From: Sphingobacterium pedocola
Lineage (GTDB): Bacteria > Bacteroidota > Bacteroidia > Sphingobacteriales > Sphingobacteriaceae
NCBI RefSeq assembly: GCF_015209965.1
Contig: NZ_MU158690.1
Coordinates: forward strand, 1,254,115 to 1,318,114
Reading direction: 5' to 3'
Length of the DNA: 64,000 nucleotides
This document shows, one piece after another, positions 1-64,000 of the stretch. Position 1 is the stretch's first letter. Every line of letters begins with the position of its first letter. The notes beneath the pieces are model-generated. The model searched no databases. It was not told the origin of the DNA and was given only the letters and a program-made list of their open reading frames with translations. The position numbers and the translations under genes were made by a program.

Positions 1-138
1 GATTTTTCTAGATTAATTTTACGTTTATTGCGAGACAACGATTTTTATGAACATGTTCGGAATGATGGGCAACTGTATTTTAATCGATATCATTCGATAG
101 AAGCAGTATATCGGAATCTGGACAGCAGGTTTGTATAA
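1..138 (+). CDS. C-terminal end of a gene running in from the left (possibly a glycosyltransferase)
   Basis: Frame 1 is open from the first base and stops with TAA at 136-138, giving 45 residues ending in DSRFV. The gene begins outside the window, so no domain can be assigned firmly. The tail resembles the final helix of GT4-type glycosyltransferases (a segment HSIEAVYRNL), and the next gene, on the opposite strand, is a glycosyltransferase. The stop codon directly abuts the stop of that convergent gene. Function is a guess; the reading frame itself is likely real. Confidence 0.5.
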   Translation, partial: DFSRLILRLLRDNDFYEHVRNDGQLYFNRYHSIEAVYRNLDSRFV

Positions 139-1146
139 TTAAGTGTTAATCTTCTCAACCACCATCTCCACCGTTACCAAGTCAATGGCTTCCACACCAT
201 CGCAATCGCAGGATTTGTTGCCGTAGACGGAGCTCGGTCGTGCCGGGTGTGCTACCTGTACGCAATCTTCTAGAGATTGTCCATAACCCAGAAAACCTGC
301 ATAAGGGTGTGTCGCTCCCCAGATAGACACACATCTCGTGCCAACTAATGAGGCCATATGCATACCCGAACTATCCATACTTACCATCAGATCTAAATTA
401 GCAATAATATCCAGTTCTTGTGCAAGTGAATACTGACCAACCGTGTTTATCACATGATCATATTGATTCGACCAGTTCGCACAGATCTCTTTTTCTCTTT
501 CACCGCCACCGAATAGAAAGACGGAACAATCCTTTTCCGAAAGCTGTCGGATCAGATCTTCCATTTTGGCCATTGGAAACACTTTATAAGGATGTTGCGC
601 AAATGGAGCTATTCCGATGGTCTTGACGCCTGATGCAAAAATAGTTGCATAATTTTCTGGAGTTTCACGATTTACGCGGGGTAATTCATGATCTAATTTA
701 AAGCTGTAACCCAATCGCCTGAAAACATCTGCATAGCGCTCTGTCATCGGTTTTAAGGGTTTTAAAACTTTGTTTTCGCTCCGCGTTAATGCCTTTTTCT
801 CCGATCTCCCTTTGTCTAATATGCGGACGGAATAATCTGAGGTAAGGAATAAGAAATCCAGAAAACGGCTGCGCAGGTTGTTGTGCAGATCCGCCACATA
901 AAATGATTTGTAGGTTTTAAGTTCCCGGAATAAGTGGTATAATCCGAAGATTCCTTTATGTTTTCCTTTGGGGTCGATAGCATGAAAGCGAACGCGGGGA
1001 ATATCGGCAAAGAAGGGGGCAAACAGCTTGCGGGATACCATGATAACTTCCACATCGCCGTGTTGTGTGATGAATTCCTTCAATACCGAAGCGACCATAG
1101 CCACATCGCCCATAGCCGAAAAGCGGGTTACGATGATGCGCTTCAT
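139..1146 (-). CDS. Glycosyltransferase family 9 (heptosyltransferase-like)
   Basis: A 335-residue protein typical in length of GT9 enzymes, which add heptose or related sugars to lipopolysaccharide core on the cytoplasmic face. The start MKRIIVTRFSAMGDVAM matches the family N-terminus with its early Gly-Asp pair (the enzymes usually read RxxxxGD). The second Rossmann half carries the segment MDSSGMHMASLVGTRCVSIWGATHP, the conserved D-S-G-x-x-H and G-T/P-x-x-x-x-x-G-x-T acceptor/nucleotide-sugar region. It lies 6 nt downstream of the DUF4254 gene, so the two are probably cotranscribed, a pairing common in Bacteroidota. The exact sugar cannot be told from the sequence. Confidence 0.88.
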   Translation of the reverse strand: MKRIIVTRFSAMGDVAMVASVLKEFITQHGDVEVIMVSRKLFAPFFADIPRVRFHAIDPKGKHKGIFGLYHLFRELKTYKSFYVADLHNNLRSRFLDFLFLTSDYSVRILDKGRSEKKALTRSENKVLKPLKPMTERYADVFRRLGYSFKLDHELPRVNRETPENYATIFASGVKTIGIAPFAQHPYKVFPMAKMEDLIRQLSEKDCSVFLFGGGEREKEICANWSNQYDHVINTVGQYSLAQELDIIANLDLMVSMDSSGMHMASLVGTRCVSIWGATHPYAGFLGYGQSLEDCVQVAHPARPSSVYGNKSCDCDGVEAIDLVTVEMVVEKINT

Positions 1147-1152
1147 GGCTGC

Positions 1153-1758
1153 TTATTTTTGCGCACCGTAAAGTACAGGATTTAGATTCGGATCGTTGTA
1201 CATTTTCATCTGCTTATATACCTTCATGTACTTTCTACCGGTGGCTATATCGCTAAGCAATTCGTCAATACTCTGCGAAAGATCCTGGCGTTGCTCTAAT
1301 AAGATGTCCAGTTTTGTTTGACAGGCTTGGATATGTTCGGCAGAAACATCCTGACGGATTGTTTCCTGTTGCATGTGATAGACTTTTAAGGCTAAGATCG
1401 ACAGGCGGTCTATTGCCCATGCCGGGCTCTCCGAATTGATCCGGGCATCTGTCAATGGCGTTACATTGGCAAATTTTTGCAGGTAATAGCTGTCGATATA
1501 TTCAACGGTATCTGTGCGCACCTGATTCTGTTTATCAATACGTCTTTTCCAATATAGTCCTTCTTTGGAATCGATATCGGGATTACGTACCACGTCTTCC
1601 ATATGCCATTGCGCGGTATCAATCCAACATTTCAAATACAAAAGATGCTCCAGTGTAGCTGAATCGTAAGGATTCTCCATCGGCGCATCGATACTATCAT
1701 GGATGTGATAATCATCTATAGCACGCTGGAATATGGTATTTGCAGTTGCACTAATCAT
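1153..1758 (-). CDS. DUF4254 domain-containing protein
   Basis: A 201-residue soluble protein rich in helix-forming and charged residues, with no signal peptide or membrane segment. The body (H/D-rich helix around residues 15-75, then a second helical half) matches the Bacteroidota family DUF4254, whose biochemical role is unknown. It is the first gene of a two-gene unit with the downstream GT9 glycosyltransferase (6 nt gap), so a role in surface polysaccharide or lipid A core synthesis is plausible by context only. It starts 37 nt downstream of the response regulator stop and could be read through from the kinase/regulator operon. Confidence 0.75.
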   Translation of the reverse strand: MISATANTIFQRAIDDYHIHDSIDAPMENPYDSATLEHLLYLKCWIDTAQWHMEDVVRNPDIDSKEGLYWKRRIDKQNQVRTDTVEYIDSYYLQKFANVTPLTDARINSESPAWAIDRLSILALKVYHMQQETIRQDVSAEHIQACQTKLDILLEQRQDLSQSIDELLSDIATGRKYMKVYKQMKMYNDPNLNPVLYGAQK

Positions 1759-1795
1759 GATGCAAACATAGATAAAGTTGGTTTTAAATACAAGT

Positions 1796-2473
1796 TTATA
1801 AAGAAGTTGTCTCTAGCAGATAACCACTTCCATATATGGTTTTGATTTGGATGTGGGGGTGTTTTTTTAATACACGTCTTATTCTGAGTATGGATCCATC
1901 CAATAGGTTGTTCTTATCAGGATGGTCATCCAGCCATATTTGCTTAAGTAATAGCGATCGCGGTATGGTCTGGTTTTTTCGGGCCAATAGAAATTCAAAT
2001 ACGCGGGCATCTTTTTCTCTTACATGGAATCGTTCACCATTCAGTTCAATATGCTGATTGTGTATATGGATCATCGTGTTGCCAATCTGGAACTGCTGCA
2101 TTTTATTCGGAAGGGACAGCACGTGCTTGATCAGTGCCAATAAAGCCTGTGGCATGATAGGTTTTTGCATGAAATTGATCGCTCCCAATGAATAGCCTTT
2201 TATTTGGCTGTCGGGATCAAATTCCGTTCCCGTCATTAAGATGATAGGGGTAATAAGATCTTTGTCACGGATCTCTGCTATGACATCAAATCCGCTTTTG
2301 TTGGGTAAAATAATGTCGAGGATAATAAGATCCGGTTTTTGATCGGTATAACACGATAGTCCTTCTTCTCCGGATACCGTATGGTAGACCATCAGTCCGT
2401 TATCTTCGAAATAATCTTTCAAGGGGATAGCTAGCCCCAGATCATCCTCGATAAGTAGAATTTTATTACGCAT
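1796..2473 (-). CDS. OmpR/PhoB-family response regulator
   Basis: 225 residues. The receiver domain (1-120) has the acidic pair D10/D11, phospho-acceptor D53 in LDIILP, T81 in LMTGT and K104 in MQKP, all the expected active-site residues. The C-terminal half (130-225) is a winged-helix DNA-binding domain of the Trans_reg_C type. It is the second gene of an operon with the histidine kinase, 23 nt downstream. OmpR/PhoB proteins bind direct repeats spaced 10-11 bp. An 11-bp-spaced repeat of GAATTG recurs five times in the following 15 kb, starting just beyond the kinase gene, and is the obvious candidate target (inference). No site for autoregulation was recognised on the kinase side apart from the divergent one at 3940. 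Confidence 0.95.
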   Translation of the reverse strand: MRNKILLIEDDLGLAIPLKDYFEDNGLMVYHTVSGEEGLSCYTDQKPDLIILDIILPNKSGFDVIAEIRDKDLITPIILMTGTEFDPDSQIKGYSLGAINFMQKPIMPQALLALIKHVLSLPNKMQQFQIGNTMIHIHNQHIELNGERFHVREKDARVFEFLLARKNQTIPRSLLLKQIWLDDHPDKNNLLDGSILRIRRVLKKHPHIQIKTIYGSGYLLETTSL

Positions 2474-2496
2474 TGTTTTTTGTAGGAAAATAAAAG

Positions 2497-3855
2497 TTAG
2501 GGGAAATATAAGATAAATTCACTACCCGTACCAAATTTACTTTCTACTTTTATTTCGCCGTCGTGTGCTTCGACCAGTGCTTTTACATAGGTAAGCCCCA
2601 GCCCAAAGCCAACCCGTCGCTGTATTTCCCTGTTGTTACTTCGGTAAAATTTTCCGAAGATATGAGGTTGGTCGCTGTCTAAAATCCCTAAGCCGTCATC
2701 TTTTACACTGATTTTTAGTCTATCCTGTGCGTCTGTTACGGTGATTTGAATATGTACCTTTTCATTCGAATACTTAATGGCATTTTCGATCAGATTGTCG
2801 ATGATGTTCGAAAAATGGATAAGATCGGCTTCCAGGTATTTACGGTCTGATTTTATAGAGAGGGTAATCTCAGTCCCTTTTTCCTGTATATTTTGATATC
2901 TCTTTACTGTCGTTTCGAAGAAATCGGAAAGTGAGATAGACTCCTTATTTAAGGAAATGGTTTCTTTAGAGTTGTTACTTAGTTTTTGTATTCGCTCGGT
3001 ATAAGAAGTGAGCTTGTTAAGCTCGAGTAGGGTATGGTCCGCATATTGCTGTACTTTAGCCATATCTCCCTTTTGCAGATAATACGGTATTAAAGAGACT
3101 TGTGCGACTGCACTCGATATGGGGCGTTTGAATTCATGGGTCATGGCACTGACTGAGTCTTGACGCATCTCTTCCATTTTTTCGCGCCAGAAGAATGTTC
3201 GGATAATCATGCTTAGGAAGAAGATGCATAAAATTATTAATAAAGCTGTTAAGATTAATTGAAAGATCATCGTTCCAACAATAGCAGAGGTTGATATCTG
3301 TATATATCCTTTGATACCTAATGTGTTAAAAATATCGATGACAATAAGTTTCGATACGGTGTAATCTACGGCTGATTCACCCTCTTTCGAACGTTGCAGC
3401 ACTTTATCGTTTTTTAGATCAATGTATTCGATATAGGTATTGGCTTTTGGTACTCCCCTATTAGAGAGTTCGAGCCTATAGATACTGTCTAGCATAATGA
3501 CGTTGACCGGGAGATGGTCTTTAAAGATAAACTGATTGAGCTTTATGCTGGAATAAGGATCTTGTCGATCGTGGGTCACTGAAAAAGTAGTATCTTTTAA
3601 TTGTACAGTTTTAGTAATGTAACGGGAGGTGTCGTTTTGGTGTGTTAGTGGGTTATAGACTATAGTTCCACCCATCTTTTCATGTCGATAGGCGTGTTCT
3701 CGAAGGATTGCAGTCTGTAGTACTTCGTCTTTCACCTGCGTAATCAACCGGTACTGTGTTTCATATACATTGTATATCCACATCGCTTGTCCTGTTAGGA
3801 TAGCGAATAGGATAGCAATAGTTATGATACGGATATGTTTGGCGTTTAGTTGCAT
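2497..3855 (-). CDS. Sensor histidine kinase (HisKA/HATPase)
   Basis: 452 residues: TM1 about 9-29, a ~160-residue extracytoplasmic sensor region, TM2 about 192-219, a HisKA dimerisation helix with phospho-acceptor H240 in MTHEFKRP, and a HATPase domain with N-box (NIIDNLIENAIKYSN), G1 (DDGLGI) and G2 (GFGLGLTYVK). The residue four after the histidine is Arg (R244), where HisKA kinases normally have Thr or Asn. That position is tied to phosphatase activity, so this enzyme may be a poor phosphatase. It is transcribed divergently from the first peptide gene and is followed by the partner response regulator. The sensor region matches no domain I can name; the ligand could be one of the secreted peptides encoded next door (inference). 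Confidence 0.94.
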   Translation of the reverse strand: MQLNAKHIRIITIAILFAILTGQAMWIYNVYETQYRLITQVKDEVLQTAILREHAYRHEKMGGTIVYNPLTHQNDTSRYITKTVQLKDTTFSVTHDRQDPYSSIKLNQFIFKDHLPVNVIMLDSIYRLELSNRGVPKANTYIEYIDLKNDKVLQRSKEGESAVDYTVSKLIVIDIFNTLGIKGYIQISTSAIVGTMIFQLILTALLIILCIFFLSMIIRTFFWREKMEEMRQDSVSAMTHEFKRPISSAVAQVSLIPYYLQKGDMAKVQQYADHTLLELNKLTSYTERIQKLSNNSKETISLNKESISLSDFFETTVKRYQNIQEKGTEITLSIKSDRKYLEADLIHFSNIIDNLIENAIKYSNEKVHIQITVTDAQDRLKISVKDDGLGILDSDQPHIFGKFYRSNNREIQRRVGFGLGLTYVKALVEAHDGEIKVESKFGTGSEFILYFP

Positions 3856-3939
3856 AGTTAATCCCGTGAAGTTAGGACTTTTAAGTCAATAGGAAAAGAT
3901 ATTTGCCCAACTTATCCTAACATTTATTTTTTGACGACA

Positions 3940-4001
3940 GAATTGCGTAAGAATTGAGTCGCTTCAAAAATTGTTTTCTTTTCTTTTCTCGCCTAATTTA
4001 G
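3940..4001 (+). promoter_or_regulatory. Candidate response-regulator site 1 with -7-like element
   Basis: Two GAATTG half-sites at 3940-3945 and 3951-3956, repeat period 11 bp, are followed 38 nt after the last base by TAATTTAG (3994-4001), close to the Bacteroidota -7 element TAnnTTTG. The peptide gene ATG is at 4029. The same arrangement recurs at four other sites in the window. Confidence 0.7.
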
Positions 4002-4028
4002 GGTAATCAAAATATATATTAAGTGATT

Positions 4029-4241
4029 ATGAAAAAGTATTTAACGGTATTAGCCTGCTGCGTGGCAATTGGTATTGCTCTGAATGTGAGCTTGCAATTT
4101 CAATCGGATAGCAACAAAGCCGGAATTACCTTGGCGAATAACGAGGCCTTGGCACAAGGAGAAAATTCTGGTAAAATATGTGAATCCTTTGGTAGTGTTG
4201 ACTGCCCTCATAGCACTATCAAGGTACTCTACGTACAATGA
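4029..4241 (+). CDS. NVEAL-type small peptide 1
   Basis: 70 residues from the ATG at 4029 (MKKYLTVLACC); a GTG two codons upstream is a less likely start. A basic N-terminus and hydrophobic segment (about 3-20) lead to a leader ending NNEALA, the variant here of NVEAL, then a 28-residue tail QGEN...VLYVQ with two cysteines. The ALA motif before QGE fits a signal peptidase I site (A-x-A), giving a secreted two-cysteine peptide; this is inference. The gene overlaps the next one by 4 nt (ATGA), so the propeller lipoprotein is translationally coupled. It is the most divergent of the peptide leaders in the window. The family has no established function. Confidence 0.82.
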   Translation: MKKYLTVLACCVAIGIALNVSLQFQSDSNKAGITLANNEALAQGENSGKICESFGSVDCPHSTIKVLYVQ

Positions 4242-5278
4242 AAAGAATTTTCGCTGCTGTTTTACTGATGGGGTTGGGGATTACCATGACCTCCTGTAGT
4301 GCTGTTGCAACTGCAGAGGTCGTGGTATTTCCTGAGACCATTTCCCTGCAAGGGAAGAAAAAGACGATGCAGGATAGTGTTTACTTGCGCTACCCTTTTC
4401 GCGTACGGTTGAAAGACGATATCCTTTACGTGATGGATATACATACCGCAGCGCACCATATTCATCTGTTTGACTACAAGATCTTGCAACATAAGGGAAG
4501 CCTGGCACATCGGGGCGAAGCACCGGGAGAATTTCTTGGAACGGAGAATATCCGCATAGACGAACAGGGGGACGTATGGACGCTTGATGCCAATAAAAGT
4601 AAAATTGTTCGGCTTGTGCAACAAGAGGATGAACAGCCGATTGAAATTAATCTAGACAAGAAGCTCGTCCGTACACTGGACTTCGATCGTCTAAACGATT
4701 CGGTTTTTATCGTACCGGACTATACGGGACAGCACCGTATATCGTTTGTTAATTACCATGGTAATATTTTGAAACATGCTTTTCAAATCCCCTCGTCCAA
4801 CGAAAATGAGAATGCTATTGTATCGGCACAGGCCTGGCGGTCGTTCATCAGCTACAACCCGCATCACGGCATTTTGGCCATGGCCACCCAACTGGGACAG
4901 GTGCTAGAAATCTACGATATAAAACAAGATACGATCATTGAGATTGTAGGGCAAGAGTCTGGCGCACCGCAATTTACCAACAGAGGAGGTTATGCGGTAC
5001 CGACAGGCATTATGGGCTATAGCGACATTCACGTAGGGCATGAGCATATTTATGCACTATTCTGGGGGAGTTCATTCGAAGATATACGGAAGCGGCCGGA
5101 CGATCACCGGGAGGGAGGGCGCTATATACACGTGTTCGATCTGAAAGGTAATCCGGTAAGGCAATACGTGCTGGATCGTTACATAACCGGGTTTCATGTG
5201 GATGAGGCTAACAAGAAGTTTATAGCACTGGATGTTAATAGTAACCAGCCTATAATAGAATATGCATTTGGAAACTAA
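4238..5278 (+). CDS. Six-bladed beta-propeller lipoprotein 1
   Basis: 346 residues with a lipoprotein signal (lipobox MTSC, lipidated C20), so it should sit in the inner leaflet or on the surface of the outer membrane. The rest is a repeating beta-sheet pattern of the TolB-like/BF3164-like propeller proteins of Bacteroidota. The family signature in blade 1-2 is HRGEAPGEF (other copies in this window read G-x-G-P-x-E-F/I/V/Y), and the final blade ends FIALDVNSNQPIIEYAF. It overlaps the peptide gene by 4 nt, the only peptide/propeller pair here without an intervening hairpin. A peptide-binding or chaperone role for the partner peptide is inferred from this consistent pairing. Confidence 0.85.
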   Translation: MKRIFAAVLLMGLGITMTSCSAVATAEVVVFPETISLQGKKKTMQDSVYLRYPFRVRLKDDILYVMDIHTAAHHIHLFDYKILQHKGSLAHRGEAPGEFLGTENIRIDEQGDVWTLDANKSKIVRLVQQEDEQPIEINLDKKLVRTLDFDRLNDSVFIVPDYTGQHRISFVNYHGNILKHAFQIPSSNENENAIVSAQAWRSFISYNPHHGILAMATQLGQVLEIYDIKQDTIIEIVGQESGAPQFTNRGGYAVPTGIMGYSDIHVGHEHIYALFWGSSFEDIRKRPDDHREGGRYIHVFDLKGNPVRQYVLDRYITGFHVDEANKKFIALDVNSNQPIIEYAFGN

Positions 5279-5287
5279 AGCTTGTAA

Positions 5288-5349
5288 GAATTGCGTAAGA
5301 ATTGAGTTGGTCAAAAAATCGTAGGACCAGCCGTAAGTCCTTAATTTGG
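5288..5349 (+). promoter_or_regulatory. Candidate response-regulator site 2 with -7-like element
   Basis: GAATTG half-sites at 5288-5293 and 5299-5304 (11-bp period), each preceded by GTAA or CGTAA; TAATTTGG begins 38 nt after the second half-site (5342-5349). The CxxC lipoprotein ATG is 50 nt further on. The site lies only 10 nt past the propeller stop, so a new transcript probably starts here. Confidence 0.7.
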
Positions 5350-5398
5350 TGTCTACTTAGTTAGTTAAGTGTTTTAAAGTTATAAACCTAGTATCGAA

Positions 5399-5953
5399 AT
5401 GAACAGTGTATATAATTATTCGATCGTACTGATGTTATGGATATGTGCTGTCGGTTGTCAAGACAGTAAAAAAGCTACTGCCGAAAAGCTAGTTAGGGAA
5501 TGGATGGGGAAAGAAATTCTTTTTCCGGATGGATTACCCTGTTCCTATATGGGTACGGATACGATCTGCCCGGAATATGCTGATGTTCCGTATAAGGTTT
5601 TAGTGTATACGGATTCGGTTGGCTGCACCAGCTGCAAGTTGAATCTGAATCTATGGAAGCACTATATGGAGGAAATTGATTCTTTAGCCACCGATCAGGT
5701 GCGTTTTCTGTTCTATTTCCAACCGAAGAGCAGAAAAGATCTTGCACATGTGCTAAAACGCGAAAGGCTGTCTCATCCTGTGATAATGGATGATCAAGGC
5801 GCATTGAAGCGAATTAATAGTTTTCCCGAAGGGATGGAATATCAGTGTTTTTTATTGGATCAGGATAACAAGGTGGTGTCCATTGGCAACCCAACCTTAA
5901 ATCCCAAAATATGGGAAGTATATAAACAAGTAATAACGGATAGAAAAAAATAG
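5399..5953 (+). CDS. Thioredoxin-like CxxC lipoprotein
   Basis: 184 residues with a lipoprotein signal (lipobox AVGC, C20). The body contains C76-T-S-C79 in the stretch VYTDSVGCTSCK, following a beta strand, as in thioredoxin folds. Later segments (VRFLFYFQPKS, HPVIMDDQGAL, CFLLDQDNKVVSIGNP) fit the beta-alpha-beta ending of a thioredoxin/TlpA-like domain. It is the only redox-type protein in the cluster. All intact peptide tails have two or four cysteines, so a role in forming or reshuffling their disulfides is a reasonable inference. It has its own copy of the repeated regulatory site upstream and is followed by repeated leader copy 1. Confidence 0.72.
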   Translation: MNSVYNYSIVLMLWICAVGCQDSKKATAEKLVREWMGKEILFPDGLPCSYMGTDTICPEYADVPYKVLVYTDSVGCTSCKLNLNLWKHYMEEIDSLATDQVRFLFYFQPKSRKDLAHVLKRERLSHPVIMDDQGALKRINSFPEGMEYQCFLLDQDNKVVSIGNPTLNPKIWEVYKQVITDRKK

Positions 5954-6150
5954 TAAACATGGGAAAAAGGCGGCAGACTGCACTGCTCTATGAAAGTTGT
6001 AACAGCCTGTCCGTCCGCTATCCCGCCTTAACAAGAAAGGAGGTACGTCGGCAAAGATAATAATTAGTAATGAAATCCAATAATAGGATATACTGTTGAA
6101 ATGATAGATACGGTAAAGCGGTTCTAAAAAATGTCTGCAAACCTAAAAAC

Positions 6151-6183
6151 GCGTCATTGCGAGGCGCGATAGCAACGAAGCAA
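6151..6183. repeat. Short interspersed repeat (GCGTCATTGCGAGG type), copy a
   Basis: The element begins GCGTCATTGCGAGGCGCGAT and ends near CGAAGCAA. It is the common dispersed bacterial repeat with a TCATTGCGAGG...CGAAGCAATC layout. A second copy is at 12565-12600, at the equivalent place in leader copy 2; leader copy 3 has a different short repeat there. Confidence 0.6.
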
Positions 6184-6300
6184 CCGAACGTAGTGAGCTC
6201 ATGAATGCTTATGAGGACAGACACTGATGAATAATCTGCGTTTTCGATGTCACCAGATTATCTTTTAGATACTACCAAGAATTAAAATAGTATAAATGAT

Positions 6301-6316
6301 GAGCTCGCAAAAGCTC
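6301..6316 (+). promoter_or_regulatory. Conserved small hairpin upstream of NVEAL peptide 2
   Basis: GAGCT-CGCAAA-AGCTC can form a 5-bp stem about 50 nt before the peptide ATG. Equivalent hairpins stand at 12663-12678 and 15067-15082 with changed loops and matched or wobble stem changes. Confidence 0.5.
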
Positions 6317-6367
6317 GATAAAAAGCTTATCATCAATATTGATGGTGAAAGTTAAAAAATCAATATC

Positions 6368-6598
6368 ATGAAAAAGAAAATTTTAGGAAGTATAGCAGTA
6401 ATTGCTATTGCGGCAGTAGCTGCTTTTAATGTTCACGTTAATATGAACGAAGATAATGTTATGTCAGCGCTAAGTTTAGCGAATGTAGAAGCTTTGGCGG
6501 ATGGAGAGGCAGATATGGGGGTAACTTGTGATGGATCTGGATCCATTACTTGTCCTCTAAATCAAAGTCAAGTTAGGAAAGTAGTTATTTGGGGGTAA
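6368..6598 (+). CDS. NVEAL-type small peptide 2
   Basis: 76 residues starting MKKKILGSIAVIAIAAVAA, a basic start plus hydrophobic segment (5-20). A short polar linker and the family motif SLANVEALADGE (36-47) follow, then a tail of about 30 residues with two cysteines ending VVIWG. The NVEAL family (about 65-90 residues, Bacteroidota) has no known function. A-L-A at 42-44 would suit cleavage by signal peptidase I, though it is further from the hydrophobic core than usual. The leader is nearly identical to peptides 4 and 5 while the tails differ, the pattern of a conserved export leader with a variable cargo. Confidence 0.87.
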   Translation: MKKKILGSIAVIAIAAVAAFNVHVNMNEDNVMSALSLANVEALADGEADMGVTCDGSGSITCPLNQSQVRKVVIWG

Positions 6599-6602
6599 TA
6601 TT

Positions 6603-6670
6603 ACGGGAAAAGAAGTCTTGCCAAATTAATTAAATGGTAGGGCTTCTTTCTTTTTAACCCGTGATTTTTT
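6603..6670 (+). terminator. Intercistronic hairpin after NVEAL peptide 2 (attenuator-like)
   Basis: Nested arms ACGGG (6603-6607) with CCCGT, and AAAGAAG with CTTCTTT, enclose TGCCA/TGGTA. A T-rich run follows (GATTTTTTT, to 6670). It lies 5 nt past the peptide stop and 19 nt before the propeller start, so it could cut transcription between the two. Confidence 0.5.
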
Positions 6671-6688
6671 TAATTAATTTAGTGTGAT

Positions 6689-7708
6689 ATGAAAATATTA
6701 TTGTTATGCTCTTGTTTTATCCTGTTCGTATTGGGATGCGATCATCGAGGGGATAAGAAGTCATACTCTTTCAACGAAATTGGAAGTATATCTACAGTAA
6801 ATGTGCCAACGGATGACTCTGTATTTATGCGGTATCCATTCCGTCTCGCCAAAAATGATTCTTTACTGTTTATCTTAGATTTGCATGCTCCAGATCATTT
6901 TATCCATGTTTTTTCGGAAAAGGAATTAAAATATCACAGTTCTTTGTGCGCAAAGGGTGATGGACCGAATGAGTTTATCTCCATCAACAACATTCAGTTA
7001 GTAGGGGATTCACTATATGTATATGAATCCAGAAACGAGATTTGGGTGTATCAGGTGGATGATATCTATCAAAAAAAAGAAACCCCAAAAAGGATCACAT
7101 TAACTAAAGATTTTGGCTTTTTATCGAGAGGATTAAAATTAGGAAACAGATTCTATTTTCCGGTATTTAATGTGACAAATGATGGACGAATTCTTGAGTT
7201 TGACAATCAAGGTAATTTCGTACGGTCTTTAGGTAGCATAGAAGCGTCAGATAGTAAAGATCTTCTAGAGTCATCCGCTTATCATCAGGCATGGATGCCT
7301 TTTTTGGGAGGTTCCGAAGATATTCTTGTTGCCGCTACCCAATTTGGTGATGTTTTGGATATTTTCGATGAAGGTGAGCAATTGACAATCAAAGGTAAGT
7401 ATGGAGATCCCGTGTTCAGGACACATAAGGGGTATGCTATCCATGAAGGAATACACGGCTTTCAGGATATAATCGCGAATAATGGTTTTTTATTGGCACT
7501 TTTCAGTGGCGTAGATGTCAAAAATGAGGATCTTGATAAAGACGGAGCCGATAATCTTTACATATGGAATTACAAAGGAAAACCTTTAAAACATATTAAA
7601 TTAGATAGACGTTTTGTGTCCATATATCCAGATACCGACGGCTCATTTTTAGCTCTGGATATCAATTCGGATAATCCGCTTTATCGTCTCAGTATACCGG
7701 ACTTGTAA
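6689..7708 (+). CDS. Six-bladed beta-propeller lipoprotein 2
   Basis: 339 residues with lipobox VLGC (C17) after MKILLLCSCFILF. The family signature reads CAKGDGPNEF, and the final blade ends FLALDINSDNPLYRLSIPDL, closely resembling propeller 1 (both also share the early segment VFMRYPFR or VYLRYPFR). It follows peptide 2 across a hairpin. Regularly spaced beta-strand segments run the whole length and no catalytic motif is evident, so a binding function is likelier than an enzymatic one. Confidence 0.85.
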   Translation: MKILLLCSCFILFVLGCDHRGDKKSYSFNEIGSISTVNVPTDDSVFMRYPFRLAKNDSLLFILDLHAPDHFIHVFSEKELKYHSSLCAKGDGPNEFISINNIQLVGDSLYVYESRNEIWVYQVDDIYQKKETPKRITLTKDFGFLSRGLKLGNRFYFPVFNVTNDGRILEFDNQGNFVRSLGSIEASDSKDLLESSAYHQAWMPFLGGSEDILVAATQFGDVLDIFDEGEQLTIKGKYGDPVFRTHKGYAIHEGIHGFQDIIANNGFLLALFSGVDVKNEDLDKDGADNLYIWNYKGKPLKHIKLDRRFVSIYPDTDGSFLALDINSDNPLYRLSIPDL

Positions 7709-7719
7709 GCTTAATATCC

Positions 7720-7951
7720 TTGAAAAATACTGCCGCGCTTGTTATTTGCTATCGCAGCGATAGCTACGTTTAATGTTCATGTTAATATGAACGAAGGTAA
7801 TGTTATGTCAGCTCTAAGTTTAGCGAATGTAGCAGCGTTGGCGGATGGTGAGAATGGAGGCGGAGTAAATTGCTCCAATAGTTGTTCCGGCGCATATTGT
7901 GGAACATTTATTCCCCCTTCTGGGCCTGGTGTAAAATTATATTATTGTTAA
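7720..7951 (+). pseudogene. Decayed NVEAL-type peptide 3
   Basis: From about 7742 the sequence encodes LFAIAAIATFNVHVNMNEGN and then SLANVAALADGE and a four-cysteine tail ending KLYYC at 7951, clearly the family. The start is damaged: the expected ATGAAAAA is TTGAAAAA at 7720, and that frame is one base out of register with the rest, running into a stop at GTTTAA. In the correct frame only a TTG at 7739 is available, which would remove the basic N-terminus. It also lacks the leader repeat and regulatory site found before the other intact copies, and sits 30 nt behind the propeller 2 stop. The intact tail suggests recent decay. Expression from an unusual start cannot be excluded. Confidence 0.65.
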
Positions 7952-7966
7952 GCAAATTTAAAACCT

Positions 7967-8004
7967 GTAGTCGTCTCTTGCGTTTCAGAAAGAGGCGGCT
8001 ATAC
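7967..8004 (+). terminator. Intercistronic hairpin after peptide 3
   Basis: GTAGTCGTCTCTT pairs with AAGAGGCGGCTAT (with G-U pairs) around a short loop and is followed by a weak T-rich stretch (CTTTCTTAT). It occupies the same position, between peptide and propeller, as the hairpins at 6603, 12936 and 15355. Confidence 0.5.
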
Positions 8005-8077
8005 TTTCTTATAAAGAAGATTGATGTCCAAAGAGTTGTTTTATAAAGACACGCAACTTCTGAAATTTATACGAACT

Positions 8078-9121
8078 ATGAATAATCTACTATACCTTAA
8101 AATCTGTTTAGTTACAATTATTTTTTTTCTTTCTTGCAATAAGCAAACTGAGAATACGCAGAAAATACTTGAGAACGCCAAGCTTCTTCATACGAATGAA
8201 ATTGACGTTGATTTTTTATTGGGTAGACCCAATCAAATAACAATTGGTGACAACAGATTAGTTATCACTGATAATATAGATGAAAAAGCACTCGCGTTTT
8301 ATGATATCAAGTCCGGTACTTTTATCGGGAGGCGGATCGGCATTGGACAAGGCCCAAATGAGGTAATCCCTCCACTATTATTGCCAAGATCAAGTGAAAG
8401 CGAGGTCCTATCCATCATACAGAGGCAAAACGGCCGATATACAGAACACAATATTCCGAATCTTGCAAAGGAGAATTTTGTTCCAAATAGATCCTTAGAG
8501 TTTGAAAATATAGATAGATTGACTCAAACGAACAGCGGCTTTATCGTTTCGGGACCTTATGAAGAGGGGTCCATTAGAATACTTGATCGCGTAGGAGGCA
8601 TCATCAAAAGCCAAAATATTTATCCACATTATATCAATGACCTGAACCAACCTGCAGATAGATATGTCTATGGACAAGGGCATATAGCCTACAATAGGAA
8701 AAATGACGTGCTGGCATTTGCTTCTTATTTTACAGGAGAGGCTTCCTTTTACAAACTTGTGGGGGATTCTCTAGAAATTCTTAAAAATTTTGATTTTAGT
8801 TTGCCTTCTGAATTGCGTAATCGCATTGCGCATTCAACTGGATCTGCATCATTAAAAGATTCGGACATGGAGTATTTTTCAGATATCTATTCTACGTCAA
8901 ACCATTTTTATCTTTTGTATACCGGTATTGCTATGAAGGACAAAAACTCGGCTTCAAATAGCTATATTTTTAAATTTTCGAAAGAAGGACAATTGCTTGA
9001 TACCTACAAAACCGATAAGAAAATTATCTCTTTCTGTGTACAAGATGATGATAGTAAGGGATATGGGGTTGCTCTTTCTGAGGATATGGATTATATTTTG
9101 GTTGAGATGATGAATATATAA
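8078..9121 (+). CDS. Six-bladed beta-propeller lipoprotein 3 (BF3164-like)
   Basis: 347 residues from the ATG at 8078, chosen because MNNLLYLKICLVTIIFFLSC is a proper lipoprotein signal (C20); upstream starts at 8021 and 8024 would bury it. The signature is GIGQGPNEV at about residue 92. The middle (TSGFIVSGPYEEGSIRILD) and end (YGVALSEDMDYILVEM) resemble the BF3164-like lipoprotein family more than propellers 1 and 2. It follows the decayed peptide 3 and precedes the nonsense-interrupted propeller 4. Confidence 0.82.
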   Translation: MNNLLYLKICLVTIIFFLSCNKQTENTQKILENAKLLHTNEIDVDFLLGRPNQITIGDNRLVITDNIDEKALAFYDIKSGTFIGRRIGIGQGPNEVIPPLLLPRSSESEVLSIIQRQNGRYTEHNIPNLAKENFVPNRSLEFENIDRLTQTNSGFIVSGPYEEGSIRILDRVGGIIKSQNIYPHYINDLNQPADRYVYGQGHIAYNRKNDVLAFASYFTGEASFYKLVGDSLEILKNFDFSLPSELRNRIAHSTGSASLKDSDMEYFSDIYSTSNHFYLLYTGIAMKDKNSASNSYIFKFSKEGQLLDTYKTDKKIISFCVQDDDSKGYGVALSEDMDYILVEMMNI

Positions 9122-9180
9122 TCTTCCCGTAGCTCTCTTTATGGTCCGCAAGTAAAAAATATATAAATAAAAAAGCGAGC

Positions 9181-10299
9181 ATGAGAATTATACTATATAT
9201 TCTATTTATAACGGTCTTGGTTTCCTGTAAAAAGAGGTCAGCTAATAATACACAAAAACTGAGAACGTTAAATCTAGATTTTGTTGATTTAAAAGGAAAC
9301 AATTTAGATTGTGACTCCCTTATAGCTTCGAACAAGATTGTTGCCTATTTCAACGGTCATGTTGTAACCCGTCAACTTTAGGATTATTTTTTCACAGTCT
9401 ACAGGTTAGGTGAAAATTCTGAGGACATAAAGTTTGTAGGGAAGTTTGGCAAGAGAGGAAATGGACCCAGAGAGTTTTTTGGTGTTCCCCAATTACATTA
9501 CAAAAAGCAAAATAATGCCTTGTACGTTTTCGACATTCAGGGAGGTAATCATATCAATGCATATCAAATTGATCTGTTTTCATTGAACAATATTTTCGAT
9601 GAAAGCACTTGGAAGTCTATTGCTTTTCCCGTATTTGAGCATGCAACATTTTCGTCGTTCGTTCCATTAACAGACTCTATATTCCTGGCCATGGGTGGAG
9701 ATTACGATAGAATCAATTTATTATCTATCGTACAGGCAGGAAATAAGGAATATAAGGCTTTAGATATGGACTATCCAAAAGATGGTATAAAAGCCGAAGC
9801 CATTGTGAAAAGAGGTGTATATAACTATGGTGGTATATTGATGCACCCTTCAACAAATAAATTGGTATACTATTGTACCAATTGGGGTAATTATGCTGAA
9901 ATCATCGATAATAAAAATTTTAAATTTTCGACATTTCAGGTAATGACCGCTGATTATCCTATTTACAAAGTGGCTAAAGATGGTATGAATATGGAATCGG
10001 AGAATAACACCTTGATGGGAATGCGGGCACAGAGTTCGGAACAGTATATCTACCTTCTCCCAAACTTTCACAATAAGGAAGCATATCTCAAAGACGACCC
10101 TAACCGGATATATCCAACTGATCATCTTGACAAAGTATATGTATATGACTGGGAGGGAAATTCCGTGAAAGCCTATAAATTGGATAAGCCAGTAACGGAG
10201 TTTGTTGTCGACCCAGGCGATACGTATTTATTGGGATCTAGTGTGGATACGGAAAGTGGTGATATTGTTTTTGTTAGGTTTGATCTCACAACTATATAA
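9181..10299 (+). pseudogene. Six-bladed beta-propeller lipoprotein 4, interrupted by an in-frame TAG
   Basis: A lipoprotein signal (MRIILYILFITVLVSC, C16) opens a frame that meets TAG at 9379-9381 after 66 codons. The same frame then continues without another stop to 10299. The continuation includes the family signature KRGNGPREF just past the TAG and a normal final blade. A single change of CAG (Gln) to TAG explains everything; there is no frameshift. Read through, the product would be 371 residues counting only sense codons, the family length. It may be a recent nonsense mutation, a strain-level off switch, or a sequencing error. The next gene begins 4 nt after the final stop. Confidence 0.8.
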
Positions 10300-10303
10300 A
10301 TTT

Positions 10304-12280
10304 ATGAATCGTAATATCTTTTTTTTGCGTGTAATCGGAATAATAATCATCGGCACATTTTTTTCTTGTCATACAAAGTCGGGTGATGACCTTAATAGTG
10401 CGTTAGAGGCTGCCGGAGCGAACAGAAGCACCTTAGAAACTGTTTTGGGACACTATAAAGGACAAGGAGATGAAGAAAAAGTTCAGGCGGCCAAATATCT
10501 AATCTCGAATATGGCGACCAAATTGAGCATCGTGAATAGATCAAACAGATCTTACTTTGAAATATTTGACGTTATTGATTCACTATGGGCCTTCGGAAAT
10601 GCTGCCATTATCGACAATAGAAAGGAACTCGAGTCTCGCTGGGATTCACTGGTAAAACGTCATGGCGCTCCTCAGATAAGAGATGTTGACAAAGAGAAAG
10701 ATATAAACATAATGACTGCCGACCAATTGATTTCCCATATTGATCACGCTTTTGATATGTGGCGAAAAAATAAGTGGAGCAGAAATGTAGATTTTGAAAG
10801 CTTCTGTAAGCATATACTTCCTTACAAGGTAGGTACAGAACCAAATGAATTATGGTCAGTTAGACTTTATAATCTTTGGCGTGATACGCTAAAAGAAAAT
10901 AACATCGATAGCATATTAAATATTGCAAAGTTCATCAATGATCATAATGCGTACAAAATGTCGCATATGCGTATTCTCTGGTCCTATCCCTATGACTTTT
11001 GCAGCAGCGAATTCGAAAGGATTCGTTTGGGAAGCTGCAAGCACGGGGTACATTATACCACTCAAAGTCTCCGGGCATTGGGAATTCCCACAGCAATTGA
11101 CTTTACAAGAAGATGGGCTGGTGCCAAAAATGGACACGAGTGGAATGTTGTTTTTTTAGAAGATGGTACGCCATACCCATTTGACGCCATTAACAAAGGA
11201 TTGAAAATCGATCTTTCATGGAGAAAAATTGCTAAAGTCTATCGTAAAACCTATGCGAATCAGAAGTTGAATGTCGATTTTTCACACATAGCCGAGATTC
11301 CGTCAGAACTATTGGATATTAATAGTATTGATGTAACTAATGAATATGTGTCGACAAAGGATGTTGCGTTAACTATTGATAATAAGGAGCGTAACAAGTA
11401 TGCCGTAATTTCGACTTACAGTGGGTTTGACTGGATACCTCAAACTTGGACAGAAATTTCCGGAGGCAAGGTTGTATTCAAAGAAATGGGGGTCGGAAAT
11501 CTATATTCGGTCTTTCTATTCAACGGTATAGACTACATTAGAAAAACAGAGCCATTTCTTTTGGATAGCGTAGGAGGTATAACGTATTTCAAACCCAGTT
11601 CTTCTAAAGAGAATATCCGGCTGGAAAGGAAGGCACAATTAACGCCTTTTATGGAGGACATTATGTCGTTTATTGTAAATAATAAATTTCAGGGCGCAAA
11701 TACGAGAAATTTTCAGGATTCGGTAACGTTGTTTACGATTGAAGAAACGCCTAAGAAAATCGAAAGTGCCGATATCCATATGGAAAAGGCATTTAGATAT
11801 GTTAGAATGTGGATACCCAGAGGTGGTAGAGGAGATATTGCAGAAATGGAGTTCTATGGTCTGGCTAAAAATGGACAGGACACCGTTAAATTAAGCGGTA
11901 CCATTATCGGCGATCCGAAAGTTAACATTGAAGGGAAAAGACACTATTTGTATCCTTTTGATGGCGATTTATTGACGTATTTTCTAAAACCAAGAGGAGT
12001 AGATCCCTGGGTGGGTCTGGATTTCGGCTCACCGCAGAAGATTGTGAAAATTCGTTATTGTCCGCGCAGCGATACTAATTTTATTGAGATTGGAGATGAA
12101 TATGAACTTTTCTATTGGGCTAATGGAGGATGGAAAAGCTTGGGAAGACAGAAAGCTCAGGATCAGTACTTAATCTACAAGAATGTTCCCAAGAATTGCA
12201 TATTTATCTTAGAGAATAAAAGCAAAGGCGTTGAACACAAAATTTTCATTTACGAAGATGGCGCTCAAATTTGGATGTGA
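10304..12280 (+). CDS. Transglutaminase-like lipoprotein 1 with C-terminal discoidin-like region
   Basis: 658 residues from the ATG at 10304, which gives a lipoprotein signal (MNRNIFFLRVIGIIIIGTFFSC, C22). The transglutaminase-like core has the expected triad: C245 in LGSCKHGVHYT, H278 in NGHEWNVV and D294 in YPFDAINKG. The C-terminal 170 residues (RYVRMWIPRGGRGDIAEMEFYG, then YLIYKNVPKNCIFILENKS) look like an F5/8-type C or discoidin-like beta-sandwich. Such proteins may act as proteases, amide-forming enzymes or inactive binders, and the sequence does not decide which. It is paralogous to 16547-18493. Its place after peptide and propeller genes suggests that it acts on the peptides or on a shared surface ligand. 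Confidence 0.8.
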   Translation: MNRNIFFLRVIGIIIIGTFFSCHTKSGDDLNSALEAAGANRSTLETVLGHYKGQGDEEKVQAAKYLISNMATKLSIVNRSNRSYFEIFDVIDSLWAFGNAAIIDNRKELESRWDSLVKRHGAPQIRDVDKEKDINIMTADQLISHIDHAFDMWRKNKWSRNVDFESFCKHILPYKVGTEPNELWSVRLYNLWRDTLKENNIDSILNIAKFINDHNAYKMSHMRILWSYPYDFCSSEFERIRLGSCKHGVHYTTQSLRALGIPTAIDFTRRWAGAKNGHEWNVVFLEDGTPYPFDAINKGLKIDLSWRKIAKVYRKTYANQKLNVDFSHIAEIPSELLDINSIDVTNEYVSTKDVALTIDNKERNKYAVISTYSGFDWIPQTWTEISGGKVVFKEMGVGNLYSVFLFNGIDYIRKTEPFLLDSVGGITYFKPSSSKENIRLERKAQLTPFMEDIMSFIVNNKFQGANTRNFQDSVTLFTIEETPKKIESADIHMEKAFRYVRMWIPRGGRGDIAEMEFYGLAKNGQDTVKLSGTIIGDPKVNIEGKRHYLYPFDGDLLTYFLKPRGVDPWVGLDFGSPQKIVKIRYCPRSDTNFIEIGDEYELFYWANGGWKSLGRQKAQDQYLIYKNVPKNCIFILENKSKGVEHKIFIYEDGAQIWM

Positions 12281-12314
12281 TTCCACTTAACCAATACAAC
12301 CGGAGGGTTTGTAA

Positions 12315-12376
12315 GAATTGCGTAAGAATGGAACAGGTTGCTTATTCTATGAAAGTGACTTTAATTATTAGCTTTA
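12315..12376 (+). promoter_or_regulatory. Candidate response-regulator site 3 with -7-like element
   Basis: Half-sites GAATTG (12315-12320) and GAATGG (12326-12331, one mismatch), 11-bp period; TAGCTTTA starts 38 nt after the second (12369-12376). It lies 35 nt past the transglutaminase stop and ~320 nt before the peptide 4 ATG, so the transcript would carry leader copy 2. Confidence 0.68.
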
Positions 12377-12564
12377 AATAAAAGTTTTAACTGGGAAAAA
12401 GGCGGCAGGCTGCACTGCTCTATGAAAGTTGTAACAGCCTGTCCGCCCGCTATCCCGCCTTAACAAGAAAGGAGGTACGTCGGCAAAGATAATAATTGAA
12501 GGATACACTGTTGAAATGATAGATACGGTAAAGCGGTTCTAAAAATGTCTGAAAACCTAAAAAC

Positions 12565-12600
12565 GCGTCATTGCGAGGCGCGATAGCAACGACGCAATCT
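12565..12600. repeat. Short interspersed repeat (GCGTCATTGCGAGG type), copy b
   Basis: Begins GCGTCATTGCGAGGCGCGAT and ends CGACGCAATCT; second copy of the element at 6151-6183, in the matching place of the leader repeat. Confidence 0.6.
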
Positions 12601-12662
12601 GCGTTTTCGATGTCACCAGGTTATCTTTTAGATACTACCAAGAATTAAAATAGTATAAATAC

Positions 12663-12678
12663 GAGCTTGCATAAGTTC
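12663..12678 (+). promoter_or_regulatory. Conserved small hairpin upstream of NVEAL peptide 4
   Basis: GAGCTT-GCAT-AAGTTC forms a 6-bp stem with one G-U pair, about 20 nt before the ATG at 12697. It is the equivalent of 6301-6316 and 15067-15082. Confidence 0.5.
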
Positions 12679-12696
12679 AAACAAAAACTCAAAAAA

Positions 12697-12930
12697 ATGA
12701 AAAAGAAAATTTTAGGAAGTTTAGCAGTAGTTGCTGTTGCGATAGTAGCTGCATCTAATGTTCACGTTAATATGAAGGAGAATAATGGTTTGTCTGCTCT
12801 TAGTTTAGCAAATGTAGAAGCTTTGGCTGATGGAGAAGGGAGTGTGGGGATTCCTTGTACAGCTCCGAAAAAACATGGAGTTTGCCTTGATTTGACCGAT
12901 GTGCAATGTACAGATAACTTCGGCTGTTAA
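12697..12930 (+). CDS. NVEAL-type small peptide 4
   Basis: 77 residues from the ATG at 12697 (MKKKILGSLAVVAVAIVAA), preferred over a TTG 30 nt upstream because it matches the start of peptides 2 and 5. The leader ends SLANVEALADGE. The tail GSVGIPCTAPKK...NFGC holds four cysteines, the last being the final residue, as in peptide 3. Signal peptidase cleavage after ALA would leave a peptide of about 33 residues with four cysteines (inference). Confidence 0.86.
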   Translation: MKKKILGSLAVVAVAIVAASNVHVNMKENNGLSALSLANVEALADGEGSVGIPCTAPKKHGVCLDLTDVQCTDNFGC

Positions 12931-12935
12931 ATACT

Positions 12936-12987
12936 AAAAATTAACATGCTTCACTGTTCATGGAGATAGTGTAGTATGTTAATTTTT
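12936..12987 (+). terminator. Intercistronic hairpin after NVEAL peptide 4
   Basis: AAAAATTAACATGCT (12936-12950) pairs with AGTATGTTAATTTTT (12973-12987), 15 bp with one G-U pair, plus an inner CACT/AGTG stem. It ends in a T run. It starts 5 nt after the peptide stop and ends before the propeller start, the layout of a partial terminator. Confidence 0.6.
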
Positions 12988-13020
12988 AATTCACTTAAAA
13001 TGTTTGTTTACAGAAATTTA

Positions 13021-14142
13021 ATGAAATATTACTATTATTTATTAATCGTTATTATCGCTCGGATTATATCGTCGTGCAATAATAATACCGACAAGAATCT
13101 AATGTCAGAGTTGTCTGTGGATACAATCATTTGGGACGATTTTGACATACGGGATGGTAAGACTTTCTTCCCCGAAGAGCTTGTTAAAACTAGAAGGTAT
13201 GTGAAACTTGATTCTACTCCTACTTTTATTTTTGGTGGTGGAGATAAAATAATTACGCGAAATAATATTTATGTATTGGATATGCGGCAAAAGAAAATTA
13301 TTATTTTCGACGATCAGGGGGCTGGATTGCTCGTACTCCATCGGGTAGGACAAGGGCCACAAGAATATCTCCAAATAACAGATTTTGATGTAGACGATAA
13401 CGGTAATATCTATATTGTCGATGGCGCTAGCGACAAACTCATTGTCTATGATCAGAATGGAAGTTTTGTTTCCGCAACTAAGTTTTCTTTTGAGGCGGAT
13501 CTTATCCATCGTTTAGGTAACGGGAACTTTCTGTTTGGATTATCAGCATGGAACAAGGATGTTCAGACGCGAGGTAATCGGTTTGCTATCGTCGGAGAAG
13601 ATATGCAGATTCATAGCTCTTTTGTAGCTTTTGACGATTACCAAGATAATATGTATTGGATTTCATCCTACAGGTTTATAAAGGCCTCAAATAAAATTTG
13701 CTATAACAAACCAATTGATGACTATGTCTATATAATGTCGAATATGGGACTTTTAGTGCAAGCTTTTTATTTTGATTTTGGAGATGCAAGAATTCCCTTT
13801 GATTGGAGAAAAGATGTGGAATCTAACATCGATAGGATCAAGGAAAAATATAGGTGTCTAAAAAATCATGTCGTGGTCACAGATAAGTACATAATAGGTA
13901 CGCTGTGGGATCGAACCGAGACAAAACCCTTCTTAGTGGACCTGGGGCAAAAGAAAACATATATAGGAGGGACAGTTGCGGAGAGCGATGTCAGTGACTT
14001 TTTAGATTTTACAGATAATAGTGTCGTGTCACTTCTATCGACTGGTAAGGACGATATGTTTGATCTACTAGACGTGCCCAAAGATGTCCAGGCGCATGTT
14101 GCACAGGAAAATTTCGCGTTGATGGTAACGGAACTTTTGTAA
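13021..14142 (+). CDS. Six-bladed beta-propeller lipoprotein 5
   Basis: 373 residues from the ATG at 13021 (MKYYYYLLIVIIARIISSC, C19); further starts at 13000 and 12976 are possible but lengthen the signal. The signature RVGQGPQEYLQITDFDVDD is followed by NIYIVDGASDKLIVYDQNG, typical of blade 2, and several similar strand-turn repeats follow. It differs clearly from propellers 1-2 and belongs to the longer 6-bladed type. Its stop overlaps by one base the ATG of the truncated propeller 6 (TAATG). Confidence 0.82.
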   Translation: MKYYYYLLIVIIARIISSCNNNTDKNLMSELSVDTIIWDDFDIRDGKTFFPEELVKTRRYVKLDSTPTFIFGGGDKIITRNNIYVLDMRQKKIIIFDDQGAGLLVLHRVGQGPQEYLQITDFDVDDNGNIYIVDGASDKLIVYDQNGSFVSATKFSFEADLIHRLGNGNFLFGLSAWNKDVQTRGNRFAIVGEDMQIHSSFVAFDDYQDNMYWISSYRFIKASNKICYNKPIDDYVYIMSNMGLLVQAFYFDFGDARIPFDWRKDVESNIDRIKEKYRCLKNHVVVTDKYIIGTLWDRTETKPFLVDLGQKKTYIGGTVAESDVSDFLDFTDNSVVSLLSTGKDDMFDLLDVPKDVQAHVAQENFALMVTELL

Positions 14143-14457
14143 TGAAAAAAAAAATATAGGGAAAGCACTTTATGTTTTAATGCTTTTAAGCATCTGGGGG
14201 TGTAATGATCGCTCGTATTCGGAAATACAGCAATATAAACGGGATAAAATTACTCATGCAAAAGCCGACTTACAAGAAATACAAATAGAGGATGCGCTTA
14301 TTGGCAGTATTGCTCGTCTATATATTATCGATGACTATGTCTTGATAGTGGATCATAAATCTGCAGATAAGCTGATACATATATTTAATAAAGATAATTT
14401 CAACTATGTGACAAGTATCGCTGATATTGGACAAGGTCCTGGGGAAATAACGGTGAT
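14142..14457 (+). pseudogene. Truncated, frameshifted copy of propeller 7 (propeller 6 remnant)
   Basis: About 316 nt are nearly identical to the first 320 nt of the gene at 15428. Two defects are visible. The start reads ATG, then ten A, then TATAG, where the intact gene has four A, T, nine A: four bases fewer, shifting the frame into an immediate stop. And the match ends abruptly at CGGTGAT (14457), after the signature GQGPGEI. Only scattered substitutions separate the copies, so the duplication is recent. It probably arose when the peptide-propeller unit duplicated. Confidence 0.85.
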
Positions 14458-14489
14458 TAACTTTTCGAACTGCCAATATTTTCCTTGTA

Positions 14490-14750
14490 ATGAAATATGA
14501 ATATCTTTCAGCTTTATCGACGCAACCATGGTTCCGATTGTTATATGTAAGTATAGTTGTGGCTATTGTGACCTTTCTATCGAATTGTTCAAAATTGAAC
14601 ATACTATCTTTTCCTCATTGCAATCACTATAAGGATCAACGTAAATTTTGCTATATCAGATTTGTCCCGAACAATTGCAAAGGTTGGCCATTGTGTAAAT
14701 CTCTTATAAAATTATCGAAGGTGGACACGAAGAACATAAGTTTGATGTAA
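14490..14750 (+). CDS. Uncertain 86-residue frame with lipobox-like N-terminus
   Basis: The frame begins MKYEYLSALS and contains a hydrophobic stretch ending FLSNC (cysteine 33), which resembles a lipoprotein signal. The rest is cysteine-rich and matches no family I recognise. It sits in the debris between the truncated propeller 6 and regulatory site 4, and its stop TAA is the first part of the repeat there. It may be a scrambled remnant of a lipoprotein gene instead of a working one. Confidence 0.2.
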   Translation: MKYEYLSALSTQPWFRLLYVSIVVAIVTFLSNCSKLNILSFPHCNHYKDQRKFCYIRFVPNNCKGWPLCKSLIKLSKVDTKNISLM

Positions 14751-14812
14751 GAATTGCGTAAGAATTGAGTAGTCAATTTCTTTTACGAAAGTAATCTGTA
14801 TTGCTAGCTTTA
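14751..14812 (+). promoter_or_regulatory. Candidate response-regulator site 4 with -7-like element
   Basis: GAATTG half-sites at 14751-14756 and 14762-14767 (11-bp period), then TAGCTTTA exactly 38 nt on (14805-14812). Sites 3 and 4 share the same -7-like sequence and similar downstream bases (AAAAGTTTTAA), consistent with duplication of promoter plus leader. Confidence 0.7.
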
Positions 14813-15010
14813 GATTAAAAGTTTTAATCGGGACAAATAAGGCGGCAGACTGCACTGCTCTATGAAAGTTGTAACAGCCTGTCCGCCCGCTATCCCGCCT
14901 TAACAAGAAAGGAGGTACGTCGGCAAAGGTAATAATTAGCAATGAAATCCAATAACAGGATATACTGTTGAAAGGATAGATACAGTAGGAAGGCGCGTAA
15001 TATCGCTTTT

Positions 15011-15037
15011 TTGTCATCCCGACGAAAGGAGGGATCT
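15011..15037. repeat. Short interspersed repeat (GTCATCCCGA...GGAGGGATCT type), copy a
   Basis: TTGTCATCCCGACGAAAGGA followed by GGGATCT, a dispersed repeat common in Bacteroidota and other bacteria. A shorter relative is at 30336-30357. It disrupts leader copy 3 relative to copies 1 and 2. Confidence 0.55.
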
Positions 15038-15066
15038 AAAAAATATACTAAGTCAATAGTAAATAG

Positions 15067-15082
15067 GAGCTTGTTGAAGCTC
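15067..15082 (+). promoter_or_regulatory. Conserved small hairpin upstream of NVEAL peptide 5
   Basis: GAGCTT-GTTG-AAGCTC, a perfect 6-bp stem, 20 nt before the peptide ATG. Third member of the hairpin set at 6301 and 12663. Confidence 0.5.
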
Positions 15083-15101
15083 GATTAAAAAAAATAATAT
15101 C

Positions 15102-15323
15102 ATGAGAAAAAAAATTTTAGGAAGTTTAGCAGTAATTGCTATTGCGGCAGTAGCAACGTTTAATGTGACTATCGGCACTCCCAATAGCGCCACAGCTACA
15201 ATTAGTCTATCTAATGTGGAAGCGCTGGCAGATGGAGAAAATCCGAATTGTCCTAATGGCTGTAAGGCTAATGGGGACGGTTGCTTTTGTAATTACTGGT
15301 TTCCTACGGACCGGGAAGCATAA
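15102..15323 (+). CDS. NVEAL-type small peptide 5
   Basis: 73 residues starting MRKKILGSLAVIAIAAVAT, almost the same leader as peptides 2 and 4, with a different linker (IGTPNSATATI) and the motif SLSNVEALADGE. The tail has four cysteines within 13 residues (NCPNGCKANGDGCFC) and ends DREA. The tight cysteine spacing would suit a knotted or two-disulfide peptide. A strong hairpin terminator follows before the propeller gene. Confidence 0.87.
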   Translation: MRKKILGSLAVIAIAAVATFNVTIGTPNSATATISLSNVEALADGENPNCPNGCKANGDGCFCNYWFPTDREA

Positions 15324-15354
15324 TAATGACGAGTAATTGTTAAATTAGAATTGT

Positions 15355-15411
15355 AAGGAGGGTGTGTTGCGGACATATGCATATTTTATGTCACGAACAC
15401 CCTCCTTTTTT
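15355..15411 (+). terminator. Terminator-like hairpin after NVEAL peptide 5
   Basis: AAGGAGGGTGT (15355-15365) pairs perfectly with ACACCCTCCTT (15397-15407), with an inner GACAT/ATGTC stem, followed by a T run to 15411. This is the clearest intrinsic terminator of the four peptide/propeller spacers, yet the propeller 7 gene has no promoter site of its own that I recognise. It may act as a partial terminator. Confidence 0.75.
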
Positions 15412-15427
15412 ACGATAAAATAGCACT

Positions 15428-16447
15428 ATGAAAATAAAAAAAAATATAGGGAAAGCACTTTATGTTTTAATGCTTTTAAGCATCTGGGGGTGTAATGATC
15501 GCTCGGATTCGGAAATACATCAGTATAAACGGGATAAAATTACTCATGCAAAAGCCGACTTACAAGAAATACAAATAGAGGATGCGCTTATTGGCAGTAT
15601 TGCTCGTCTATATATTATCGATGACTATGTCTTGATAGTGGATCATAAATCTGCAGATAAGCTGATACATATATTTAATAAAGATAATTTCAACTATGTG
15701 ACAAGTATCGCTGATATTGGACAAGGTCCTGGGGAAATAACGGTGATAGGGCATATTGAAGAAGACAAAAAAGACCGGGCATTTCTTGTTTCCGATCATG
15801 GAAAACAAAAGATATTTAGTTATAACCTGGATAGTGCATTGACGGTACCATCTTATATGCCTAAGGAAAGGGTGAGAATGGATAAGTCTCAATTTCCACA
15901 TGTATATAAATTTATAAATGACTCTTTATCAGTTGGGTTGTTTATTAAACCAATAGGGACCAATGATTTCGCACAGTCGGTGGCTAAATGGAATATGCAA
16001 ACAGGTGGTATCGAGACGTTAAGTCAGGAGCATCCTAAAATAAAAAGAAAACGAATTAGCTTTGCAGTTTCTGAAAATAACGGATTATTTGTAGAATGCT
16101 ACGCTTATGACGATTTGATGACGATTTATGGACTAGATGGAAATATTAAATTTAATATATATGGCCCGAATTGGGGGAGTGGGACTTCCTCTAAAACCCC
16201 ATATTATAGAAAGGTAGCGTTTTGTGGAGAACACATTTTAGCAACTTATTTTGACGACGACGATTCGGAAGAAAGGGATATTCCAACTAAATTTCTTGTA
16301 TTCGACTTAGATGGTAATTATATCAAAACGATAGAAACGGATCATCAAATTGCTGACTTCTGTTTCGATGAAAGCAACAATAGAATTGTCATGAATTTAG
16401 ATAGCGAGATACAATTTGCCTATTTGAATCTAGATGGACTAATTTAG
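15428..16447 (+). CDS. Six-bladed beta-propeller lipoprotein 7
   Basis: 339 residues with lipobox SIWGC (C22). The signature is DIGQGPGEI at about residue 100, and the last blade (FCFDESNNRIVMNLDSEIQFAYLNL) completes the propeller. The first third is nearly identical to the truncated copy at 14142-14457. The poly-A run in codons 4-6 (nine A) is intact here and shortened there. It is followed after 99 nt by the second transglutaminase-like gene. Confidence 0.84.
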   Translation: MKIKKNIGKALYVLMLLSIWGCNDRSDSEIHQYKRDKITHAKADLQEIQIEDALIGSIARLYIIDDYVLIVDHKSADKLIHIFNKDNFNYVTSIADIGQGPGEITVIGHIEEDKKDRAFLVSDHGKQKIFSYNLDSALTVPSYMPKERVRMDKSQFPHVYKFINDSLSVGLFIKPIGTNDFAQSVAKWNMQTGGIETLSQEHPKIKRKRISFAVSENNGLFVECYAYDDLMTIYGLDGNIKFNIYGPNWGSGTSSKTPYYRKVAFCGEHILATYFDDDDSEERDIPTKFLVFDLDGNYIKTIETDHQIADFCFDESNNRIVMNLDSEIQFAYLNLDGLI

Positions 16448-16546
16448 ATTCTAAGTCACTGTGTGAATCCATTCAAATATTTCCTGTTCGAATTCAAGTA
16501 CATTGTGGTCAAAGGTGCACTTTTACGTTTTATATTCTCCTCGGTT

Positions 16547-18493
16547 ATGAAAAATGATTTTATTCAACGAAAACTTGTTGTTAAAACTGTAATCTATAGT
16601 TGGGTAATGCTATGTAGTGTTATTATACAGTCATGCGATCCCGAAACGAAAAAAATAAATCGTGTCATGACGTTAGCCGGTGCTAACGGGCGAGAATTAC
16701 AAAAGGCACTGGACTATTATGCCGGTGATAAAGAAAAATCAGAAGCAGCAAAATACGTAATAGAAAATATAGTGGGTCATCAGCACGTGGATGATCTATC
16801 TTACCAAGCCTATGTCAGGAAATTGAAACAAATGGATAATCCAATTTCCACCGATTCTTTAAATAATTTATGGAAGGGCTCTTCTATTAGCTACGCGGTT
16901 GATGCGCAGACCATTACAGGAGATTACTTAATACAAGATTTGGAAGCGGCATTTCGAATCAGAACTTTGGTTCCTTGGGGCTCATCTATTTCTCTACAGA
17001 CGTTTAAAGAATATGTGTTACCGTATAAAGTTAGTAATGAGGCTTTGGCTCCCGGTTGGCGCACAGAACTCTATGAGCGATATAAACATCTTGTCATAGG
17101 GATTAATGATCCAAAAGTAGCGTATGTGAAAGTATTGCGGTATCTGAAAGAAATTACCAGGGAAGCAAATTCTAATTTTGGCTACACTATAGACCCGTTA
17201 ACGATGGATCACATTAAACGAGGCTCATGTTCTCAATTGTGTGTCTATTATGCTGCTGTATTACGCGCTTTTTCTTTACCCGTAGCCTATGATTATATTG
17301 ATGGATGGGGGAATTATAGTCAAAGTGGACATAGCTGGATATCTTTTGTAGACAACACAGACAATGTGTATACCCTCGCAACTAGGGATTCCGTGCTTCG
17401 TGAACGAAATCCTATTGACGCATCAACGTTCAAAGAACATTTCGATCCGAATAGTAAAAATTTTAATATTAGTAGCGCAAAAACAGTCTATAAAGTATAT
17501 CGTAATACCTATCAGTTAGTTGAACAAAAGGGATTATCCATAGGGAATACCAATTTTGGACATAAACTTGACGTATCGGAGCGCTACGGCTTGTTGGGGA
17601 GTGTTAAGCTTGAAGCCAAGGGATCTGATTATGTCACACTGTCTGTTTTTAAAACCGGAGATGACTGGAAAGAATTTGTCATTTCGAAAGTTAATCAAAA
17701 TCGTTCGTCATTCGAGCATTTGGGAGTAAATGTGGTTTACTTGCCCTCATACTATAGCAATGGAAAGCTTAGAAATATAGGTACTCCGTTTTATATAGAT
17801 AGTGACAATAATGTAGTGTATGTAAAAGCACATAAAAAAAAGCTGCAAAACATAGTTTTACGTAGAAAATATCCTCTTTTCGGAAACTGGACTGCGCAAT
17901 GGAATCGCATGATTGGAGGTGAGATTCAGGTTTCAGATAATGCAAAATTTGATAAGCCGAAGCGCATTCACATCATAGAAAGCATACCCATAGGTAGGCT
18001 AGGTTTTAAACTCGAAAAGCCGTCCGAAATAAAATATATTCGATATGTGTGCCCACCCGAATGCAGAACACCAATTGCAGAATTTAATTTACATGATTTA
18101 AATGCTAATAAAATAGTAGTCGAAAGTGCCATCGGGCAAGATGTTGATAAAGATCAGCTACATTTTGCTTTCGATGGTAATGACCTGACTTCAGCGGCAA
18201 CAAAAAGAGAAAAATTTTGGATAGGGGCGAAACTTAAAAAGAACGAAGGAATTCTCATTGATAGTATTGAAATTATACCCAAGCATGACGGGAATTTCAT
18301 TCAAGAAAATGATATATACGAGTTATATTATTTTGATGGAAGCTGGATCTCGTTAGGGACGCGGACAGCTAAGGATCGTGTGTTAATATATTCGGATGTG
18401 CCTGAAGGCGCTCTATTTGTTCTTCGTAATAAAAGTAGAGGTAAAGAGGAGCGGATTTTTACTTATGACGATGGCAAGCAATTGTGGTGGTGA
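16547..18493 (+). CDS. Transglutaminase-like lipoprotein 2 with C-terminal discoidin-like region
   Basis: 648 residues from the ATG at 16547, which gives a lipoprotein signal ending VIIQSC (C30); an upstream in-frame start at 16463 would place it internally. The core has C228 in RGSCSQLCVYYA and H262 in SGHSWISF. The acidic third residue is less obvious than in the paralogue at 10304. Both share the N-terminal LAGANRxxL-like helix region and a C-terminal sandwich ending LRNKSRGKEERIFTYDDGKQLWW. The two proteins are diverged duplicates of one another and each closes a peptide-propeller block. Confidence 0.8.
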   Translation: MKNDFIQRKLVVKTVIYSWVMLCSVIIQSCDPETKKINRVMTLAGANGRELQKALDYYAGDKEKSEAAKYVIENIVGHQHVDDLSYQAYVRKLKQMDNPISTDSLNNLWKGSSISYAVDAQTITGDYLIQDLEAAFRIRTLVPWGSSISLQTFKEYVLPYKVSNEALAPGWRTELYERYKHLVIGINDPKVAYVKVLRYLKEITREANSNFGYTIDPLTMDHIKRGSCSQLCVYYAAVLRAFSLPVAYDYIDGWGNYSQSGHSWISFVDNTDNVYTLATRDSVLRERNPIDASTFKEHFDPNSKNFNISSAKTVYKVYRNTYQLVEQKGLSIGNTNFGHKLDVSERYGLLGSVKLEAKGSDYVTLSVFKTGDDWKEFVISKVNQNRSSFEHLGVNVVYLPSYYSNGKLRNIGTPFYIDSDNNVVYVKAHKKKLQNIVLRRKYPLFGNWTAQWNRMIGGEIQVSDNAKFDKPKRIHIIESIPIGRLGFKLEKPSEIKYIRYVCPPECRTPIAEFNLHDLNANKIVVESAIGQDVDKDQLHFAFDGNDLTSAATKREKFWIGAKLKKNEGILIDSIEIIPKHDGNFIQENDIYELYYFDGSWISLGTRTAKDRVLIYSDVPEGALFVLRNKSRGKEERIFTYDDGKQLWW

Positions 18494-18531
18494 TTTTTTA
18501 AGATCTTAATACAGTTTCTTTTCGGAAGCAA

Positions 18532-18593
18532 GAATTGCGTAAGAATTGAGTAGCCCGTTTCTTCTTTGATTTGGCTCAACTTTATTTTATTTG
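18532..18593 (+). promoter_or_regulatory. Candidate response-regulator site 5 upstream of the peptidase/export operon
   Basis: GAATTG half-sites at 18532-18537 and 18543-18548 (11-bp period). The downstream promoter element is less clear: TATTTTAT (18583) or TATTTGAA (18588) lie 35 or 40 nt away, against 38 at the other sites. The next gene starts at 18677 and opens an uninterrupted run to 30322. Confidence 0.6.
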
Positions 18594-18676
18594 AATATAT
18601 AAGTAACATCAATAAAATAGAGTATGGATTACTTCTCGTTTTAAGGAATGTTGCTTTTTAACGAAGCAGTGTCATC

Positions 18677-19540
18677 ATGTTGACAACAGATAAACGTATT
18701 AAAAAGAAGAATTCAGGGTGGAAAGGAATTGCGGTAATCGGAATGATCACGATATTGATCGTTATTGCATTACGGATATTTCTTTTCGCTTCCTTTAAAA
18801 TACCCTCTCTTTCTATGGAGCCGACATTGCTTGCCGGCGATTTTATCTTGGTCAATAAACTAATTCCCGGTCCACGGATAGATTTCTTAGGCAATAAAGA
18901 AACAAATTCTATCTTCCGCGTTCCAGGTTTGCGTGCTATACAACGAAAGGATGTGTTAGTCTTCAACGATCCGTATTATCAATCTAAAGTCATCGTACGG
19001 AATTGGAATGCGCACTATGTAAAGCGTTGTATTGGCTTGCCTGGGGATACACTTTCCATAAAAAATGGTAACTGTTTTATTTCCAACGATTCGACGACGG
19101 CAGTAGTTCGTAAGTATCAAGATGAAAATAGACTAGCCATTGCATCAACACAGTACGACACACCGCGTATGTTTAAATCGTTGGGCTGGACAGTGCATAA
19201 TTTCGGCTCGATTTATATTCCGCGAAAGGGAGACCGGATTACCCTAGATTCTGTCAATCGACATATATATGCGAGATTGATTGAATATGAAACGGATAAA
19301 AAAATGACCGAAATGGATGGTCTGTTTTATTTGGATACAGATCTGTGTAGTGCTTACACATTTCAAAAGAACTATTATTTTATGGCCGGCGACAATAGTA
19401 GCGATTCCAAAGATTCCCGTTACTGGGGCTTATTGCCCGAAGATCATATCGTAGGTAAGGTATCTTATGTATGGAAGTCAATCGACCCCAACTCTAACAA
19501 ATACCGATTTGATCGTTTTTTTAAATCCCTTGATGAATGA
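18677..19540 (+). CDS. Signal peptidase I (S26 family)
   Basis: 287 residues. One N-terminal membrane segment (about 16-38) is followed by the catalytic box KIPSLSMEPT with S46, box YVKRCIGLPGD with K116 as the general base, and the late box GDNSSDSKDSRYWG. All S26 landmarks are present, so it should be active, cleaving A-x-A sites on the outer face of the inner membrane. It heads a coupled operon (ATGA overlap with the next gene) placed behind the peptide cluster and behind a copy of the same regulatory repeat. An extra peptidase in this position is a good candidate for cutting the NVEAL leaders (inference); whether the genome has a housekeeping lepB elsewhere is not visible. Confidence 0.93.
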   Translation: MLTTDKRIKKKNSGWKGIAVIGMITILIVIALRIFLFASFKIPSLSMEPTLLAGDFILVNKLIPGPRIDFLGNKETNSIFRVPGLRAIQRKDVLVFNDPYYQSKVIVRNWNAHYVKRCIGLPGDTLSIKNGNCFISNDSTTAVVRKYQDENRLAIASTQYDTPRMFKSLGWTVHNFGSIYIPRKGDRITLDSVNRHIYARLIEYETDKKMTEMDGLFYLDTDLCSAYTFQKNYYFMAGDNSSDSKDSRYWGLLPEDHIVGKVSYVWKSIDPNSNKYRFDRFFKSLDE

Positions 19541-21459
19541 AGCAAAGCCCCAACATAACTGTTATTAACTATCTATGTTTTTTGCCGTTTATCGCGTTAT
19601 TTGGTATCGTCTTTATTTTAGATGATTGGGAGACGGGCACCGGGATAGGTAAAACTATTGGCTTCTATGTATTGATGGGATTGATTCCGCTATCGACCGC
19701 ACTTTCTTATTGGAATAATAGACAAAGTATGAAATACCATGTGGTCGACCTATTGATCCCGCTGGTCGTTTTCTTTGGATTGCTATTTTCCTATATGAAT
19801 CATCTAGCCGTAAACAACAAGATGGTGACGGTGGTTCTGCTCGTTGTATTGTATTTCTGCTTTCGTGTTTTTCTCGTCCAACGTCAGACCAATCTTTATG
19901 TTCTGCTTATAGCGGTGATGCTTACCGGGTTTGGCGAAGCAATTTGGGGGCTGTTGCAACTCTATGGTTATACAAATTCTCAGCATCATCTTTTCAAAAG
20001 CACGGGCTCATTTTTCAATCCCGGGCCTTATGCGGGTTATCTTGCGGTTATATGGCCTGTTGCTCTCTTCTATCTATTGCGGGATTGGTGGGTTTGGAAT
20101 GTAGCATATAACAGGAAACTGATCTACTACAGACTCCGTTGGGGAGTTGCATTAATAGCACTTGGGTGCATGCTACTGGTCCTGCCGGCCACGATGAGCC
20201 GAGCTGCTTGGATTGCGGCGGGGGCTAGCAGCGCGGTGGTGCTGGGATTGTATTTTTTGAAGATACGCCATCGTTCATATTTCAAAGAAAGTAAACGATG
20301 GTCGAAAGCAAAATGGGCAAGCCTCAGTCTGGTTGCTGCAATGCTCCTAAGTATATTGGGGACGGGCTTATATCATTTCAAAAAGGATTCTGCCGATGGA
20401 CGTGTGCTGATCTGGAATGTTTCGATGGATATGCTCGAAAGAAATTGGATTGGTCATGGGGTGGGTTATTTTGCCGGGAGCTATGGAAAGGCACAGGAGC
20501 TTTATTTTTCAGAGGGGCGCGGCTCGGAGTGGGAAAAATCCGTCGCGGGCGAACCTGAATATGCATTCAACGAATTTATTCAAATTGCTGTTGAATTAGG
20601 TGTGTTGTCGTTGATCTTGCTGTTGTTTGCCGTGCTATACGCCATTCGGACGGGTGTTCGAAACCGTAGATTCGCTCCGGTGGGCGGGTTGGTCGCCCTG
20701 CTAATATTTGCAGCCTTTTCTTATCCGTTCAGTCTTATTCCGTTTTTAGTGCTGCTGATTTTTCTATTGGCGGCTTGCGTTTCTGCTCCTTACGAATTCA
20801 CCTATTACAACGATGTAAAATATCTATATCTCTTTGATTTTGATGTCCGTCAGCGTTGGAATGCCTATTCGATCATAGGTTTATTAGTTACTTCCTCCAT
20901 TCTTGTGGGGTGGAGTCTCGCTACCCGCTATCCTGTCTACATGGCGCATAAGAAATGGGGACAGACACAGGTCTATTATCATGCAGGTGGATATGATAAG
21001 GCGGTGGAACAATATGAAGGACTTTTTTCCTATTTGATGGATCAGCCAAATTACCTATTCGAATATGGGCAGATGCTCTTCAAGATCCATAGGTACGATG
21101 ATAGTATGCAGGCTCTTTTATACGGTTCAGAAATAAGTGCGGACCCCATGTTCCATATTTTGATGGGTAAAGTTCTGCAGGCTCAAAAGAGATTCCTGAA
21201 TGCGGAGACAAGATATCAGCATGCAGCACAGTGTACTCCCCACCGCCTATACCCCTATTATCTTCTTGCCAAATTATACGATGAAATGGGGGAAGGAGAA
21301 AAAGCGTATAAAATGGCCTTGTTCGTCATAGACAAACCGGTAAAAATAGATTCGCCGGCGGTACAGGAAATGCGGGCAGAAATGAAAAAACATGTGCAAA
21401 AGGGCCCACCGGAAAAGAAAGAACCGCGGAGAGTGAAAGTTGAAATAATCAATGAATAA
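19537..21459 (+). CDS. O-antigen-ligase-like membrane protein with C-terminal TPR
   Basis: 640 residues. Residues 1-470 hold about a dozen membrane segments, with the Wzy_C-type signature region GSFFNPGPYAGYLA and the long extracytoplasmic loop ending FNEFIQIAVELG. Residues about 480-620 are tetratricopeptide repeats (YYHAGGYDKAVEQYEGL, YPYYLLAKLYDEMGEGEKAY). O-antigen-ligase family members move sugars, or in a few cases other groups, onto lipid or protein acceptors in the periplasm. Linked here to a signal peptidase and peptide genes, it might glycosylate the peptides or lipoproteins, but that is inference. Overlaps the peptidase by 4 nt and is 16 nt ahead of the adaptor gene. Confidence 0.82.
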   Translation: MKQSPNITVINYLCFLPFIALFGIVFILDDWETGTGIGKTIGFYVLMGLIPLSTALSYWNNRQSMKYHVVDLLIPLVVFFGLLFSYMNHLAVNNKMVTVVLLVVLYFCFRVFLVQRQTNLYVLLIAVMLTGFGEAIWGLLQLYGYTNSQHHLFKSTGSFFNPGPYAGYLAVIWPVALFYLLRDWWVWNVAYNRKLIYYRLRWGVALIALGCMLLVLPATMSRAAWIAAGASSAVVLGLYFLKIRHRSYFKESKRWSKAKWASLSLVAAMLLSILGTGLYHFKKDSADGRVLIWNVSMDMLERNWIGHGVGYFAGSYGKAQELYFSEGRGSEWEKSVAGEPEYAFNEFIQIAVELGVLSLILLLFAVLYAIRTGVRNRRFAPVGGLVALLIFAAFSYPFSLIPFLVLLIFLLAACVSAPYEFTYYNDVKYLYLFDFDVRQRWNAYSIIGLLVTSSILVGWSLATRYPVYMAHKKWGQTQVYYHAGGYDKAVEQYEGLFSYLMDQPNYLFEYGQMLFKIHRYDDSMQALLYGSEISADPMFHILMGKVLQAQKRFLNAETRYQHAAQCTPHRLYPYYLLAKLYDEMGEGEKAYKMALFVIDKPVKIDSPAVQEMRAEMKKHVQKGPPEKKEPRRVKVEIINE

Positions 21460-21475
21460 ATAATATTGCAGATCC

Positions 21476-22579
21476 ATGAATATAAAAAGGAATTTAACAC
21501 GATCGCCCATGTTCTTATGGCGCCTAAGTATACTGGGGACACTGTTATATGGAGCTTGTACAGATTCTAAACTTAAAGAAGCTGAAGATGGTGTGCAGAC
21601 CGTGCTACCGGGCGAGACTGCACAGGTCAAAGCGTTTGTCCTGAAGAGCAAAACATTCAACCACGAACTGATCTCGAATGGGGCTATAGTGGCTGCTGAG
21701 AAAGTAGACCTTCGTTTTGCAGGTGCCGAAATTGTGGAAGAAATCTATGTTAAAAATGGCGAAAAGGTAAAAAAAGGACAGAAAATAGCGAGACTGGCGC
21801 AATTTAAACTTGAAAGCGCGCTAAAGCAGGCGGCCGATAATCTGGAAAAGTCGAGTTTGGAGCTGCAGGATGTCTTGATCAGTCAAGGGTATGCCTTGAA
21901 AGACTCCTTAAAAGTTCCAGCAGAAACCATGAAAATAGCCAAGATAAAAAGCAACTATGAAAATAGTACGATCCAGTACGAATTGGCCCGATATCATTTA
22001 GATCATTCGGTATTGTATGCTCCTTATGACGGTATCGTTGCTAATCTATTTGCCAAGAAGTACAATATGCCGTCTGGAAATGAACCTTTCTGTACTATTA
22101 TTGCCAGCCAAAGCCTTGATGCCCTTTTTACCGTACTGGAAAGTGAACTCCCGCTTATTCGAAAAGGAGATCAAGTGCAGCTTTCGCCATTCTCCTATCA
22201 AGACTATACTGTGGCTGCCGTTATCGATGAAATCAATCCGGTCGTCGACGAAAATGGGATGGTGAAGGTCAAAGCGCGTATCGCCGGTTCCTCATCGCGG
22301 TTGTATGAGGGCATGCATATTAAAATACGTGTACAGCGATCTGCAGGAAGTCAATTGATTATCCCTAAAGAAGCGCTGGTACTACGGAATAATAAGAAAG
22401 TCGTTTTTACGGCGAAAGATCATAAAGCACATTGGAATTATGTGGAAACAGGTTTGGAGAACTCGACGGGATATGTCGTAACCGAGGGATTAACCGATGG
22501 GGATAGCATTATCTACGACGGAAACCTGAACCTGGCCCACGAGACACCGATACTTATTTTGAATCAAAAATATCCATGA
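21476..22579 (+). CDS. RND efflux periplasmic adaptor (HlyD/AcrA family lipoprotein)
   Basis: 367 residues with lipobox LYGAC (C28). It follows the usual order: biotinyl-lipoyl half (IVEEIYVKNGEKVKKGQKIARL), helical hairpin (about 115-165), second lipoyl half (LYAPYDGIVANLFAKKYNMPSG), beta-barrel and membrane-proximal domain. It bridges the inner-membrane permease and the outer-membrane channel. Overlaps the first permease by 4 nt. The cargo is unknown. Being in one run with the peptidase, the pump could export peptides or remove a self-toxic product. Confidence 0.93.
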   Translation: MNIKRNLTRSPMFLWRLSILGTLLYGACTDSKLKEAEDGVQTVLPGETAQVKAFVLKSKTFNHELISNGAIVAAEKVDLRFAGAEIVEEIYVKNGEKVKKGQKIARLAQFKLESALKQAADNLEKSSLELQDVLISQGYALKDSLKVPAETMKIAKIKSNYENSTIQYELARYHLDHSVLYAPYDGIVANLFAKKYNMPSGNEPFCTIIASQSLDALFTVLESELPLIRKGDQVQLSPFSYQDYTVAAVIDEINPVVDENGMVKVKARIAGSSSRLYEGMHIKIRVQRSAGSQLIIPKEALVLRNNKKVVFTAKDHKAHWNYVETGLENSTGYVVTEGLTDGDSIIYDGNLNLAHETPILILNQKYP

Positions 22580-25500
22580 TTAGATATCTTATTGATAGGC
22601 CCATTGCTGTATTCATGGCATTTTTGGCGTTTTTTATTTTAGGCATCATTACCTATCTGCATATTCCGATATCCCTGCTGCCCAATATTCCGATTCCGGA
22701 GATTACGATACAGATTTCTGGTAAAAACGCATCAGCCCGGGGTTTGGAAAATACGGTTGTAGCGCCTATTCGGCAGCAATTATTGCAGGTAGCGCACATC
22801 CGGGATATCCACAGCGAAACGCATGACGGACAGGGGATTATCCGGCTCAATTTTGAGTATGGGGCGAATACAGACTTAGCTTTTATAGAAGTTAATGAAA
22901 AAATAGACGCAGCCATGAACCGCATACACCGGGATATGGAAAGACCCCGCGTGATCAAGGCTAGCGCTACGGATATCCCGGTCTTACACCTCAACCTGAC
23001 GCTAAATACAGACTCCCCCTTTGCGGATGATCAGGAACAAAAGTTTTTGGAACTCAGTGAATTGGCCAATACGGTCATCAAAAAGCGGATAGAACAGCTC
23101 CCGCAAGTAGCTATGGTGGATATCACGGGATTAATGGACAAGCAGATCTTGATTTCGCCGGTACAAAGCCTGCTGGAAATAACCGGTATTACGCCTGCGG
23201 AAATAGCCACCGTATTGCAGGATAATAATATAGAACCCGGAGCCATGTTGGTTAAAGAGGGACATTATGCGTATAATATCAGTTTTTCATCCGTGGTACG
23301 TACGCTAGCCGATGTGCAACAGCTTTATATCCGGAAGAATGATCGGATTTTTCAACTCCAGGATATTGCGGATATACAGATCGTTCCACAGCAGGAGAAA
23401 GGAATGGCACTGTATAATGGTAAACGTGCTGTCAATATGGCGATCATTAAACAGGGTGAAGAAAATATGGCCAGTATGCAGGCCGCTTTGGAGGGTACCA
23501 TCAATAGTTTGAAACGTACGTATCCGGATATCGCATTTTCAACATCTCAGAATCAAACCGAGTTATTGGATTATACGATTGCTAATTTGCAACAGAATTT
23601 AATATTGGCCTTTATTTTTGTGTCTTTGGTGTCTGTTTTTTTTATGCGGGATGCCCGTTCACCGTTGATCATTGGCATTAGTATGTTCGTCTCCCTGATC
23701 GTGTGCCTGCTGTTTTTCTACCTCTGTAATATTTCCCTGAATATTGTTTCGTTGACGGGACTGGTGTTGGCACTGGGAATGATGATCGATAATTCCATTA
23801 TCGTCACGGATAACATCAGTCAATACCGAAAGCAGGGACTGCCAATCGACGACTCCTGCATCAAGGGTACGAATGAAGTAATTGCACCTATGCTCAGTTC
23901 ATCATTTACGACTATAGCAGTCTTTATTCCGCTGATCTTTATGAGCGGCATAGCCGGAGCCATATTTTTTGATCAGGCCTTTTCGGTAACGGTAGGGCTC
24001 TTGGTTTCCTATCTGACGGGGATTATGCTGTTACCGGTATTGTACAAACTGATCTATAAGATGCGATTGCCGGTATCATTATCCAAATGGTTTAAGCCGT
24101 CGGAAGTCCCTCAAAAGGTATCGAAAGTGCCTATCCCGGAGCGTATATACCATAAAGTAGCAGATTGGGTGTTTGCGAACAAGGGGGTTACAACGGCTTT
24201 GACACTGTTGCTGTTCCCACTATGTGTCTGGATGTTTTACCTGATTCCAAAGGAGAAAATGCCCGAAATAAGCCAACATGAATTGGTGACCGACATTGAA
24301 TGGAACGAGAACATCCATCTGGAGGAGAACCGGAAACGTTCGATAGCACTATTGGACGCTATTCGCGATCAGGTGGAGGTCAGTTCTGTCTTAATCGGAC
24401 AGCAACAGTTCTTGTTAAATCGGGAAAGGGAAAACACCGTATCCGAAAGTGAAATATACCTGAAAGCGAGCAGTGAAGACGGCGTAGCAGAGCTGCAGAC
24501 GGCAGTCGACCAATACCTGAAACAGCAATTTCCAAAAGCAATCGCCGGATTTGCCCCGGCAGGTACCATCTTCGAACGCGTTTTCACAACGGCTGAAGCT
24601 GATCTAAGGCTCGAGTACTATCCGAGAAACCAAAGCAAAATGATAACGAGAGATGCGATAGCCACCTGGCAATCGGAAATTAACCGTATAGCGGGATATG
24701 TGCCTCAGAGCGTATCCTTTCAAAAGCAACTTGATATACAGATTGATAACGAAAAACTATTGGTATACAATGTGCCTTACAATACTGTCTACCAGTCCTT
24801 GAAAGCCGGATTTAAAGAAGAGGAGATTACCACACTGCGGTCTTTCCAGCAGTACCTTCCTATTATGTTGGGTACGGAACATGATGCGGTCAACAACGTG
24901 ATCCAGAACAGCTTGCTTCATCTACCCGCTGTTAAAAACGGTGAACAAGCTAGGAAAGTACCCCTGCAAGAGTTTATCCATGTTGTGCCAAGTGAAGGAA
25001 TGAAAAGCATTGTTGCCGGCCGGAATGGCGAATACATACCGTTTGAGTTATATGGAGTTACCGATCCTGAGATGACCTTGCAGCAGTTGAAGGGCAATAT
25101 AGCCTCTGACAATGAACGCGATATCGTATTCTCAGGATCTTTTTTTTCCAATCAAAAAATGTTGGATGAGCTCCTCCTGATCCTTTTAGTTTCCATTATG
25201 CTGATGTATTTTATCCTGACGGCACAGTTTGAAAGCTTCGTGCAGCCGTTGATTGTATTGCTGGAGATTCCGATTGCCATAGCGGCGGCTTTAGGTTCGC
25301 TGCTTTTCCTTGGCTATAGTTTGAATCTGATGTCTGCGATCGGTATCATCGTAACATCTGGTATTATTATCAACGATAGTATCCTCAAACTGGACATTAT
25401 GAATCAGCTTCGGAGACAGGGTACAGATCTAATGGAAGCTATCCACGAAGCGGGACGTCGACGGTTGAATGCTATTCTAATGACCAGTCTTACCTCCATT

Positions 25501-25665
25501 GTCTGTATGTTGCCATTACTTTTTAGTAATGATATGGGGTCGGAGTTGGAGAAACCTTTAGCGGTGGCAACCATCGCCGGTATGTTGGTCGGTACACCCA
25601 TTAGTTTATTTGTCGTGCCACTGGTGTACTGGTTTATCTATCGGACAAAATCTGTCAAATCATAA
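22576..25665 (+). CDS. RND efflux permease 1 (AcrB/HAE family)
   Basis: 1029 residues, full length, with the duplicated layout of RND pumps: TM1 at the start, a large periplasmic loop, TM2-6, a second loop and TM8-12. In TM4 the proton-relay pair of AcrB (Asp-Asp) is Asp-Asn here (D405-N406 in MMIDNSIIV), as in some other Bacteroidota pumps. The C-terminal membrane half (ALGSLLFLGYSLNLMSAIG) is intact. It shares its adaptor and channel with a second permease at 27155. Confidence 0.94.
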   Translation: MIRYLIDRPIAVFMAFLAFFILGIITYLHIPISLLPNIPIPEITIQISGKNASARGLENTVVAPIRQQLLQVAHIRDIHSETHDGQGIIRLNFEYGANTDLAFIEVNEKIDAAMNRIHRDMERPRVIKASATDIPVLHLNLTLNTDSPFADDQEQKFLELSELANTVIKKRIEQLPQVAMVDITGLMDKQILISPVQSLLEITGITPAEIATVLQDNNIEPGAMLVKEGHYAYNISFSSVVRTLADVQQLYIRKNDRIFQLQDIADIQIVPQQEKGMALYNGKRAVNMAIIKQGEENMASMQAALEGTINSLKRTYPDIAFSTSQNQTELLDYTIANLQQNLILAFIFVSLVSVFFMRDARSPLIIGISMFVSLIVCLLFFYLCNISLNIVSLTGLVLALGMMIDNSIIVTDNISQYRKQGLPIDDSCIKGTNEVIAPMLSSSFTTIAVFIPLIFMSGIAGAIFFDQAFSVTVGLLVSYLTGIMLLPVLYKLIYKMRLPVSLSKWFKPSEVPQKVSKVPIPERIYHKVADWVFANKGVTTALTLLLFPLCVWMFYLIPKEKMPEISQHELVTDIEWNENIHLEENRKRSIALLDAIRDQVEVSSVLIGQQQFLLNRERENTVSESEIYLKASSEDGVAELQTAVDQYLKQQFPKAIAGFAPAGTIFERVFTTAEADLRLEYYPRNQSKMITRDAIATWQSEINRIAGYVPQSVSFQKQLDIQIDNEKLLVYNVPYNTVYQSLKAGFKEEEITTLRSFQQYLPIMLGTEHDAVNNVIQNSLLHLPAVKNGEQARKVPLQEFIHVVPSEGMKSIVAGRNGEYIPFELYGVTDPEMTLQQLKGNIASDNERDIVFSGSFFSNQKMLDELLLILLVSIMLMYFILTAQFESFVQPLIVLLEIPIAIAAALGSLLFLGYSLNLMSAIGIIVTSGIIINDSILKLDIMNQLRRQGTDLMEAIHEAGRRRLNAILMTSLTSIVCMLPLLFSNDMGSELEKPLAVATIAGMLVGTPISLFVVPLVYWFIYRTKSVKS

Positions 25666-25670
25666 TTATT

Positions 25671-27155
25671 ATGGGGAAACGTTGTTTATTGATTATTGCA
25701 ATATGGGTGCTGCATTTATCGGCTTGGGGGCAGACGAAGCAGAAACTAAGTCTTCAGCAAAGTATCGAAATCGCCACAGATAGTTCTTTACAGGCCTTTA
25801 GGGTTAAGAATCTTTATCTAACGAACTATTGGGCATACCGGTCGTTCAAAGCCGCACGATTGCCCTCGCTGAATCTCAATGTGACCCCGTTACAGTATAA
25901 TCGAGAATTCACAAAGCGATACGATCCGGATAATAACATTGATATCTACAGGGTACAGCAATCGCTATATTCGTCGGGTAATGTTTCGATCAATCAAAAT
26001 CTGGACGCAACGGGGGGCTCCTTCTTTATTGATTCGGAACTGGGCTTTTTTCGGAATTTTGGTGAAACACGTTTCTCCCAGTATTCCAGTGTGCCTATCC
26101 GGATAGGGTACACGCAATCTTTGATGGGATTTAATGCGTTTAAGTGGGAAAAAAAGCTGGAACCCTTAAAATATGAAAAGGCTAAAAAGCAATATCTCTA
26201 TGCGCAGGAAGAAATAGCAGAGTCTGTTATACAGTTGTTCTTCGGACTCGCCATGGCGCAGGCCGAATTTGATCTGGCAATGGAAAATGTGGCTTCTTCG
26301 GATACCTTATTTCTCATTGGTCAGGAGCGGTTTAAGATCGCTTCGATTTCTCAGGCTGATATGCTGACGCTGAAGCTGGATGCCATTAATGCCAGAAATT
26401 CGCTGAAAAATGTAGAAATAGAATTAAAGAAGGCGACTTTTGGATTGAGTAATTACCTCAACTTGGATGACAACAAGCAACCGGAGATTATCATCCCGGA
26501 ACCACCCCGCCCGATTCATATTCCCATCGATCAGGCCTTGCGCCTTGCTAAGGAAAATAACCCCGACTACCTGGCCAATCGGCAGGAGATCATAGAAGCA
26601 GAAAGGGAGGTGGTACGCACCAAGAGGGAAGCTTCTTTTAATGCCGATCTTTACATGAGTGCGGGTTTTAATCAGGTGGCACCTACCGTAGCAGAAGCTT
26701 ATCGGAACCCGTTGCAACAAAATTTGGTAAGTATTGGTATGCGTATCCCTATACTGGATTGGGGGGTTAGAAAAGGAAAGGTGAATATGTCCAGAAATAG
26801 CCTTGACGTGGCTAAAATATCGGTACAGCAGCGAGAGCAGAGTTTGGAACAGGAAATTATCGTGACGGTAAGTGATTTTGAGGTACAACAAGATATGATT
26901 AATAGTGCCGAAGAGGCATTGGAACTTGCGGTAGCGGCTTTTCAGGCTACCCGGCAGCGATTCGTTATTGGTAAATCGGATATCAACAGTTTAACCTTGT
27001 CGCTGAACAGGCAGAAAGATGCGCAAAAGAATTACATCTCTGCACTGAAAAACTATTGGTTGAGTTATTTTAGGATTAGAAAGCTGACCTTATTTGACTT
27101 TGAAAAACAGGAGTCGCTCTCCTACCTTTTCGACCATATGCACCCGGTAAACTGA
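25671..27155 (+). CDS. TolC-family outer-membrane efflux channel
   Basis: 494 residues with a Sec signal peptide (MGKRCLLIIAIWVLHLSAWG, cut before QTKQ). Two long coiled-coil halves give the OEP repeat: EEIAESVIQLFFGLAMAQAEFDLAMEN in the first and EQSLEQEIIVTVSDFEVQQDM in the second, each followed by a helix rich in QxRF/L segments. It starts 5 nt after permease 1 and overlaps permease 2 by one base, so it is placed between the two pump proteins. Confidence 0.92.
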   Translation: MGKRCLLIIAIWVLHLSAWGQTKQKLSLQQSIEIATDSSLQAFRVKNLYLTNYWAYRSFKAARLPSLNLNVTPLQYNREFTKRYDPDNNIDIYRVQQSLYSSGNVSINQNLDATGGSFFIDSELGFFRNFGETRFSQYSSVPIRIGYTQSLMGFNAFKWEKKLEPLKYEKAKKQYLYAQEEIAESVIQLFFGLAMAQAEFDLAMENVASSDTLFLIGQERFKIASISQADMLTLKLDAINARNSLKNVEIELKKATFGLSNYLNLDDNKQPEIIIPEPPRPIHIPIDQALRLAKENNPDYLANRQEIIEAEREVVRTKREASFNADLYMSAGFNQVAPTVAEAYRNPLQQNLVSIGMRIPILDWGVRKGKVNMSRNSLDVAKISVQQREQSLEQEIIVTVSDFEVQQDMINSAEEALELAVAAFQATRQRFVIGKSDINSLTLSLNRQKDAQKNYISALKNYWLSYFRIRKLTLFDFEKQESLSYLFDHMHPVN

Positions 27156-30100
27156 TGGGGACTTCAAAAAAAATATCATCTTTCTCTGTTATCCTGAGTT
27201 TTCTCTGCTTATCTCTAGTGGGGGTGGCATTGATCCCGCTATTGACAGTTAAATTGTCTCCATCGCAGACATTGCCCGGTCTTTCTGTCAATTTTTCGAT
27301 GGCAGGCAGCTCGCCACGAACAGTAGAAATGGAAGCGACTTCTAAACTGGAAGCCATGTTGAATCGCCTGGAGGGGGTGAAGAAAATCAGCTCTAAATCC
27401 GGCAACGGCTGGGGGCGCATCCAAATAGAATTTAACAAACATAAAAATATGGATATTGCTAGATTTGAAGCATCATCGGTCATTCGGCAAACATGGCCTT
27501 TGTTGCCCGAAAATATGGCATATCCATCCATTTCGCAAAGTCGGGTTGATAATAATGCCAACAGACCTTTTCTAACCTATACGATCAACGCGCCGGCTAC
27601 CCCATACGAAATACAGCATTTTGCAGAACAAAACCTTAAGCCGCAGCTTGCCCTTTTCGGTGGAATATCGCGTGTAGATGTTAGGGGGGCAATGCCCATG
27701 ATATGGCAATTGGAATATGATGCCGATCTGTTGAGCGCACATGGAATTACAGTCAAAGATATACAGCAGGCCATCTCAGAAGCACTGCGTCACGAATTCT
27801 TGGACATGGCCTTGATCAATTCGTCTGTGCGGGATCAGGAATGGATCAGATTGACGTTGCATCCGGCTCTCCAATCAGATGCTGCCGCGTTAAATTCTAT
27901 TGGTGTTAAGCAGATCGATGGGACGATTATCCCGCTGGAAAAGGTGATAAAGATCAATCGCATAGAAGAGCAGGCACAAAGTTATTTTAGAATCAACGGA
28001 TTGAATTCCATCTACCTGTCTATTACTGCGGATGAACAAAGTAATCAACTGGGCCTAGCCGACAAAATAAGAAAGCACCTCAAAGCGGTAAAAACGACTC
28101 TTCCGCAGGGCTACGAGATACATCTAAATTATGACGCGACGGAGTTTATACAACAGGAACTGCATAAAATCTATTTCAGGACCGGGTTGACGCTTGCGAT
28201 CCTGCTGTTGTTTGTGTTATTAACCTACCGTAAATTCAAGTATGTATTACTGATCACTGTTTCTCTTTTCTGCAATTTGGCTACTGCAATAATAGTTTAC
28301 TATCTGTTGAGGCTAGAGATACAGTTGTATTCTTTGGCAGGGATAACCATTTCGCTCACGCTGATTATCGACAATACCATCGTCATGGCGGAACATATTG
28401 TCCGAAAAAGAAATCTAAATGCATTTATGTCCATTTTGGCGGCTACGCTTACGACAATAGGGACATTGTCTGTCGTTTTCTTGATGGAAGAGCGCATTCG
28501 GTTAAATTTGCAGGACTTTGCCATCGTGATCAGTGTCAATCTTTTTATTTCATTATTGACGGCTTTATTCCTCGTGCCGGCATTGTTGGAAAAGCTTGAA
28601 ATAGGTAAGAATAGCCAAAAGAAACGGGTAACCAGAATTGGCCGCATGCAACGATATGCTTCAGTTTATTTCTATCGATACTATGCTGTCTTGTGCAGAT
28701 TGCTTTACCGTTGGCGAAAGATGGCTATTTTGTCTATTATTCTGGCGTTCGGATTGCCTGTTTTCCTTCTTCCCGAAAAAATAGAAGGAGACTCGAAATG
28801 GGCGGCACTGTACAATCAATCGTTGGGTAGTGATCGGTACAAAGAAAGTATCTCTCCCCATATCAATGCTGTATTAGGAGGAACGCTGCGGCTCTTCGTG
28901 CAGAAAGTAAAACACGGGAGCTATTTTAAAGATCGGGAGGAAACCAGTCTGTCTGTTAACGCATCGCTGCCCAGCAATTCGACTATAGCAGAAATGAATG
29001 GAATTGTACAACAAATGGAACAGTATATCAGCCAATTTTCCGAAGTAAAACAATTTCAAACGGATATACAAAATGCCCGGCAAGCGAGTATCAGCATCCA
29101 ATTTGTAAAAGAATACGCCAACGGTAGCTTTCCACATTTATTAAAATCAAAACTGATCAGTAAGTCGTTGGAACTTGGTGGCGGAAGCTGGGGTGTGTAT
29201 GGACTGGGAGATGGATTTAGTAACGATGTACGGGAGGGTTCGGGTTCGTATCGGTTGGAGATGTTCGGATATAATTACGACGAACTGTTGGATTGGGCGG
29301 AACAACTTAAGCGGAAACTATTGGAACACCGACGCATTAATGATGTAACGATTAATGCTGAATTTAGTTGGTTTAAAGACGATTACGAAGAGTTTGCGTT
29401 TGTAATGAAACGAGATCGGTTGGCGGAAGAGCATATTCAACCCTATCAGCTTTATGGACAGTTGAGCACTGTGTTAGGACGTCGGATAAATGGTGGTAAT
29501 ATGATTACCTCCGATGGAGCGGAGCGTATGTATCTGCAATCTAAACAATCGAATGAATATCACGCCTGGGATATGTTGCATATGCCGATTCATGCCAATG
29601 GAAAAGTGTATAAATTGTCGGAACTGGCCCAAATAGACAAAGCAAAGGCACCAAAGGAAGTCGGCAAGGTTAATCAGCAATACCGCCTCTGTATGCAGTA
29701 TGAATATATCGGAGCACACGAGCAAGGCAAAAAGGTGCAGGAAAACTATATCGAAGAATTTAAAGAAAGCTTACCCATAGGATATACTATCAAGAATGCG
29801 AATCCAAGATATGGTGGCGAAAAAAAGGACAAAACGAATTATATCCTGCTTCTATATGTTTTCGTTATCATCTACGTCATCTGCTGTATTTTATTCAATT
29901 CATTCAAAAAGCCACTATATATCTTATTCGTAATTCCGATATCTTTTATCGGGATCTTTTTGGCTTTTTATCTGTTTGACATTGATTTTGATCAGGGAGG
30001 ATATGCTTCATTTATTCTGTTATCAGCATTAACGATAAATGCTAATATTTATATCGTAGAGGAGTACCATCGTCTTCGGTCTAACTTGAATGTAACGCCA

Positions 30101-30322
30101 TTAAGGGCCTATATAAAGGCCTGTCAGGTGAAGATTCGCCCCATATTGCTAACTGTTTTATCCACTATACTTGGATTTATTCCATTTTTGATCGGTGATG
30201 GGAGGGAAGCGTTCTGGTTTCCGTTGGCGGTAGGGACTATAGGTGGGTTAATAGTTTCCACGTTGGCAACGTTTCTGTTTCTTCCTCTTTTCATGGGGGC
30301 AGGGAAGGTGCGCTCAGGCTGA
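27155..30322 (+). CDS. RND efflux permease 2
   Basis: 1055 residues with the same topology as permease 1 but diverged in sequence. The TM4 relay is again Asp-Asn (D406-N407 in LIIDNTIVM). The second loop is rich in charged residues and longer than that of permease 1. It has no adaptor or channel of its own here, so it either shares them with permease 1 or joins it in a mixed trimer, as known for MdtB/MdtC (inference). It is the last gene of the 18.7-30.3 kb run; the convergent nuo operon begins 115 nt beyond. Confidence 0.9.
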   Translation: MGTSKKISSFSVILSFLCLSLVGVALIPLLTVKLSPSQTLPGLSVNFSMAGSSPRTVEMEATSKLEAMLNRLEGVKKISSKSGNGWGRIQIEFNKHKNMDIARFEASSVIRQTWPLLPENMAYPSISQSRVDNNANRPFLTYTINAPATPYEIQHFAEQNLKPQLALFGGISRVDVRGAMPMIWQLEYDADLLSAHGITVKDIQQAISEALRHEFLDMALINSSVRDQEWIRLTLHPALQSDAAALNSIGVKQIDGTIIPLEKVIKINRIEEQAQSYFRINGLNSIYLSITADEQSNQLGLADKIRKHLKAVKTTLPQGYEIHLNYDATEFIQQELHKIYFRTGLTLAILLLFVLLTYRKFKYVLLITVSLFCNLATAIIVYYLLRLEIQLYSLAGITISLTLIIDNTIVMAEHIVRKRNLNAFMSILAATLTTIGTLSVVFLMEERIRLNLQDFAIVISVNLFISLLTALFLVPALLEKLEIGKNSQKKRVTRIGRMQRYASVYFYRYYAVLCRLLYRWRKMAILSIILAFGLPVFLLPEKIEGDSKWAALYNQSLGSDRYKESISPHINAVLGGTLRLFVQKVKHGSYFKDREETSLSVNASLPSNSTIAEMNGIVQQMEQYISQFSEVKQFQTDIQNARQASISIQFVKEYANGSFPHLLKSKLISKSLELGGGSWGVYGLGDGFSNDVREGSGSYRLEMFGYNYDELLDWAEQLKRKLLEHRRINDVTINAEFSWFKDDYEEFAFVMKRDRLAEEHIQPYQLYGQLSTVLGRRINGGNMITSDGAERMYLQSKQSNEYHAWDMLHMPIHANGKVYKLSELAQIDKAKAPKEVGKVNQQYRLCMQYEYIGAHEQGKKVQENYIEEFKESLPIGYTIKNANPRYGGEKKDKTNYILLLYVFVIIYVICCILFNSFKKPLYILFVIPISFIGIFLAFYLFDIDFDQGGYASFILLSALTINANIYIVEEYHRLRSNLNVTPLRAYIKACQVKIRPILLTVLSTILGFIPFLIGDGREAFWFPLAVGTIGGLIVSTLATFLFLPLFMGAGKVRSG

Positions 30323-30335
30323 CGTTTTGCTCTTT

Positions 30336-30357
30336 TTGTCCCGACTTTGGAGGGATC
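30336..30357. repeat. Short interspersed repeat (GTCCCGA...GGAGGGATCT type), copy b
   Basis: TTGTCCCGACTTTGGAGGGA followed by TCT in the 114-nt gap between permease 2 and nuoN; related to the element at 15011-15037. No other feature was recognised in this gap. Confidence 0.45.
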
Positions 30358-30436
30358 TAAATACGATGGATGATCAGGGTTTTAGACCCTTGCTTTCAGG
30401 TCGTTATGCTGATGGGAGCGTCTGTAGGTTTTTAAC

Positions 30437-31933
30437 TTAACGGGATTGAAACAACCCCAATAGAAAATCAGGAAAGATCCCTATACCGAACACCAACGCG
30501 GTTAATACAATACCAATTGCAATAATAAAACGAATGGGGGTGTTTATGTTGTGGTCGGATTGGCCATCCCTTAGAAACGCGTAAAGGGGGATTTTGAAAT
30601 AGTAGAACAAGGAGATCACCGAAGTCAAAGCCCCTGTAATGAGCAGCAGTAAATAAGGTAAATCTCCGCTGGATTGATAGCTTTCGAATACCGATGTAAA
30701 AACCAATAACTTGCCGACGAAGCCTGCAGTGGGAGGAAGACCAATGAGAGCGATGCCGATGAAAGTGAAACAGGTAAAGACGATAGGCAATTTTTTTCCT
30801 AAACCGGAATACGATTCAAGTGTCGTCGCACCTGTTTTATGTTCTAAGCTATCGATAAAAGCAAAGGCAGCCAAATTCATGAGCACATAGGCGGCGAGGT
30901 AGAATAACAGTATGCTTGGATTTTCGCTTGGAGCTACTAATACCGCCATTAGCAGGAATCCGGTATGCCCTATGGAAGAGTAAGCCATCATACGCTTCAC
31001 ATTCTGTTGGCGCAAGGCGATGAGATTACCGGCCAGCATGGTAACGATAGCGACTACGGTTAAAAATAGAATGGTCAACTCGCCGAAATAAAAAAGGGAG
31101 GATGCCCAAGCCTGCGTAATACGGGCCAATAACACGATAGCGCCAACTTTAGGAACCGTAGACAAGAATGCGGTGACCGGTGTCGGTGCACCTTCGTACA
31201 CATCCGGCGCCCAAGCGTGAAAGGGAACGAAGCTCAATTTAAATCCTATGCCGGTAAATACGAATAGGAGTGCAATGCTCGTCATCACTTGGGGAGCAGC
31301 GGCCAGACCCTGAAGATGTGCTGGACTAACAAAATCTAAATTTCCCGTGAAACCATATAACAAGGATAGACCATAGAGCATAACCGCAGCACAGACAGAC
31401 CCAAAGAGCACATATTTCATAGCCGCTTCGGATTGTTTTTTGTGTGTGGAAAAATAGCCTACTAGAATGTATGAACTGATCGAAACCGTCTCGATAGCAA
31501 TGAAGGCAAGCAGCCAGTTGGTCGTAATGGTCAATAGGTTAAGACCTAGTCCTGCAGTGAGCAAGACCGTATATACGTCGCCAAGATTCTTTTGAAAAAT
31601 CTTACCCTTAAAATGCTGTTGGATGAAAATGGTAGAAATAAGCAGTGCAAATAGAATAATCCCCCGGGCAAAAACGGAAAAATTGTCGATGACCAGCATG
31701 CCGAAGAATGCCGATGTAGGCTGATGCAATTGAGGCAATAGATATACAAAGGAAACAAGGTAACCGATGATAGAAACAAAGAAAGAAGACTGCTTCCATA
31801 ATCTATCGGTGAACAGAGTAGCAACTATTGACAATAGAAATGCTGCAATCAGCGCAAATTCCGGCTTGACTAGCGGGATAGATGCAAGGATCTGATCTAA
31901 GGTACTGGATAAGTGAAGGGCTACGTCTTTCAT
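30437..31933 (-). CDS. nuoN: NADH-quinone oxidoreductase subunit N
   Basis: 498 residues, about 14 membrane helices, an antiporter-like proton-pumping subunit of complex I. The conserved helix VPFHAWAPDVYEGAPTPVTAFLSTVPK carries the family Lys and Pro residues. It is the last gene of the nuoH-N order and starts 9 nt downstream of nuoM. Confidence 0.95.
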   Translation of the reverse strand: MKDVALHLSSTLDQILASIPLVKPEFALIAAFLLSIVATLFTDRLWKQSSFFVSIIGYLVSFVYLLPQLHQPTSAFFGMLVIDNFSVFARGIILFALLISTIFIQQHFKGKIFQKNLGDVYTVLLTAGLGLNLLTITTNWLLAFIAIETVSISSYILVGYFSTHKKQSEAAMKYVLFGSVCAAVMLYGLSLLYGFTGNLDFVSPAHLQGLAAAPQVMTSIALLFVFTGIGFKLSFVPFHAWAPDVYEGAPTPVTAFLSTVPKVGAIVLLARITQAWASSLFYFGELTILFLTVVAIVTMLAGNLIALRQQNVKRMMAYSSIGHTGFLLMAVLVAPSENPSILLFYLAAYVLMNLAAFAFIDSLEHKTGATTLESYSGLGKKLPIVFTCFTFIGIALIGLPPTAGFVGKLLVFTSVFESYQSSGDLPYLLLLITGALTSVISLFYYFKIPLYAFLRDGQSDHNINTPIRFIIAIGIVLTALVFGIGIFPDFLLGLFQSR

Positions 31934-31942
31934 TTCCTGATC

Positions 31943-33547
31943 TTAAATATATTGTGCGACCAAAGCTACCAAATTCAATACCGAACTATTAAGGTTGTCG
32001 AAAATCAGTGACGGCATGATACCTAAAAGTAAGGCTAAAGCAAGTGCTGGAAATAAAATAAGTTGCTCGCGCCGATTCAAGTCAACCAAGGCCGACGCCC
32101 ATTCTTCGCCACCCTTTAGTCTAGTTTCTCCGAAAAACATGCGTTGCAAAGTCCACAGCAGATAGGCGGCACTCAATAGTATACCCAGTGATCCGGCAAT
32201 AGCCATCCAGCGGGGAATACCCGTTCCCACGGATTCTGCGTTAAAGGTACCGATAATGACAAATGCTTCTCCGATAAAGGCAGAAAACCCGGGTAATCCC
32301 AAAGAAGCAAAAAATGCGATAGCTAGGTATGCTGTAAACTTAGGCATAAGGGATGCTAAGCCTCTAAAATTGTAAATGTAACGGTCGTGAACGCGGTCAT
32401 AGATTACACCGACCAGAAAGAATAAAGCGGCGGATAGGAAACCGTGGCTTATCATCTGGAACATCGCTCCGGAGATCCCTTCGGCTGTTAACGAAGCAAT
32501 ACCCAGCAGCACAAAGCCCATATGTGACACGGAAGAATAGGCGATCAAACGTTTTAAATCCTTTTGGGCCAACGCATTCAAAGCACCATAAATAATTGAG
32601 ATGATGCCGATAAGCCCCAGCCACCAATTGGCATCTACGGCCGCATCCGGAAAGATACTTAGGCAAATGCGGATGATTCCGTATCCACCTACTTTTAATA
32701 ATATCCCTGCAAGGATAATCGATACCGGCGTTGGTGCTTCTACGTGCGCATCGGGCAACCAGGTATGCAGCGGAACGATAGGTACTTTGATCGCAAAGGC
32801 GAAGAACAACACAATAAATCCGATCCTGCGCGCAGGAATACCGAATATCTCATGGTAGTTGTTGATGTACCCAAAGAACGAGTTTTCGACATAATTTGCG
32901 GGATTCATCATGTGCAGCATGTTAAAGGTGTGTGCACCGGTATCGGGATTGATGACCGAGAAATAAAGCCCTACGATCACAAGAAGCATGAATACTGAAC
33001 CAAAAAGGGTATAGATGAAGAACTTGATGGAGGCATATTCCCGGCGTGCGCCACCCCAAATTCCGATCAGGAAGTAAAGCGGAAGTAGCATTACTTCATA
33101 GAATACATAAAACAAGAAAAAATCCAACGCACAGAATATACCCATCACGGCTAGATTCAGTATCATTAAAAGGGAAAAGTATCCTTTGAGACTTTTTGTA
33201 GTATTCCATGAGGCACCAATGGCCATCAGCATCACAAATGCACTCAATGCCAGTAGCGGGAGAGAAAATCCGTCTACACCCAAGAAATAGTCAATTTCTA
33301 ATTTGCCCAACGTACCCAGATCCATCCGTATCCAGGATAGCTGCTCAACGAACTGATAGCCTGCGCGGGTATTAACACCAGTAGCTGCGGCATCAAACTG
33401 ACTATACAGATACCCGGCTAAAGCAAATTGGGCGCCCGTAAACACAAGTGCAATATACTTGTAGCTGTTACGTAGTGACGTGGGTAGCAGCAGGATAATG
33501 GCTGTTGCTACTAGTGGTAAAAATATGAGCAGAGAGAGTAATCCCAT
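31943..33547 (-). CDS. nuoM: NADH-quinone oxidoreductase subunit M
   Basis: 534 residues with about 14 membrane helices. The antiporter-like core shows VPLHTWLPDAHVEAPTPVSIILAGILLKVGGYG, with the paired Lys residues of the proton path, and KDLKRLIAYSSVSHMGFVLLG, the family signature. It pumps protons as part of the complex I membrane arm. It follows nuoL with almost no gap. Confidence 0.96.
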   Translation of the reverse strand: MGLLSLLIFLPLVATAIILLLPTSLRNSYKYIALVFTGAQFALAGYLYSQFDAAATGVNTRAGYQFVEQLSWIRMDLGTLGKLEIDYFLGVDGFSLPLLALSAFVMLMAIGASWNTTKSLKGYFSLLMILNLAVMGIFCALDFFLFYVFYEVMLLPLYFLIGIWGGARREYASIKFFIYTLFGSVFMLLVIVGLYFSVINPDTGAHTFNMLHMMNPANYVENSFFGYINNYHEIFGIPARRIGFIVLFFAFAIKVPIVPLHTWLPDAHVEAPTPVSIILAGILLKVGGYGIIRICLSIFPDAAVDANWWLGLIGIISIIYGALNALAQKDLKRLIAYSSVSHMGFVLLGIASLTAEGISGAMFQMISHGFLSAALFFLVGVIYDRVHDRYIYNFRGLASLMPKFTAYLAIAFFASLGLPGFSAFIGEAFVIIGTFNAESVGTGIPRWMAIAGSLGILLSAAYLLWTLQRMFFGETRLKGGEEWASALVDLNRREQLILFPALALALLLGIMPSLIFDNLNSSVLNLVALVAQYI

Positions 33548-33548
33548 C

Positions 33549-35555
33549 TTATCGTATGATCAAATAAATTATTCCTATTAAAACTATCGTAAACGCAAAA
33601 CCTAAATAGTTTTGGAGTCTACCATTTTGTATCCAGCGCAGCAGATGTCCAGTATAGTATGTCGTTCCGGCTACGCTGTTGACGAGTCCATCTACGATGT
33701 ATCTGTCGACCCAGCTACTGAGGCTAGATAATGAACGAACCGCTTTTGCGGAGAAATTAACCAGTCCATCGACGATATACTGGTCGAACCAATAGCTGGC
33801 CTGTGCTAATTTTAGCGTAGGCTTAACAAAGGTTTTGTGGTATACCTCATCTAGATATCCCTGGTTTAACGATGCTTGTATCCACCTGTTTTGCGGATTC
33901 AGCGGATAACTACCTTTGACATACCACCGCCAACCTATCCACCACGCGATCAACGAGCCGCAAGTTAGGATTATAGGTACAATAACATGCAACGCATGAG
34001 CTTCAGCGAAAGGGTATTCAACAGATAGTCCCTGTAGGATCCCGGCATCGGCGTAGGATAGGGGATTCCAGGAGAAGACAAAGAATACCGCACCTATACC
34101 TAAAAATAACATCGGTATCAGCATGGTACGTGGAGCATCGTGTAGATGTGTTACATCAAGATCATTCAGACGAAATTCGCCAAAGAAGGCTTTAAATATC
34201 AGCCTGCCAATATAAAATGCAGTGAGGATACTGACCACAATTAAAAGAATGGGGATAATAAGATATAGTCCCTCATGATGCATCGCCCATTCCCACGCGG
34301 TAATCACGATAGCATCTTTTGATAGGTACCCTGATGTCAGCGGAAATCCGGCAAGCGCTAAGGACGCAATGGCCATCAGTGCAAAGGTCTTGGGCATGTA
34401 TCGGCGTAATCCACCCATATTCCGTACATCCTGTGGATCAAATTCCTGGTTTCCATGTGCTTTTAGGTGTGCCATTTCATGTATAACAGCTCCGGCACAG
34501 AGGAACAGCAAACATTTAAAGAATGCATGTGTGACGAGGTGAAACATGGCCGCATCCCAGGCCCCTATACCAACGGCTACCATCATATAACCCAGCTGGG
34601 AAATGGTGGAAAACGCCAATATCTTCTTGATATCATATTGCCCTAAGGCAAAAAATGCAGACGAAAGCGCGGTGATGGTTCCAGTGATCGCGATGATGAG
34701 CAGTACCGTTTCATTGAATAACGGAAAGATACTGGACAGCAAAAACACGCCTGCGGCGACCATCGTAGCGGCGTGGATTAAAGAGGATACCGATGTAGGG
34801 CCTTCCATTGCATCTGGCAACCATACATGGAGGGGAAATTGTGCTGATTTTGCCATCGCTCCCAAAAAGAACGCAATACCAGCTCCGGTCATCCAACCCG
34901 TATTTTTATCAATGCCCTGGGAAAAGATCCCTTCTTTGCCAAATAAATCGACCAGATCTAAGGTGCCAAACGTGGAAAAAATAATAGCAATACCTATTAG
35001 GAAGCCTAGGTCGCCTATACGGTTAACGAGGAAGGCTTTTTTGTTTGCCTGAACGGCTGCTTCTCTCGTGAACCAAAATCCGATCAACAAATAAGATGCA
35101 AATCCCACCAGCTCCCAAAAGATATATAACATGAACAGGTTTTTGGAGATGGTAAGGCCAAGCATCGCAAAACAAAAGAGACTAAGGTACATCCAATAGC
35201 GATGTATGCCGGGATCTCCCTTCATATATGACCTGGAATAGATGTGAACCGGAAGGGCAATGATACAGACAATAAACTGCATCAGTACGCTAAGGTTATT
35301 TAATAAAAATCCTAAGGTAAATGTTTTATCGCCGATCGTGAACCAATCGTAGGTGGCCGATACTGGAGGGTTATCCCAGACGGCCATGAAAACAAATCCG
35401 CCGCTAATCAGCGTGCTTGCCGTGATAGCGATCAATGATACGATCCCCGACGTCGATTTCTTTCCTAGAATAGCCTGTATCACAAATGCTGCAAGGGGCA
35501 ATAACACCACAAGGATGCTCATTGAAATAGGTGATATCGTTAGCAAATCTCTCAT
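33549..35555 (-). CDS. nuoL: NADH-quinone oxidoreductase subunit L
   Basis: 668 residues, the largest antiporter-like subunit, with the core FPLHVWLPDAMEGPTSVSSLIHAATMVAAG and the C-terminal long lateral helix and final membrane helix region (residues about 560-668). The stretch SLSSLSSWVDRYIVDGLVNS near the end is preceded by a similar one (YWFDQYIVDGLVNFSAK), a short internal repeat of the IVDGLVN motif. It overlaps nuoK by one base. Confidence 0.96.
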   Translation of the reverse strand: MRDLLTISPISMSILVVLLPLAAFVIQAILGKKSTSGIVSLIAITASTLISGGFVFMAVWDNPPVSATYDWFTIGDKTFTLGFLLNNLSVLMQFIVCIIALPVHIYSRSYMKGDPGIHRYWMYLSLFCFAMLGLTISKNLFMLYIFWELVGFASYLLIGFWFTREAAVQANKKAFLVNRIGDLGFLIGIAIIFSTFGTLDLVDLFGKEGIFSQGIDKNTGWMTGAGIAFFLGAMAKSAQFPLHVWLPDAMEGPTSVSSLIHAATMVAAGVFLLSSIFPLFNETVLLIIAITGTITALSSAFFALGQYDIKKILAFSTISQLGYMMVAVGIGAWDAAMFHLVTHAFFKCLLFLCAGAVIHEMAHLKAHGNQEFDPQDVRNMGGLRRYMPKTFALMAIASLALAGFPLTSGYLSKDAIVITAWEWAMHHEGLYLIIPILLIVVSILTAFYIGRLIFKAFFGEFRLNDLDVTHLHDAPRTMLIPMLFLGIGAVFFVFSWNPLSYADAGILQGLSVEYPFAEAHALHVIVPIILTCGSLIAWWIGWRWYVKGSYPLNPQNRWIQASLNQGYLDEVYHKTFVKPTLKLAQASYWFDQYIVDGLVNFSAKAVRSLSSLSSWVDRYIVDGLVNSVAGTTYYTGHLLRWIQNGRLQNYLGFAFTIVLIGIIYLIIR

Positions 35556-35860
35556 TAATCGCGCAAATCAGTTATGTTGTCGGGATTGATCGTCTTATAT
35601 TTTCGGTAAACATTGAGAATAATAGCTAAACCGACCGCAACAGAAGCCGCGGCAAGAACGATGGCAAATAGCGCGAACACCTGTCCGCCGTAATTCACTT
35701 TATCGTATCGTCCGAATGCGACGAGATTGAGAACGGCCGAATTGATCATCAGCTCGATCCCTACTAATATCATAATGGCATTGCGTTTGGCGAGTACAGC
35801 ATATAAACCAATACAAAAGATACAAGCACTGACAACCAGAAAATGCGTTAAGGTAATCAT
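35555..35860 (-). CDS. nuoK: NADH-quinone oxidoreductase subunit K
   Basis: 101 residues, three membrane helices, with the conserved motif GIELMINSAVLNLVAFGRY holding the family glutamate in helix 2. Length is standard. The start overlaps the end of nuoJ by 4 nt. Confidence 0.95.
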   Translation of the reverse strand: MITLTHFLVVSACIFCIGLYAVLAKRNAIMILVGIELMINSAVLNLVAFGRYDKVNYGGQVFALFAIVLAAASVAVGLAIILNVYRKYKTINPDNITDLRD

Positions 35861-36399
35861 AGGTTATCCTCCTTCCGCGATAAGTGGGCAGCTCCAATAA
35901 GCGCCATGAGTAAGAATACGGATACCACTTCAAAGGGCAGGACATATTGTGTCATAAACTTTACACCCAATTGGTTGATGTTATTATCCGCCGGTTGAAT
36001 GGTGTTACCTTGACGAATATTTTCAGTTATCCAGTAGGGCGTGTTCTGTTGCCATTCTGAAATTCCGTACAGCATGACGCCCAGAAATCCCAAAGCGAGT
36101 AAGAGCGACTGGGCATTAGGCAGCGATAGGAACTGAGAAGAGGTATGTTGGAGATCGGCCAACAGCTCTTTGTTGGAAAGCATGAATGCAAATATCATAA
36201 GGATCAGCACACCGCCGACATAGATCAGGATTTGGGTGATAGCAACGAAATCGGCCAGTGCAAAAAGAAATAATCCGGCCATTGCAAATAACACAATGAA
36301 GAATAAAAACAGGGCACGGGCTGTATTTTTTAGGCCGACTACGAGAAGCGCTGATCCAATAGCTAAGGCAGCAAAGGCGTAAAATAAAATTTCTTCCAT
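35857..36399 (-). CDS. nuoJ: NADH-quinone oxidoreductase subunit J
   Basis: 180 residues with five membrane helices. The family segment AITQILIYVGGVLILMIFAFML is clear. A polar loop of about 40 residues follows, as in other Bacteroidota copies, before the final helix. Overlaps nuoK by 4 nt and adjoins nuoI without a gap. Confidence 0.94.
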   Translation of the reverse strand: MEEILFYAFAALAIGSALLVVGLKNTARALFLFFIVLFAMAGLFLFALADFVAITQILIYVGGVLILMIFAFMLSNKELLADLQHTSSQFLSLPNAQSLLLALGFLGVMLYGISEWQQNTPYWITENIRQGNTIQPADNNINQLGVKFMTQYVLPFEVVSVFLLMALIGAAHLSRKEDNL

Positions 36400-36963
36400 T
36401 TATTTCTTTTTGGCTGCCTCCTTATCAGCTTGGAATCTCGTCCATTCTTCTTTGCGTTGCGCAATCTCTTCCTCGCTCATTTCCGCAAATCCATAAATCA
36501 GATCCGTTAATTTCGTTGTGCTGCGGTCGTATTGATCCGTCATGGTAATACATTCCGTGGGACAAACTACAGTGCAGAGTCCGCAGTACATGCATTTCGC
36601 CATATCAATATCAAATTGGGCAGCATACAATCTTTTTACGCTACCATCCGATGTTTTTCCAATGACTTCGGGGGATTTAACGGCTTCTATGGCAATACAA
36701 TCTACTGGACATGCTTTTGCGCATAGATCGCACACGATACAGTCGTCGATTTCTACTTCTAATTGATAGCGCGCTACTTCGGGAATGGGCATAGATTGCT
36801 TCGGAAATTGCACGGTTGTAACGCCCTCTTGTTTGTCGAAGTATTGTGCATCCCGAATATCTAGGGAAGTACGTGATTTACGTGCACGCCATAAATGCCT
36901 TACCGTTAAAAGTAAGCCCTTTATCGCACTCGAAAATCCTTGTATAGTTGTTTTTAATACCAC
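36400..36963 (-). CDS. nuoI: NADH-quinone oxidoreductase subunit I (two 4Fe-4S clusters)
   Basis: 187 residues. Two ferredoxin-type motifs, CIVCDLCAKACPVDC and CMYCGLCTVVCPTEC, each with four cysteines, carry clusters N6a and N6b, the last electron carriers before quinone-site cluster N2. The C-terminus is highly charged. It is the only peripheral-arm subunit in this window. Confidence 0.96.
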   Translation of the reverse strand: MVLKTTIQGFSSAIKGLLLTVRHLWRARKSRTSLDIRDAQYFDKQEGVTTVQFPKQSMPIPEVARYQLEVEIDDCIVCDLCAKACPVDCIAIEAVKSPEVIGKTSDGSVKRLYAAQFDIDMAKCMYCGLCTVVCPTECITMTDQYDRSTTKLTDLIYGFAEMSEEEIAQRKEEWTRFQADKEAAKKK

Positions 36964-36964
36964 G

Positions 36965-38038
36965 TTATACCATTACTAATATTCGCCAAATACCCGAAAT
37001 CGCCATACACAAGAATGCGATAGGGATCATTACTTTCCAACATAGATTCATCAATTGGTCTGCGCGAAAACGCGGTAAAGTCCAACGTATCCACATTTGT
37101 ATGCCTACGATGAAAAGTGATTTTGTTAATGTCCAAAAGATACCCCAATACAACCCTGTCGTCCATTCTGCTAGCTTCAACACACCGATATTCGGAAGCG
37201 GCGTATTCCATCCTCCTAGGAATATCACGACACCCAGCATCGCGACTAAGAACATCATGGCATACTCGGCAAGGAATACAAAGGCGAACCGTATACCTCC
37301 GTATTCGGTGTGAAAGCCACCAATTAGTTCAGATTCGGCTTCAGGAATATCAAAAGGAGCGCGGTTACATTCCGCTAGGGATGCGATGAAAAATATGACG
37401 TATACTAAGAGAAGATGTGGGGCCTGTAAGATGTTCCAAGCAAATAATCCACCGACTTCTGTTACATCCCATATACCGAAAAAATATATCCGCTCTGTTG
37501 CTAATATACCTTGATTGAATACGATGTCATTCAGATTAAGCGTCTGTGTTATCATTACCGCGGCAATAAGGGACAGACCGACCGGGATTTCATAGGAGAC
37601 CATCTGCGCAATGGCTCGTATAGCACCCAATAGTGAATATTTGTTATTAGAGCCCCATCCGGCCATCAGAATTCCTATGGCATCGATAGACACGACCGCC
37701 ATAATGAAGAACAGACCGGTGTTCGTATTAGCAGGGATGAAATCTGGTGCCCATGGCATTACACTGAATCCAATAAATACAGCGGTGAAAATAACCACGG
37801 GTGCCAAAGCAAATAATACCCTATCGGCCGCGCTCGGCGTAATGAATTCTTTTTGGAGTAGTTTAAGTATATCAGCAAAGGTTTGTAACAAACCGTATTT
37901 TCCAGTTTCCATCGGTCCTAAACGGTCTTGTACGAAACCCGCAATCTTACGCTCCGCATAAACTGCAAAAAGAGTGAACAGCGCAATAAAACTAAATATT
38001 GCGAGCGGTATGATAATATGGATTAACAGATCGATCAA
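36965..38038 (-). CDS. nuoH: NADH-quinone oxidoreductase subunit H
   Basis: 357 residues with eight membrane helices. The signature YAERKIAGFVQDRLGPMETG near the N-terminus and ECNRAPFDIPEAESELIGGFHTEYGG in the quinone-channel loop mark the subunit that lines the quinone tunnel. It is the first gene of this nuo set; upstream is a divergent META-domain gene, not nuoG. Confidence 0.96.
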   Translation of the reverse strand: MIDLLIHIIIPLAIFSFIALFTLFAVYAERKIAGFVQDRLGPMETGKYGLLQTFADILKLLQKEFITPSAADRVLFALAPVVIFTAVFIGFSVMPWAPDFIPANTNTGLFFIMAVVSIDAIGILMAGWGSNNKYSLLGAIRAIAQMVSYEIPVGLSLIAAVMITQTLNLNDIVFNQGILATERIYFFGIWDVTEVGGLFAWNILQAPHLLLVYVIFFIASLAECNRAPFDIPEAESELIGGFHTEYGGIRFAFVFLAEYAMMFLVAMLGVVIFLGGWNTPLPNIGVLKLAEWTTGLYWGIFWTLTKSLFIVGIQMWIRWTLPRFRADQLMNLCWKVMIPIAFLCMAISGIWRILVMV

Positions 38039-38221
38039 GATTCTCTTTAGAATAATTCTTAACTAGGTGCAAACATACGGAAAACAACACAAATGATGGC
38101 TATTTTTTTATAAAATATAGTAAGTTGGTAGATTTTTATTTTGGAAGATCTCTTCAAATTGTAGCAGAAAGATTAAACCTTCCGTTAATTAGATTGTATA
38201 TGTTATATAACAATAAAAAAT

Positions 38222-39004
38222 ATGAATCAAAATTTTTTAAATGCGACGATCATTCTTGTTTTATTAATCACAAGTTGCGGTACACGTAAAGTGCCGACGT
38301 CGGTTAGTCAACCTATTGATATGTTGGACAAGAAGTGGCAACTCGTTGAACTGAATGGAAACCCTGTTGCGGAAAAAATAAATGGAAAGACACCGTCTTT
38401 AGAATTTATTAGCAAAGATAATAGATATGCTGCTGTTACAGGTTGCAATGGAGTAGGAGGTGAATTTGAATTGGAAGGTAATAATAGGATAACATTTTCT
38501 GCAGGGATGTCGACAATGATGGCTTGTGAAGATATGTCTGTCGAACATGGACTCAAAGACGTATTTGGTAAAGCGGATAATTTTACGATTAGTGAGGGCA
38601 TTCTAAGTCTTAATAAAGCCAAAATGGCTCCGTTGGCAAAGTTTAAGCTGATTGAAGCTGAAAGTGTGTCGTTAGATGGCACTTGGGAATTGGACTATAT
38701 ATCGGGAGCCCGTATAGCTTTTGATGTATTGTATCCGAATAAGAAACCTACGATAACGTTTGATACTGCTACTAATAAGGTGTCGGGAAACAGCAGTTGT
38801 AATAGTTATTCAGGTGCTGTTACGTTGGATGGAAATGCGATTAAGTTTGGCCCACTGGCGTCTACAAAGATGGCTTGTCCGGGTAATGGTGAAAGCACGT
38901 TCTTTCAGACCCTAGATAAGGTTAATACGTATAGCATCAATGAAAATACGCTGACTTTTATTATGGGGGATATTGCGATTATGCGCTTTCAAAAGAAATC
39001 GTGA
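38222..39004 (+). CDS. META-domain lipoprotein with two META (HslJ-like) domains
   Basis: 260 residues with lipobox LITSC (C20). Two META domains follow, roughly 35-140 and 150-258. Each begins with a W-x-L/D-x-x-x-x-G strand (KWQLVELNGNPV, TWELDYISGARI) and contains the GCNxxxG- or CNSYSG-type turn and the STxMACxx segment (STMMACEDMS, STKMACPGNG). The family is linked to heat or novobiocin stress in E. coli HslJ, but the role in Bacteroidota is unclear. It is divergent from nuoH, and the 183-nt spacer shows no obvious site. Confidence 0.88.
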   Translation: MNQNFLNATIILVLLITSCGTRKVPTSVSQPIDMLDKKWQLVELNGNPVAEKINGKTPSLEFISKDNRYAAVTGCNGVGGEFELEGNNRITFSAGMSTMMACEDMSVEHGLKDVFGKADNFTISEGILSLNKAKMAPLAKFKLIEAESVSLDGTWELDYISGARIAFDVLYPNKKPTITFDTATNKVSGNSSCNSYSGAVTLDGNAIKFGPLASTKMACPGNGESTFFQTLDKVNTYSINENTLTFIMGDIAIMRFQKKS

Positions 39005-39014
39005 TTTAATTAAG

Positions 39015-39074
39015 TTGATAAAAAGATAAAAAGGCGGTAATTTTAAAATTACCGCCTTTTTATCTTTTTATCAA
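39015..39074. terminator. Perfect 60-bp palindrome, bidirectional terminator between the META gene and gltA
   Basis: Two 30-nt arms (39015-39044 and 39045-39074) are exact reverse complements with no loop bases left over. The core GGCGGTAATTTT/AAAATTACCGCC is GC-rich only in the middle and is flanked by A and T runs on both sides. The two genes converge on it and end within 11 and 4 nt, so it can stop transcription from either side. Confidence 0.9.
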
Positions 39075-39077
39075 AAC

Positions 39078-40364
39078 TTATCTTTTGTCAAAGTCTATGT
39101 AGTCCCGTGTTGTTTCGCCAACATACACTTGTCTTGGACGGCCAATAGGCTCTTTATTATCGCGCATTTCTTTCCATTGTGCTATCCAGCCTGGAAGGCG
39201 GCCTAAGGCAAATAATACCGTAAACATATCCGAATTGAAGCCTAATGCGCGGTAGATAATACCGGAATAGAAATCTACGTTAGGATATAATTTTCTATCT
39301 ACAAAATATTGATCTTTTAATGCGGCTTCTTCTAGACGTTTTGCAATATCTAAAACAGGATCATTAACACCTAATTTTTCTAAGATATCATCACATGCTT
39401 TTTTAATGATTTTTGCACGTGGATCAAAGTTTTTATATACCCGGTGCCCAAATCCCATTAAGCGGAAAGGATCATTCTTGTCTTTCGCTTTCGCTAAGTA
39501 TTTATCTGCATCTCCTCCATCATTTTTGATGTCTTCAAGCATCTCAATAACGGCTTGATTAGCTCCGCCGTGCAGCGGGCCCCATAGGGCATTAATACCG
39601 GCAGAAATGGAAGCGTATAGATTTGCATTTGACGAACCAACGATACGCACTGTAGAGGTTGAACAGTTTTGCTCATGATCTGCGTGCAGTATAAGTAATT
39701 TATGCATCGCATCTATGACAACAGGGTCGAATGTTTTCTCACTATTTACTTCGCCAAATATCATATTTAGGAAATTTTCGATATAACCTAAATTATTTTT
39801 GGGGTAGACAACAGGGTGTCCCAGCGATTTCTTTTGGATCCAAGATACGATCGTTGGCATTTTTGCCAATAAATTGATTATTGTCTTGTTTTCTTCTTCT
39901 TCTGTTTGGTTGGGGTTTAGCGATTCGGGATAGAACGCAGAAAGGGCACCCACTAGGCAGGACAATTGTCCCATAGGGTGAGATTTAGATGGAAAACCGG
40001 CGAAGAAATTTTTCATGTCTTCGTGGATCATCATTTGCGCACGAATATCTGCTCTAAATTTTTCTAACACTTCTTTTGTTGGAAGCTCGCCGTATATCAA
40101 TAAATAGGCGACTTCTATAAAAGTTGATTTTTCCGCGAGTTGCTCAATAGGATAACCACGGTATCTTAATATTCCTTTTTCGCCATCCAAAAAAGTAATT
40201 GAACTTTTAGTTGATCCCGTATTCTTGTATCCAGGGTCTAATGTAATAAATCCGGTTTGGTCTCTTAATTTTGAAATGTCAACTGCTTGTTCGTTTTCCG
40301 TTCCCGTAATTACGGGAAATTCAAAAGACGTGCCATTCAGTGTAATAGATGCTGTTTCAGACAT
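39078..40364 (-). CDS. gltA: Citrate synthase
   Basis: 428 residues, the usual bacterial length. The catalytic regions are HADHEQNCSTSTVR, GPLHGGANQAV (His) and GFGHRVYKNFDPRAK, with the late aspartate in YPNVDFYSGIIYRALGF. It makes citrate from acetyl-CoA and oxaloacetate in the TCA cycle. The gene stands alone and converges with the META gene. Its upstream region is shared with the divergent BlaI-type regulator. Confidence 0.97.
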   Translation of the reverse strand: MSETASITLNGTSFEFPVITGTENEQAVDISKLRDQTGFITLDPGYKNTGSTKSSITFLDGEKGILRYRGYPIEQLAEKSTFIEVAYLLIYGELPTKEVLEKFRADIRAQMMIHEDMKNFFAGFPSKSHPMGQLSCLVGALSAFYPESLNPNQTEEEENKTIINLLAKMPTIVSWIQKKSLGHPVVYPKNNLGYIENFLNMIFGEVNSEKTFDPVVIDAMHKLLILHADHEQNCSTSTVRIVGSSNANLYASISAGINALWGPLHGGANQAVIEMLEDIKNDGGDADKYLAKAKDKNDPFRLMGFGHRVYKNFDPRAKIIKKACDDILEKLGVNDPVLDIAKRLEEAALKDQYFVDRKLYPNVDFYSGIIYRALGFNSDMFTVLFALGRLPGWIAQWKEMRDNKEPIGRPRQVYVGETTRDYIDFDKR

Positions 40365-40667
40365 AAGTATATATGTGTATTATGAACTTGTTGTGTAATA
40401 ACTAATTCTATTGCTACAATCCGGAAGGTAAGCCTGCCTAGATTTGATCTCGCTAACTTAATTAAAATCCATATAATTACCAATTTTTTTCATGCAATCG
40501 ATGTCATCGTGACTTTTATATGAAAATATGATGAATAGACAAATTCGGGTATTTGCAAAGCTGCGTATCTGCAAATTCGCGCCTTTGCTTTAAAAAAATG
40601 TTAAAAATATTTGTTTGTTTACGAATAATTCGTAGAATTGTGAATAATTAGTAATTTGATAATCAAA
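40365..40667. other. Divergent spacer between gltA and the BlaI-type gene, with a 32-bp-spaced direct repeat
   Basis: 303 nt without a gene. AAATTCGGGTATTTGC (40541-40556) and AAATTCGCGCCTTTGC (40573-40588) are direct repeats sharing AAATTCG at the front and TTTGC at the back, 32 bp apart. The palindrome at 40620 lies nearer the regulator. Otherwise the spacer is AT-rich and shows nothing more that I recognise. Confidence 0.5.
40620..40634. promoter_or_regulatory. Candidate BlaI-type operator
   Basis: TACGAATAATTCGTA is a perfect 15-bp palindrome (7-bp arms, central A) 33 nt before the regulator ATG. BlaI/MecI repressors bind palindromes and usually control their own operon. The sequence is not the staphylococcal TACA/TGTA box, so the assignment rests on position and symmetry. 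Confidence 0.55.
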
Positions 40668-41030
40668 ATGGAAAAGTTAACTATACAGGAAGAAGAAGCG
40701 ATGTTGTCGATCTGGCAATTGAATGGCGGATTTGTGAAGGAGATATTGGATAATCTGAAAGGGGAGAAGCCGCCTTATACGACATTGGCTTCCACTATAA
40801 AAAATTTGGAAAAGAAAGCCTATGTGAAACCTGTGAAATATGCTAACGCGAAACGTTACGAGCCACTTATATCCGAAGAAGTATATAAGGCGAAATTTAT
40901 GAACAGTTTTGTGGGCGATTATTTTAAAAACTCGTACAAAGACATGGTTTCTTTTTTTGTGAAAGAAGAAAAACTTAGCCCGGCGGAACTGGAGGAGATC
41001 ATGGATATGATTAAGGATAATAAATCTTAA
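40668..41030 (+). CDS. BlaI/MecI/CopY-family transcriptional repressor
   Basis: 120 residues from the ATG at 40668 ([13 protein letters not shown]); a TTG four codons upstream is less likely. The winged-helix domain (1-70) contains [14 protein letters not shown], the recognition helix region, and a C-terminal dimerisation helix ([15 protein letters not shown]) with the usual S-P-A-E start. The next gene, 5 nt on, encodes a BlaR1/MecR1-like membrane protease; such pairs use proteolysis of the repressor to switch on their targets. Confidence 0.92.
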
Positions 41031-41035
41031 CTGTT

Positions 41036-43111
41036 ATGGAAAATGTACTAACCTATATCGTGCAGGTCAATATATTGCTTGGTATTATATATCTGGGGTA
41101 TGTCTTTCTCTTGAAGGGACTGACTTTTTATCAATTGAATAGAATTTACTTTATCGCAGGCGCAATATATGCATTGATATATCCATTCCTGGATATTAAA
41201 GGATGGCTTAGGGAAGAGGTTAGTATGCCTATGGTAGATCTTTTAAGTTATATTCCGTATACCGTAATTGAGGAGAACTCTTTTTCGATTTTCACCCTAG
41301 AAAATATGTTGCTTGGGATAATAGGTGCTGGTGTTGTATCGCTGTTTTTCAAGTTTGTTTTCCAGATTGCCAGTTTGCTCCGCATCCACTATTTTTCTAA
41401 CCCCGCCTTATGGAAAGATTATCTGTATCGCAATGTGGTGTTTCCGATTGTTCCATTTTCCTTTTTTAACAAGATATATATACACAAAAGGCAGCACCGG
41501 GAGCCGGAGCTGCACGATATTTTCAAGCACGAGGACATACATGTGAAAGGCCTTCACACCTTGGACATCCTATTGTTTGAAATGGTATTGATAGGTAGTT
41601 GGTATAATCCCTTCGTATGGCTGATGCGCAAAGCTGTACGTCAAAATTTAGAATTCCTGACTGATCAACAGGTGCTAGATAAGGGTGTGGACCGGCAAAC
41701 CTATCAATATAGCGTGCTCCATGTGAGCAAACAAGGTGCCTCGGTTGGCATCAGTAACCAATTTAATTTTAAAACATTAAAAAAGCGCATTATGATGATG
41801 AACAAAAAGCGCTCTTCCAAACTGGAATTGAGCAAGTATGCCTTCCTGCTGCCGATCGTGATTTTTACTGCAGGAGCATTTACGGTAGATAAGGCGGAAG
41901 CGAAAATTGAAGAAGCGGTGCAGACTGCAAAGAAAACAGATCTGCAAGTCGTTTTTCAGCCTGACTCAGTAATATCTGTAAAAATGAATGGAGAAGCTGG
42001 AGAAGTTCTTAAAGAAGCTTTTGGGGCGGATACGATTGATATTAAGGTCGAAGGAAAAGTGGCCGGTGTAAAGATTTCAGCGGACAGTATAACTAAAGGA
42101 ATACCCGAAAAGGCTTTAATTATTATTGACGGCGTGGAATCAGATCAAGCCAATCTAAGGAAGCTAGCTGCAGAACGTATCGAATCCATCAGCGTTCTTA
42201 AAGGCAAAAGCGGGGAATCGGTTTACGGAGCAAAAGGTAAAGATGGGGTTATATTGGTAACGACCAAAAAACCAAAGATTACAGTATCCGATCAACCTAC
42301 CAAGGAATTAAAGACCCGTTCCGAGATTGATCAATCTAAGGCGTACTTGTATCTGTACGATAATAAGAACATTACAAAAAAGGAGTTTTTTGAGCTGCCA
42401 GAGCGCGAAGTGAATAGCCTTTTGTTGATGGATAAGCAAGCAGCCTCGGCTATGTATAGAGCCAAATATCCAGATGTAGCAAATATGGATGGGGTAATAC
42501 GAGCTGTGTCAGCGGAACAGTACCGTATTAATAAATCTAAAAAGCCACTCTATGTAATTGATGGCGAGATTCAAGAGGAAGGAAAATTTGAAGTAAATAA
42601 CATTAATCCTAACGATATTGAATCGATCAATGTTCTGAAGGATGGCTCAGCGACTTCATTGTATGGCGAAAAAGCAAAAGACGGCGTGATTGAGATAACG
42701 ACGAAAGCGGCGAAAGCAAAAACTCTGCAAGGTAAAGTCCAGGGTATTCGCATAGATTCCGCTAAGGATCCGCTGCCAAATAAAGATAGCTCAGTGTCGG
42801 TAGTAGGTTTCAAGAATGGAGATTCTGCTGCGGTTTCAGGGACAGACAAAAAACCAGTACTTGAAGTTAATATATCTCCGTCGGATTCTGCTAAAAAGAC
42901 AGTTTCTGTACGAACATGGTCGATGCCAGAGCTTAAGAACCCGGTATATGTCGTAGATGGTGAATTTATCGATGCTAAGCAATTTAAAAAGATCGATACC
43001 AAAGATGTGAAATCTATTTATACCTTATTGGCTTCTCAAGCCGAAGATTGGTTCAAAGCTAAGTTTGATGCGGATAAATACGATGGCGCAGTGATTATAA
43101 AAACCAAATAA
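41036..43111 (+). CDS. BlaR1-like M56 metallopeptidase with TonB-plug-like repeats
   Basis: 691 residues. The N-terminal third has membrane helices and the zinc motif H165-E166-D-I-H169 (HEDIH) in a cytoplasmic loop, as in M56/BlaR1 sensors; a further helix lies at about 270-290. Instead of a penicillin-binding domain, the periplasmic part carries three repeats at roughly 355-412, 500-560 and 637-691. Each resembles the TonB receptor plug motif (IDG...IESISVLKG...YG...DGVILVTTK). Similar fusions are known in Bacteroidota. The repeats may bind an outer-membrane partner, but ligand and target are unknown. Confidence 0.88.
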
Positions 43112-43147
43112 GTTAGGTTTTCTGTATCGACCGCAAATAACAGCCTG

Positions 43148-43187
43148 AAAAAGCAGCGGATTGTATATGCAACCTGCTGCTTTTTTT
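43148..43187 (+). terminator. Rho-independent terminator after the BlaR1-like gene
   Basis: AAAAAGCAGC (43148-43157) pairs with GCTGCTTTTT (43176-43185), followed by more T. It is 36 nt past the stop. Confidence 0.8.
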
Positions 43188-43188
43188 G

Positions 43189-43232
43189 TCTAAAATCTAA
43201 AATCTAATATCTAATATCTAAAATCTAATATC
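43189..43232. repeat. Tandem TCTAAAA/TCTAATA short repeat
   Basis: Six units of 6-8 nt alternate between TCTAAAA and TCTAATA just before the end of pth. A related patch (ATAGATATTAGATATGAGA) lies on the other side of pth at about 43814-43832. Such patches are common AT-rich clutter in these genomes. Confidence 0.6.
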
Positions 43233-43796
43233 TTACTTTGTATTCAAATTCGTCATCGTCAGTTCAATGCCGATATTGATAAAACTGTGGCACATTTTTA
43301 CGGCGTGTTCAATTAAAGCGGGTAGATCTTTTTGTTCGTCTTTGTCAAATGGGCCCAATACATAGTCGATCTGACGGCCTTTCGGATAATTGTCGCCAAT
43401 ACCGAAGCGAAGGCGGGGGTAGACTTGACCACCGCATAGCGCCTCGATGGATTTCAATCCATTGTGTCCTGCAGCACTACCTTTCGGTTTGATGCGTAGA
43501 GAGCCAAAAGGAATAGCTAAATCATCTACAATCACCAATACATTTTGGATGGGGACCTTTAATTGTTGCATCCAATAGTTTACCGCCTTTCCGCTCAAAT
43601 TCATAAAGGTGGTGGGTTTAATCACGAAGACATTATGGCCACGCTGTTTGAACTCGGTATAAAATGCTAGTTTAAGGGTAGACCAAGTCGTACCGGCCTG
43701 CTTCGCCAGTTCGTCTGCCACCATAAATCCGATGTTATGACGCGTATCTGCGTATTCTCTTCCAATATTGCCTAACCCGACGATTAAAAAGTTCAT
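43233..43796 (-). CDS. pth: Peptidyl-tRNA hydrolase
   Basis: 187 residues, the normal length. Catalytic and substrate residues are visible in GNIGREYADTRHNIGF (His), TFMNLSGKAV (Asn), VIVDDLAIPFGSLRIKPKGSAAGHNGLKSI and RLRFGIG. It frees tRNA from stalled peptidyl-tRNA. It lies downstream of rplY, the usual order, with a terminator hairpin in the 107-nt gap between them. Confidence 0.96.
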   Translation of the reverse strand: MNFLIVGLGNIGREYADTRHNIGFMVADELAKQAGTTWSTLKLAFYTEFKQRGHNVFVIKPTTFMNLSGKAVNYWMQQLKVPIQNVLVIVDDLAIPFGSLRIKPKGSAAGHNGLKSIEALCGGQVYPRLRFGIGDNYPKGRQIDYVLGPFDKDEQKDLPALIEHAVKMCHSFINIGIELTMTNLNTK

Positions 43797-43854
43797 GTGT
43801 GCAAAAGTAAAAAATAGATATTAGATATGAGAAGTTAGACGAGAGATAAACGAA

Positions 43855-43882
43855 AAAAGGCATCGAATGTTCGATGCCTTTT
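43855..43882 (-). terminator. Terminator hairpin after rplY
   Basis: AAAAGGCATCGA (43855-43866) and TCGATGCCTTTT (43871-43882) are perfect 12-nt arms around ATGT, 21 nt beyond the rplY stop, with an A/T run suited to termination on the minus strand. Confidence 0.8.
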
Positions 43883-43903
43883 GAAATAACTGAAAAAGCT
43901 AAC

Positions 43904-44509
43904 TTATTTTTTGCCGCCTTTACCACCTTGTGCTGCTTTTGCTGCTTCTTGCTCTGCTTGACGTAAAGCACGGGACATGATTACAGATACGATAGTATCG
44001 TCGCTGTTGTTCAATACTTTAGCGTTCTCTACTTTTACTTGATCTACACGGAAAGATTTACCAACTTCTAACGATTCCAAAGGAACTTCAATTTCTTGAG
44101 GTAGGTTGTTTGGTAAAGCTTTAACGCGTAGTTTGCGTAATTTCTGAACTAATTTACCACCTAATTTAACACCTGGAGAAGTACCTGTTAATTTTACAGG
44201 GATATTGATAGAAACTTCTTTGTCATCCGACAACTGTAAAAAGTCAACGTGACGAACTAAGTCAGTTAATGGGTGGAATTGTGCGTCTTGAACGATAGCT
44301 CTTGTTTTTGTTCCGTTGATATCTAGATCGATAAATATAACCTCCGGAGTATAAAGAACTGCCTTCAAATCAGCTGCGGATACTGAAAAGTGAGTTTGTT
44401 CTTTCCCACCGTAAAGAACTGCCGGTACCTGACCTTGGTAACGCAATTCCTTTGCATCTCTTTTCCCTACGTTCTGTCTTGCAGAACCGCTAATAGCAAT
44501 TGATTTCAT
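43904..44509 (-). CDS. rplY: 50S ribosomal protein L25/general stress protein Ctc
   Basis: 201 residues, the longer CTC form: an N-terminal L25 domain that binds 5S rRNA (about 1-95) and a C-terminal TL5-like domain, ending with a lysine/glycine tail. In related genomes rplY usually sits directly behind prs. Here 10.9 kb separate the two genes, holding a glycan-use locus. Confidence 0.95.
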   Translation of the reverse strand: MKSIAISGSARQNVGKRDAKELRYQGQVPAVLYGGKEQTHFSVSAADLKAVLYTPEVIFIDLDINGTKTRAIVQDAQFHPLTDLVRHVDFLQLSDDKEVSINIPVKLTGTSPGVKLGGKLVQKLRKLRVKALPNNLPQEIEVPLESLEVGKSFRVDQVKVENAKVLNNSDDTIVSVIMSRALRQAEQEAAKAAQGGKGGKK

Positions 44510-44585
44510 TTATATAATTTTTTAAAATTAATTTGAGGTGCAAAGATAATAAAAAATAACAGTTATCCAATAATAGTTTTGACGC

Positions 44586-46199
44586 TTAATACCCTGGGTT
44601 TTGTGTTAACCCCGGTTCAACTTTCAAGCTGTTTTCGTGAAATGGCCATATGTAATTATTAGATTGAAATGTTCTGTCTTCTATTTTTAAGGATTCTAAT
44701 GATCCATTGACTAATTTCGTATGTCCTAGTGCAGGTTGATTTAGAACCTGTTCAGCGATCTTCCAGCGTAGAATGTCGTCATAACGCAGCCCTTCACCCG
44801 CAAATTCTATTCTTCGCTCGTTACGGATTAAATCGACCCATTCCTGTGACGTTTTGCTGGTAAGCGAGACATCAGCGACTGTCATATCCAATCCACCTCT
44901 TCTGCGTACATCATTTATGCATGTTTTTGTAAGGTCATCTACTTGATTCAACATGATTTTTGCTTCGGCATAGGTTAAAAGCACTTCCGCATACCGTATA
45001 ATGCCAAAATCTAGGTCTCCTGATGCGCGCGAGTAATCTGCGGCGTCGACAAATTTTTTAAACCAATAGCCTGACTTTCCTGCTCTGGCATTTTCATAAT
45101 AATAGGTGGCATTTGGGTTATAAATATCTATTACTTCGCCGTTAAATGTATCTCCGTTACTAATGATACTCGCTGCGAATCGGGGGTCTCTGTTCAGTTT
45201 GGGATTTAGCTCATATTCTTGTTTGGTGTGTAACGGACAATTGTCAATGGTGCGACCTTGCCGTGTCCAGTACGAGTCTACTAATGCTTTAAGCGGAACG
45301 AGGTATGCCTGTCCCGTTCCTGTCTTAGATTGTGGAGCGAGGTTAGTAAACGAAAAAGTAGCCGCAGAAGGATGGCTTTCTTTATTGAAAGTCATGATGT
45401 ATTCTTTATTCGAACGATGACCTGTGTAGTTGAATAGGTTGCCATAGTTATTATACAGTTCAAACTTTTTACTGTCGATAATTTCCTTGGCCAGTCTGGC
45501 TGCTCTTTCATAGTCTCCATTGTAAAGTGCATAGCGCATAATCAGTGCTTTAAATGAGTATTTATAAAACATATACGCATTAGTGGTGTATGCATCATCG
45601 GGAAGGCTGTTCGCAATTTCTTCGGCAAGCGGGAATAAAGTCTCCAATATTTCTTCTTTTGATTTTGCAGGTTGCAGTGCTGTGACAAGATCAGCAGGTT
45701 CCAGGAAAAATGGAACATTAGCATATCTACTGGTCAACTTGAAATAATGCCAACACCTTAGCGCCTCAAGTATACCTTTATATTTTTGTCTAATGGATTC
45801 ATCTTCTACAAATGGGATATCGATATTAGCAATAAATGTGTTGATACGGCCTAAATGTTTCATGTGCAGGTTGTAATAGTAATATGCAGCGGTTGTGTTG
45901 GAATTGAGGTTGCCGTTTGCGATGGGTTGATGATGATCTCCCGATGCCCTGCTGTACCCGTTGTCGGATTTTCCTTCTTCCATATAAAAGAAGTTAGCGC
46001 GCACTGCAGCCGTATTGCCTGTATTCGAAAATACGTCCAGATAACTGCTATAAACGACGCGGAGAATATCTGCTTCGGTACTGAAAAATTCATCGAAATC
46101 GGTAGCTGTAGGATCCGTTTTGTCCAAAAACTTTTCACAGCTGGATAGGTATAACGTAGCCGAAGCTAGTAGTATATAGAGTATTTTAGTTCTTTTCAT
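44586..46199 (-). CDS. SusD/RagB-family outer-membrane nutrient-binding lipoprotein
   Basis: 537 residues with lipobox YLSSC (C21). It has SusD-like TPR helices in the first half, a RagB/SusD C-terminal domain and the closing segment NNYIWPFHENSLKVEPGLTQNPGY typical of the family. It binds the oligosaccharide on the cell surface and caps the SusC channel. It lies 17 nt downstream of susC. The substrate cannot be read from sequence. Confidence 0.94.
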   Translation of the reverse strand: MKRTKILYILLASATLYLSSCEKFLDKTDPTATDFDEFFSTEADILRVVYSSYLDVFSNTGNTAAVRANFFYMEEGKSDNGYSRASGDHHQPIANGNLNSNTTAAYYYYNLHMKHLGRINTFIANIDIPFVEDESIRQKYKGILEALRCWHYFKLTSRYANVPFFLEPADLVTALQPAKSKEEILETLFPLAEEIANSLPDDAYTTNAYMFYKYSFKALIMRYALYNGDYERAARLAKEIIDSKKFELYNNYGNLFNYTGHRSNKEYIMTFNKESHPSAATFSFTNLAPQSKTGTGQAYLVPLKALVDSYWTRQGRTIDNCPLHTKQEYELNPKLNRDPRFAASIISNGDTFNGEVIDIYNPNATYYYENARAGKSGYWFKKFVDAADYSRASGDLDFGIIRYAEVLLTYAEAKIMLNQVDDLTKTCINDVRRRGGLDMTVADVSLTSKTSQEWVDLIRNERRIEFAGEGLRYDDILRWKIAEQVLNQPALGHTKLVNGSLESLKIEDRTFQSNNYIWPFHENSLKVEPGLTQNPGY

Positions 46200-46216
46200 T
46201 TTTGTAAATTCTAAGG

Positions 46217-49147
46217 TTAAAAAATAGATGTTCTGATGCCGAATGTGTAAGTTGCCATGCGTGGATAGCTTCCGTTACCGTCATAATTACTGTCTCCACC
46301 CACGATGCCTACTCTTTCAGGTTCTAGCCCTTCCCATTTCGTGAATGTAATAGCATCTTGTACGTTAACATAGAACCTTGTGTTCTTAAAACTCTTTCCT
46401 ATATTTTTTACAGTAAAGCCGAGTTGTATCATTTTGATCCTAAAATAGGAGGCGTCGCTTAGCCATACATCGCTGAGGTACGCATTGGTGCTTGCACCAG
46501 ACCAGACGCGTGGGAAACGACTATCCGTGTTGGTCGGTGTCCAACGGTTATCAGCGTATTCCTGACGCGGGGCGCCCAAGGCATTAGTAGAACCATCTAC
46601 CAGTACGGGATATCCTTCTTGTCCCCTCAACCAACCTAAACGTTTACCTACACCTTGACCAAGAACGCTAAAATCCCAGTTTTTATATCTGATGTCAAAA
46701 TTTATTGCATAATTTAAATGTGGGAAGGGGTCGCCAAGGTTAACGCGATCAGCATCGTTGATGATGCCATCGCCATTTTGGTCTACATATTTAATGTCTC
46801 CAGGTAAAGTGTTGGCCATTTTAGCAGGGGTATTTGCGATGTCGTCAGCATCATTAAAATATCCATTGCTTTCGAATCCATAATAGTTGTCAATGGCGGT
46901 GCCTTTGTACCAGATCTTGTCATTCGTGTTACTGAATACCAGAGTGTCTGTAGTACTATACCCGGCTTTAAGGACTTCATTGGTATTGTCGAAGAAGGAG
47001 CCTCCGATGCTATACTGCACGTTTCCGATTTTATCGTTCCATTTGGCCGAGAATTCATACCCTTTATTGCGGACCTCACCGATGTTGATCGCAGTGTAGA
47101 GATAGTATGATCCGGTCAAAGGAGGTACGGGGAATTCATCATAGATAAGATCATACGAAAATTTATCGTATACCTCAGCTGTAAGGCTCAAGCGATCTTT
47201 TAAAGTGGATATATCCACACCTATGTTCCATTGTTTTTGTTTTTCCCAGGAGAATTGGTAATTCGGTACACGCATGGTCCAACCATACTGATTAACGATT
47301 TCTTCCCAAAGATAAGGTTCTACATTTTCGTTACCGATCAAACCATAAGATGCTCTTAGCTTCAAGTTGGTGATAGTCCCACTGTTGCGGAGGCTGGAAA
47401 AGAAAGACTCGTTGTGGGCATTCCAAGCTAATGCTGCCGAAGGGAAAAACCCCCATTTATGTTCCGGCGCAAATTTGCTGCTTCCATCGTACCTTCCTGT
47501 AGCTTCTAAAATATACCTGTTGTCAAAAGAATAATTTAGTTTTCCGAAGAAAGATGCTTTTGAGATTTCACGATAATCGGTGTATGTATGATTCATCACC
47601 TCGGTGCCTGCTGTGAAATAGATTTTATCCTTGTCGTCGCGGAGTTCGCTTGTATAGTTAACTAATGCTCTTGCCGTTAGCTGACTTTCGCTGACGCCCT
47701 GGTCCGCTGTAGTAGCATTTGTTGAAATGGATATTGGTTTCCCTATTGCATCTAGGTATTTAAATGTTTTCCGTTCTGTTTTATTTGCAGACTTACTGAT
47801 CATGTAGGACACATTACCTTCTAAATTGAGGTTTTTGTTGATGAAGTATTTTGGTCGCAAATTGATAGTACTTCTATCGTGTATATTGTTTTTGATCCCC
47901 CCGCGGTTCATTCTTGCTACGGGATTTAAGTCATTATGCAGCATATAATGCTCAGTTAGATCTGAGTCGTAGTATACCTGCTGGGTCGGATTCATACGCC
48001 ACGCTATTTTATATAATCCGTGACCATCGTCGTTTTGCAATAAACGGTCTACTTGCAGTTGATGCGCATAAAAATCGGCCAACAAAGAAAATTTCTCAGC
48101 GATATTAATGTTGGTATTGAAACGCGCTGAGAATTTTTGAGTCCCTTCTATCTTATTCAGTCCTGTCTCTGCTATATGGCCTAGCATAAGGTTGAATGTA
48201 CCTACACCACCACCGCCGGAAATATTCGCACTTTGGTTATGTACCATTGAGGTTTTTTGCATGATTTCCTTCATCCAGTCTACAGTTTGGATCTCACCAG
48301 TTTCAGCTTTTTGAATGTCTGCGTCTGTATAAACTGTAGCTTGACCTTGGTGTTCGCGGGTTTCGTTGTTGATGCGCATGTAATCTGCCGCGTTGACAAA
48401 TTTGGGGAGGTCAATGGCTTGGTTAAATCCAGACCATAGATTAAGATCGACTTTGAATTGTCCGGTTGTCCCCCTCTCGGTTTCGATAATGATTACGCCA
48501 TTAGCTCCACGAGATCCGTACATGGAAGCAGATGCGGCATCTTTGAGAACGGTAAGACTTTTGATTTGATTGGGGTCAAGATCGCTAATGCTTTGCTCCA
48601 TTCCATCTACGATGACCAAGGGTTCGGCGTTTTGAAGTGTGCTGATACCCCGTATGTTGATCGCTCCAAATGTGCTTCCCGGCAGAGATGATCCCTGCAG
48701 CATGGTTACACCTGGGATTGTGCCGCTGAAAGCCTGCTGCATTTTCATGATAGGCCTTGTTTTGGTTTGTTCCATGTCTAGCTGGGCTATTGAAGATGCG
48801 ACATGTTGTTTGTCGACACTGTTGTACCCCATGACGATCACCTCGTCTAACCCCTGATTGCTTTCTTGAAGGATGATGTTAAGTTTGTTGTTTTTTACGC
48901 TGATCTCTTGATCCTCATATCCTACACTGCTGACAATTAGCGTGATATTTCCGCTCGTTGATTTGATGTCAAAGTTACCTCCGGCATCTGATACCGTTCC
49001 GATATTCGTTCCTTTAATCAAAACGGATGCGTTTACGACAGGCCTATTCAAGTTATCTTTGATTGTCCCTGTGACTGTTGTCCCTGTTTGCGCCGATATT
49101 AGTGCGAATGAGCAGGCAAACATGAGTAGCAATAAAAATCTTTTCAT
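46217..49147 (-). CDS. SusC/RagA-family TonB-linked outer-membrane transporter
   Basis: 976 residues: signal peptide (cut near ISAQTG), a carboxypeptidase-regulatory-like beta-sandwich (about 22-100), the plug (about 110-225 with VIVDGMEQSISDLDPNQIKSLTVLKD and SMYGSRGANGVI) and a large beta-barrel ending FGIRTSIF. It imports the glycan captured by SusD using TonB energy. Divergently transcribed from the ROK regulator, which probably controls it. Confidence 0.95.
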   Translation of the reverse strand: MKRFLLLLMFACSFALISAQTGTTVTGTIKDNLNRPVVNASVLIKGTNIGTVSDAGGNFDIKSTSGNITLIVSSVGYEDQEISVKNNKLNIILQESNQGLDEVIVMGYNSVDKQHVASSIAQLDMEQTKTRPIMKMQQAFSGTIPGVTMLQGSSLPGSTFGAINIRGISTLQNAEPLVIVDGMEQSISDLDPNQIKSLTVLKDAASASMYGSRGANGVIIIETERGTTGQFKVDLNLWSGFNQAIDLPKFVNAADYMRINNETREHQGQATVYTDADIQKAETGEIQTVDWMKEIMQKTSMVHNQSANISGGGGVGTFNLMLGHIAETGLNKIEGTQKFSARFNTNINIAEKFSLLADFYAHQLQVDRLLQNDDGHGLYKIAWRMNPTQQVYYDSDLTEHYMLHNDLNPVARMNRGGIKNNIHDRSTINLRPKYFINKNLNLEGNVSYMISKSANKTERKTFKYLDAIGKPISISTNATTADQGVSESQLTARALVNYTSELRDDKDKIYFTAGTEVMNHTYTDYREISKASFFGKLNYSFDNRYILEATGRYDGSSKFAPEHKWGFFPSAALAWNAHNESFFSSLRNSGTITNLKLRASYGLIGNENVEPYLWEEIVNQYGWTMRVPNYQFSWEKQKQWNIGVDISTLKDRLSLTAEVYDKFSYDLIYDEFPVPPLTGSYYLYTAINIGEVRNKGYEFSAKWNDKIGNVQYSIGGSFFDNTNEVLKAGYSTTDTLVFSNTNDKIWYKGTAIDNYYGFESNGYFNDADDIANTPAKMANTLPGDIKYVDQNGDGIINDADRVNLGDPFPHLNYAINFDIRYKNWDFSVLGQGVGKRLGWLRGQEGYPVLVDGSTNALGAPRQEYADNRWTPTNTDSRFPRVWSGASTNAYLSDVWLSDASYFRIKMIQLGFTVKNIGKSFKNTRFYVNVQDAITFTKWEGLEPERVGIVGGDSNYDGNGSYPRMATYTFGIRTSIF

Positions 49148-49210
49148 ATTTAGTAAGTTTAGATTTGTAGATATCTATGTTATAAAAGTAGTAATTATGA
49201 TGTAATAGAT

Positions 49211-49309
49211 GAAACTTTATTAAAAAAATAGTAAAACTTAATATTGATTTAATAAAATTTTAATTTGCAATGCTTGATTGTTTTTTTTATTTTAGCTAAA
49301 ACTTAATAT
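49211..49309. promoter_or_regulatory. Operator-like repeats between susC and the ROK regulator
   Basis: TAAAACTTAATAT occurs at 49232-49244 and again at 49297-49309, directly against the ATG of the regulator. ACTTTATTAAA (about 49214) and TTTAATAAA (about 49248) form an inverted pair. ROK repressors bind AT-rich repeats of this type, and the region lies between the two divergent transcripts. Confidence 0.45.
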
Positions 49310-50551
49310 ATGAGCGAATTATTTGCGTTATCGCGCGATCTAAATATTCTAGAATCTGGTAAAGAAAAAAAATCTGTATTAAATCGGTTGAAGTTGTTGA
49401 ATACCGTCTTTAAAAACGAGGCTATTGCAATTGGAGATTTGTCGAATGAGATGGGGCTTAGTTTTCCGACTGTAAATGGATTAATCGCTGAATTGCAACA
49501 AGGTGGCTTGCTTGTTTCTAAAGTAAAAGGCGAGTCTATCGGTGGGCGAAAGCCAATTTTATATCAGATTAATGATGCGGTATTCAATGTATTATGTATT
49601 GAAATCGAACGTTTTGCTATTCGCTTTATTGTATTGGATAATAATAACAACGTCGTATATGGTTCGAAGTCATTTTCTTATGAAATAAGCGCAGAAATTT
49701 CTAAGATCGATGAATTGATATATAGTATTGATAAATATATCTCTACAATAGGGCTAGACATGAAAAAGGTTTCTGCAATTGGACTGAATATGCCAGGACT
49801 GGTCAATTCTGATAATGGAACAAACGATACTTTTTATGTTCAGGAAGGGTTTAATCTGCGTGTTTTTTTGGAGCAGAAATATGGGAAGTTTGTGTCTGTT
49901 ATTAACGATGTCAAAGCGGCCGCTTTTAGTGAACTGACATACGGGGCCGCACGTCTCAAAAAAAACGTGTTGGTGATTTTGATGGATTGGGGGATAGGTC
50001 TGGGTATCATCAGTAATGGAACAATATATATGGGCAATGACGGTTTCTCGGGTGAAATGGGGCATATAGTTTTCGTGGAAGATGGGGAGCTCTGCTATTG
50101 TGGTAAGCGGGGTTGTCTAGAAACAATTGCTTCGGGGGTTTATTTGGTTAATCAGGTAAAGGCAGATATCAAGGCAGATGTGCCTACACTACTAAAAGGT
50201 TTAGTAGATGTCGATGATTTGTTACCTCAGCATATCATTGAGGTTGCCAATCGAGGTGACCAATATGCGATCGATTTGATTCACGGACTTGGAAAGAATT
50301 TAGGAAAGGCAATTTCGATGCTGGTACAAATTCTAAATCCTGAATCCGTTGTATTGAGCGGTAAATTTGCTAAAGCAGGGGCGCTTATTACCATTCCGAT
50401 CCAACAAAGTCTTAATACCTACACCATGAATGCGATACGTAAGGATTGCGTGGTAGAACTGTCCTCTTTAGATCAAAATGGATATGCCAAAGGTTTGGTA
50501 AGACACACTTTTGAAAAATATTTTGAACAGCATTTAAATCTGTTGAATTAG
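49310..50551 (+). CDS. ROK-family transcriptional regulator
   Basis: 413 residues. The N-terminal helix-turn-helix (about 25-90, MGLSFPTVNGLIAELQQGG) is joined to a ROK sugar-kinase fold. This has the phosphate-binding segment LGLNMPGLVNSDNG, the GHIVFVEDGELCYCGKRGCLE zinc site (His plus three Cys) and the late region ILNPESVVLSGK. Such proteins are repressors released by a sugar. It stands between susCD and the oxidoreductase/DUF1080 genes and is the likely switch of the locus. Confidence 0.92.
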   Translation: MSELFALSRDLNILESGKEKKSVLNRLKLLNTVFKNEAIAIGDLSNEMGLSFPTVNGLIAELQQGGLLVSKVKGESIGGRKPILYQINDAVFNVLCIEIERFAIRFIVLDNNNNVVYGSKSFSYEISAEISKIDELIYSIDKYISTIGLDMKKVSAIGLNMPGLVNSDNGTNDTFYVQEGFNLRVFLEQKYGKFVSVINDVKAAAFSELTYGAARLKKNVLVILMDWGIGLGIISNGTIYMGNDGFSGEMGHIVFVEDGELCYCGKRGCLETIASGVYLVNQVKADIKADVPTLLKGLVDVDDLLPQHIIEVANRGDQYAIDLIHGLGKNLGKAISMLVQILNPESVVLSGKFAKAGALITIPIQQSLNTYTMNAIRKDCVVELSSLDQNGYAKGLVRHTFEKYFEQHLNLLN

Positions 50552-50634
50552 TTTTTGATAGAAATCGACACGTAAGAGGACAGAAAATATCGATGAAATG
50601 TGGCATATTTTTTTAATACATTAATTTTTTATAA

Positions 50635-51903
50635 ATGTTTAAACCTAATTTATCTTCTAGACGCGACTTTTTAAAAAAGTCAATGCTTGCAGCAGCGTCT
50701 TTTGCAATTGTTCCGAGACACGTTCTTGGTAAAGGTTATTTGGCGCCGAGCGATCACTTGACCAAAGGAATCATCGGGGTAGGCTCCATGGGCAGGGGGC
50801 ATTTTAACTACGCTGGAACGAAGACCGTGGCAATCTGCGACGTAGACAGCAGACATCTTGCAATTGCTCAAAAGGCACTCGGGGGCGGGGTTAAAGAATC
50901 CCGGGATTTTCGCGAATTAATTCAAAATCCAGAAGTTGACATTGTCCATATTGCGACACCTCCGCATTGGCATGGGCTGATGGCCGTAGAAGCGGCGCGT
51001 TCAGGAAAAGATATCTGGTGCGAAAAGCCGATGACCAGAACAATAGGAGAGGGTAAGAAAGTAAAAGAAGCTGTAGCACAACACGGCAATATTTTCCGAT
51101 TGAATACCTGGTTCAGATTTGATGACAACTTTTATGGCATGAATGTTCCGGTTAAAAAAATCAAGAAGGTAGTGGATACGGGGATGCTGGGATGGCCTTT
51201 GAAAGTAACAATTAGTAAGCATACCGGTTTTGACTGGAAATTTTATTGGGTTGGAAAAGAAAACCTCCCTGTCGAACAGGTACCCCGTGAATTGGACTAC
51301 GAAATGTGGTTAGGTCCTGCGCCTTATAAACCGTATAGTGCACATCGTGTTCACACGACGTTTAGGGGATATTGGGATTACGACGGTGGTGGATTAGGAG
51401 ATATGGGACAGCACTATTTAGACCCGGTTCAGTATTTTTTGGGAAAAGACAACGAAAGTCCGATCAAAATCGAAGTGGATGCACCTCAACAGCATTCCGA
51501 TGCGGTAGGCACCTGGCGTAAGATTGTCTATACGTATGCCGACGGATGCCAGATTATATTAGATGGAGCGGGTACAGAAGAAGGTAGGGCCTATATAGAA
51601 GGTCCCGATGGTAAGCTGTTTAGAGGTTTTGTGTCGGATATTCCAGATTTAGAGCGTAAACTGGCTCAATATCCGGATCCCACTCCGCAGATGACAGATT
51701 TCGTAGAAGCGGTACGTACCCGCCAAAAATTTGCGCTGAACGAAGAGAACGGCTATTACTCCTGTACGCTGGTTAATTTGGGACTGGCCGCTTTACGGCT
51801 CAACCGTACCTTACATTTTGATCCACAAAAACAAGAATTTGTGAATGATGAAGCGGCTAATCGATTGATTCACCAACCAATGCGTGGCCCTTGGACTATT
51901 TAA
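50635..51903 (+). CDS. Gfo/Idh/MocA-family oxidoreductase, Tat-exported
   Basis: 422 residues. The N-terminus SSRRDFLKKSMLAAASFAIV is a twin-arginine signal, so the folded enzyme with bound NAD(P) is exported. The Rossmann part has GVGSMGRGHFNYAG and the signature EKPMTRT with the catalytic lysine; the C-terminal sheet domain follows (VHTTFRGYWDYDGGGLGDMGQHYLDPVQYF). Members of this family often oxidise sugars to 3-keto forms. With the downstream DUF1080 gene (the start overlaps if the upstream ATG is used, otherwise 13 nt) this suggests a 3-ketoglycoside route. Confidence 0.88.
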   Translation: MFKPNLSSRRDFLKKSMLAAASFAIVPRHVLGKGYLAPSDHLTKGIIGVGSMGRGHFNYAGTKTVAICDVDSRHLAIAQKALGGGVKESRDFRELIQNPEVDIVHIATPPHWHGLMAVEAARSGKDIWCEKPMTRTIGEGKKVKEAVAQHGNIFRLNTWFRFDDNFYGMNVPVKKIKKVVDTGMLGWPLKVTISKHTGFDWKFYWVGKENLPVEQVPRELDYEMWLGPAPYKPYSAHRVHTTFRGYWDYDGGGLGDMGQHYLDPVQYFLGKDNESPIKIEVDAPQQHSDAVGTWRKIVYTYADGCQIILDGAGTEEGRAYIEGPDGKLFRGFVSDIPDLERKLAQYPDPTPQMTDFVEAVRTRQKFALNEENGYYSCTLVNLGLAALRLNRTLHFDPQKQEFVNDEAANRLIHQPMRGPWTI

Positions 51904-51916
51904 TCTAACTATTGAC

Positions 51917-54900
51917 ATGAAGAAAGTATTTAATACCCTATCCGTTTTATTATTATTTCAAGTGGCGGCTTATGCGCAGCAACCCGCAGGCCGGAGCTCC
52001 GACACAAAGATTGCCGATGTATTAGCCCAACAACCTGCGGTAGAACAGGCTAAATTCATTATGGCCATGAAAGAACTGGAAAACTTTTCGGCCGAAGATA
52101 TTGCCAACTTATTGGTCGGTCTTAAACCGCAGGGTGGAAACAACGCGGCGATAGAATATGCTTCCAATTCCTATGCATTTTATGTTATGCAACCTGGATT
52201 TGAGAGTAAGAGAAACGTTTTTGTAAACGGTTTGCTTTTGGCTCTGGATAAAATTGAAAATAAAGACAATAAAGGGTTCGTGCTGGAACTATTAAAACAA
52301 TGTGCGAAAAATGAGGCGATCCAGCAGGTGTCCGCCTACTTAGCCGACGATTATTTGGTCGAAAAGGCAGCCCGTGTGCTGAATGGAATCCGTACACCGG
52401 AAGCTGCTTCTGCGTTGAATGCTGCTTTAACGACGACTACATCCGAAGAAGCTACTATAGCGATCATCGCGGCACTGGGTGATCTAAAGGATGAAAATTC
52501 TGAAGCCCGGATCCTTGAGCTCAATAAACAATTTGAATCTCCGAATTTTCAACGTAATGCACTTACTGCGTTAAGTAAGATTGGAGGTGTTGCGAGTTAT
52601 GATACTTTCTTGACTAGTGCGCGTGCGGTTAACTACGGATTTGATAAGTCCAATGTATCGGGATTAGCTCTGGATTACGCCCATATGTTGACAAAGAAGG
52701 ATGAGGCGTTGGCGGGAAAATTAGCTTCGATACTTTACCAAGAAGCAACCAAGGCACAGGCATCGACAATAAGGGTAGGTGCACTCGCATTGTTGACGAG
52801 CATCAACCCGGCTAAGCAAAAGAAAGAATTGCTGAAATTGGCCTCCGCAGACGACGCTGTTGTCCGTAATGTAGCACTCGATCTGCTCTCGCAAAATACG
52901 TCAACGTCTGATCTGATAAAATTAGCTTCCTCTTTGAAGAAATTGGATCCCGATGCGCAGGAAAGCGTGTTGAATTTCCTGGGCACGAAAGATGCAGATA
53001 AAGCAATTCCGGTTCTGGAGAAAAATCTAGCTGTTTTAAAAGATACCGACGCTAAAATTGCAGCATACAATACATTGTCAATCCTTTCCAAAGGTGAAAA
53101 CGCCACATTTTTAATAAAGCAGATTCCTGCTGCCAACGAAGCGGAATTGAAGGCTTTAAAAACGCTGTTATTGACGGCAAAAGGCAACCGTGCCATGGAT
53201 GATGTAAATAATGCTCTGGTTTCAAGCGATGTCAAGACGCAATTGGCGCTCTTGGATGTTTTAAAGCAGCGTGCTAATCCCAATTCGTCAGGCGCTGTGC
53301 TTGCACTTACAAAAAGTAACGATGAAGCTGTTCGTTTAGCGGCTTTCAATGCATTGCCAAATGTTGCGAATGATGCAGATTTTGATACAATCATCAGCTT
53401 ACTAGGTACCGCTTCGGAAAAGGAAATCAATTCCATTCAACAGGCAGCCATATTTGCATTACGGAATAATGCAGAGAAAGAAGCGAAAATTAAACAGTTG
53501 TCAGCTAATATCTCCCGCTCCGCCTCGCCTTCAGCGGCGCGATATTTCCCTATTCTTGCAGGGGTCGGTGGCAGTGGAGCTTTAGAATCCGTAAAAAACA
53601 ATCTTAATGAAGGGAATGTAAATAAATATCAGGCAATTAGTGCATTAGCAAATTGGTCTAACGCGGAATCTTTAGAAGCGCTCACCTCACTGTTGCGTAC
53701 GGAGAAAGATCCGACGAATTTTAATGTTGTGTTCAGCGGCTTCATAAAACAATTAAATGCGGGGACTCTTCCTGCAGCGCAAAAAACTTTGCTCCTGCGG
53801 GATGCCTTTGAATTGGCGCAGACTCCGGAACAAAGGAAGCGCGCGTTGTCGGCTCTTCAATCTACAGGGACATACCAAGCGCTGATCTTTGCGGGTAAAT
53901 ACCTGTCAGATCCGGCATTAAAAGGCGCGGCAACAAATGTGGTTATGAATATAGCCATGGATAATGAAGACTTTGTAGGTAACGATGTGCGCTCTTTATT
54001 GACCGCGGCGAAGGATAATTTATCCGGCAGTGAAAGCTCCTATCTGCGTGAGGCAATCGTGCGTCATTTAGCGGAAATGCCACAGAAGGAAGGTTATGTG
54101 TCGATTTTTAACGGAAAAGATCTCTCCGGATGGAAAGGATTGGTCGAAAATCCAATCAAAAGGTCGCAGATGTCGGCACAAGAGCTCGCTCAGAAGCAGG
54201 CTAACGCAGATAAAAAAATGCGGGAAAGCTGGTCGGCTATTAATGGAGATCTTGTTTTTAGTGGTCATGGTGATAATATCGCAACGGTAAAGGAATATGC
54301 TGATTTCGAGATGTTGGTGGACTGGAAATTAGATAAAAATGGAAAGGAACCTGATGCAGGTGTTTATTTGAGAGGTACACCTCAGGTTCAGATATGGGAT
54401 ATTTCGCGTATAGAGGTCGGAGCTGACGTCGGATCAGGGGGGCTGTATAATAATAAAACCAATTCAAAGCCAATTAAAGTAGCGGATAATCCATTGGGAG
54501 AATGGAATACATTCAAGATCCGTATGGTCGGTGAGCAGGTGTGGGTATGGCTGAACGGAGAGCTGGTGGTCGATGATGTAACCCTAGAAAATTATTGGGA
54601 TCGTAATCAGTCGATCTTTCCAAAAGAACAGATTGAGTTGCAGGCTCATGGTTCGCAGGTATGGTATAGAGATGTGTTTATTAAGGAAATCCCACGTAAG
54701 GAAATCTATTCGTTAAGCGATCATGAGCGTAACGACGGATTTGAAGTGCTTTTTGACGGTGCTAATCTGGACAAATGGACTCCTTCAACGGCATATGAAA
54801 TAACGGAAGAGGGCTACATGCGTTCTAATCCTGTTGCCAAATTGGGGAAAAATATATACACAAAAGAGGAATATGCTGATTTTGTATATCGCTTTGAATT

Positions 54901-55309
54901 TAAATTGACCACCGGAGCAAACAATGGAGTAGGAATTCGTGCACCGCTGGAGGGAGATGCTGCCTACCAGGGCATGGAAATACAAATTTTGGATGATGAT
55001 GCCGATGTGTACGAAAAGTTAGCGCCTTATCAGTACCACGGCTCGGTATATGGTGTGATTGCCGCAAAAAGAGGTGCGCTGAAGCCAGTGGGTGAATGGA
55101 ACGAGGAGGAAATCAGTGTGAAAGGGAATAAGATCAAGGTAACGGTGAACGGTGTGGTAATCGTAGATGGAGATCTAGGTGAGGCTTCAAAAAATGGAAC
55201 GCTGGATAAAAAGAATCATCCAGGAATAAAGAGGGCCTCAGGTCATATCGGCTTTTTAGGTCATGATACGGAAGTGTTTTTAAGAAATATCCGGATAAAG
55301 CGGATATAA
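51917..55309 (+). CDS. HEAT-repeat protein with two C-terminal DUF1080 domains
   Basis: 1130 residues from the ATG at 51917 (MKKVFNTLSVLLLFQVAAYA, Sec signal), preferred over 51884. Residues about 40-700 are helical HEAT-like repeats rich in Ala and Leu. Two DUF1080 (3-keto-disaccharide hydrolase) domains follow, starting near 728 (SIFNGKDLSGWKG) and near 940 (VLFDGANLDKWTP), each a lectin-like sandwich ending in a GxIGFLGH or IELQAHG strand. DUF1080 enzymes are reported to cleave 3-keto glycosides. The HEAT scaffold with paired catalytic domains is unusual, and the neighbouring oxidoreductase could supply the substrate. Sec signal and Tat neighbour place both in the periplasm. Confidence 0.85.
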   Translation: MKKVFNTLSVLLLFQVAAYAQQPAGRSSDTKIADVLAQQPAVEQAKFIMAMKELENFSAEDIANLLVGLKPQGGNNAAIEYASNSYAFYVMQPGFESKRNVFVNGLLLALDKIENKDNKGFVLELLKQCAKNEAIQQVSAYLADDYLVEKAARVLNGIRTPEAASALNAALTTTTSEEATIAIIAALGDLKDENSEARILELNKQFESPNFQRNALTALSKIGGVASYDTFLTSARAVNYGFDKSNVSGLALDYAHMLTKKDEALAGKLASILYQEATKAQASTIRVGALALLTSINPAKQKKELLKLASADDAVVRNVALDLLSQNTSTSDLIKLASSLKKLDPDAQESVLNFLGTKDADKAIPVLEKNLAVLKDTDAKIAAYNTLSILSKGENATFLIKQIPAANEAELKALKTLLLTAKGNRAMDDVNNALVSSDVKTQLALLDVLKQRANPNSSGAVLALTKSNDEAVRLAAFNALPNVANDADFDTIISLLGTASEKEINSIQQAAIFALRNNAEKEAKIKQLSANISRSASPSAARYFPILAGVGGSGALESVKNNLNEGNVNKYQAISALANWSNAESLEALTSLLRTEKDPTNFNVVFSGFIKQLNAGTLPAAQKTLLLRDAFELAQTPEQRKRALSALQSTGTYQALIFAGKYLSDPALKGAATNVVMNIAMDNEDFVGNDVRSLLTAAKDNLSGSESSYLREAIVRHLAEMPQKEGYVSIFNGKDLSGWKGLVENPIKRSQMSAQELAQKQANADKKMRESWSAINGDLVFSGHGDNIATVKEYADFEMLVDWKLDKNGKEPDAGVYLRGTPQVQIWDISRIEVGADVGSGGLYNNKTNSKPIKVADNPLGEWNTFKIRMVGEQVWVWLNGELVVDDVTLENYWDRNQSIFPKEQIELQAHGSQVWYRDVFIKEIPRKEIYSLSDHERNDGFEVLFDGANLDKWTPSTAYEITEEGYMRSNPVAKLGKNIYTKEEYADFVYRFEFKLTTGANNGVGIRAPLEGDAAYQGMEIQILDDDADVYEKLAPYQYHGSVYGVIAAKRGALKPVGEWNEEEISVKGNKIKVTVNGVVIVDGDLGEASKNGTLDKKNHPGIKRASGHIGFLGHDTEVFLRNIRIKRI

Positions 55310-55330
55310 ATAACGTAGAATCGTATTAAT

Positions 55331-55360
55331 AGGGGGCTGTTTTAGAAAAGACAGCCCCTT
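55331..55360. terminator. Bidirectional terminator between the DUF1080 gene and prs
   Basis: AGGGGGCTGT (55331-55340) and ACAGCCCCTT (55351-55360) pair around TTTAGAAAAG. It lies 21 nt past one stop and 5 nt from the other, between converging genes. Confidence 0.8.
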
Positions 55361-55365
55361 ATTTG

Positions 55366-56322
55366 TTAGTCAACTTGAAATAAATCGGAGATTGAACTAT
55401 GTTCATTTATATTTTTAATAGCGTTGGCAAATAAATCTGCAGTGGATAGTAATTTGATTTTGCTACATTCTTTTGTTTTCTCAGGATTTAATTGAATGGT
55501 ATCTGTAACGATCATTTCCGTTAGCACGGAGTTTTCAATCGTGTCGTAAGCTTTACCAGAGAGTACGGCATGTGTACATACAGCTCTTACCGAGTTGGCG
55601 CCATTTTCCATGATTAATGCTGCAGCTTTGGATAAAGTGCCTGCAGTATCGCAAATATCATCAATAAGAACTACATCCTGGCCCGTTACATCACCGATAA
55701 TTGACATGGATTCAATTTCATTGGCACGTTTACGGCGTTTGTCACAGATAATTACTTCGGCATTAAAGAATTTTGCAAACGTACGTGCACGGTACGACCC
55801 CCCCATGTCTGGAGAGGCAATTGTCAGATTCGGTAGTTTAAGCGACTTAATATACGGTACGAAAATAATTGAGCCATCTAAGTGGTCTACAGGGATGTCA
55901 AAAAAACCTTGAATTTGAGCAGCATGGAGATCCATCGTCATAATTCGATGTGCACCGGCTGCCGTGATAAGATTAGCCATCAATTTAGCACCTATCGCAA
56001 CACGCGGTTTGTCCTTACGATCTTGACGAGCAAAACCAAAATAAGGTACAACAACAGTAATGTAGTGTGCGGAAGCTCTTTTCGCAGCGTCGATCATCAA
56101 AAGTAGCTCGAAAAGATTGTCAGTAGGCTGATTTGTAGATTGAATCAAGAATACATCGCTACCACGAACAGATTCATTGTAATGCGGTTGAATTTCGCCG
56201 TCACTGAACTTGGAAAGCGTTTTATCGCCAAGCGGTTTCCCGTAGGATTTTGAAATTTTTTCTGCTAATTCCAAAGTGCCCGAACCAGCGAATAGTTTAA
56301 CCGTGTTAAATTGCAAAGGCAT
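55366..56322 (-). CDS. prs: Ribose-phosphate pyrophosphokinase
   Basis: 318 residues, full length. Landmarks are the flexible-loop region YFGFARQDRKDKPR, the ATP/ribose-5-phosphate region DLHAAQIQGFFDIPVDHL and the PRPP motif VLIDDICDTAGT. It makes PRPP for nucleotide, His and Trp synthesis. Its start is about 220 nt downstream of the tRNA-Gln on the same strand; the usual partners rplY-pth are displaced to 43.9 kb. Confidence 0.97.
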   Translation of the reverse strand: MPLQFNTVKLFAGSGTLELAEKISKSYGKPLGDKTLSKFSDGEIQPHYNESVRGSDVFLIQSTNQPTDNLFELLLMIDAAKRASAHYITVVVPYFGFARQDRKDKPRVAIGAKLMANLITAAGAHRIMTMDLHAAQIQGFFDIPVDHLDGSIIFVPYIKSLKLPNLTIASPDMGGSYRARTFAKFFNAEVIICDKRRKRANEIESMSIIGDVTGQDVVLIDDICDTAGTLSKAAALIMENGANSVRAVCTHAVLSGKAYDTIENSVLTEMIVTDTIQLNPEKTKECSKIKLLSTADLFANAIKNINEHSSISDLFQVD

Positions 56323-56493
56323 GCTGTGTCTATTTTATGTATGAGATTTTATAAAAGAAATTATATCCACCATTAAGTCATTTAAATGGAATATCAGTAT
56401 AGGTTTGACTATCTGGTATCTCTAAATGTTTGGCAAATTTATAGAAATGAATTTGAATTAGAAAAAATAAGATGAATGGCGACGAAATTGTCT

Positions 56494-56540
56494 AAAAATA
56501 AAAAAGAACATTACGCTCGTAATGCTCTTTTTTATTTTTT
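56494..56540 (-). terminator. Terminator hairpin downstream of tRNA-Gln
   Basis: Arms AAAAATAAAAAAGAACATTACG (56494-56515) and its reverse complement (to 56540, one mismatch) form a 22-bp stem ending in an A/T run. It lies immediately 3' of the tRNA, on the minus strand, and before prs. Confidence 0.7.
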
Positions 56541-56543
56541 ATG

Positions 56544-56614
56544 TTGCCCGACCTGGATTCGAACCAAGACAAACAGTACCAAAAACTGTCGTACTACCTT
56601 TATACTATCGGGCA
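56544..56614 (-). tRNA. tRNA-Gln (anticodon TTG)
   Basis: 71 nt. Acceptor arms TGCCCGA and TCGGGCA pair fully. The anticodon stem ACAGT/ACTGT holds the 7-nt loop TTTTGGT with anticodon TTG. The T arm carries GGTTCGAATCC. The discriminator base is A, and CCA is not encoded (the next bases are CAT). The D-arm region ATAGTATAAAGGTAGTAC is short, as usual for this class in Bacteroidota. Confidence 0.93.
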
Positions 56615-56871
56615 AGCAACTGTCAACCCGTTGTTTGATCGTTTTGACGATGCAAATATACACCCGTTTTTTGTTTCTCCAAAACTTTTTTGGTTATTTT
56701 TCGGATAGGGTCTGATTCTCAATAAAATATTTTTAGTCGGCCTATAATGCCTGTTGAAATTCGGGTAGATATATGGGGCTTTTGTGTTAAAATATTTTAA
56801 TATTATTCTTTTCTTAGGATGTAATCCTTATTTTCGGGGCGGGATTATTTAAGAATAACCGAACATTATAT

Positions 56872-59800
56872 ATGAACTATAACAAAATAAACAATCTACT
56901 TGGTTGGTTATGTGCCATTATCGCGACTTTAACTTATGTTATTACAGCAGAAAGAACTACCAGTTGGTGGGACTGTGGTGAATTTATTGCCTCCGCTTAC
57001 AAGATGCAGATCGTACACCAACCCGGTGCGCCCCTTTTCCTGATGGTCGAAAATCTCTTTTCGAATTTTGCGATGGGCGATCGGACACGGATTGCATTTT
57101 GGATGAATATCGGCTCTGCTGTTTCCAGCGGTTTAACGATTATGTTTTTGTTCTGGACGATCACAGCCCTTGCCCGGAAGGTTTTTGCCGGTAAGGCTTC
57201 GTTAGCCGAAAAACTTTCGGATACCGCCGTCGTCCAAATCATGGGCGCCGGACTGGTTGGTGCGTTGGCGTATGCTTTCTCCGATACCTTTTGGTACTCT
57301 GCGGTGGAAGCTGAAGTATATGCAATGTCATCCCTATGTACTGCGGTCGTATTCTGGGCTATTCTGAAATGGGAAGTACGGGCCGATGAGCCGGGGGCGG
57401 ATAGATGGCTGATACTCATCGCTTATGTGATGGGTCTTTCTATTGGCGTCCACTTGTTGAATTTACTGGTAATACCTGCTATCGCTTTGGTGATCTATTT
57501 TAGAAGATCCAAAAGCGTGACAACAAGCGGAGCTATAAAAGCTCTATTGATGGGAGTAGTGGTGTTGGCATTGATCCTTTGGGGAGTTATTCAATATTTA
57601 ATCAAATTTGCTGCCTTTACCGATCTGTTCTTTGTGAACACACTTGGACTGGGATTTGGAACTGGAGTTACATTTTTTGCTCTTTTAATAGGAGGGGGAC
57701 TCGTATATGGTATTTGGTACTCCATCAAAAAAATTAAGCCAATACTTAATATTGCGTTGATTTCACTTGGGTTTATAATTTTAGGATATAGTTCGTTTAC
57801 TATGATCCTTATTCGGGCGAAAGCGAATCCAACATTGAACAACAGTGATCCAGATAATGTATTTACATTCTTAAGTTACCTTAACCGCGAGCAATATGGT
57901 GATGAACCGTTGTTTAAAGGACGCTTTTTCGATGCTAAACCTGTCGATATGGTAGAATCGGGCAGCGTGTACCGTAAAGATAATGATAAATATGTCGTTG
58001 CTAAAAAGAAAACAGAGTATAAATACGACAAGGAGACTGTGTTCCCGAGAATCTATAGCGAAAAAGGTGGTCATCCTGGTTTTTACCGTGAATATTTGGG
58101 CTTAGGGGAAAACCAATCGCCAACGTTTGCCGATAACCTGAAATTCTTCTTTGGTTATCAAATTGGACACATGTATGGACGATATTTTATGTGGAATTTC
58201 GTCGGTCGACAAAATGATATTCAAGGGCATGGTTCTTTGACAGAAGGAAACTGGATTAGCGGTATTAAACCTATTGATAATGTGTTAGTGGGCGGACAGA
58301 ATGCTTTGCCTACCTCTGAAAAGGAAAATCCGGCACGAAATACCTATTTCTTTTTGCCGTTGCTCATCGGTTTATTTGGCGCTTTCTGGCATTTCGGGAA
58401 GAATCAGCGTGATGCTGGCGTAGTTGGATTGCTGTTTTTCTTTACGGGATTGGCGATTGTACTGTATTTAAATCAAACTCCACTTCAGCCCCGGGAACGG
58501 GACTACGCCTATGCCGGTTCATTTTATGCCTTCTCCATCTGGATCGGATTAGGTGTATTGGCGATTGCAGACGCATTGCGTAAAAAAATAAATGCCAAGA
58601 CGGCAGGTTACGCAGCGATAGGAATTGGCGTGTTGGCTGCACCAATTTTATTGGCTTCTCAAAATTGGGATGATCATAATCGTTCGGAAAAATTTCTGGC
58701 GCGTGATATGGCGCGTAATTACTTAGAGTCGTGCGCTCCTAATGCAATTTTGTTTAGCTATGGCGACAATGATACTTATCCATTATGGTACGTACAAGAA
58801 GTGGAAGGCTTCCGTACAGATGTACGTGTGGTTAACCTAAGCTTGTTGAGTTCGGATTGGTACATGCGTCAGATGATGGAAAAAGTAAATGATGCAGATG
58901 CGCTGCCAATCAATATCGATCCTGAAAAAGTGAAAGATGGGGTGCGGGATGTGATCTATTATCAAGATATGCAGATTCCGGGATACATTAATGTACAGGA
59001 TTTGTTGAATGTGATGTTGTCTGACAATCCACAAAATAAAGCACAGTTGCAAAGCGGTGAATACGTGAACTTATTGCCGACAAAAAATATGCAACTTGTA
59101 GTGGATAAAAATGCGGTGATTTCCAATAAAGTTGTGCCTAAGGAGTGGGAGGAATCTATTGTGGATACCCTTCAATGGAATTACTCTATGAATTATGTGA
59201 GCCGTGCCGAACTTTCCATTATGGCAATTTTGGCAAATAACAATTGGAAGAGACCGATTTATTTTACAACAACTACGCCAGAAGAAAATTATATAGGATT
59301 AAATCGTTTTCTAGTCTCCGAAGGGTTTGCGCTGCGCCTCATGCCGATTAATACCGGTTTAAATCAAGACGATCCAAGCTCGATCGTAAATACGGACGCG
59401 GTATATGATCACATTATGAATACGTATCAGTGGGGCAATTTGGCACATTCTGCCTTTTTGGATCCGGATTCTTATCGTTATATCAGTTTGTACGTAAGTT
59501 CGATATTTGGCGAGACGGCCCAGAGTTTAATTGCACAGAACAAAAAGGAGGAGGCACGTAAAGTGGTCTTGAAAGCATACGAAAGTATGCCAAGGAAAAC
59601 TTTCCAGATGTCTGAAGCGATGAGTTATACACCGCTGGTTGACGCCATGTATAAAGTAGGGGAATCCGCTAAAGCGAAGGAAATAGTTGCGCGCAACCTG
59701 AAATACATCGGCGAGAACCTAAAATATTATATGGATATTTCGGAAACCAAAAATAATTTCGAATACCGTAACATTCGTTTTGGATTGGCCAGTATACAAC

Positions 59801-59901
59801 GTTATCAACAGGTTTTGGAGACAAGCGGAGACAAGGAAATGAAAGCGGAAGTCGATAAGCTCTTCAAGGAATATGCCTATTTATTCCAACAGCAGCAATA
59901 A
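56872..59901 (+). CDS. DUF2723-family membrane protein (protein O-mannosyltransferase-like)
   Basis: 1009 residues. The N-terminal half has about 12 membrane helices beginning LGWLCAIIATLTYVITAERTTSWWDCGEFIA; the D-C-G-E-F motif in the first external loop is the family hallmark and resembles the catalytic loop of dolichol-phosphate-mannose transferases. The C-terminal half (about 640-1009) is soluble with TPR-like helices. A role in protein O-glycosylation is suggested for Bacteroidota members, but the donor is unknown. Transcribed alone; a terminator hairpin follows. Confidence 0.85.
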   Translation: MNYNKINNLLGWLCAIIATLTYVITAERTTSWWDCGEFIASAYKMQIVHQPGAPLFLMVENLFSNFAMGDRTRIAFWMNIGSAVSSGLTIMFLFWTITALARKVFAGKASLAEKLSDTAVVQIMGAGLVGALAYAFSDTFWYSAVEAEVYAMSSLCTAVVFWAILKWEVRADEPGADRWLILIAYVMGLSIGVHLLNLLVIPAIALVIYFRRSKSVTTSGAIKALLMGVVVLALILWGVIQYLIKFAAFTDLFFVNTLGLGFGTGVTFFALLIGGGLVYGIWYSIKKIKPILNIALISLGFIILGYSSFTMILIRAKANPTLNNSDPDNVFTFLSYLNREQYGDEPLFKGRFFDAKPVDMVESGSVYRKDNDKYVVAKKKTEYKYDKETVFPRIYSEKGGHPGFYREYLGLGENQSPTFADNLKFFFGYQIGHMYGRYFMWNFVGRQNDIQGHGSLTEGNWISGIKPIDNVLVGGQNALPTSEKENPARNTYFFLPLLIGLFGAFWHFGKNQRDAGVVGLLFFFTGLAIVLYLNQTPLQPRERDYAYAGSFYAFSIWIGLGVLAIADALRKKINAKTAGYAAIGIGVLAAPILLASQNWDDHNRSEKFLARDMARNYLESCAPNAILFSYGDNDTYPLWYVQEVEGFRTDVRVVNLSLLSSDWYMRQMMEKVNDADALPINIDPEKVKDGVRDVIYYQDMQIPGYINVQDLLNVMLSDNPQNKAQLQSGEYVNLLPTKNMQLVVDKNAVISNKVVPKEWEESIVDTLQWNYSMNYVSRAELSIMAILANNNWKRPIYFTTTTPEENYIGLNRFLVSEGFALRLMPINTGLNQDDPSSIVNTDAVYDHIMNTYQWGNLAHSAFLDPDSYRYISLYVSSIFGETAQSLIAQNKKEEARKVVLKAYESMPRKTFQMSEAMSYTPLVDAMYKVGESAKAKEIVARNLKYIGENLKYYMDISETKNNFEYRNIRFGLASIQRYQQVLETSGDKEMKAEVDKLFKEYAYLFQQQQ

Positions 59902-59910
59902 CGGTGTTAG

Positions 59911-59941
59911 AAGGCAGCTTACTCTGTTAAGCTGCCTTTTT
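59911..59941 (+). terminator. Terminator after the DUF2723 gene
   Basis: AAGGCAGCTT (59911-59920) and AAGCTGCCTT (59929-59938) form a perfect 10-bp stem around ACTCTGTT, followed by TTT. Confidence 0.85.
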
Positions 59942-59990
59942 AATACCGAAAGATATCCTTTTTGTGGTTCCATTTTTTCGATAAAAAGTG

Positions 59991-59998
59991 TATTTTTG
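59991..59998 (+). promoter_or_regulatory. Candidate -7 promoter element of pyrR-pyrB
   Basis: TATTTTTG fits the Bacteroidota -7 consensus TAnnTTTG exactly and lies 16 nt before the pyrR ATG. A TTTG at 59961-59964 is upstream, at a longer distance than the usual -33 element. A very short 5' leader would leave no room for a long attenuator. Confidence 0.45.
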
Positions 59999-60014
59999 TT
60001 TAAATATTCCAGCG

Positions 60015-60560
60015 ATGCAACAATCTATTTTATTAGACGGTCCCAAGTTTCAAATTACAATCAGACGACTGTGTCAACAACTGATTGAAAATCACGGAGA
60101 TTTTAGTAAAGCAGCGCTCATTGGTATTCAACCGCGCGGTACTTACCTTGCACAGCGCTTGGCTAAAGAATTGGAAGTGATGACCGGTATTGACATTAGT
60201 TCTGGTATTTTGGATATCACATTCTATAGGGATGATTTCCGAATGAAAGGTAGCTCTCCGTTACTGGCAAATAGTACCCAGATAGATTTTATCGTTGATG
60301 GTAAGGATGTTATTCTTATTGATGACGTGTTGTGGACCGGTCGTACAATACGTTCTGCGATGGATGCGGTACAGGCATTTGGTCGTTCAGAAAAAATAGA
60401 ACTTCTCGTCCTGGTAGACCGTCGATTTTCGCGGCAAATTCCTATTCAACCCGATTATATTGGGATTCAAGTTGATTCCATTGATTCTCAGAAAGTAATC
60501 GTCAGTTGGAAAGAAGTGGATCATGAGGATAGCATAGTGCTTATTACGGAAAAAAAATAG
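60015..60560 (+). CDS. pyrR: Bifunctional pyr regulator/uracil phosphoribosyltransferase
   Basis: 181 residues from the ATG at 60015 ([16 protein letters not shown]), chosen over an upstream start that lies in the promoter. The PRPP motif is [17 protein letters not shown], and the RNA-binding-side segment [14 protein letters not shown] is present. PyrR proteins sense UMP or UTP and control pyr genes, and make UMP from uracil and PRPP. It is 26 nt upstream of pyrB and probably cotranscribed. Confidence 0.94.
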
Positions 60561-60586
60561 AGTTTTACACGGAGAATTTTGATCAG

Positions 60587-61525
60587 ATGTCAACAACCAC
60601 AGAACAGTTAAGTACGCACCACTTGCTAGGGATAAAAGACCTAACTGAAAAAGATATTCAGCTTATTTTAGACACAGCGGAGAATTTTAAAGACATCTTA
60701 AATCGCCCGATTAAAAAAGTACCTTCTTTAAGGGATATTACTATTGCGAATGTTTTTTTTGAAAATTCAACACGTACACGTTTGTCTTTCGAATTGGCGG
60801 AAAAAAGGCTTTCTGCAGATACCATAAATTTTGCCGCTTCATCTTCGTCTGTAAGCAAAGGAGAAACGCTGATCGATACAGTCAATAACATTTTAGCAAT
60901 GAAAGTCGATATGATTGTGATGCGTCATCCCTATGCTGGAGCTGGCGTGTTTTTGAGCAAACATGTAGATGCACAAATTGTGAACGCCGGCGATGGTGCA
61001 CACGAACATCCGACGCAAGCCTTGTTAGATTCTTTTTCAATCCGTCAGCGTTATGGGGATGTCGCGGGAAGAAAAGTGGCTATTATCGGTGATATTTTGC
61101 ACTCCAGGGTAGCACTGTCGAATATTCTTTGCCTTCAAAAGCAAGGTGCAGAGGTGATGGTATGCGGGCCAACGACATTGATTCCGAAGCACATTACTTC
61201 GTTAGGGGTGAAAGTAGAACATGATTTGATGAAAGCATTGAATTGGTGTGATGTGGCAAACATGCTTCGTATTCAATTGGAACGTCAGGATATCGCCTAC
61301 TTTCCTTCACTTCGTGAATACTCCATGCTCTATGGGCTAAACAAAGAACGATTAGATTCGTTGAATAAGGAAATAACTATTATGCACCCTGGGCCTATCA
61401 ATAGAGGCGTGGAAATAACGTCTGATGTTGCCGATAGCAAACATGCTATTATTTTAGATCAAGTAGAGAATGGCGTGGCTGTACGCATGGCTGTTTTGTA
61501 TCTTCTTGCAGGAAAGAGAGGATAG
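60587..61525 (+). CDS. pyrB: Aspartate carbamoyltransferase catalytic subunit
   Basis: 312 residues. It has the carbamoyl-phosphate loop [15 protein letters not shown], a second site [12 protein letters not shown] and the late loop [12 protein letters not shown]. It catalyses the first committed step of pyrimidine synthesis. No pyrI regulatory subunit follows, so the enzyme is probably of the unregulated trimer type or works with subunits elsewhere. Confidence 0.97.
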
Positions 61526-61843
61526 ATGATGGCTTTCGCTCTTTCTGCGATTCGATTCCATGGTATTAGGAACCCTTCATAAGGGCGTCATGGACCTTCC
61601 TCATTGGGGCAAACCGAAGGTTTTTTATTCGGATTCATACAATTTCTGTTAAATCTTCGTTAAATAGTACAGTTATTAACAGATGTTAGCAACTTTTGAG
61701 GAAAACTTGTTTTTGAACGATTATTTTCGTATTCTGAAGCTAAGTCTTTTGCTGAACTTACCTATGTTTTAAACGACAGTAGATTTAGTAGTAAGTTTTT
61801 TTAAGAATTTATATAATACATAATAGATTACACACACACCACT
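61526..61843. other. Spacer between pyrB and the TPR gene
   Basis: 318 nt without a gene. A terminator-like hairpin, ACCTTC (61594-61599) with GAAGGT (61616-61621) followed by T's, should end the pyr transcript. The remainder is AT-rich with a short CA run (61830-61838) just before the next start. No convincing -7/-33 pair stood out. Confidence 0.5.
61594..61626 (+). terminator. Possible terminator after pyrB
   Basis: A 6-bp stem ACCTTC/GAAGGT around a 16-nt loop, then five T's. The stem is short, so this is less certain than the others. Confidence 0.5.
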
Positions 61844-64000
61844 ATGTACAACAAAATTTACGGTTTAGGTGTCGCCTTAAGTTTATTATCAACTCCTATT
61901 TTTGCGCAACAAACGGCATGGCAAGATATTAACAAGGCATATAAATCCGGATTAGAATTATTTGAGAGAGGGAAGTATAGTTCGGCTGCTAAGCAGTTTA
62001 ACCAAGTTGATGCGTTACGGACTAAATCAACGCTCCAATTGGATGAAACTGAGGAACTGACCTTGATAAAAGAGAATGTTCGTTTTTATCAAGCGATATG
62101 TGCATTGGAGTTGGGCGAGTCCGATGCTGAGGCGCAATTTTTAAAATATATTAAGGATTTTCCAGCTAGCGCTAACGCTAAAGCGGCTTATTTTCAAATA
62201 GGTCGTTCGTATTACGAAAAGAAAGACTACGCAAAGGCAATCGAATGGTTTTTGAAAATAGACTCGAAAAATCTTGCGGGGGCGGAGAATACGGAGTACC
62301 GTTTTAAATTGGGATATGCACAATTTATGACAGATGATTATGCTTCAGCTAAACCAGTCTTTGAAAGGTTAAAAGATGAAAAGAGTCAGTATCAGGAGGC
62401 TTCCATTTACTATTATGCTTACCTATCTTATTTGGATGCGGAATATAAAACGGCGCTGAACGAATTTGAGCGATTAAATGGGTCGAAAACTTACGAAACT
62501 AGCTATCCATATTATATTACAGCTCTTTACTTTTTGGATAAGCGTTATGATGATGTGTTAAGTTATGCCCTACCTATCTTGCAGACGACCAAACAAGAAA
62601 ACGAAACTGAAATGTTCCGTATTCTCGGTGCAACTTATTTTATAAAAGGTGATTTGCAGCAATCAAAGTCTTATTACGATAAATTTCAGGCACAAGATCA
62701 AGGGAAAACACAGAATAATCAAGATAGCTATCAAATCGGTTATATTGCATATAAATTAGGCGATTATGAGAAAACAATCACAGAATTAGAAAAATTGAAT
62801 GATCCCGATGCGTATTATCAATCGGCAATGATAACGTTGGGTGACGCATTTTTGAAGACAAATAATAAACAAAGTGCGCGTAACGCATTCTTTAGAGCAT
62901 CTAAACTGGAATTTGATCCTCAACTTAAAGAGGAAGGCTTGTTTAATTATGCCAAACTTTCTTATGAGTTAGATTTTCATCAGGTAGCCTTAGATGCTAC
63001 GCAGGAATACTTGGAGACCTATCCTAGATCCGCGCGTAACGAAGAGGCCAAAACCTTGTTGGCCGAGGTGCTTCTCAGCACAAAAAGCTATCGTGCAGCC
63101 GTCGATGTATTGGAATCTATCGATCGTACAACCAAGGAATCCAAAGCAGCTTATCAAAAAGTAACATATTACCGCGGGTTGGAATATTATAATGAGCGTG
63201 CATTTGAAAATGCGATTTCAATGTTTATGCGTTCAGAATCAAATCGTTATGATGAAGAAATCCATGCCTTATCAATCTATTGGAAGGCTGAGGCAATGTA
63301 CGAAGTACGTAAATATCGTGAGGCGGTAGCTAATTTTAATAAATTTTTGCAACTTCCGGGTGCGCGAAACACAGATGTGTACAGTTACGCAAACTATGCG
63401 CTTGCCTATGCGGCTTTCCGGAACGATAATTATACTACAGCTGCCAATTATTTCGAACGTTTTCTGGCAACAGGAGGGAAAGATGGTATTGAATTAAATA
63501 CGCGCAACGATGCCATTGCTCGTTTGGCAGATTCCTATTTTGGCGCCAAAAACTACGGTAAGGCGATGACACATTACGATCGTTTGATCAGCTCAAATGC
63601 ACAAAGCCAGGATTATGCCTTGTTTCAACGTGGAATCATTCAAGGATTACAAGGAAATAATCAGGGTAAAATCGCCACGTTGAATTCGGTAATCGCAAAA
63701 TATCCAAACTCCAACTATGCCGATGATGTTGCTTTTGAAGTTCCTTACACCTATTTCTTAATGGGAGAACACGATCAGGCAATAGCTGGGCTTCAATCCA
63801 TGGTAGATAAGTACCCGCGTAGTTCTTACGTTCCACGTGCATTGGTTACAATTGGCCTAGTGCAGTACAATCAGGACAACAATGATGCTGCTTTAGCAAC
63901 TTTCCAACGTGTTGTAAACCAGTACGCCACTACGGATGAGGCAAAACAGGCTATCCGCTCGATTGAAAATATCTATTTGGATAAGAATGATGCGACGGGT
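61844..64000 (+). CDS. Tetratricopeptide-repeat protein, 3' end beyond the window
   Basis: The frame is open from ATG 61844 to the window edge (719 codons so far). It starts MYNKIYGLGVALSLLSTPIFA, a Sec signal cut before QQTAW. Repeated helix pairs follow (AYKSGLELFERGKYSSAAKQF, AYFQIGRSYYEKKDYAKAIEWF, YSYANYALAYAAFRNDNYTTAANYFERFL), TPR repeats continuing along the whole visible part. No enzymatic motif is seen. Large periplasmic TPR proteins of this kind in Bacteroidota probably act as scaffolds in the envelope. The gene is truncated only by the window. Confidence 0.85.
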   Translation, partial: MYNKIYGLGVALSLLSTPIFAQQTAWQDINKAYKSGLELFERGKYSSAAKQFNQVDALRTKSTLQLDETEELTLIKENVRFYQAICALELGESDAEAQFLKYIKDFPASANAKAAYFQIGRSYYEKKDYAKAIEWFLKIDSKNLAGAENTEYRFKLGYAQFMTDDYASAKPVFERLKDEKSQYQEASIYYYAYLSYLDAEYKTALNEFERLNGSKTYETSYPYYITALYFLDKRYDDVLSYALPILQTTKQENETEMFRILGATYFIKGDLQQSKSYYDKFQAQDQGKTQNNQDSYQIGYIAYKLGDYEKTITELEKLNDPDAYYQSAMITLGDAFLKTNNKQSARNAFFRASKLEFDPQLKEEGLFNYAKLSYELDFHQVALDATQEYLETYPRSARNEEAKTLLAEVLLSTKSYRAAVDVLESIDRTTKESKAAYQKVTYYRGLEYYNERAFENAISMFMRSESNRYDEEIHALSIYWKAEAMYEVRKYREAVANFNKFLQLPGARNTDVYSYANYALAYAAFRNDNYTTAANYFERFLATGGKDGIELNTRNDAIARLADSYFGAKNYGKAMTHYDRLISSNAQSQDYALFQRGIIQGLQGNNQGKIATLNSVIAKYPNSNYADDVAFEVPYTYFLMGEHDQAIAGLQSMVDKYPRSSYVPRALVTIGLVQYNQDNNDAALATFQRVVNQYATTDEAKQAIRSIENIYLDKNDATG

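Follow-up and report, generated by a model that had tools for sequence, protein, structure and literature searches.

Genes and repeat copies of the cluster

The window, the whole stretch of 64,000 nucleotides of Sphingobacterium pedocola DNA that was analyzed, carries on its minus strand the genes for a response regulator (positions 1796 to 2473) and for a sensor histidine kinase with a periplasmic domain (2497 to 3855; Pfam and a 12-sequence alignment). The regulator consists of a receiver (PF00072, E 6.6e-20) and a C-terminal winged-helix Trans_reg_C domain (PF00486, E 3.7e-12), both over cutoff, and belongs to the OmpR/PhoB class. This agrees with the initial annotation, which had placed such a regulator beside the first copy of the repeat described below. 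Among named families, RprY of Bacteroidetes (NCBIfam NF051850) scored best, yet its 132 bits lie far under the equivalog cutoff of 370 bits, and an assignment as RprY equivalog was rejected. A fold search of the PDB with the sensor part of the kinase gave no match at E ≤ 0.001, and the match of the full-length kinase was confined to the kinase core. A class-level kinase search beyond the kinase's own genome returned paralogous kinase domains only.

The other genes considered here are on the plus strand. Next to the kinase gene, pepA (4029 to 4241) encodes an NVEALA peptide (PF14055; alignment) with the C-terminal motif C..xGS[VLI]DCPxSxxKVxY. Its partner gene (4238 to 5278) encodes a TolB-like six-blade propeller lipoprotein (PF15869, E 8e-81), and a CxxC lipoprotein (5399 to 5953), thioredoxin-like by a weak profile match, and another NVEALA peptide (6368 to 6598; PF14055, E 1.6e-12) follow. 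Further downstream are a large lipoprotein that is transglutaminase-like by inspection (10304 to 12280; an F5/8-like part scored just under cutoff), two NVEALA peptides (12694 to 12930 and 15102 to 15323), and a second large lipoprotein (16541 to 18493), which had no Pfam match and resembles the first by inspection. Genes for signal peptidase I (S26; 18677 to 19540) and a Wzy_C/TPR membrane protein (19537 to 21459) are closely spaced with HlyD, RND, TolC-like, and RND genes (21476 to 30322; RND and TolC named by inspection), suggesting an export operon. Five peptides of the window matched PF14055 with more than 27 bits, over the gathering cutoff. NVEALA is named by no paper in the searched library, a collection with most subscription papers outside its coverage, and a paper on RiPP mining in Bacteroidales does not mention the propellers.

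Several of the peptide genes are preceded by a structured RNA leader, apparently undescribed, with plus-strand copies at 5961 to 6115, 12393 to 12529 (shorter), and 14830 to 14986. Comparison with Rfam matched no family at the gathering threshold and gave one chance-level match (E 9).

The 17-bp core GAATTGCGTAAGAATTG occurs exactly at 3940, 5288, 14751, and 18532 and with one mismatch at 12315. The window scan thus bears out the five copies that had been claimed, and no sixth site was found in the window with up to three mismatches. All boxes are on the plus strand. Box 1 (3936 to 3959, core 3940 to 3956) lies in the divergent intergenic region between the kinase gene and pepA, and box 2 (5284 to 5307, core 5288 to 5304) upstream of the CxxC lipoprotein gene. 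Box 3 (12311 to 12334, core 12315 to 12331, the copy with one mismatch) and box 4 (14747 to 14770, core 14751 to 14767) precede the NVEALA genes at 12694 and 15102, respectively, and box 5 (18528 to 18551, core 18532 to 18548) precedes the signal peptidase I gene and the export operon. The block common to the five ungapped copies is G.AAGAATTGCGTAAGAATTGAGT, which extends the 17-mer by 4 bases upstream and 3 bases downstream. The most fitting description of the conserved part, of about 23 bp, is an 11-bp tandem repeat of G[TC]nAGAATTG. Tandem half-sites at 11-bp spacing near promoters are the direct-repeat operator form of the OmpR/PhoB class: ArcA is reported to use several direct repeats at 11 bp, and OmpR and PhoB multiple repeats (PMC3798270). 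As in PhoB and ArcA boxes, the half-sites are arranged head to tail with an 11-bp center distance, sometimes in 3 to 5 units there (PMC3798270), and the regulators likewise combine Response_reg and Trans_reg_C. In contrast to those systems, the half-site here is AGAATTG, its distance to a Bacteroidota −7 element is strictly fixed, and the regulon would be local to one cluster instead of global.

In shuffled sequence the core was found 0.33 times per window on average and at most twice, compared to the five copies observed. Across the genome (5.23 Mb, 8 contigs), 22 sites had up to three mismatches, and the reversed control also gave 22. Sites with at most one mismatch were just the five in the window, and the sole site with two mismatches lies within a coding sequence. 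The genome-wide count that the initial annotation had proposed therefore showed no excess beyond the cluster, and a genome-wide regulon was rejected. When the 5-base spacer was left free and up to two mismatches were tolerated, the half-sites were no more frequent than by chance; hence the specific spacer matters. Together, the shuffles and the genome scan refute the idea that the copies are chance repeats or a dispersed repetitive element, which we regard as practically negligible. An origin of the copies as a mere by-product of duplicated segments in the cluster is scarcely more credible. Parts of the cluster are duplicated, and copies 3 and 4 are paralogous, with similar sequence downstream. 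Apart from this downstream region, however, the flanks of the boxes share only 17 to 50% pairwise identity, tending towards chance, and for copies 1, 2, and 5 the identity is close to chance level, in contrast to an almost invariant 23-bp block. These flank identities refute duplication as the full explanation, and boxes are also kept in other genera.

A promoter-like element at fixed distance from the repeat

The −7 box of Bacteroidota sigma-A promoters is TAnnTTTG, located at −12 to −5 (PMC9723704). A −7-like element on the plus strand begins at the 38th base after the second half-site in 5/5 copies: TAATTTAG (3994 to 4001) in copy 1, TAATTTGG (5342 to 5349) in copy 2, TAGCTTTA in copies 3 (12369 to 12376) and 4 (14805 to 14812), and TTTATTTG (18586 to 18593) in copy 5, whose element the initial annotation had not counted. 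That annotation had described a TAnnTTT box in four copies. Its exact 38-nt placement held, whereas strict TAnnTTT is present only in copies 3 and 4, copies 1 and 2 having TAnTTT. At this single offset, each of the five copies matches TAnnTTTG in 5/6 positions, a result that was reached in 0/20,000 Markov shuffles. When the paralogous copy 3 was dropped, the corresponding 4/4 was likewise reached in 0/20,000.

The same geometry was seen genus-wide. At the same offset (37), 27 of 29 boxes had a 5/6 match to TAnnTTTG and 0/29 a full match; the two boxes that lack the element there are one decayed box and one at a relic locus. After removal of boxes with similar spacers, the offset was common to 11 of 12, with a shuffle maximum of 4. 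Parabacteroides and some Parapedobacter copies have a −7-like sequence that is weak or displaced. Given a −7 box at −12 to −5, the position of the 17-bp core would be about −66 to −50, and transcription is predicted to start near 4006, 5354, 12381, 14817, and 18598.

Co-occurrence of box and kinase

Kinase orthologs, full or cut by a contig end, were found in 7 of 94 genus genomes, the S. pedocola genome included. The box pattern GAATTGMGNMAGAATTG was present in all seven of these, compared to 3 of the 87 others, and 23 of its 26 sites fall in kinase-bearing genomes; the reversed control gave 0 among the 94. For this co-occurrence, Fisher's P is 1.2e-8, a value that ignores the kinship of the genomes. 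Two kinase-less genomes (G006, G043) carry relics: their boxes lie where a TlpA-like gene, or what remains of it, ends, the downstream operon being gone, and intact loci likewise have a box at the end of the TlpA-like gene. In the third (G053), the box is inside a coding sequence. Across the genus, boxes precede genes for pepA, other NVEALA peptides, signal peptidase I, Wzy-like proteins, CxxC lipoproteins, and transglutaminase-like lipoproteins. The pairing of box and operon class is kept even where orthologous loci split the operons differently.

In 12/12 further loci with kinase and pepA side by side, which range from Sphingobacterium and Parapedobacter to Parabacteroides, Paludibacter, and Proteiniphilum and include four outside the family, the box is divergent from the kinase gene and upstream of pepA. 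The kinase was also found in Parapedobacter defluvii, P. koreensis, another genus of the family, and Parabacteroides sp. Marseille-P3160, as well as in Paludibacter, Proteiniphilum, and unnamed Bacteroidia MAGs. At the named distant loci it is 41 to 60% identical. In all of these loci, the repeat lies in the interval that separates kinase and pepA and shows 0 to 3 mismatches, the three belonging to the most distant box (Proteiniphilum), and some loci carry three or four tandem 11-bp units.

Regulator exchange and reading of the box

When the RNA leader model was used as the query, it turned up the same cassette in G471, a genome of the class that is further removed. Here, pepA and the propeller gene are divergent from the gene for one protein that has membrane segments and carries Trans_reg_C (PF00486, E 2e-7) at its C terminus, so that a single membrane protein stands in place of the two-component pair. 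In a comparison by hhalign, it showed no significant similarity to the kinase family (21.7% probability). Operons of the same kinds carry a different 11-bp repeat, AATGTGACG, and AATGTGACGCAAATGTGACG was counted seven times when one mismatch was allowed (reversed control, 0). The −7 element TATGTTTG, in this genome a full consensus, follows at an offset of 31 nt in six copies and of 32 nt in one. A related pepA adjoins a membrane regulator not only in G471, but also in G504 and G727. The latter two regulators are homologous (26% identity, E 6e-26), and the one of G727 has membrane segments and a Trans_reg_C match just below cutoff. The G504 intergenic region contains three copies of TGGAAACATT, two of which are 11 bp apart; an AATGACA repeat considered beside the G727 regulator was discounted because the DNA is very AT-rich. 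Thus, the half-site appears to change with the regulator while the repeat period and position are kept, and G471 is the one firm instance, owing to its copy number. Such a joint change can help to understand DNA recognition by OmpR/PhoB-type domains in Bacteroidota. Membrane-bound one-component regulators of the ToxR/CadC type have their DNA-binding domain at the N terminus. The G471 and G727 regulators resemble them in having membrane segments, an extracytoplasmic part, and Trans_reg_C, but differ in the C-terminal location of that domain and in being encoded divergently to an NVEALA peptide gene.

The direct repeat is most probably a real, conserved operator, for which regulator binding is predicted, and no candidate binder is nearly as likely as the adjacent OmpR/PhoB-type response regulator. 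Coinheritance of the whole cassette cannot by itself tell which protein binds the box, and it alone would yield the same co-occurrence if a different transcription factor, encoded elsewhere, bound boxes that merely travel with the cassette. We consider such a factor improbable, since in compact loci no recognized DNA-binding protein other than the response regulator adjoins the box, the 11-bp tandem repeat is typical of its class, the half-site differs where the regulator is replaced, and 84 of the 87 kinase-less genus genomes lack the box. What argues for the regulator as binder is its place as the sole recognized DNA-binding protein beside the box in the loci read and the swap of the half-site, the latter in one firm instance. 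Somewhat less improbable, though still unlikely, is that the boxes are repressor operators or that the regulator both represses and activates. Sequence cannot reveal the direction of regulation. The position at about −66 to −50, the rigid spacing, and a genus −7 element that is never full suit an activator, although the −7 element of G471 is a full consensus. We therefore favor, with considerable confidence, the reading of the boxes as operators of the adjacent OmpR/PhoB-class activator.

According to this activator reading, a dimer of the response regulator would dock on the two AGAATTG half-sites of each box, which have the same orientation and are 11 bp, one helical turn, apart. Phosphorylated and bound in a head-to-tail arrangement at about −66 to −50, the regulator would switch on a sigma-A promoter with a −7 element that lacks one base of the consensus. 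Copy 1 would serve pepA; copy 2, the CxxC lipoprotein gene and the genes following it; copies 3 and 4, two NVEALA operons; and copy 5, the signal peptidase I/Wzy/RND export operon. All operons with a box would fire together once the kinase detects its signal. The coinheritance, the conserved operon classes, and the regulator swap support the earlier proposal of one regulon comprising the peptides, the CxxC lipoprotein, and the export operon. Boxes, half-sites, fixed spacing, domain content, and coinheritance are read directly from the DNA, whereas binding, activation, operon extents, and start sites are predicted from them.

The element is of a mechanistically known kind, and its regulon appears undescribed in the searched literature, which covers few subscription papers. 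NVEALA peptides and propeller lipoproteins, until now Pfam families, are hereby linked to a dedicated regulator, operator, promoter geometry, and export operon, which provides experimental handles: an operator that can be mutated, a sensor that can be deleted, and a peptide that can be added as candidate signal.

In the agr and com/blp systems of Firmicutes, a small exported peptide is sensed by its own adjacent membrane sensor. Similarly, the peptide gene here lies beside a membrane sensor and a regulator that would control the peptide and export genes. In contrast to those systems, this is a Gram-negative phylum with an NVEALA leader and propeller lipoproteins, and the likeness here consists of peptide-sensor adjacency and conservation only. 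A sensing role of pepA is proposed because its end is conserved and because pepA repeatedly adjoins a sensor or membrane regulator. Tentatively, pepA might be the signal of the adjacent sensor, with the box closing a positive feedback loop. This would be a form of peptide communication in Bacteroidota in which the sensor is interchangeable (two-component pair or membrane one-component regulator), the C..xGS[VLI]DC end is kept, and the output is NVEALA peptides with dedicated export. The C-terminal motif of pepA is kept, with small variations, in 13 loci, and strong pepA matches within the genus occur solely beside the kinase.

A structured RNA leader upstream of NVEALA genes

Several genes for NVEALA peptides (family PF14055) are preceded by a structured RNA leader roughly 155 nt long. 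Copies in the window lie at 5961-6115, 12393-12529, and 14830-14986, and further copies were found at loci L041, L043, L044, L045, L069, L083, L086, L088, L133, and L134 of the compared genomes. Covariation analysis yielded 58 double-change cells, compared to a shuffle mean of 19, a value above all 500 of 500 shuffles. Furthermore, the model, built on 10 sequences, recovered copies in loci outside the building set. An Rfam search with the leader gave no match. Only 6 of the 94 genus genomes harbor the leader, and all six carry both the sensor histidine kinase gene and the divergent NVEALA gene pepA.

Kinase sensor domain and possible dedicated peptide processing

The periplasmic sensor domain of the kinase (residues 28-196; 3268-3774) was modeled with fair confidence (pTM 0.72). 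Neither a Pfam family nor, at E ≤ 0.001, a solved fold matched it.

In the peptides (within 4029-15323), NVEALA terminates in a signal peptidase site resembling A-x-A, and a signal peptidase I (18677-19540) is encoded in the same regulon. Together, these sequence features suggest that the peptides may undergo dedicated processing by the regulon's own enzyme.

Gene remnants, relic boxes, and a repeat array

The segments 14146-14445 and 15436-15735 (300 bp) are duplicates with 99% identity; upstream of box 4 (the fourth candidate operator) lies a truncated propeller gene (14180-14500). Another propeller gene (9181-10299) is probably broken: it seems to be in two pieces, one being the start of a lipoprotein (66 aa, 9181-9381) and the other a TolB_like fragment that begins at 9520. 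Relic boxes were detected in two genomes that have lost the secreted-peptide cassette, G006 (L073, 4709) and G043 (L074, 4338). In the distant genome G471, six near-copies of its own 11-bp repeat (for example, TTTGTGACGCAAATGTGACG), all without a -7 box, lie in an array with an 84-bp period (contig C3, 726552-726991; L145-L150), possibly a minisatellite or decoy array.
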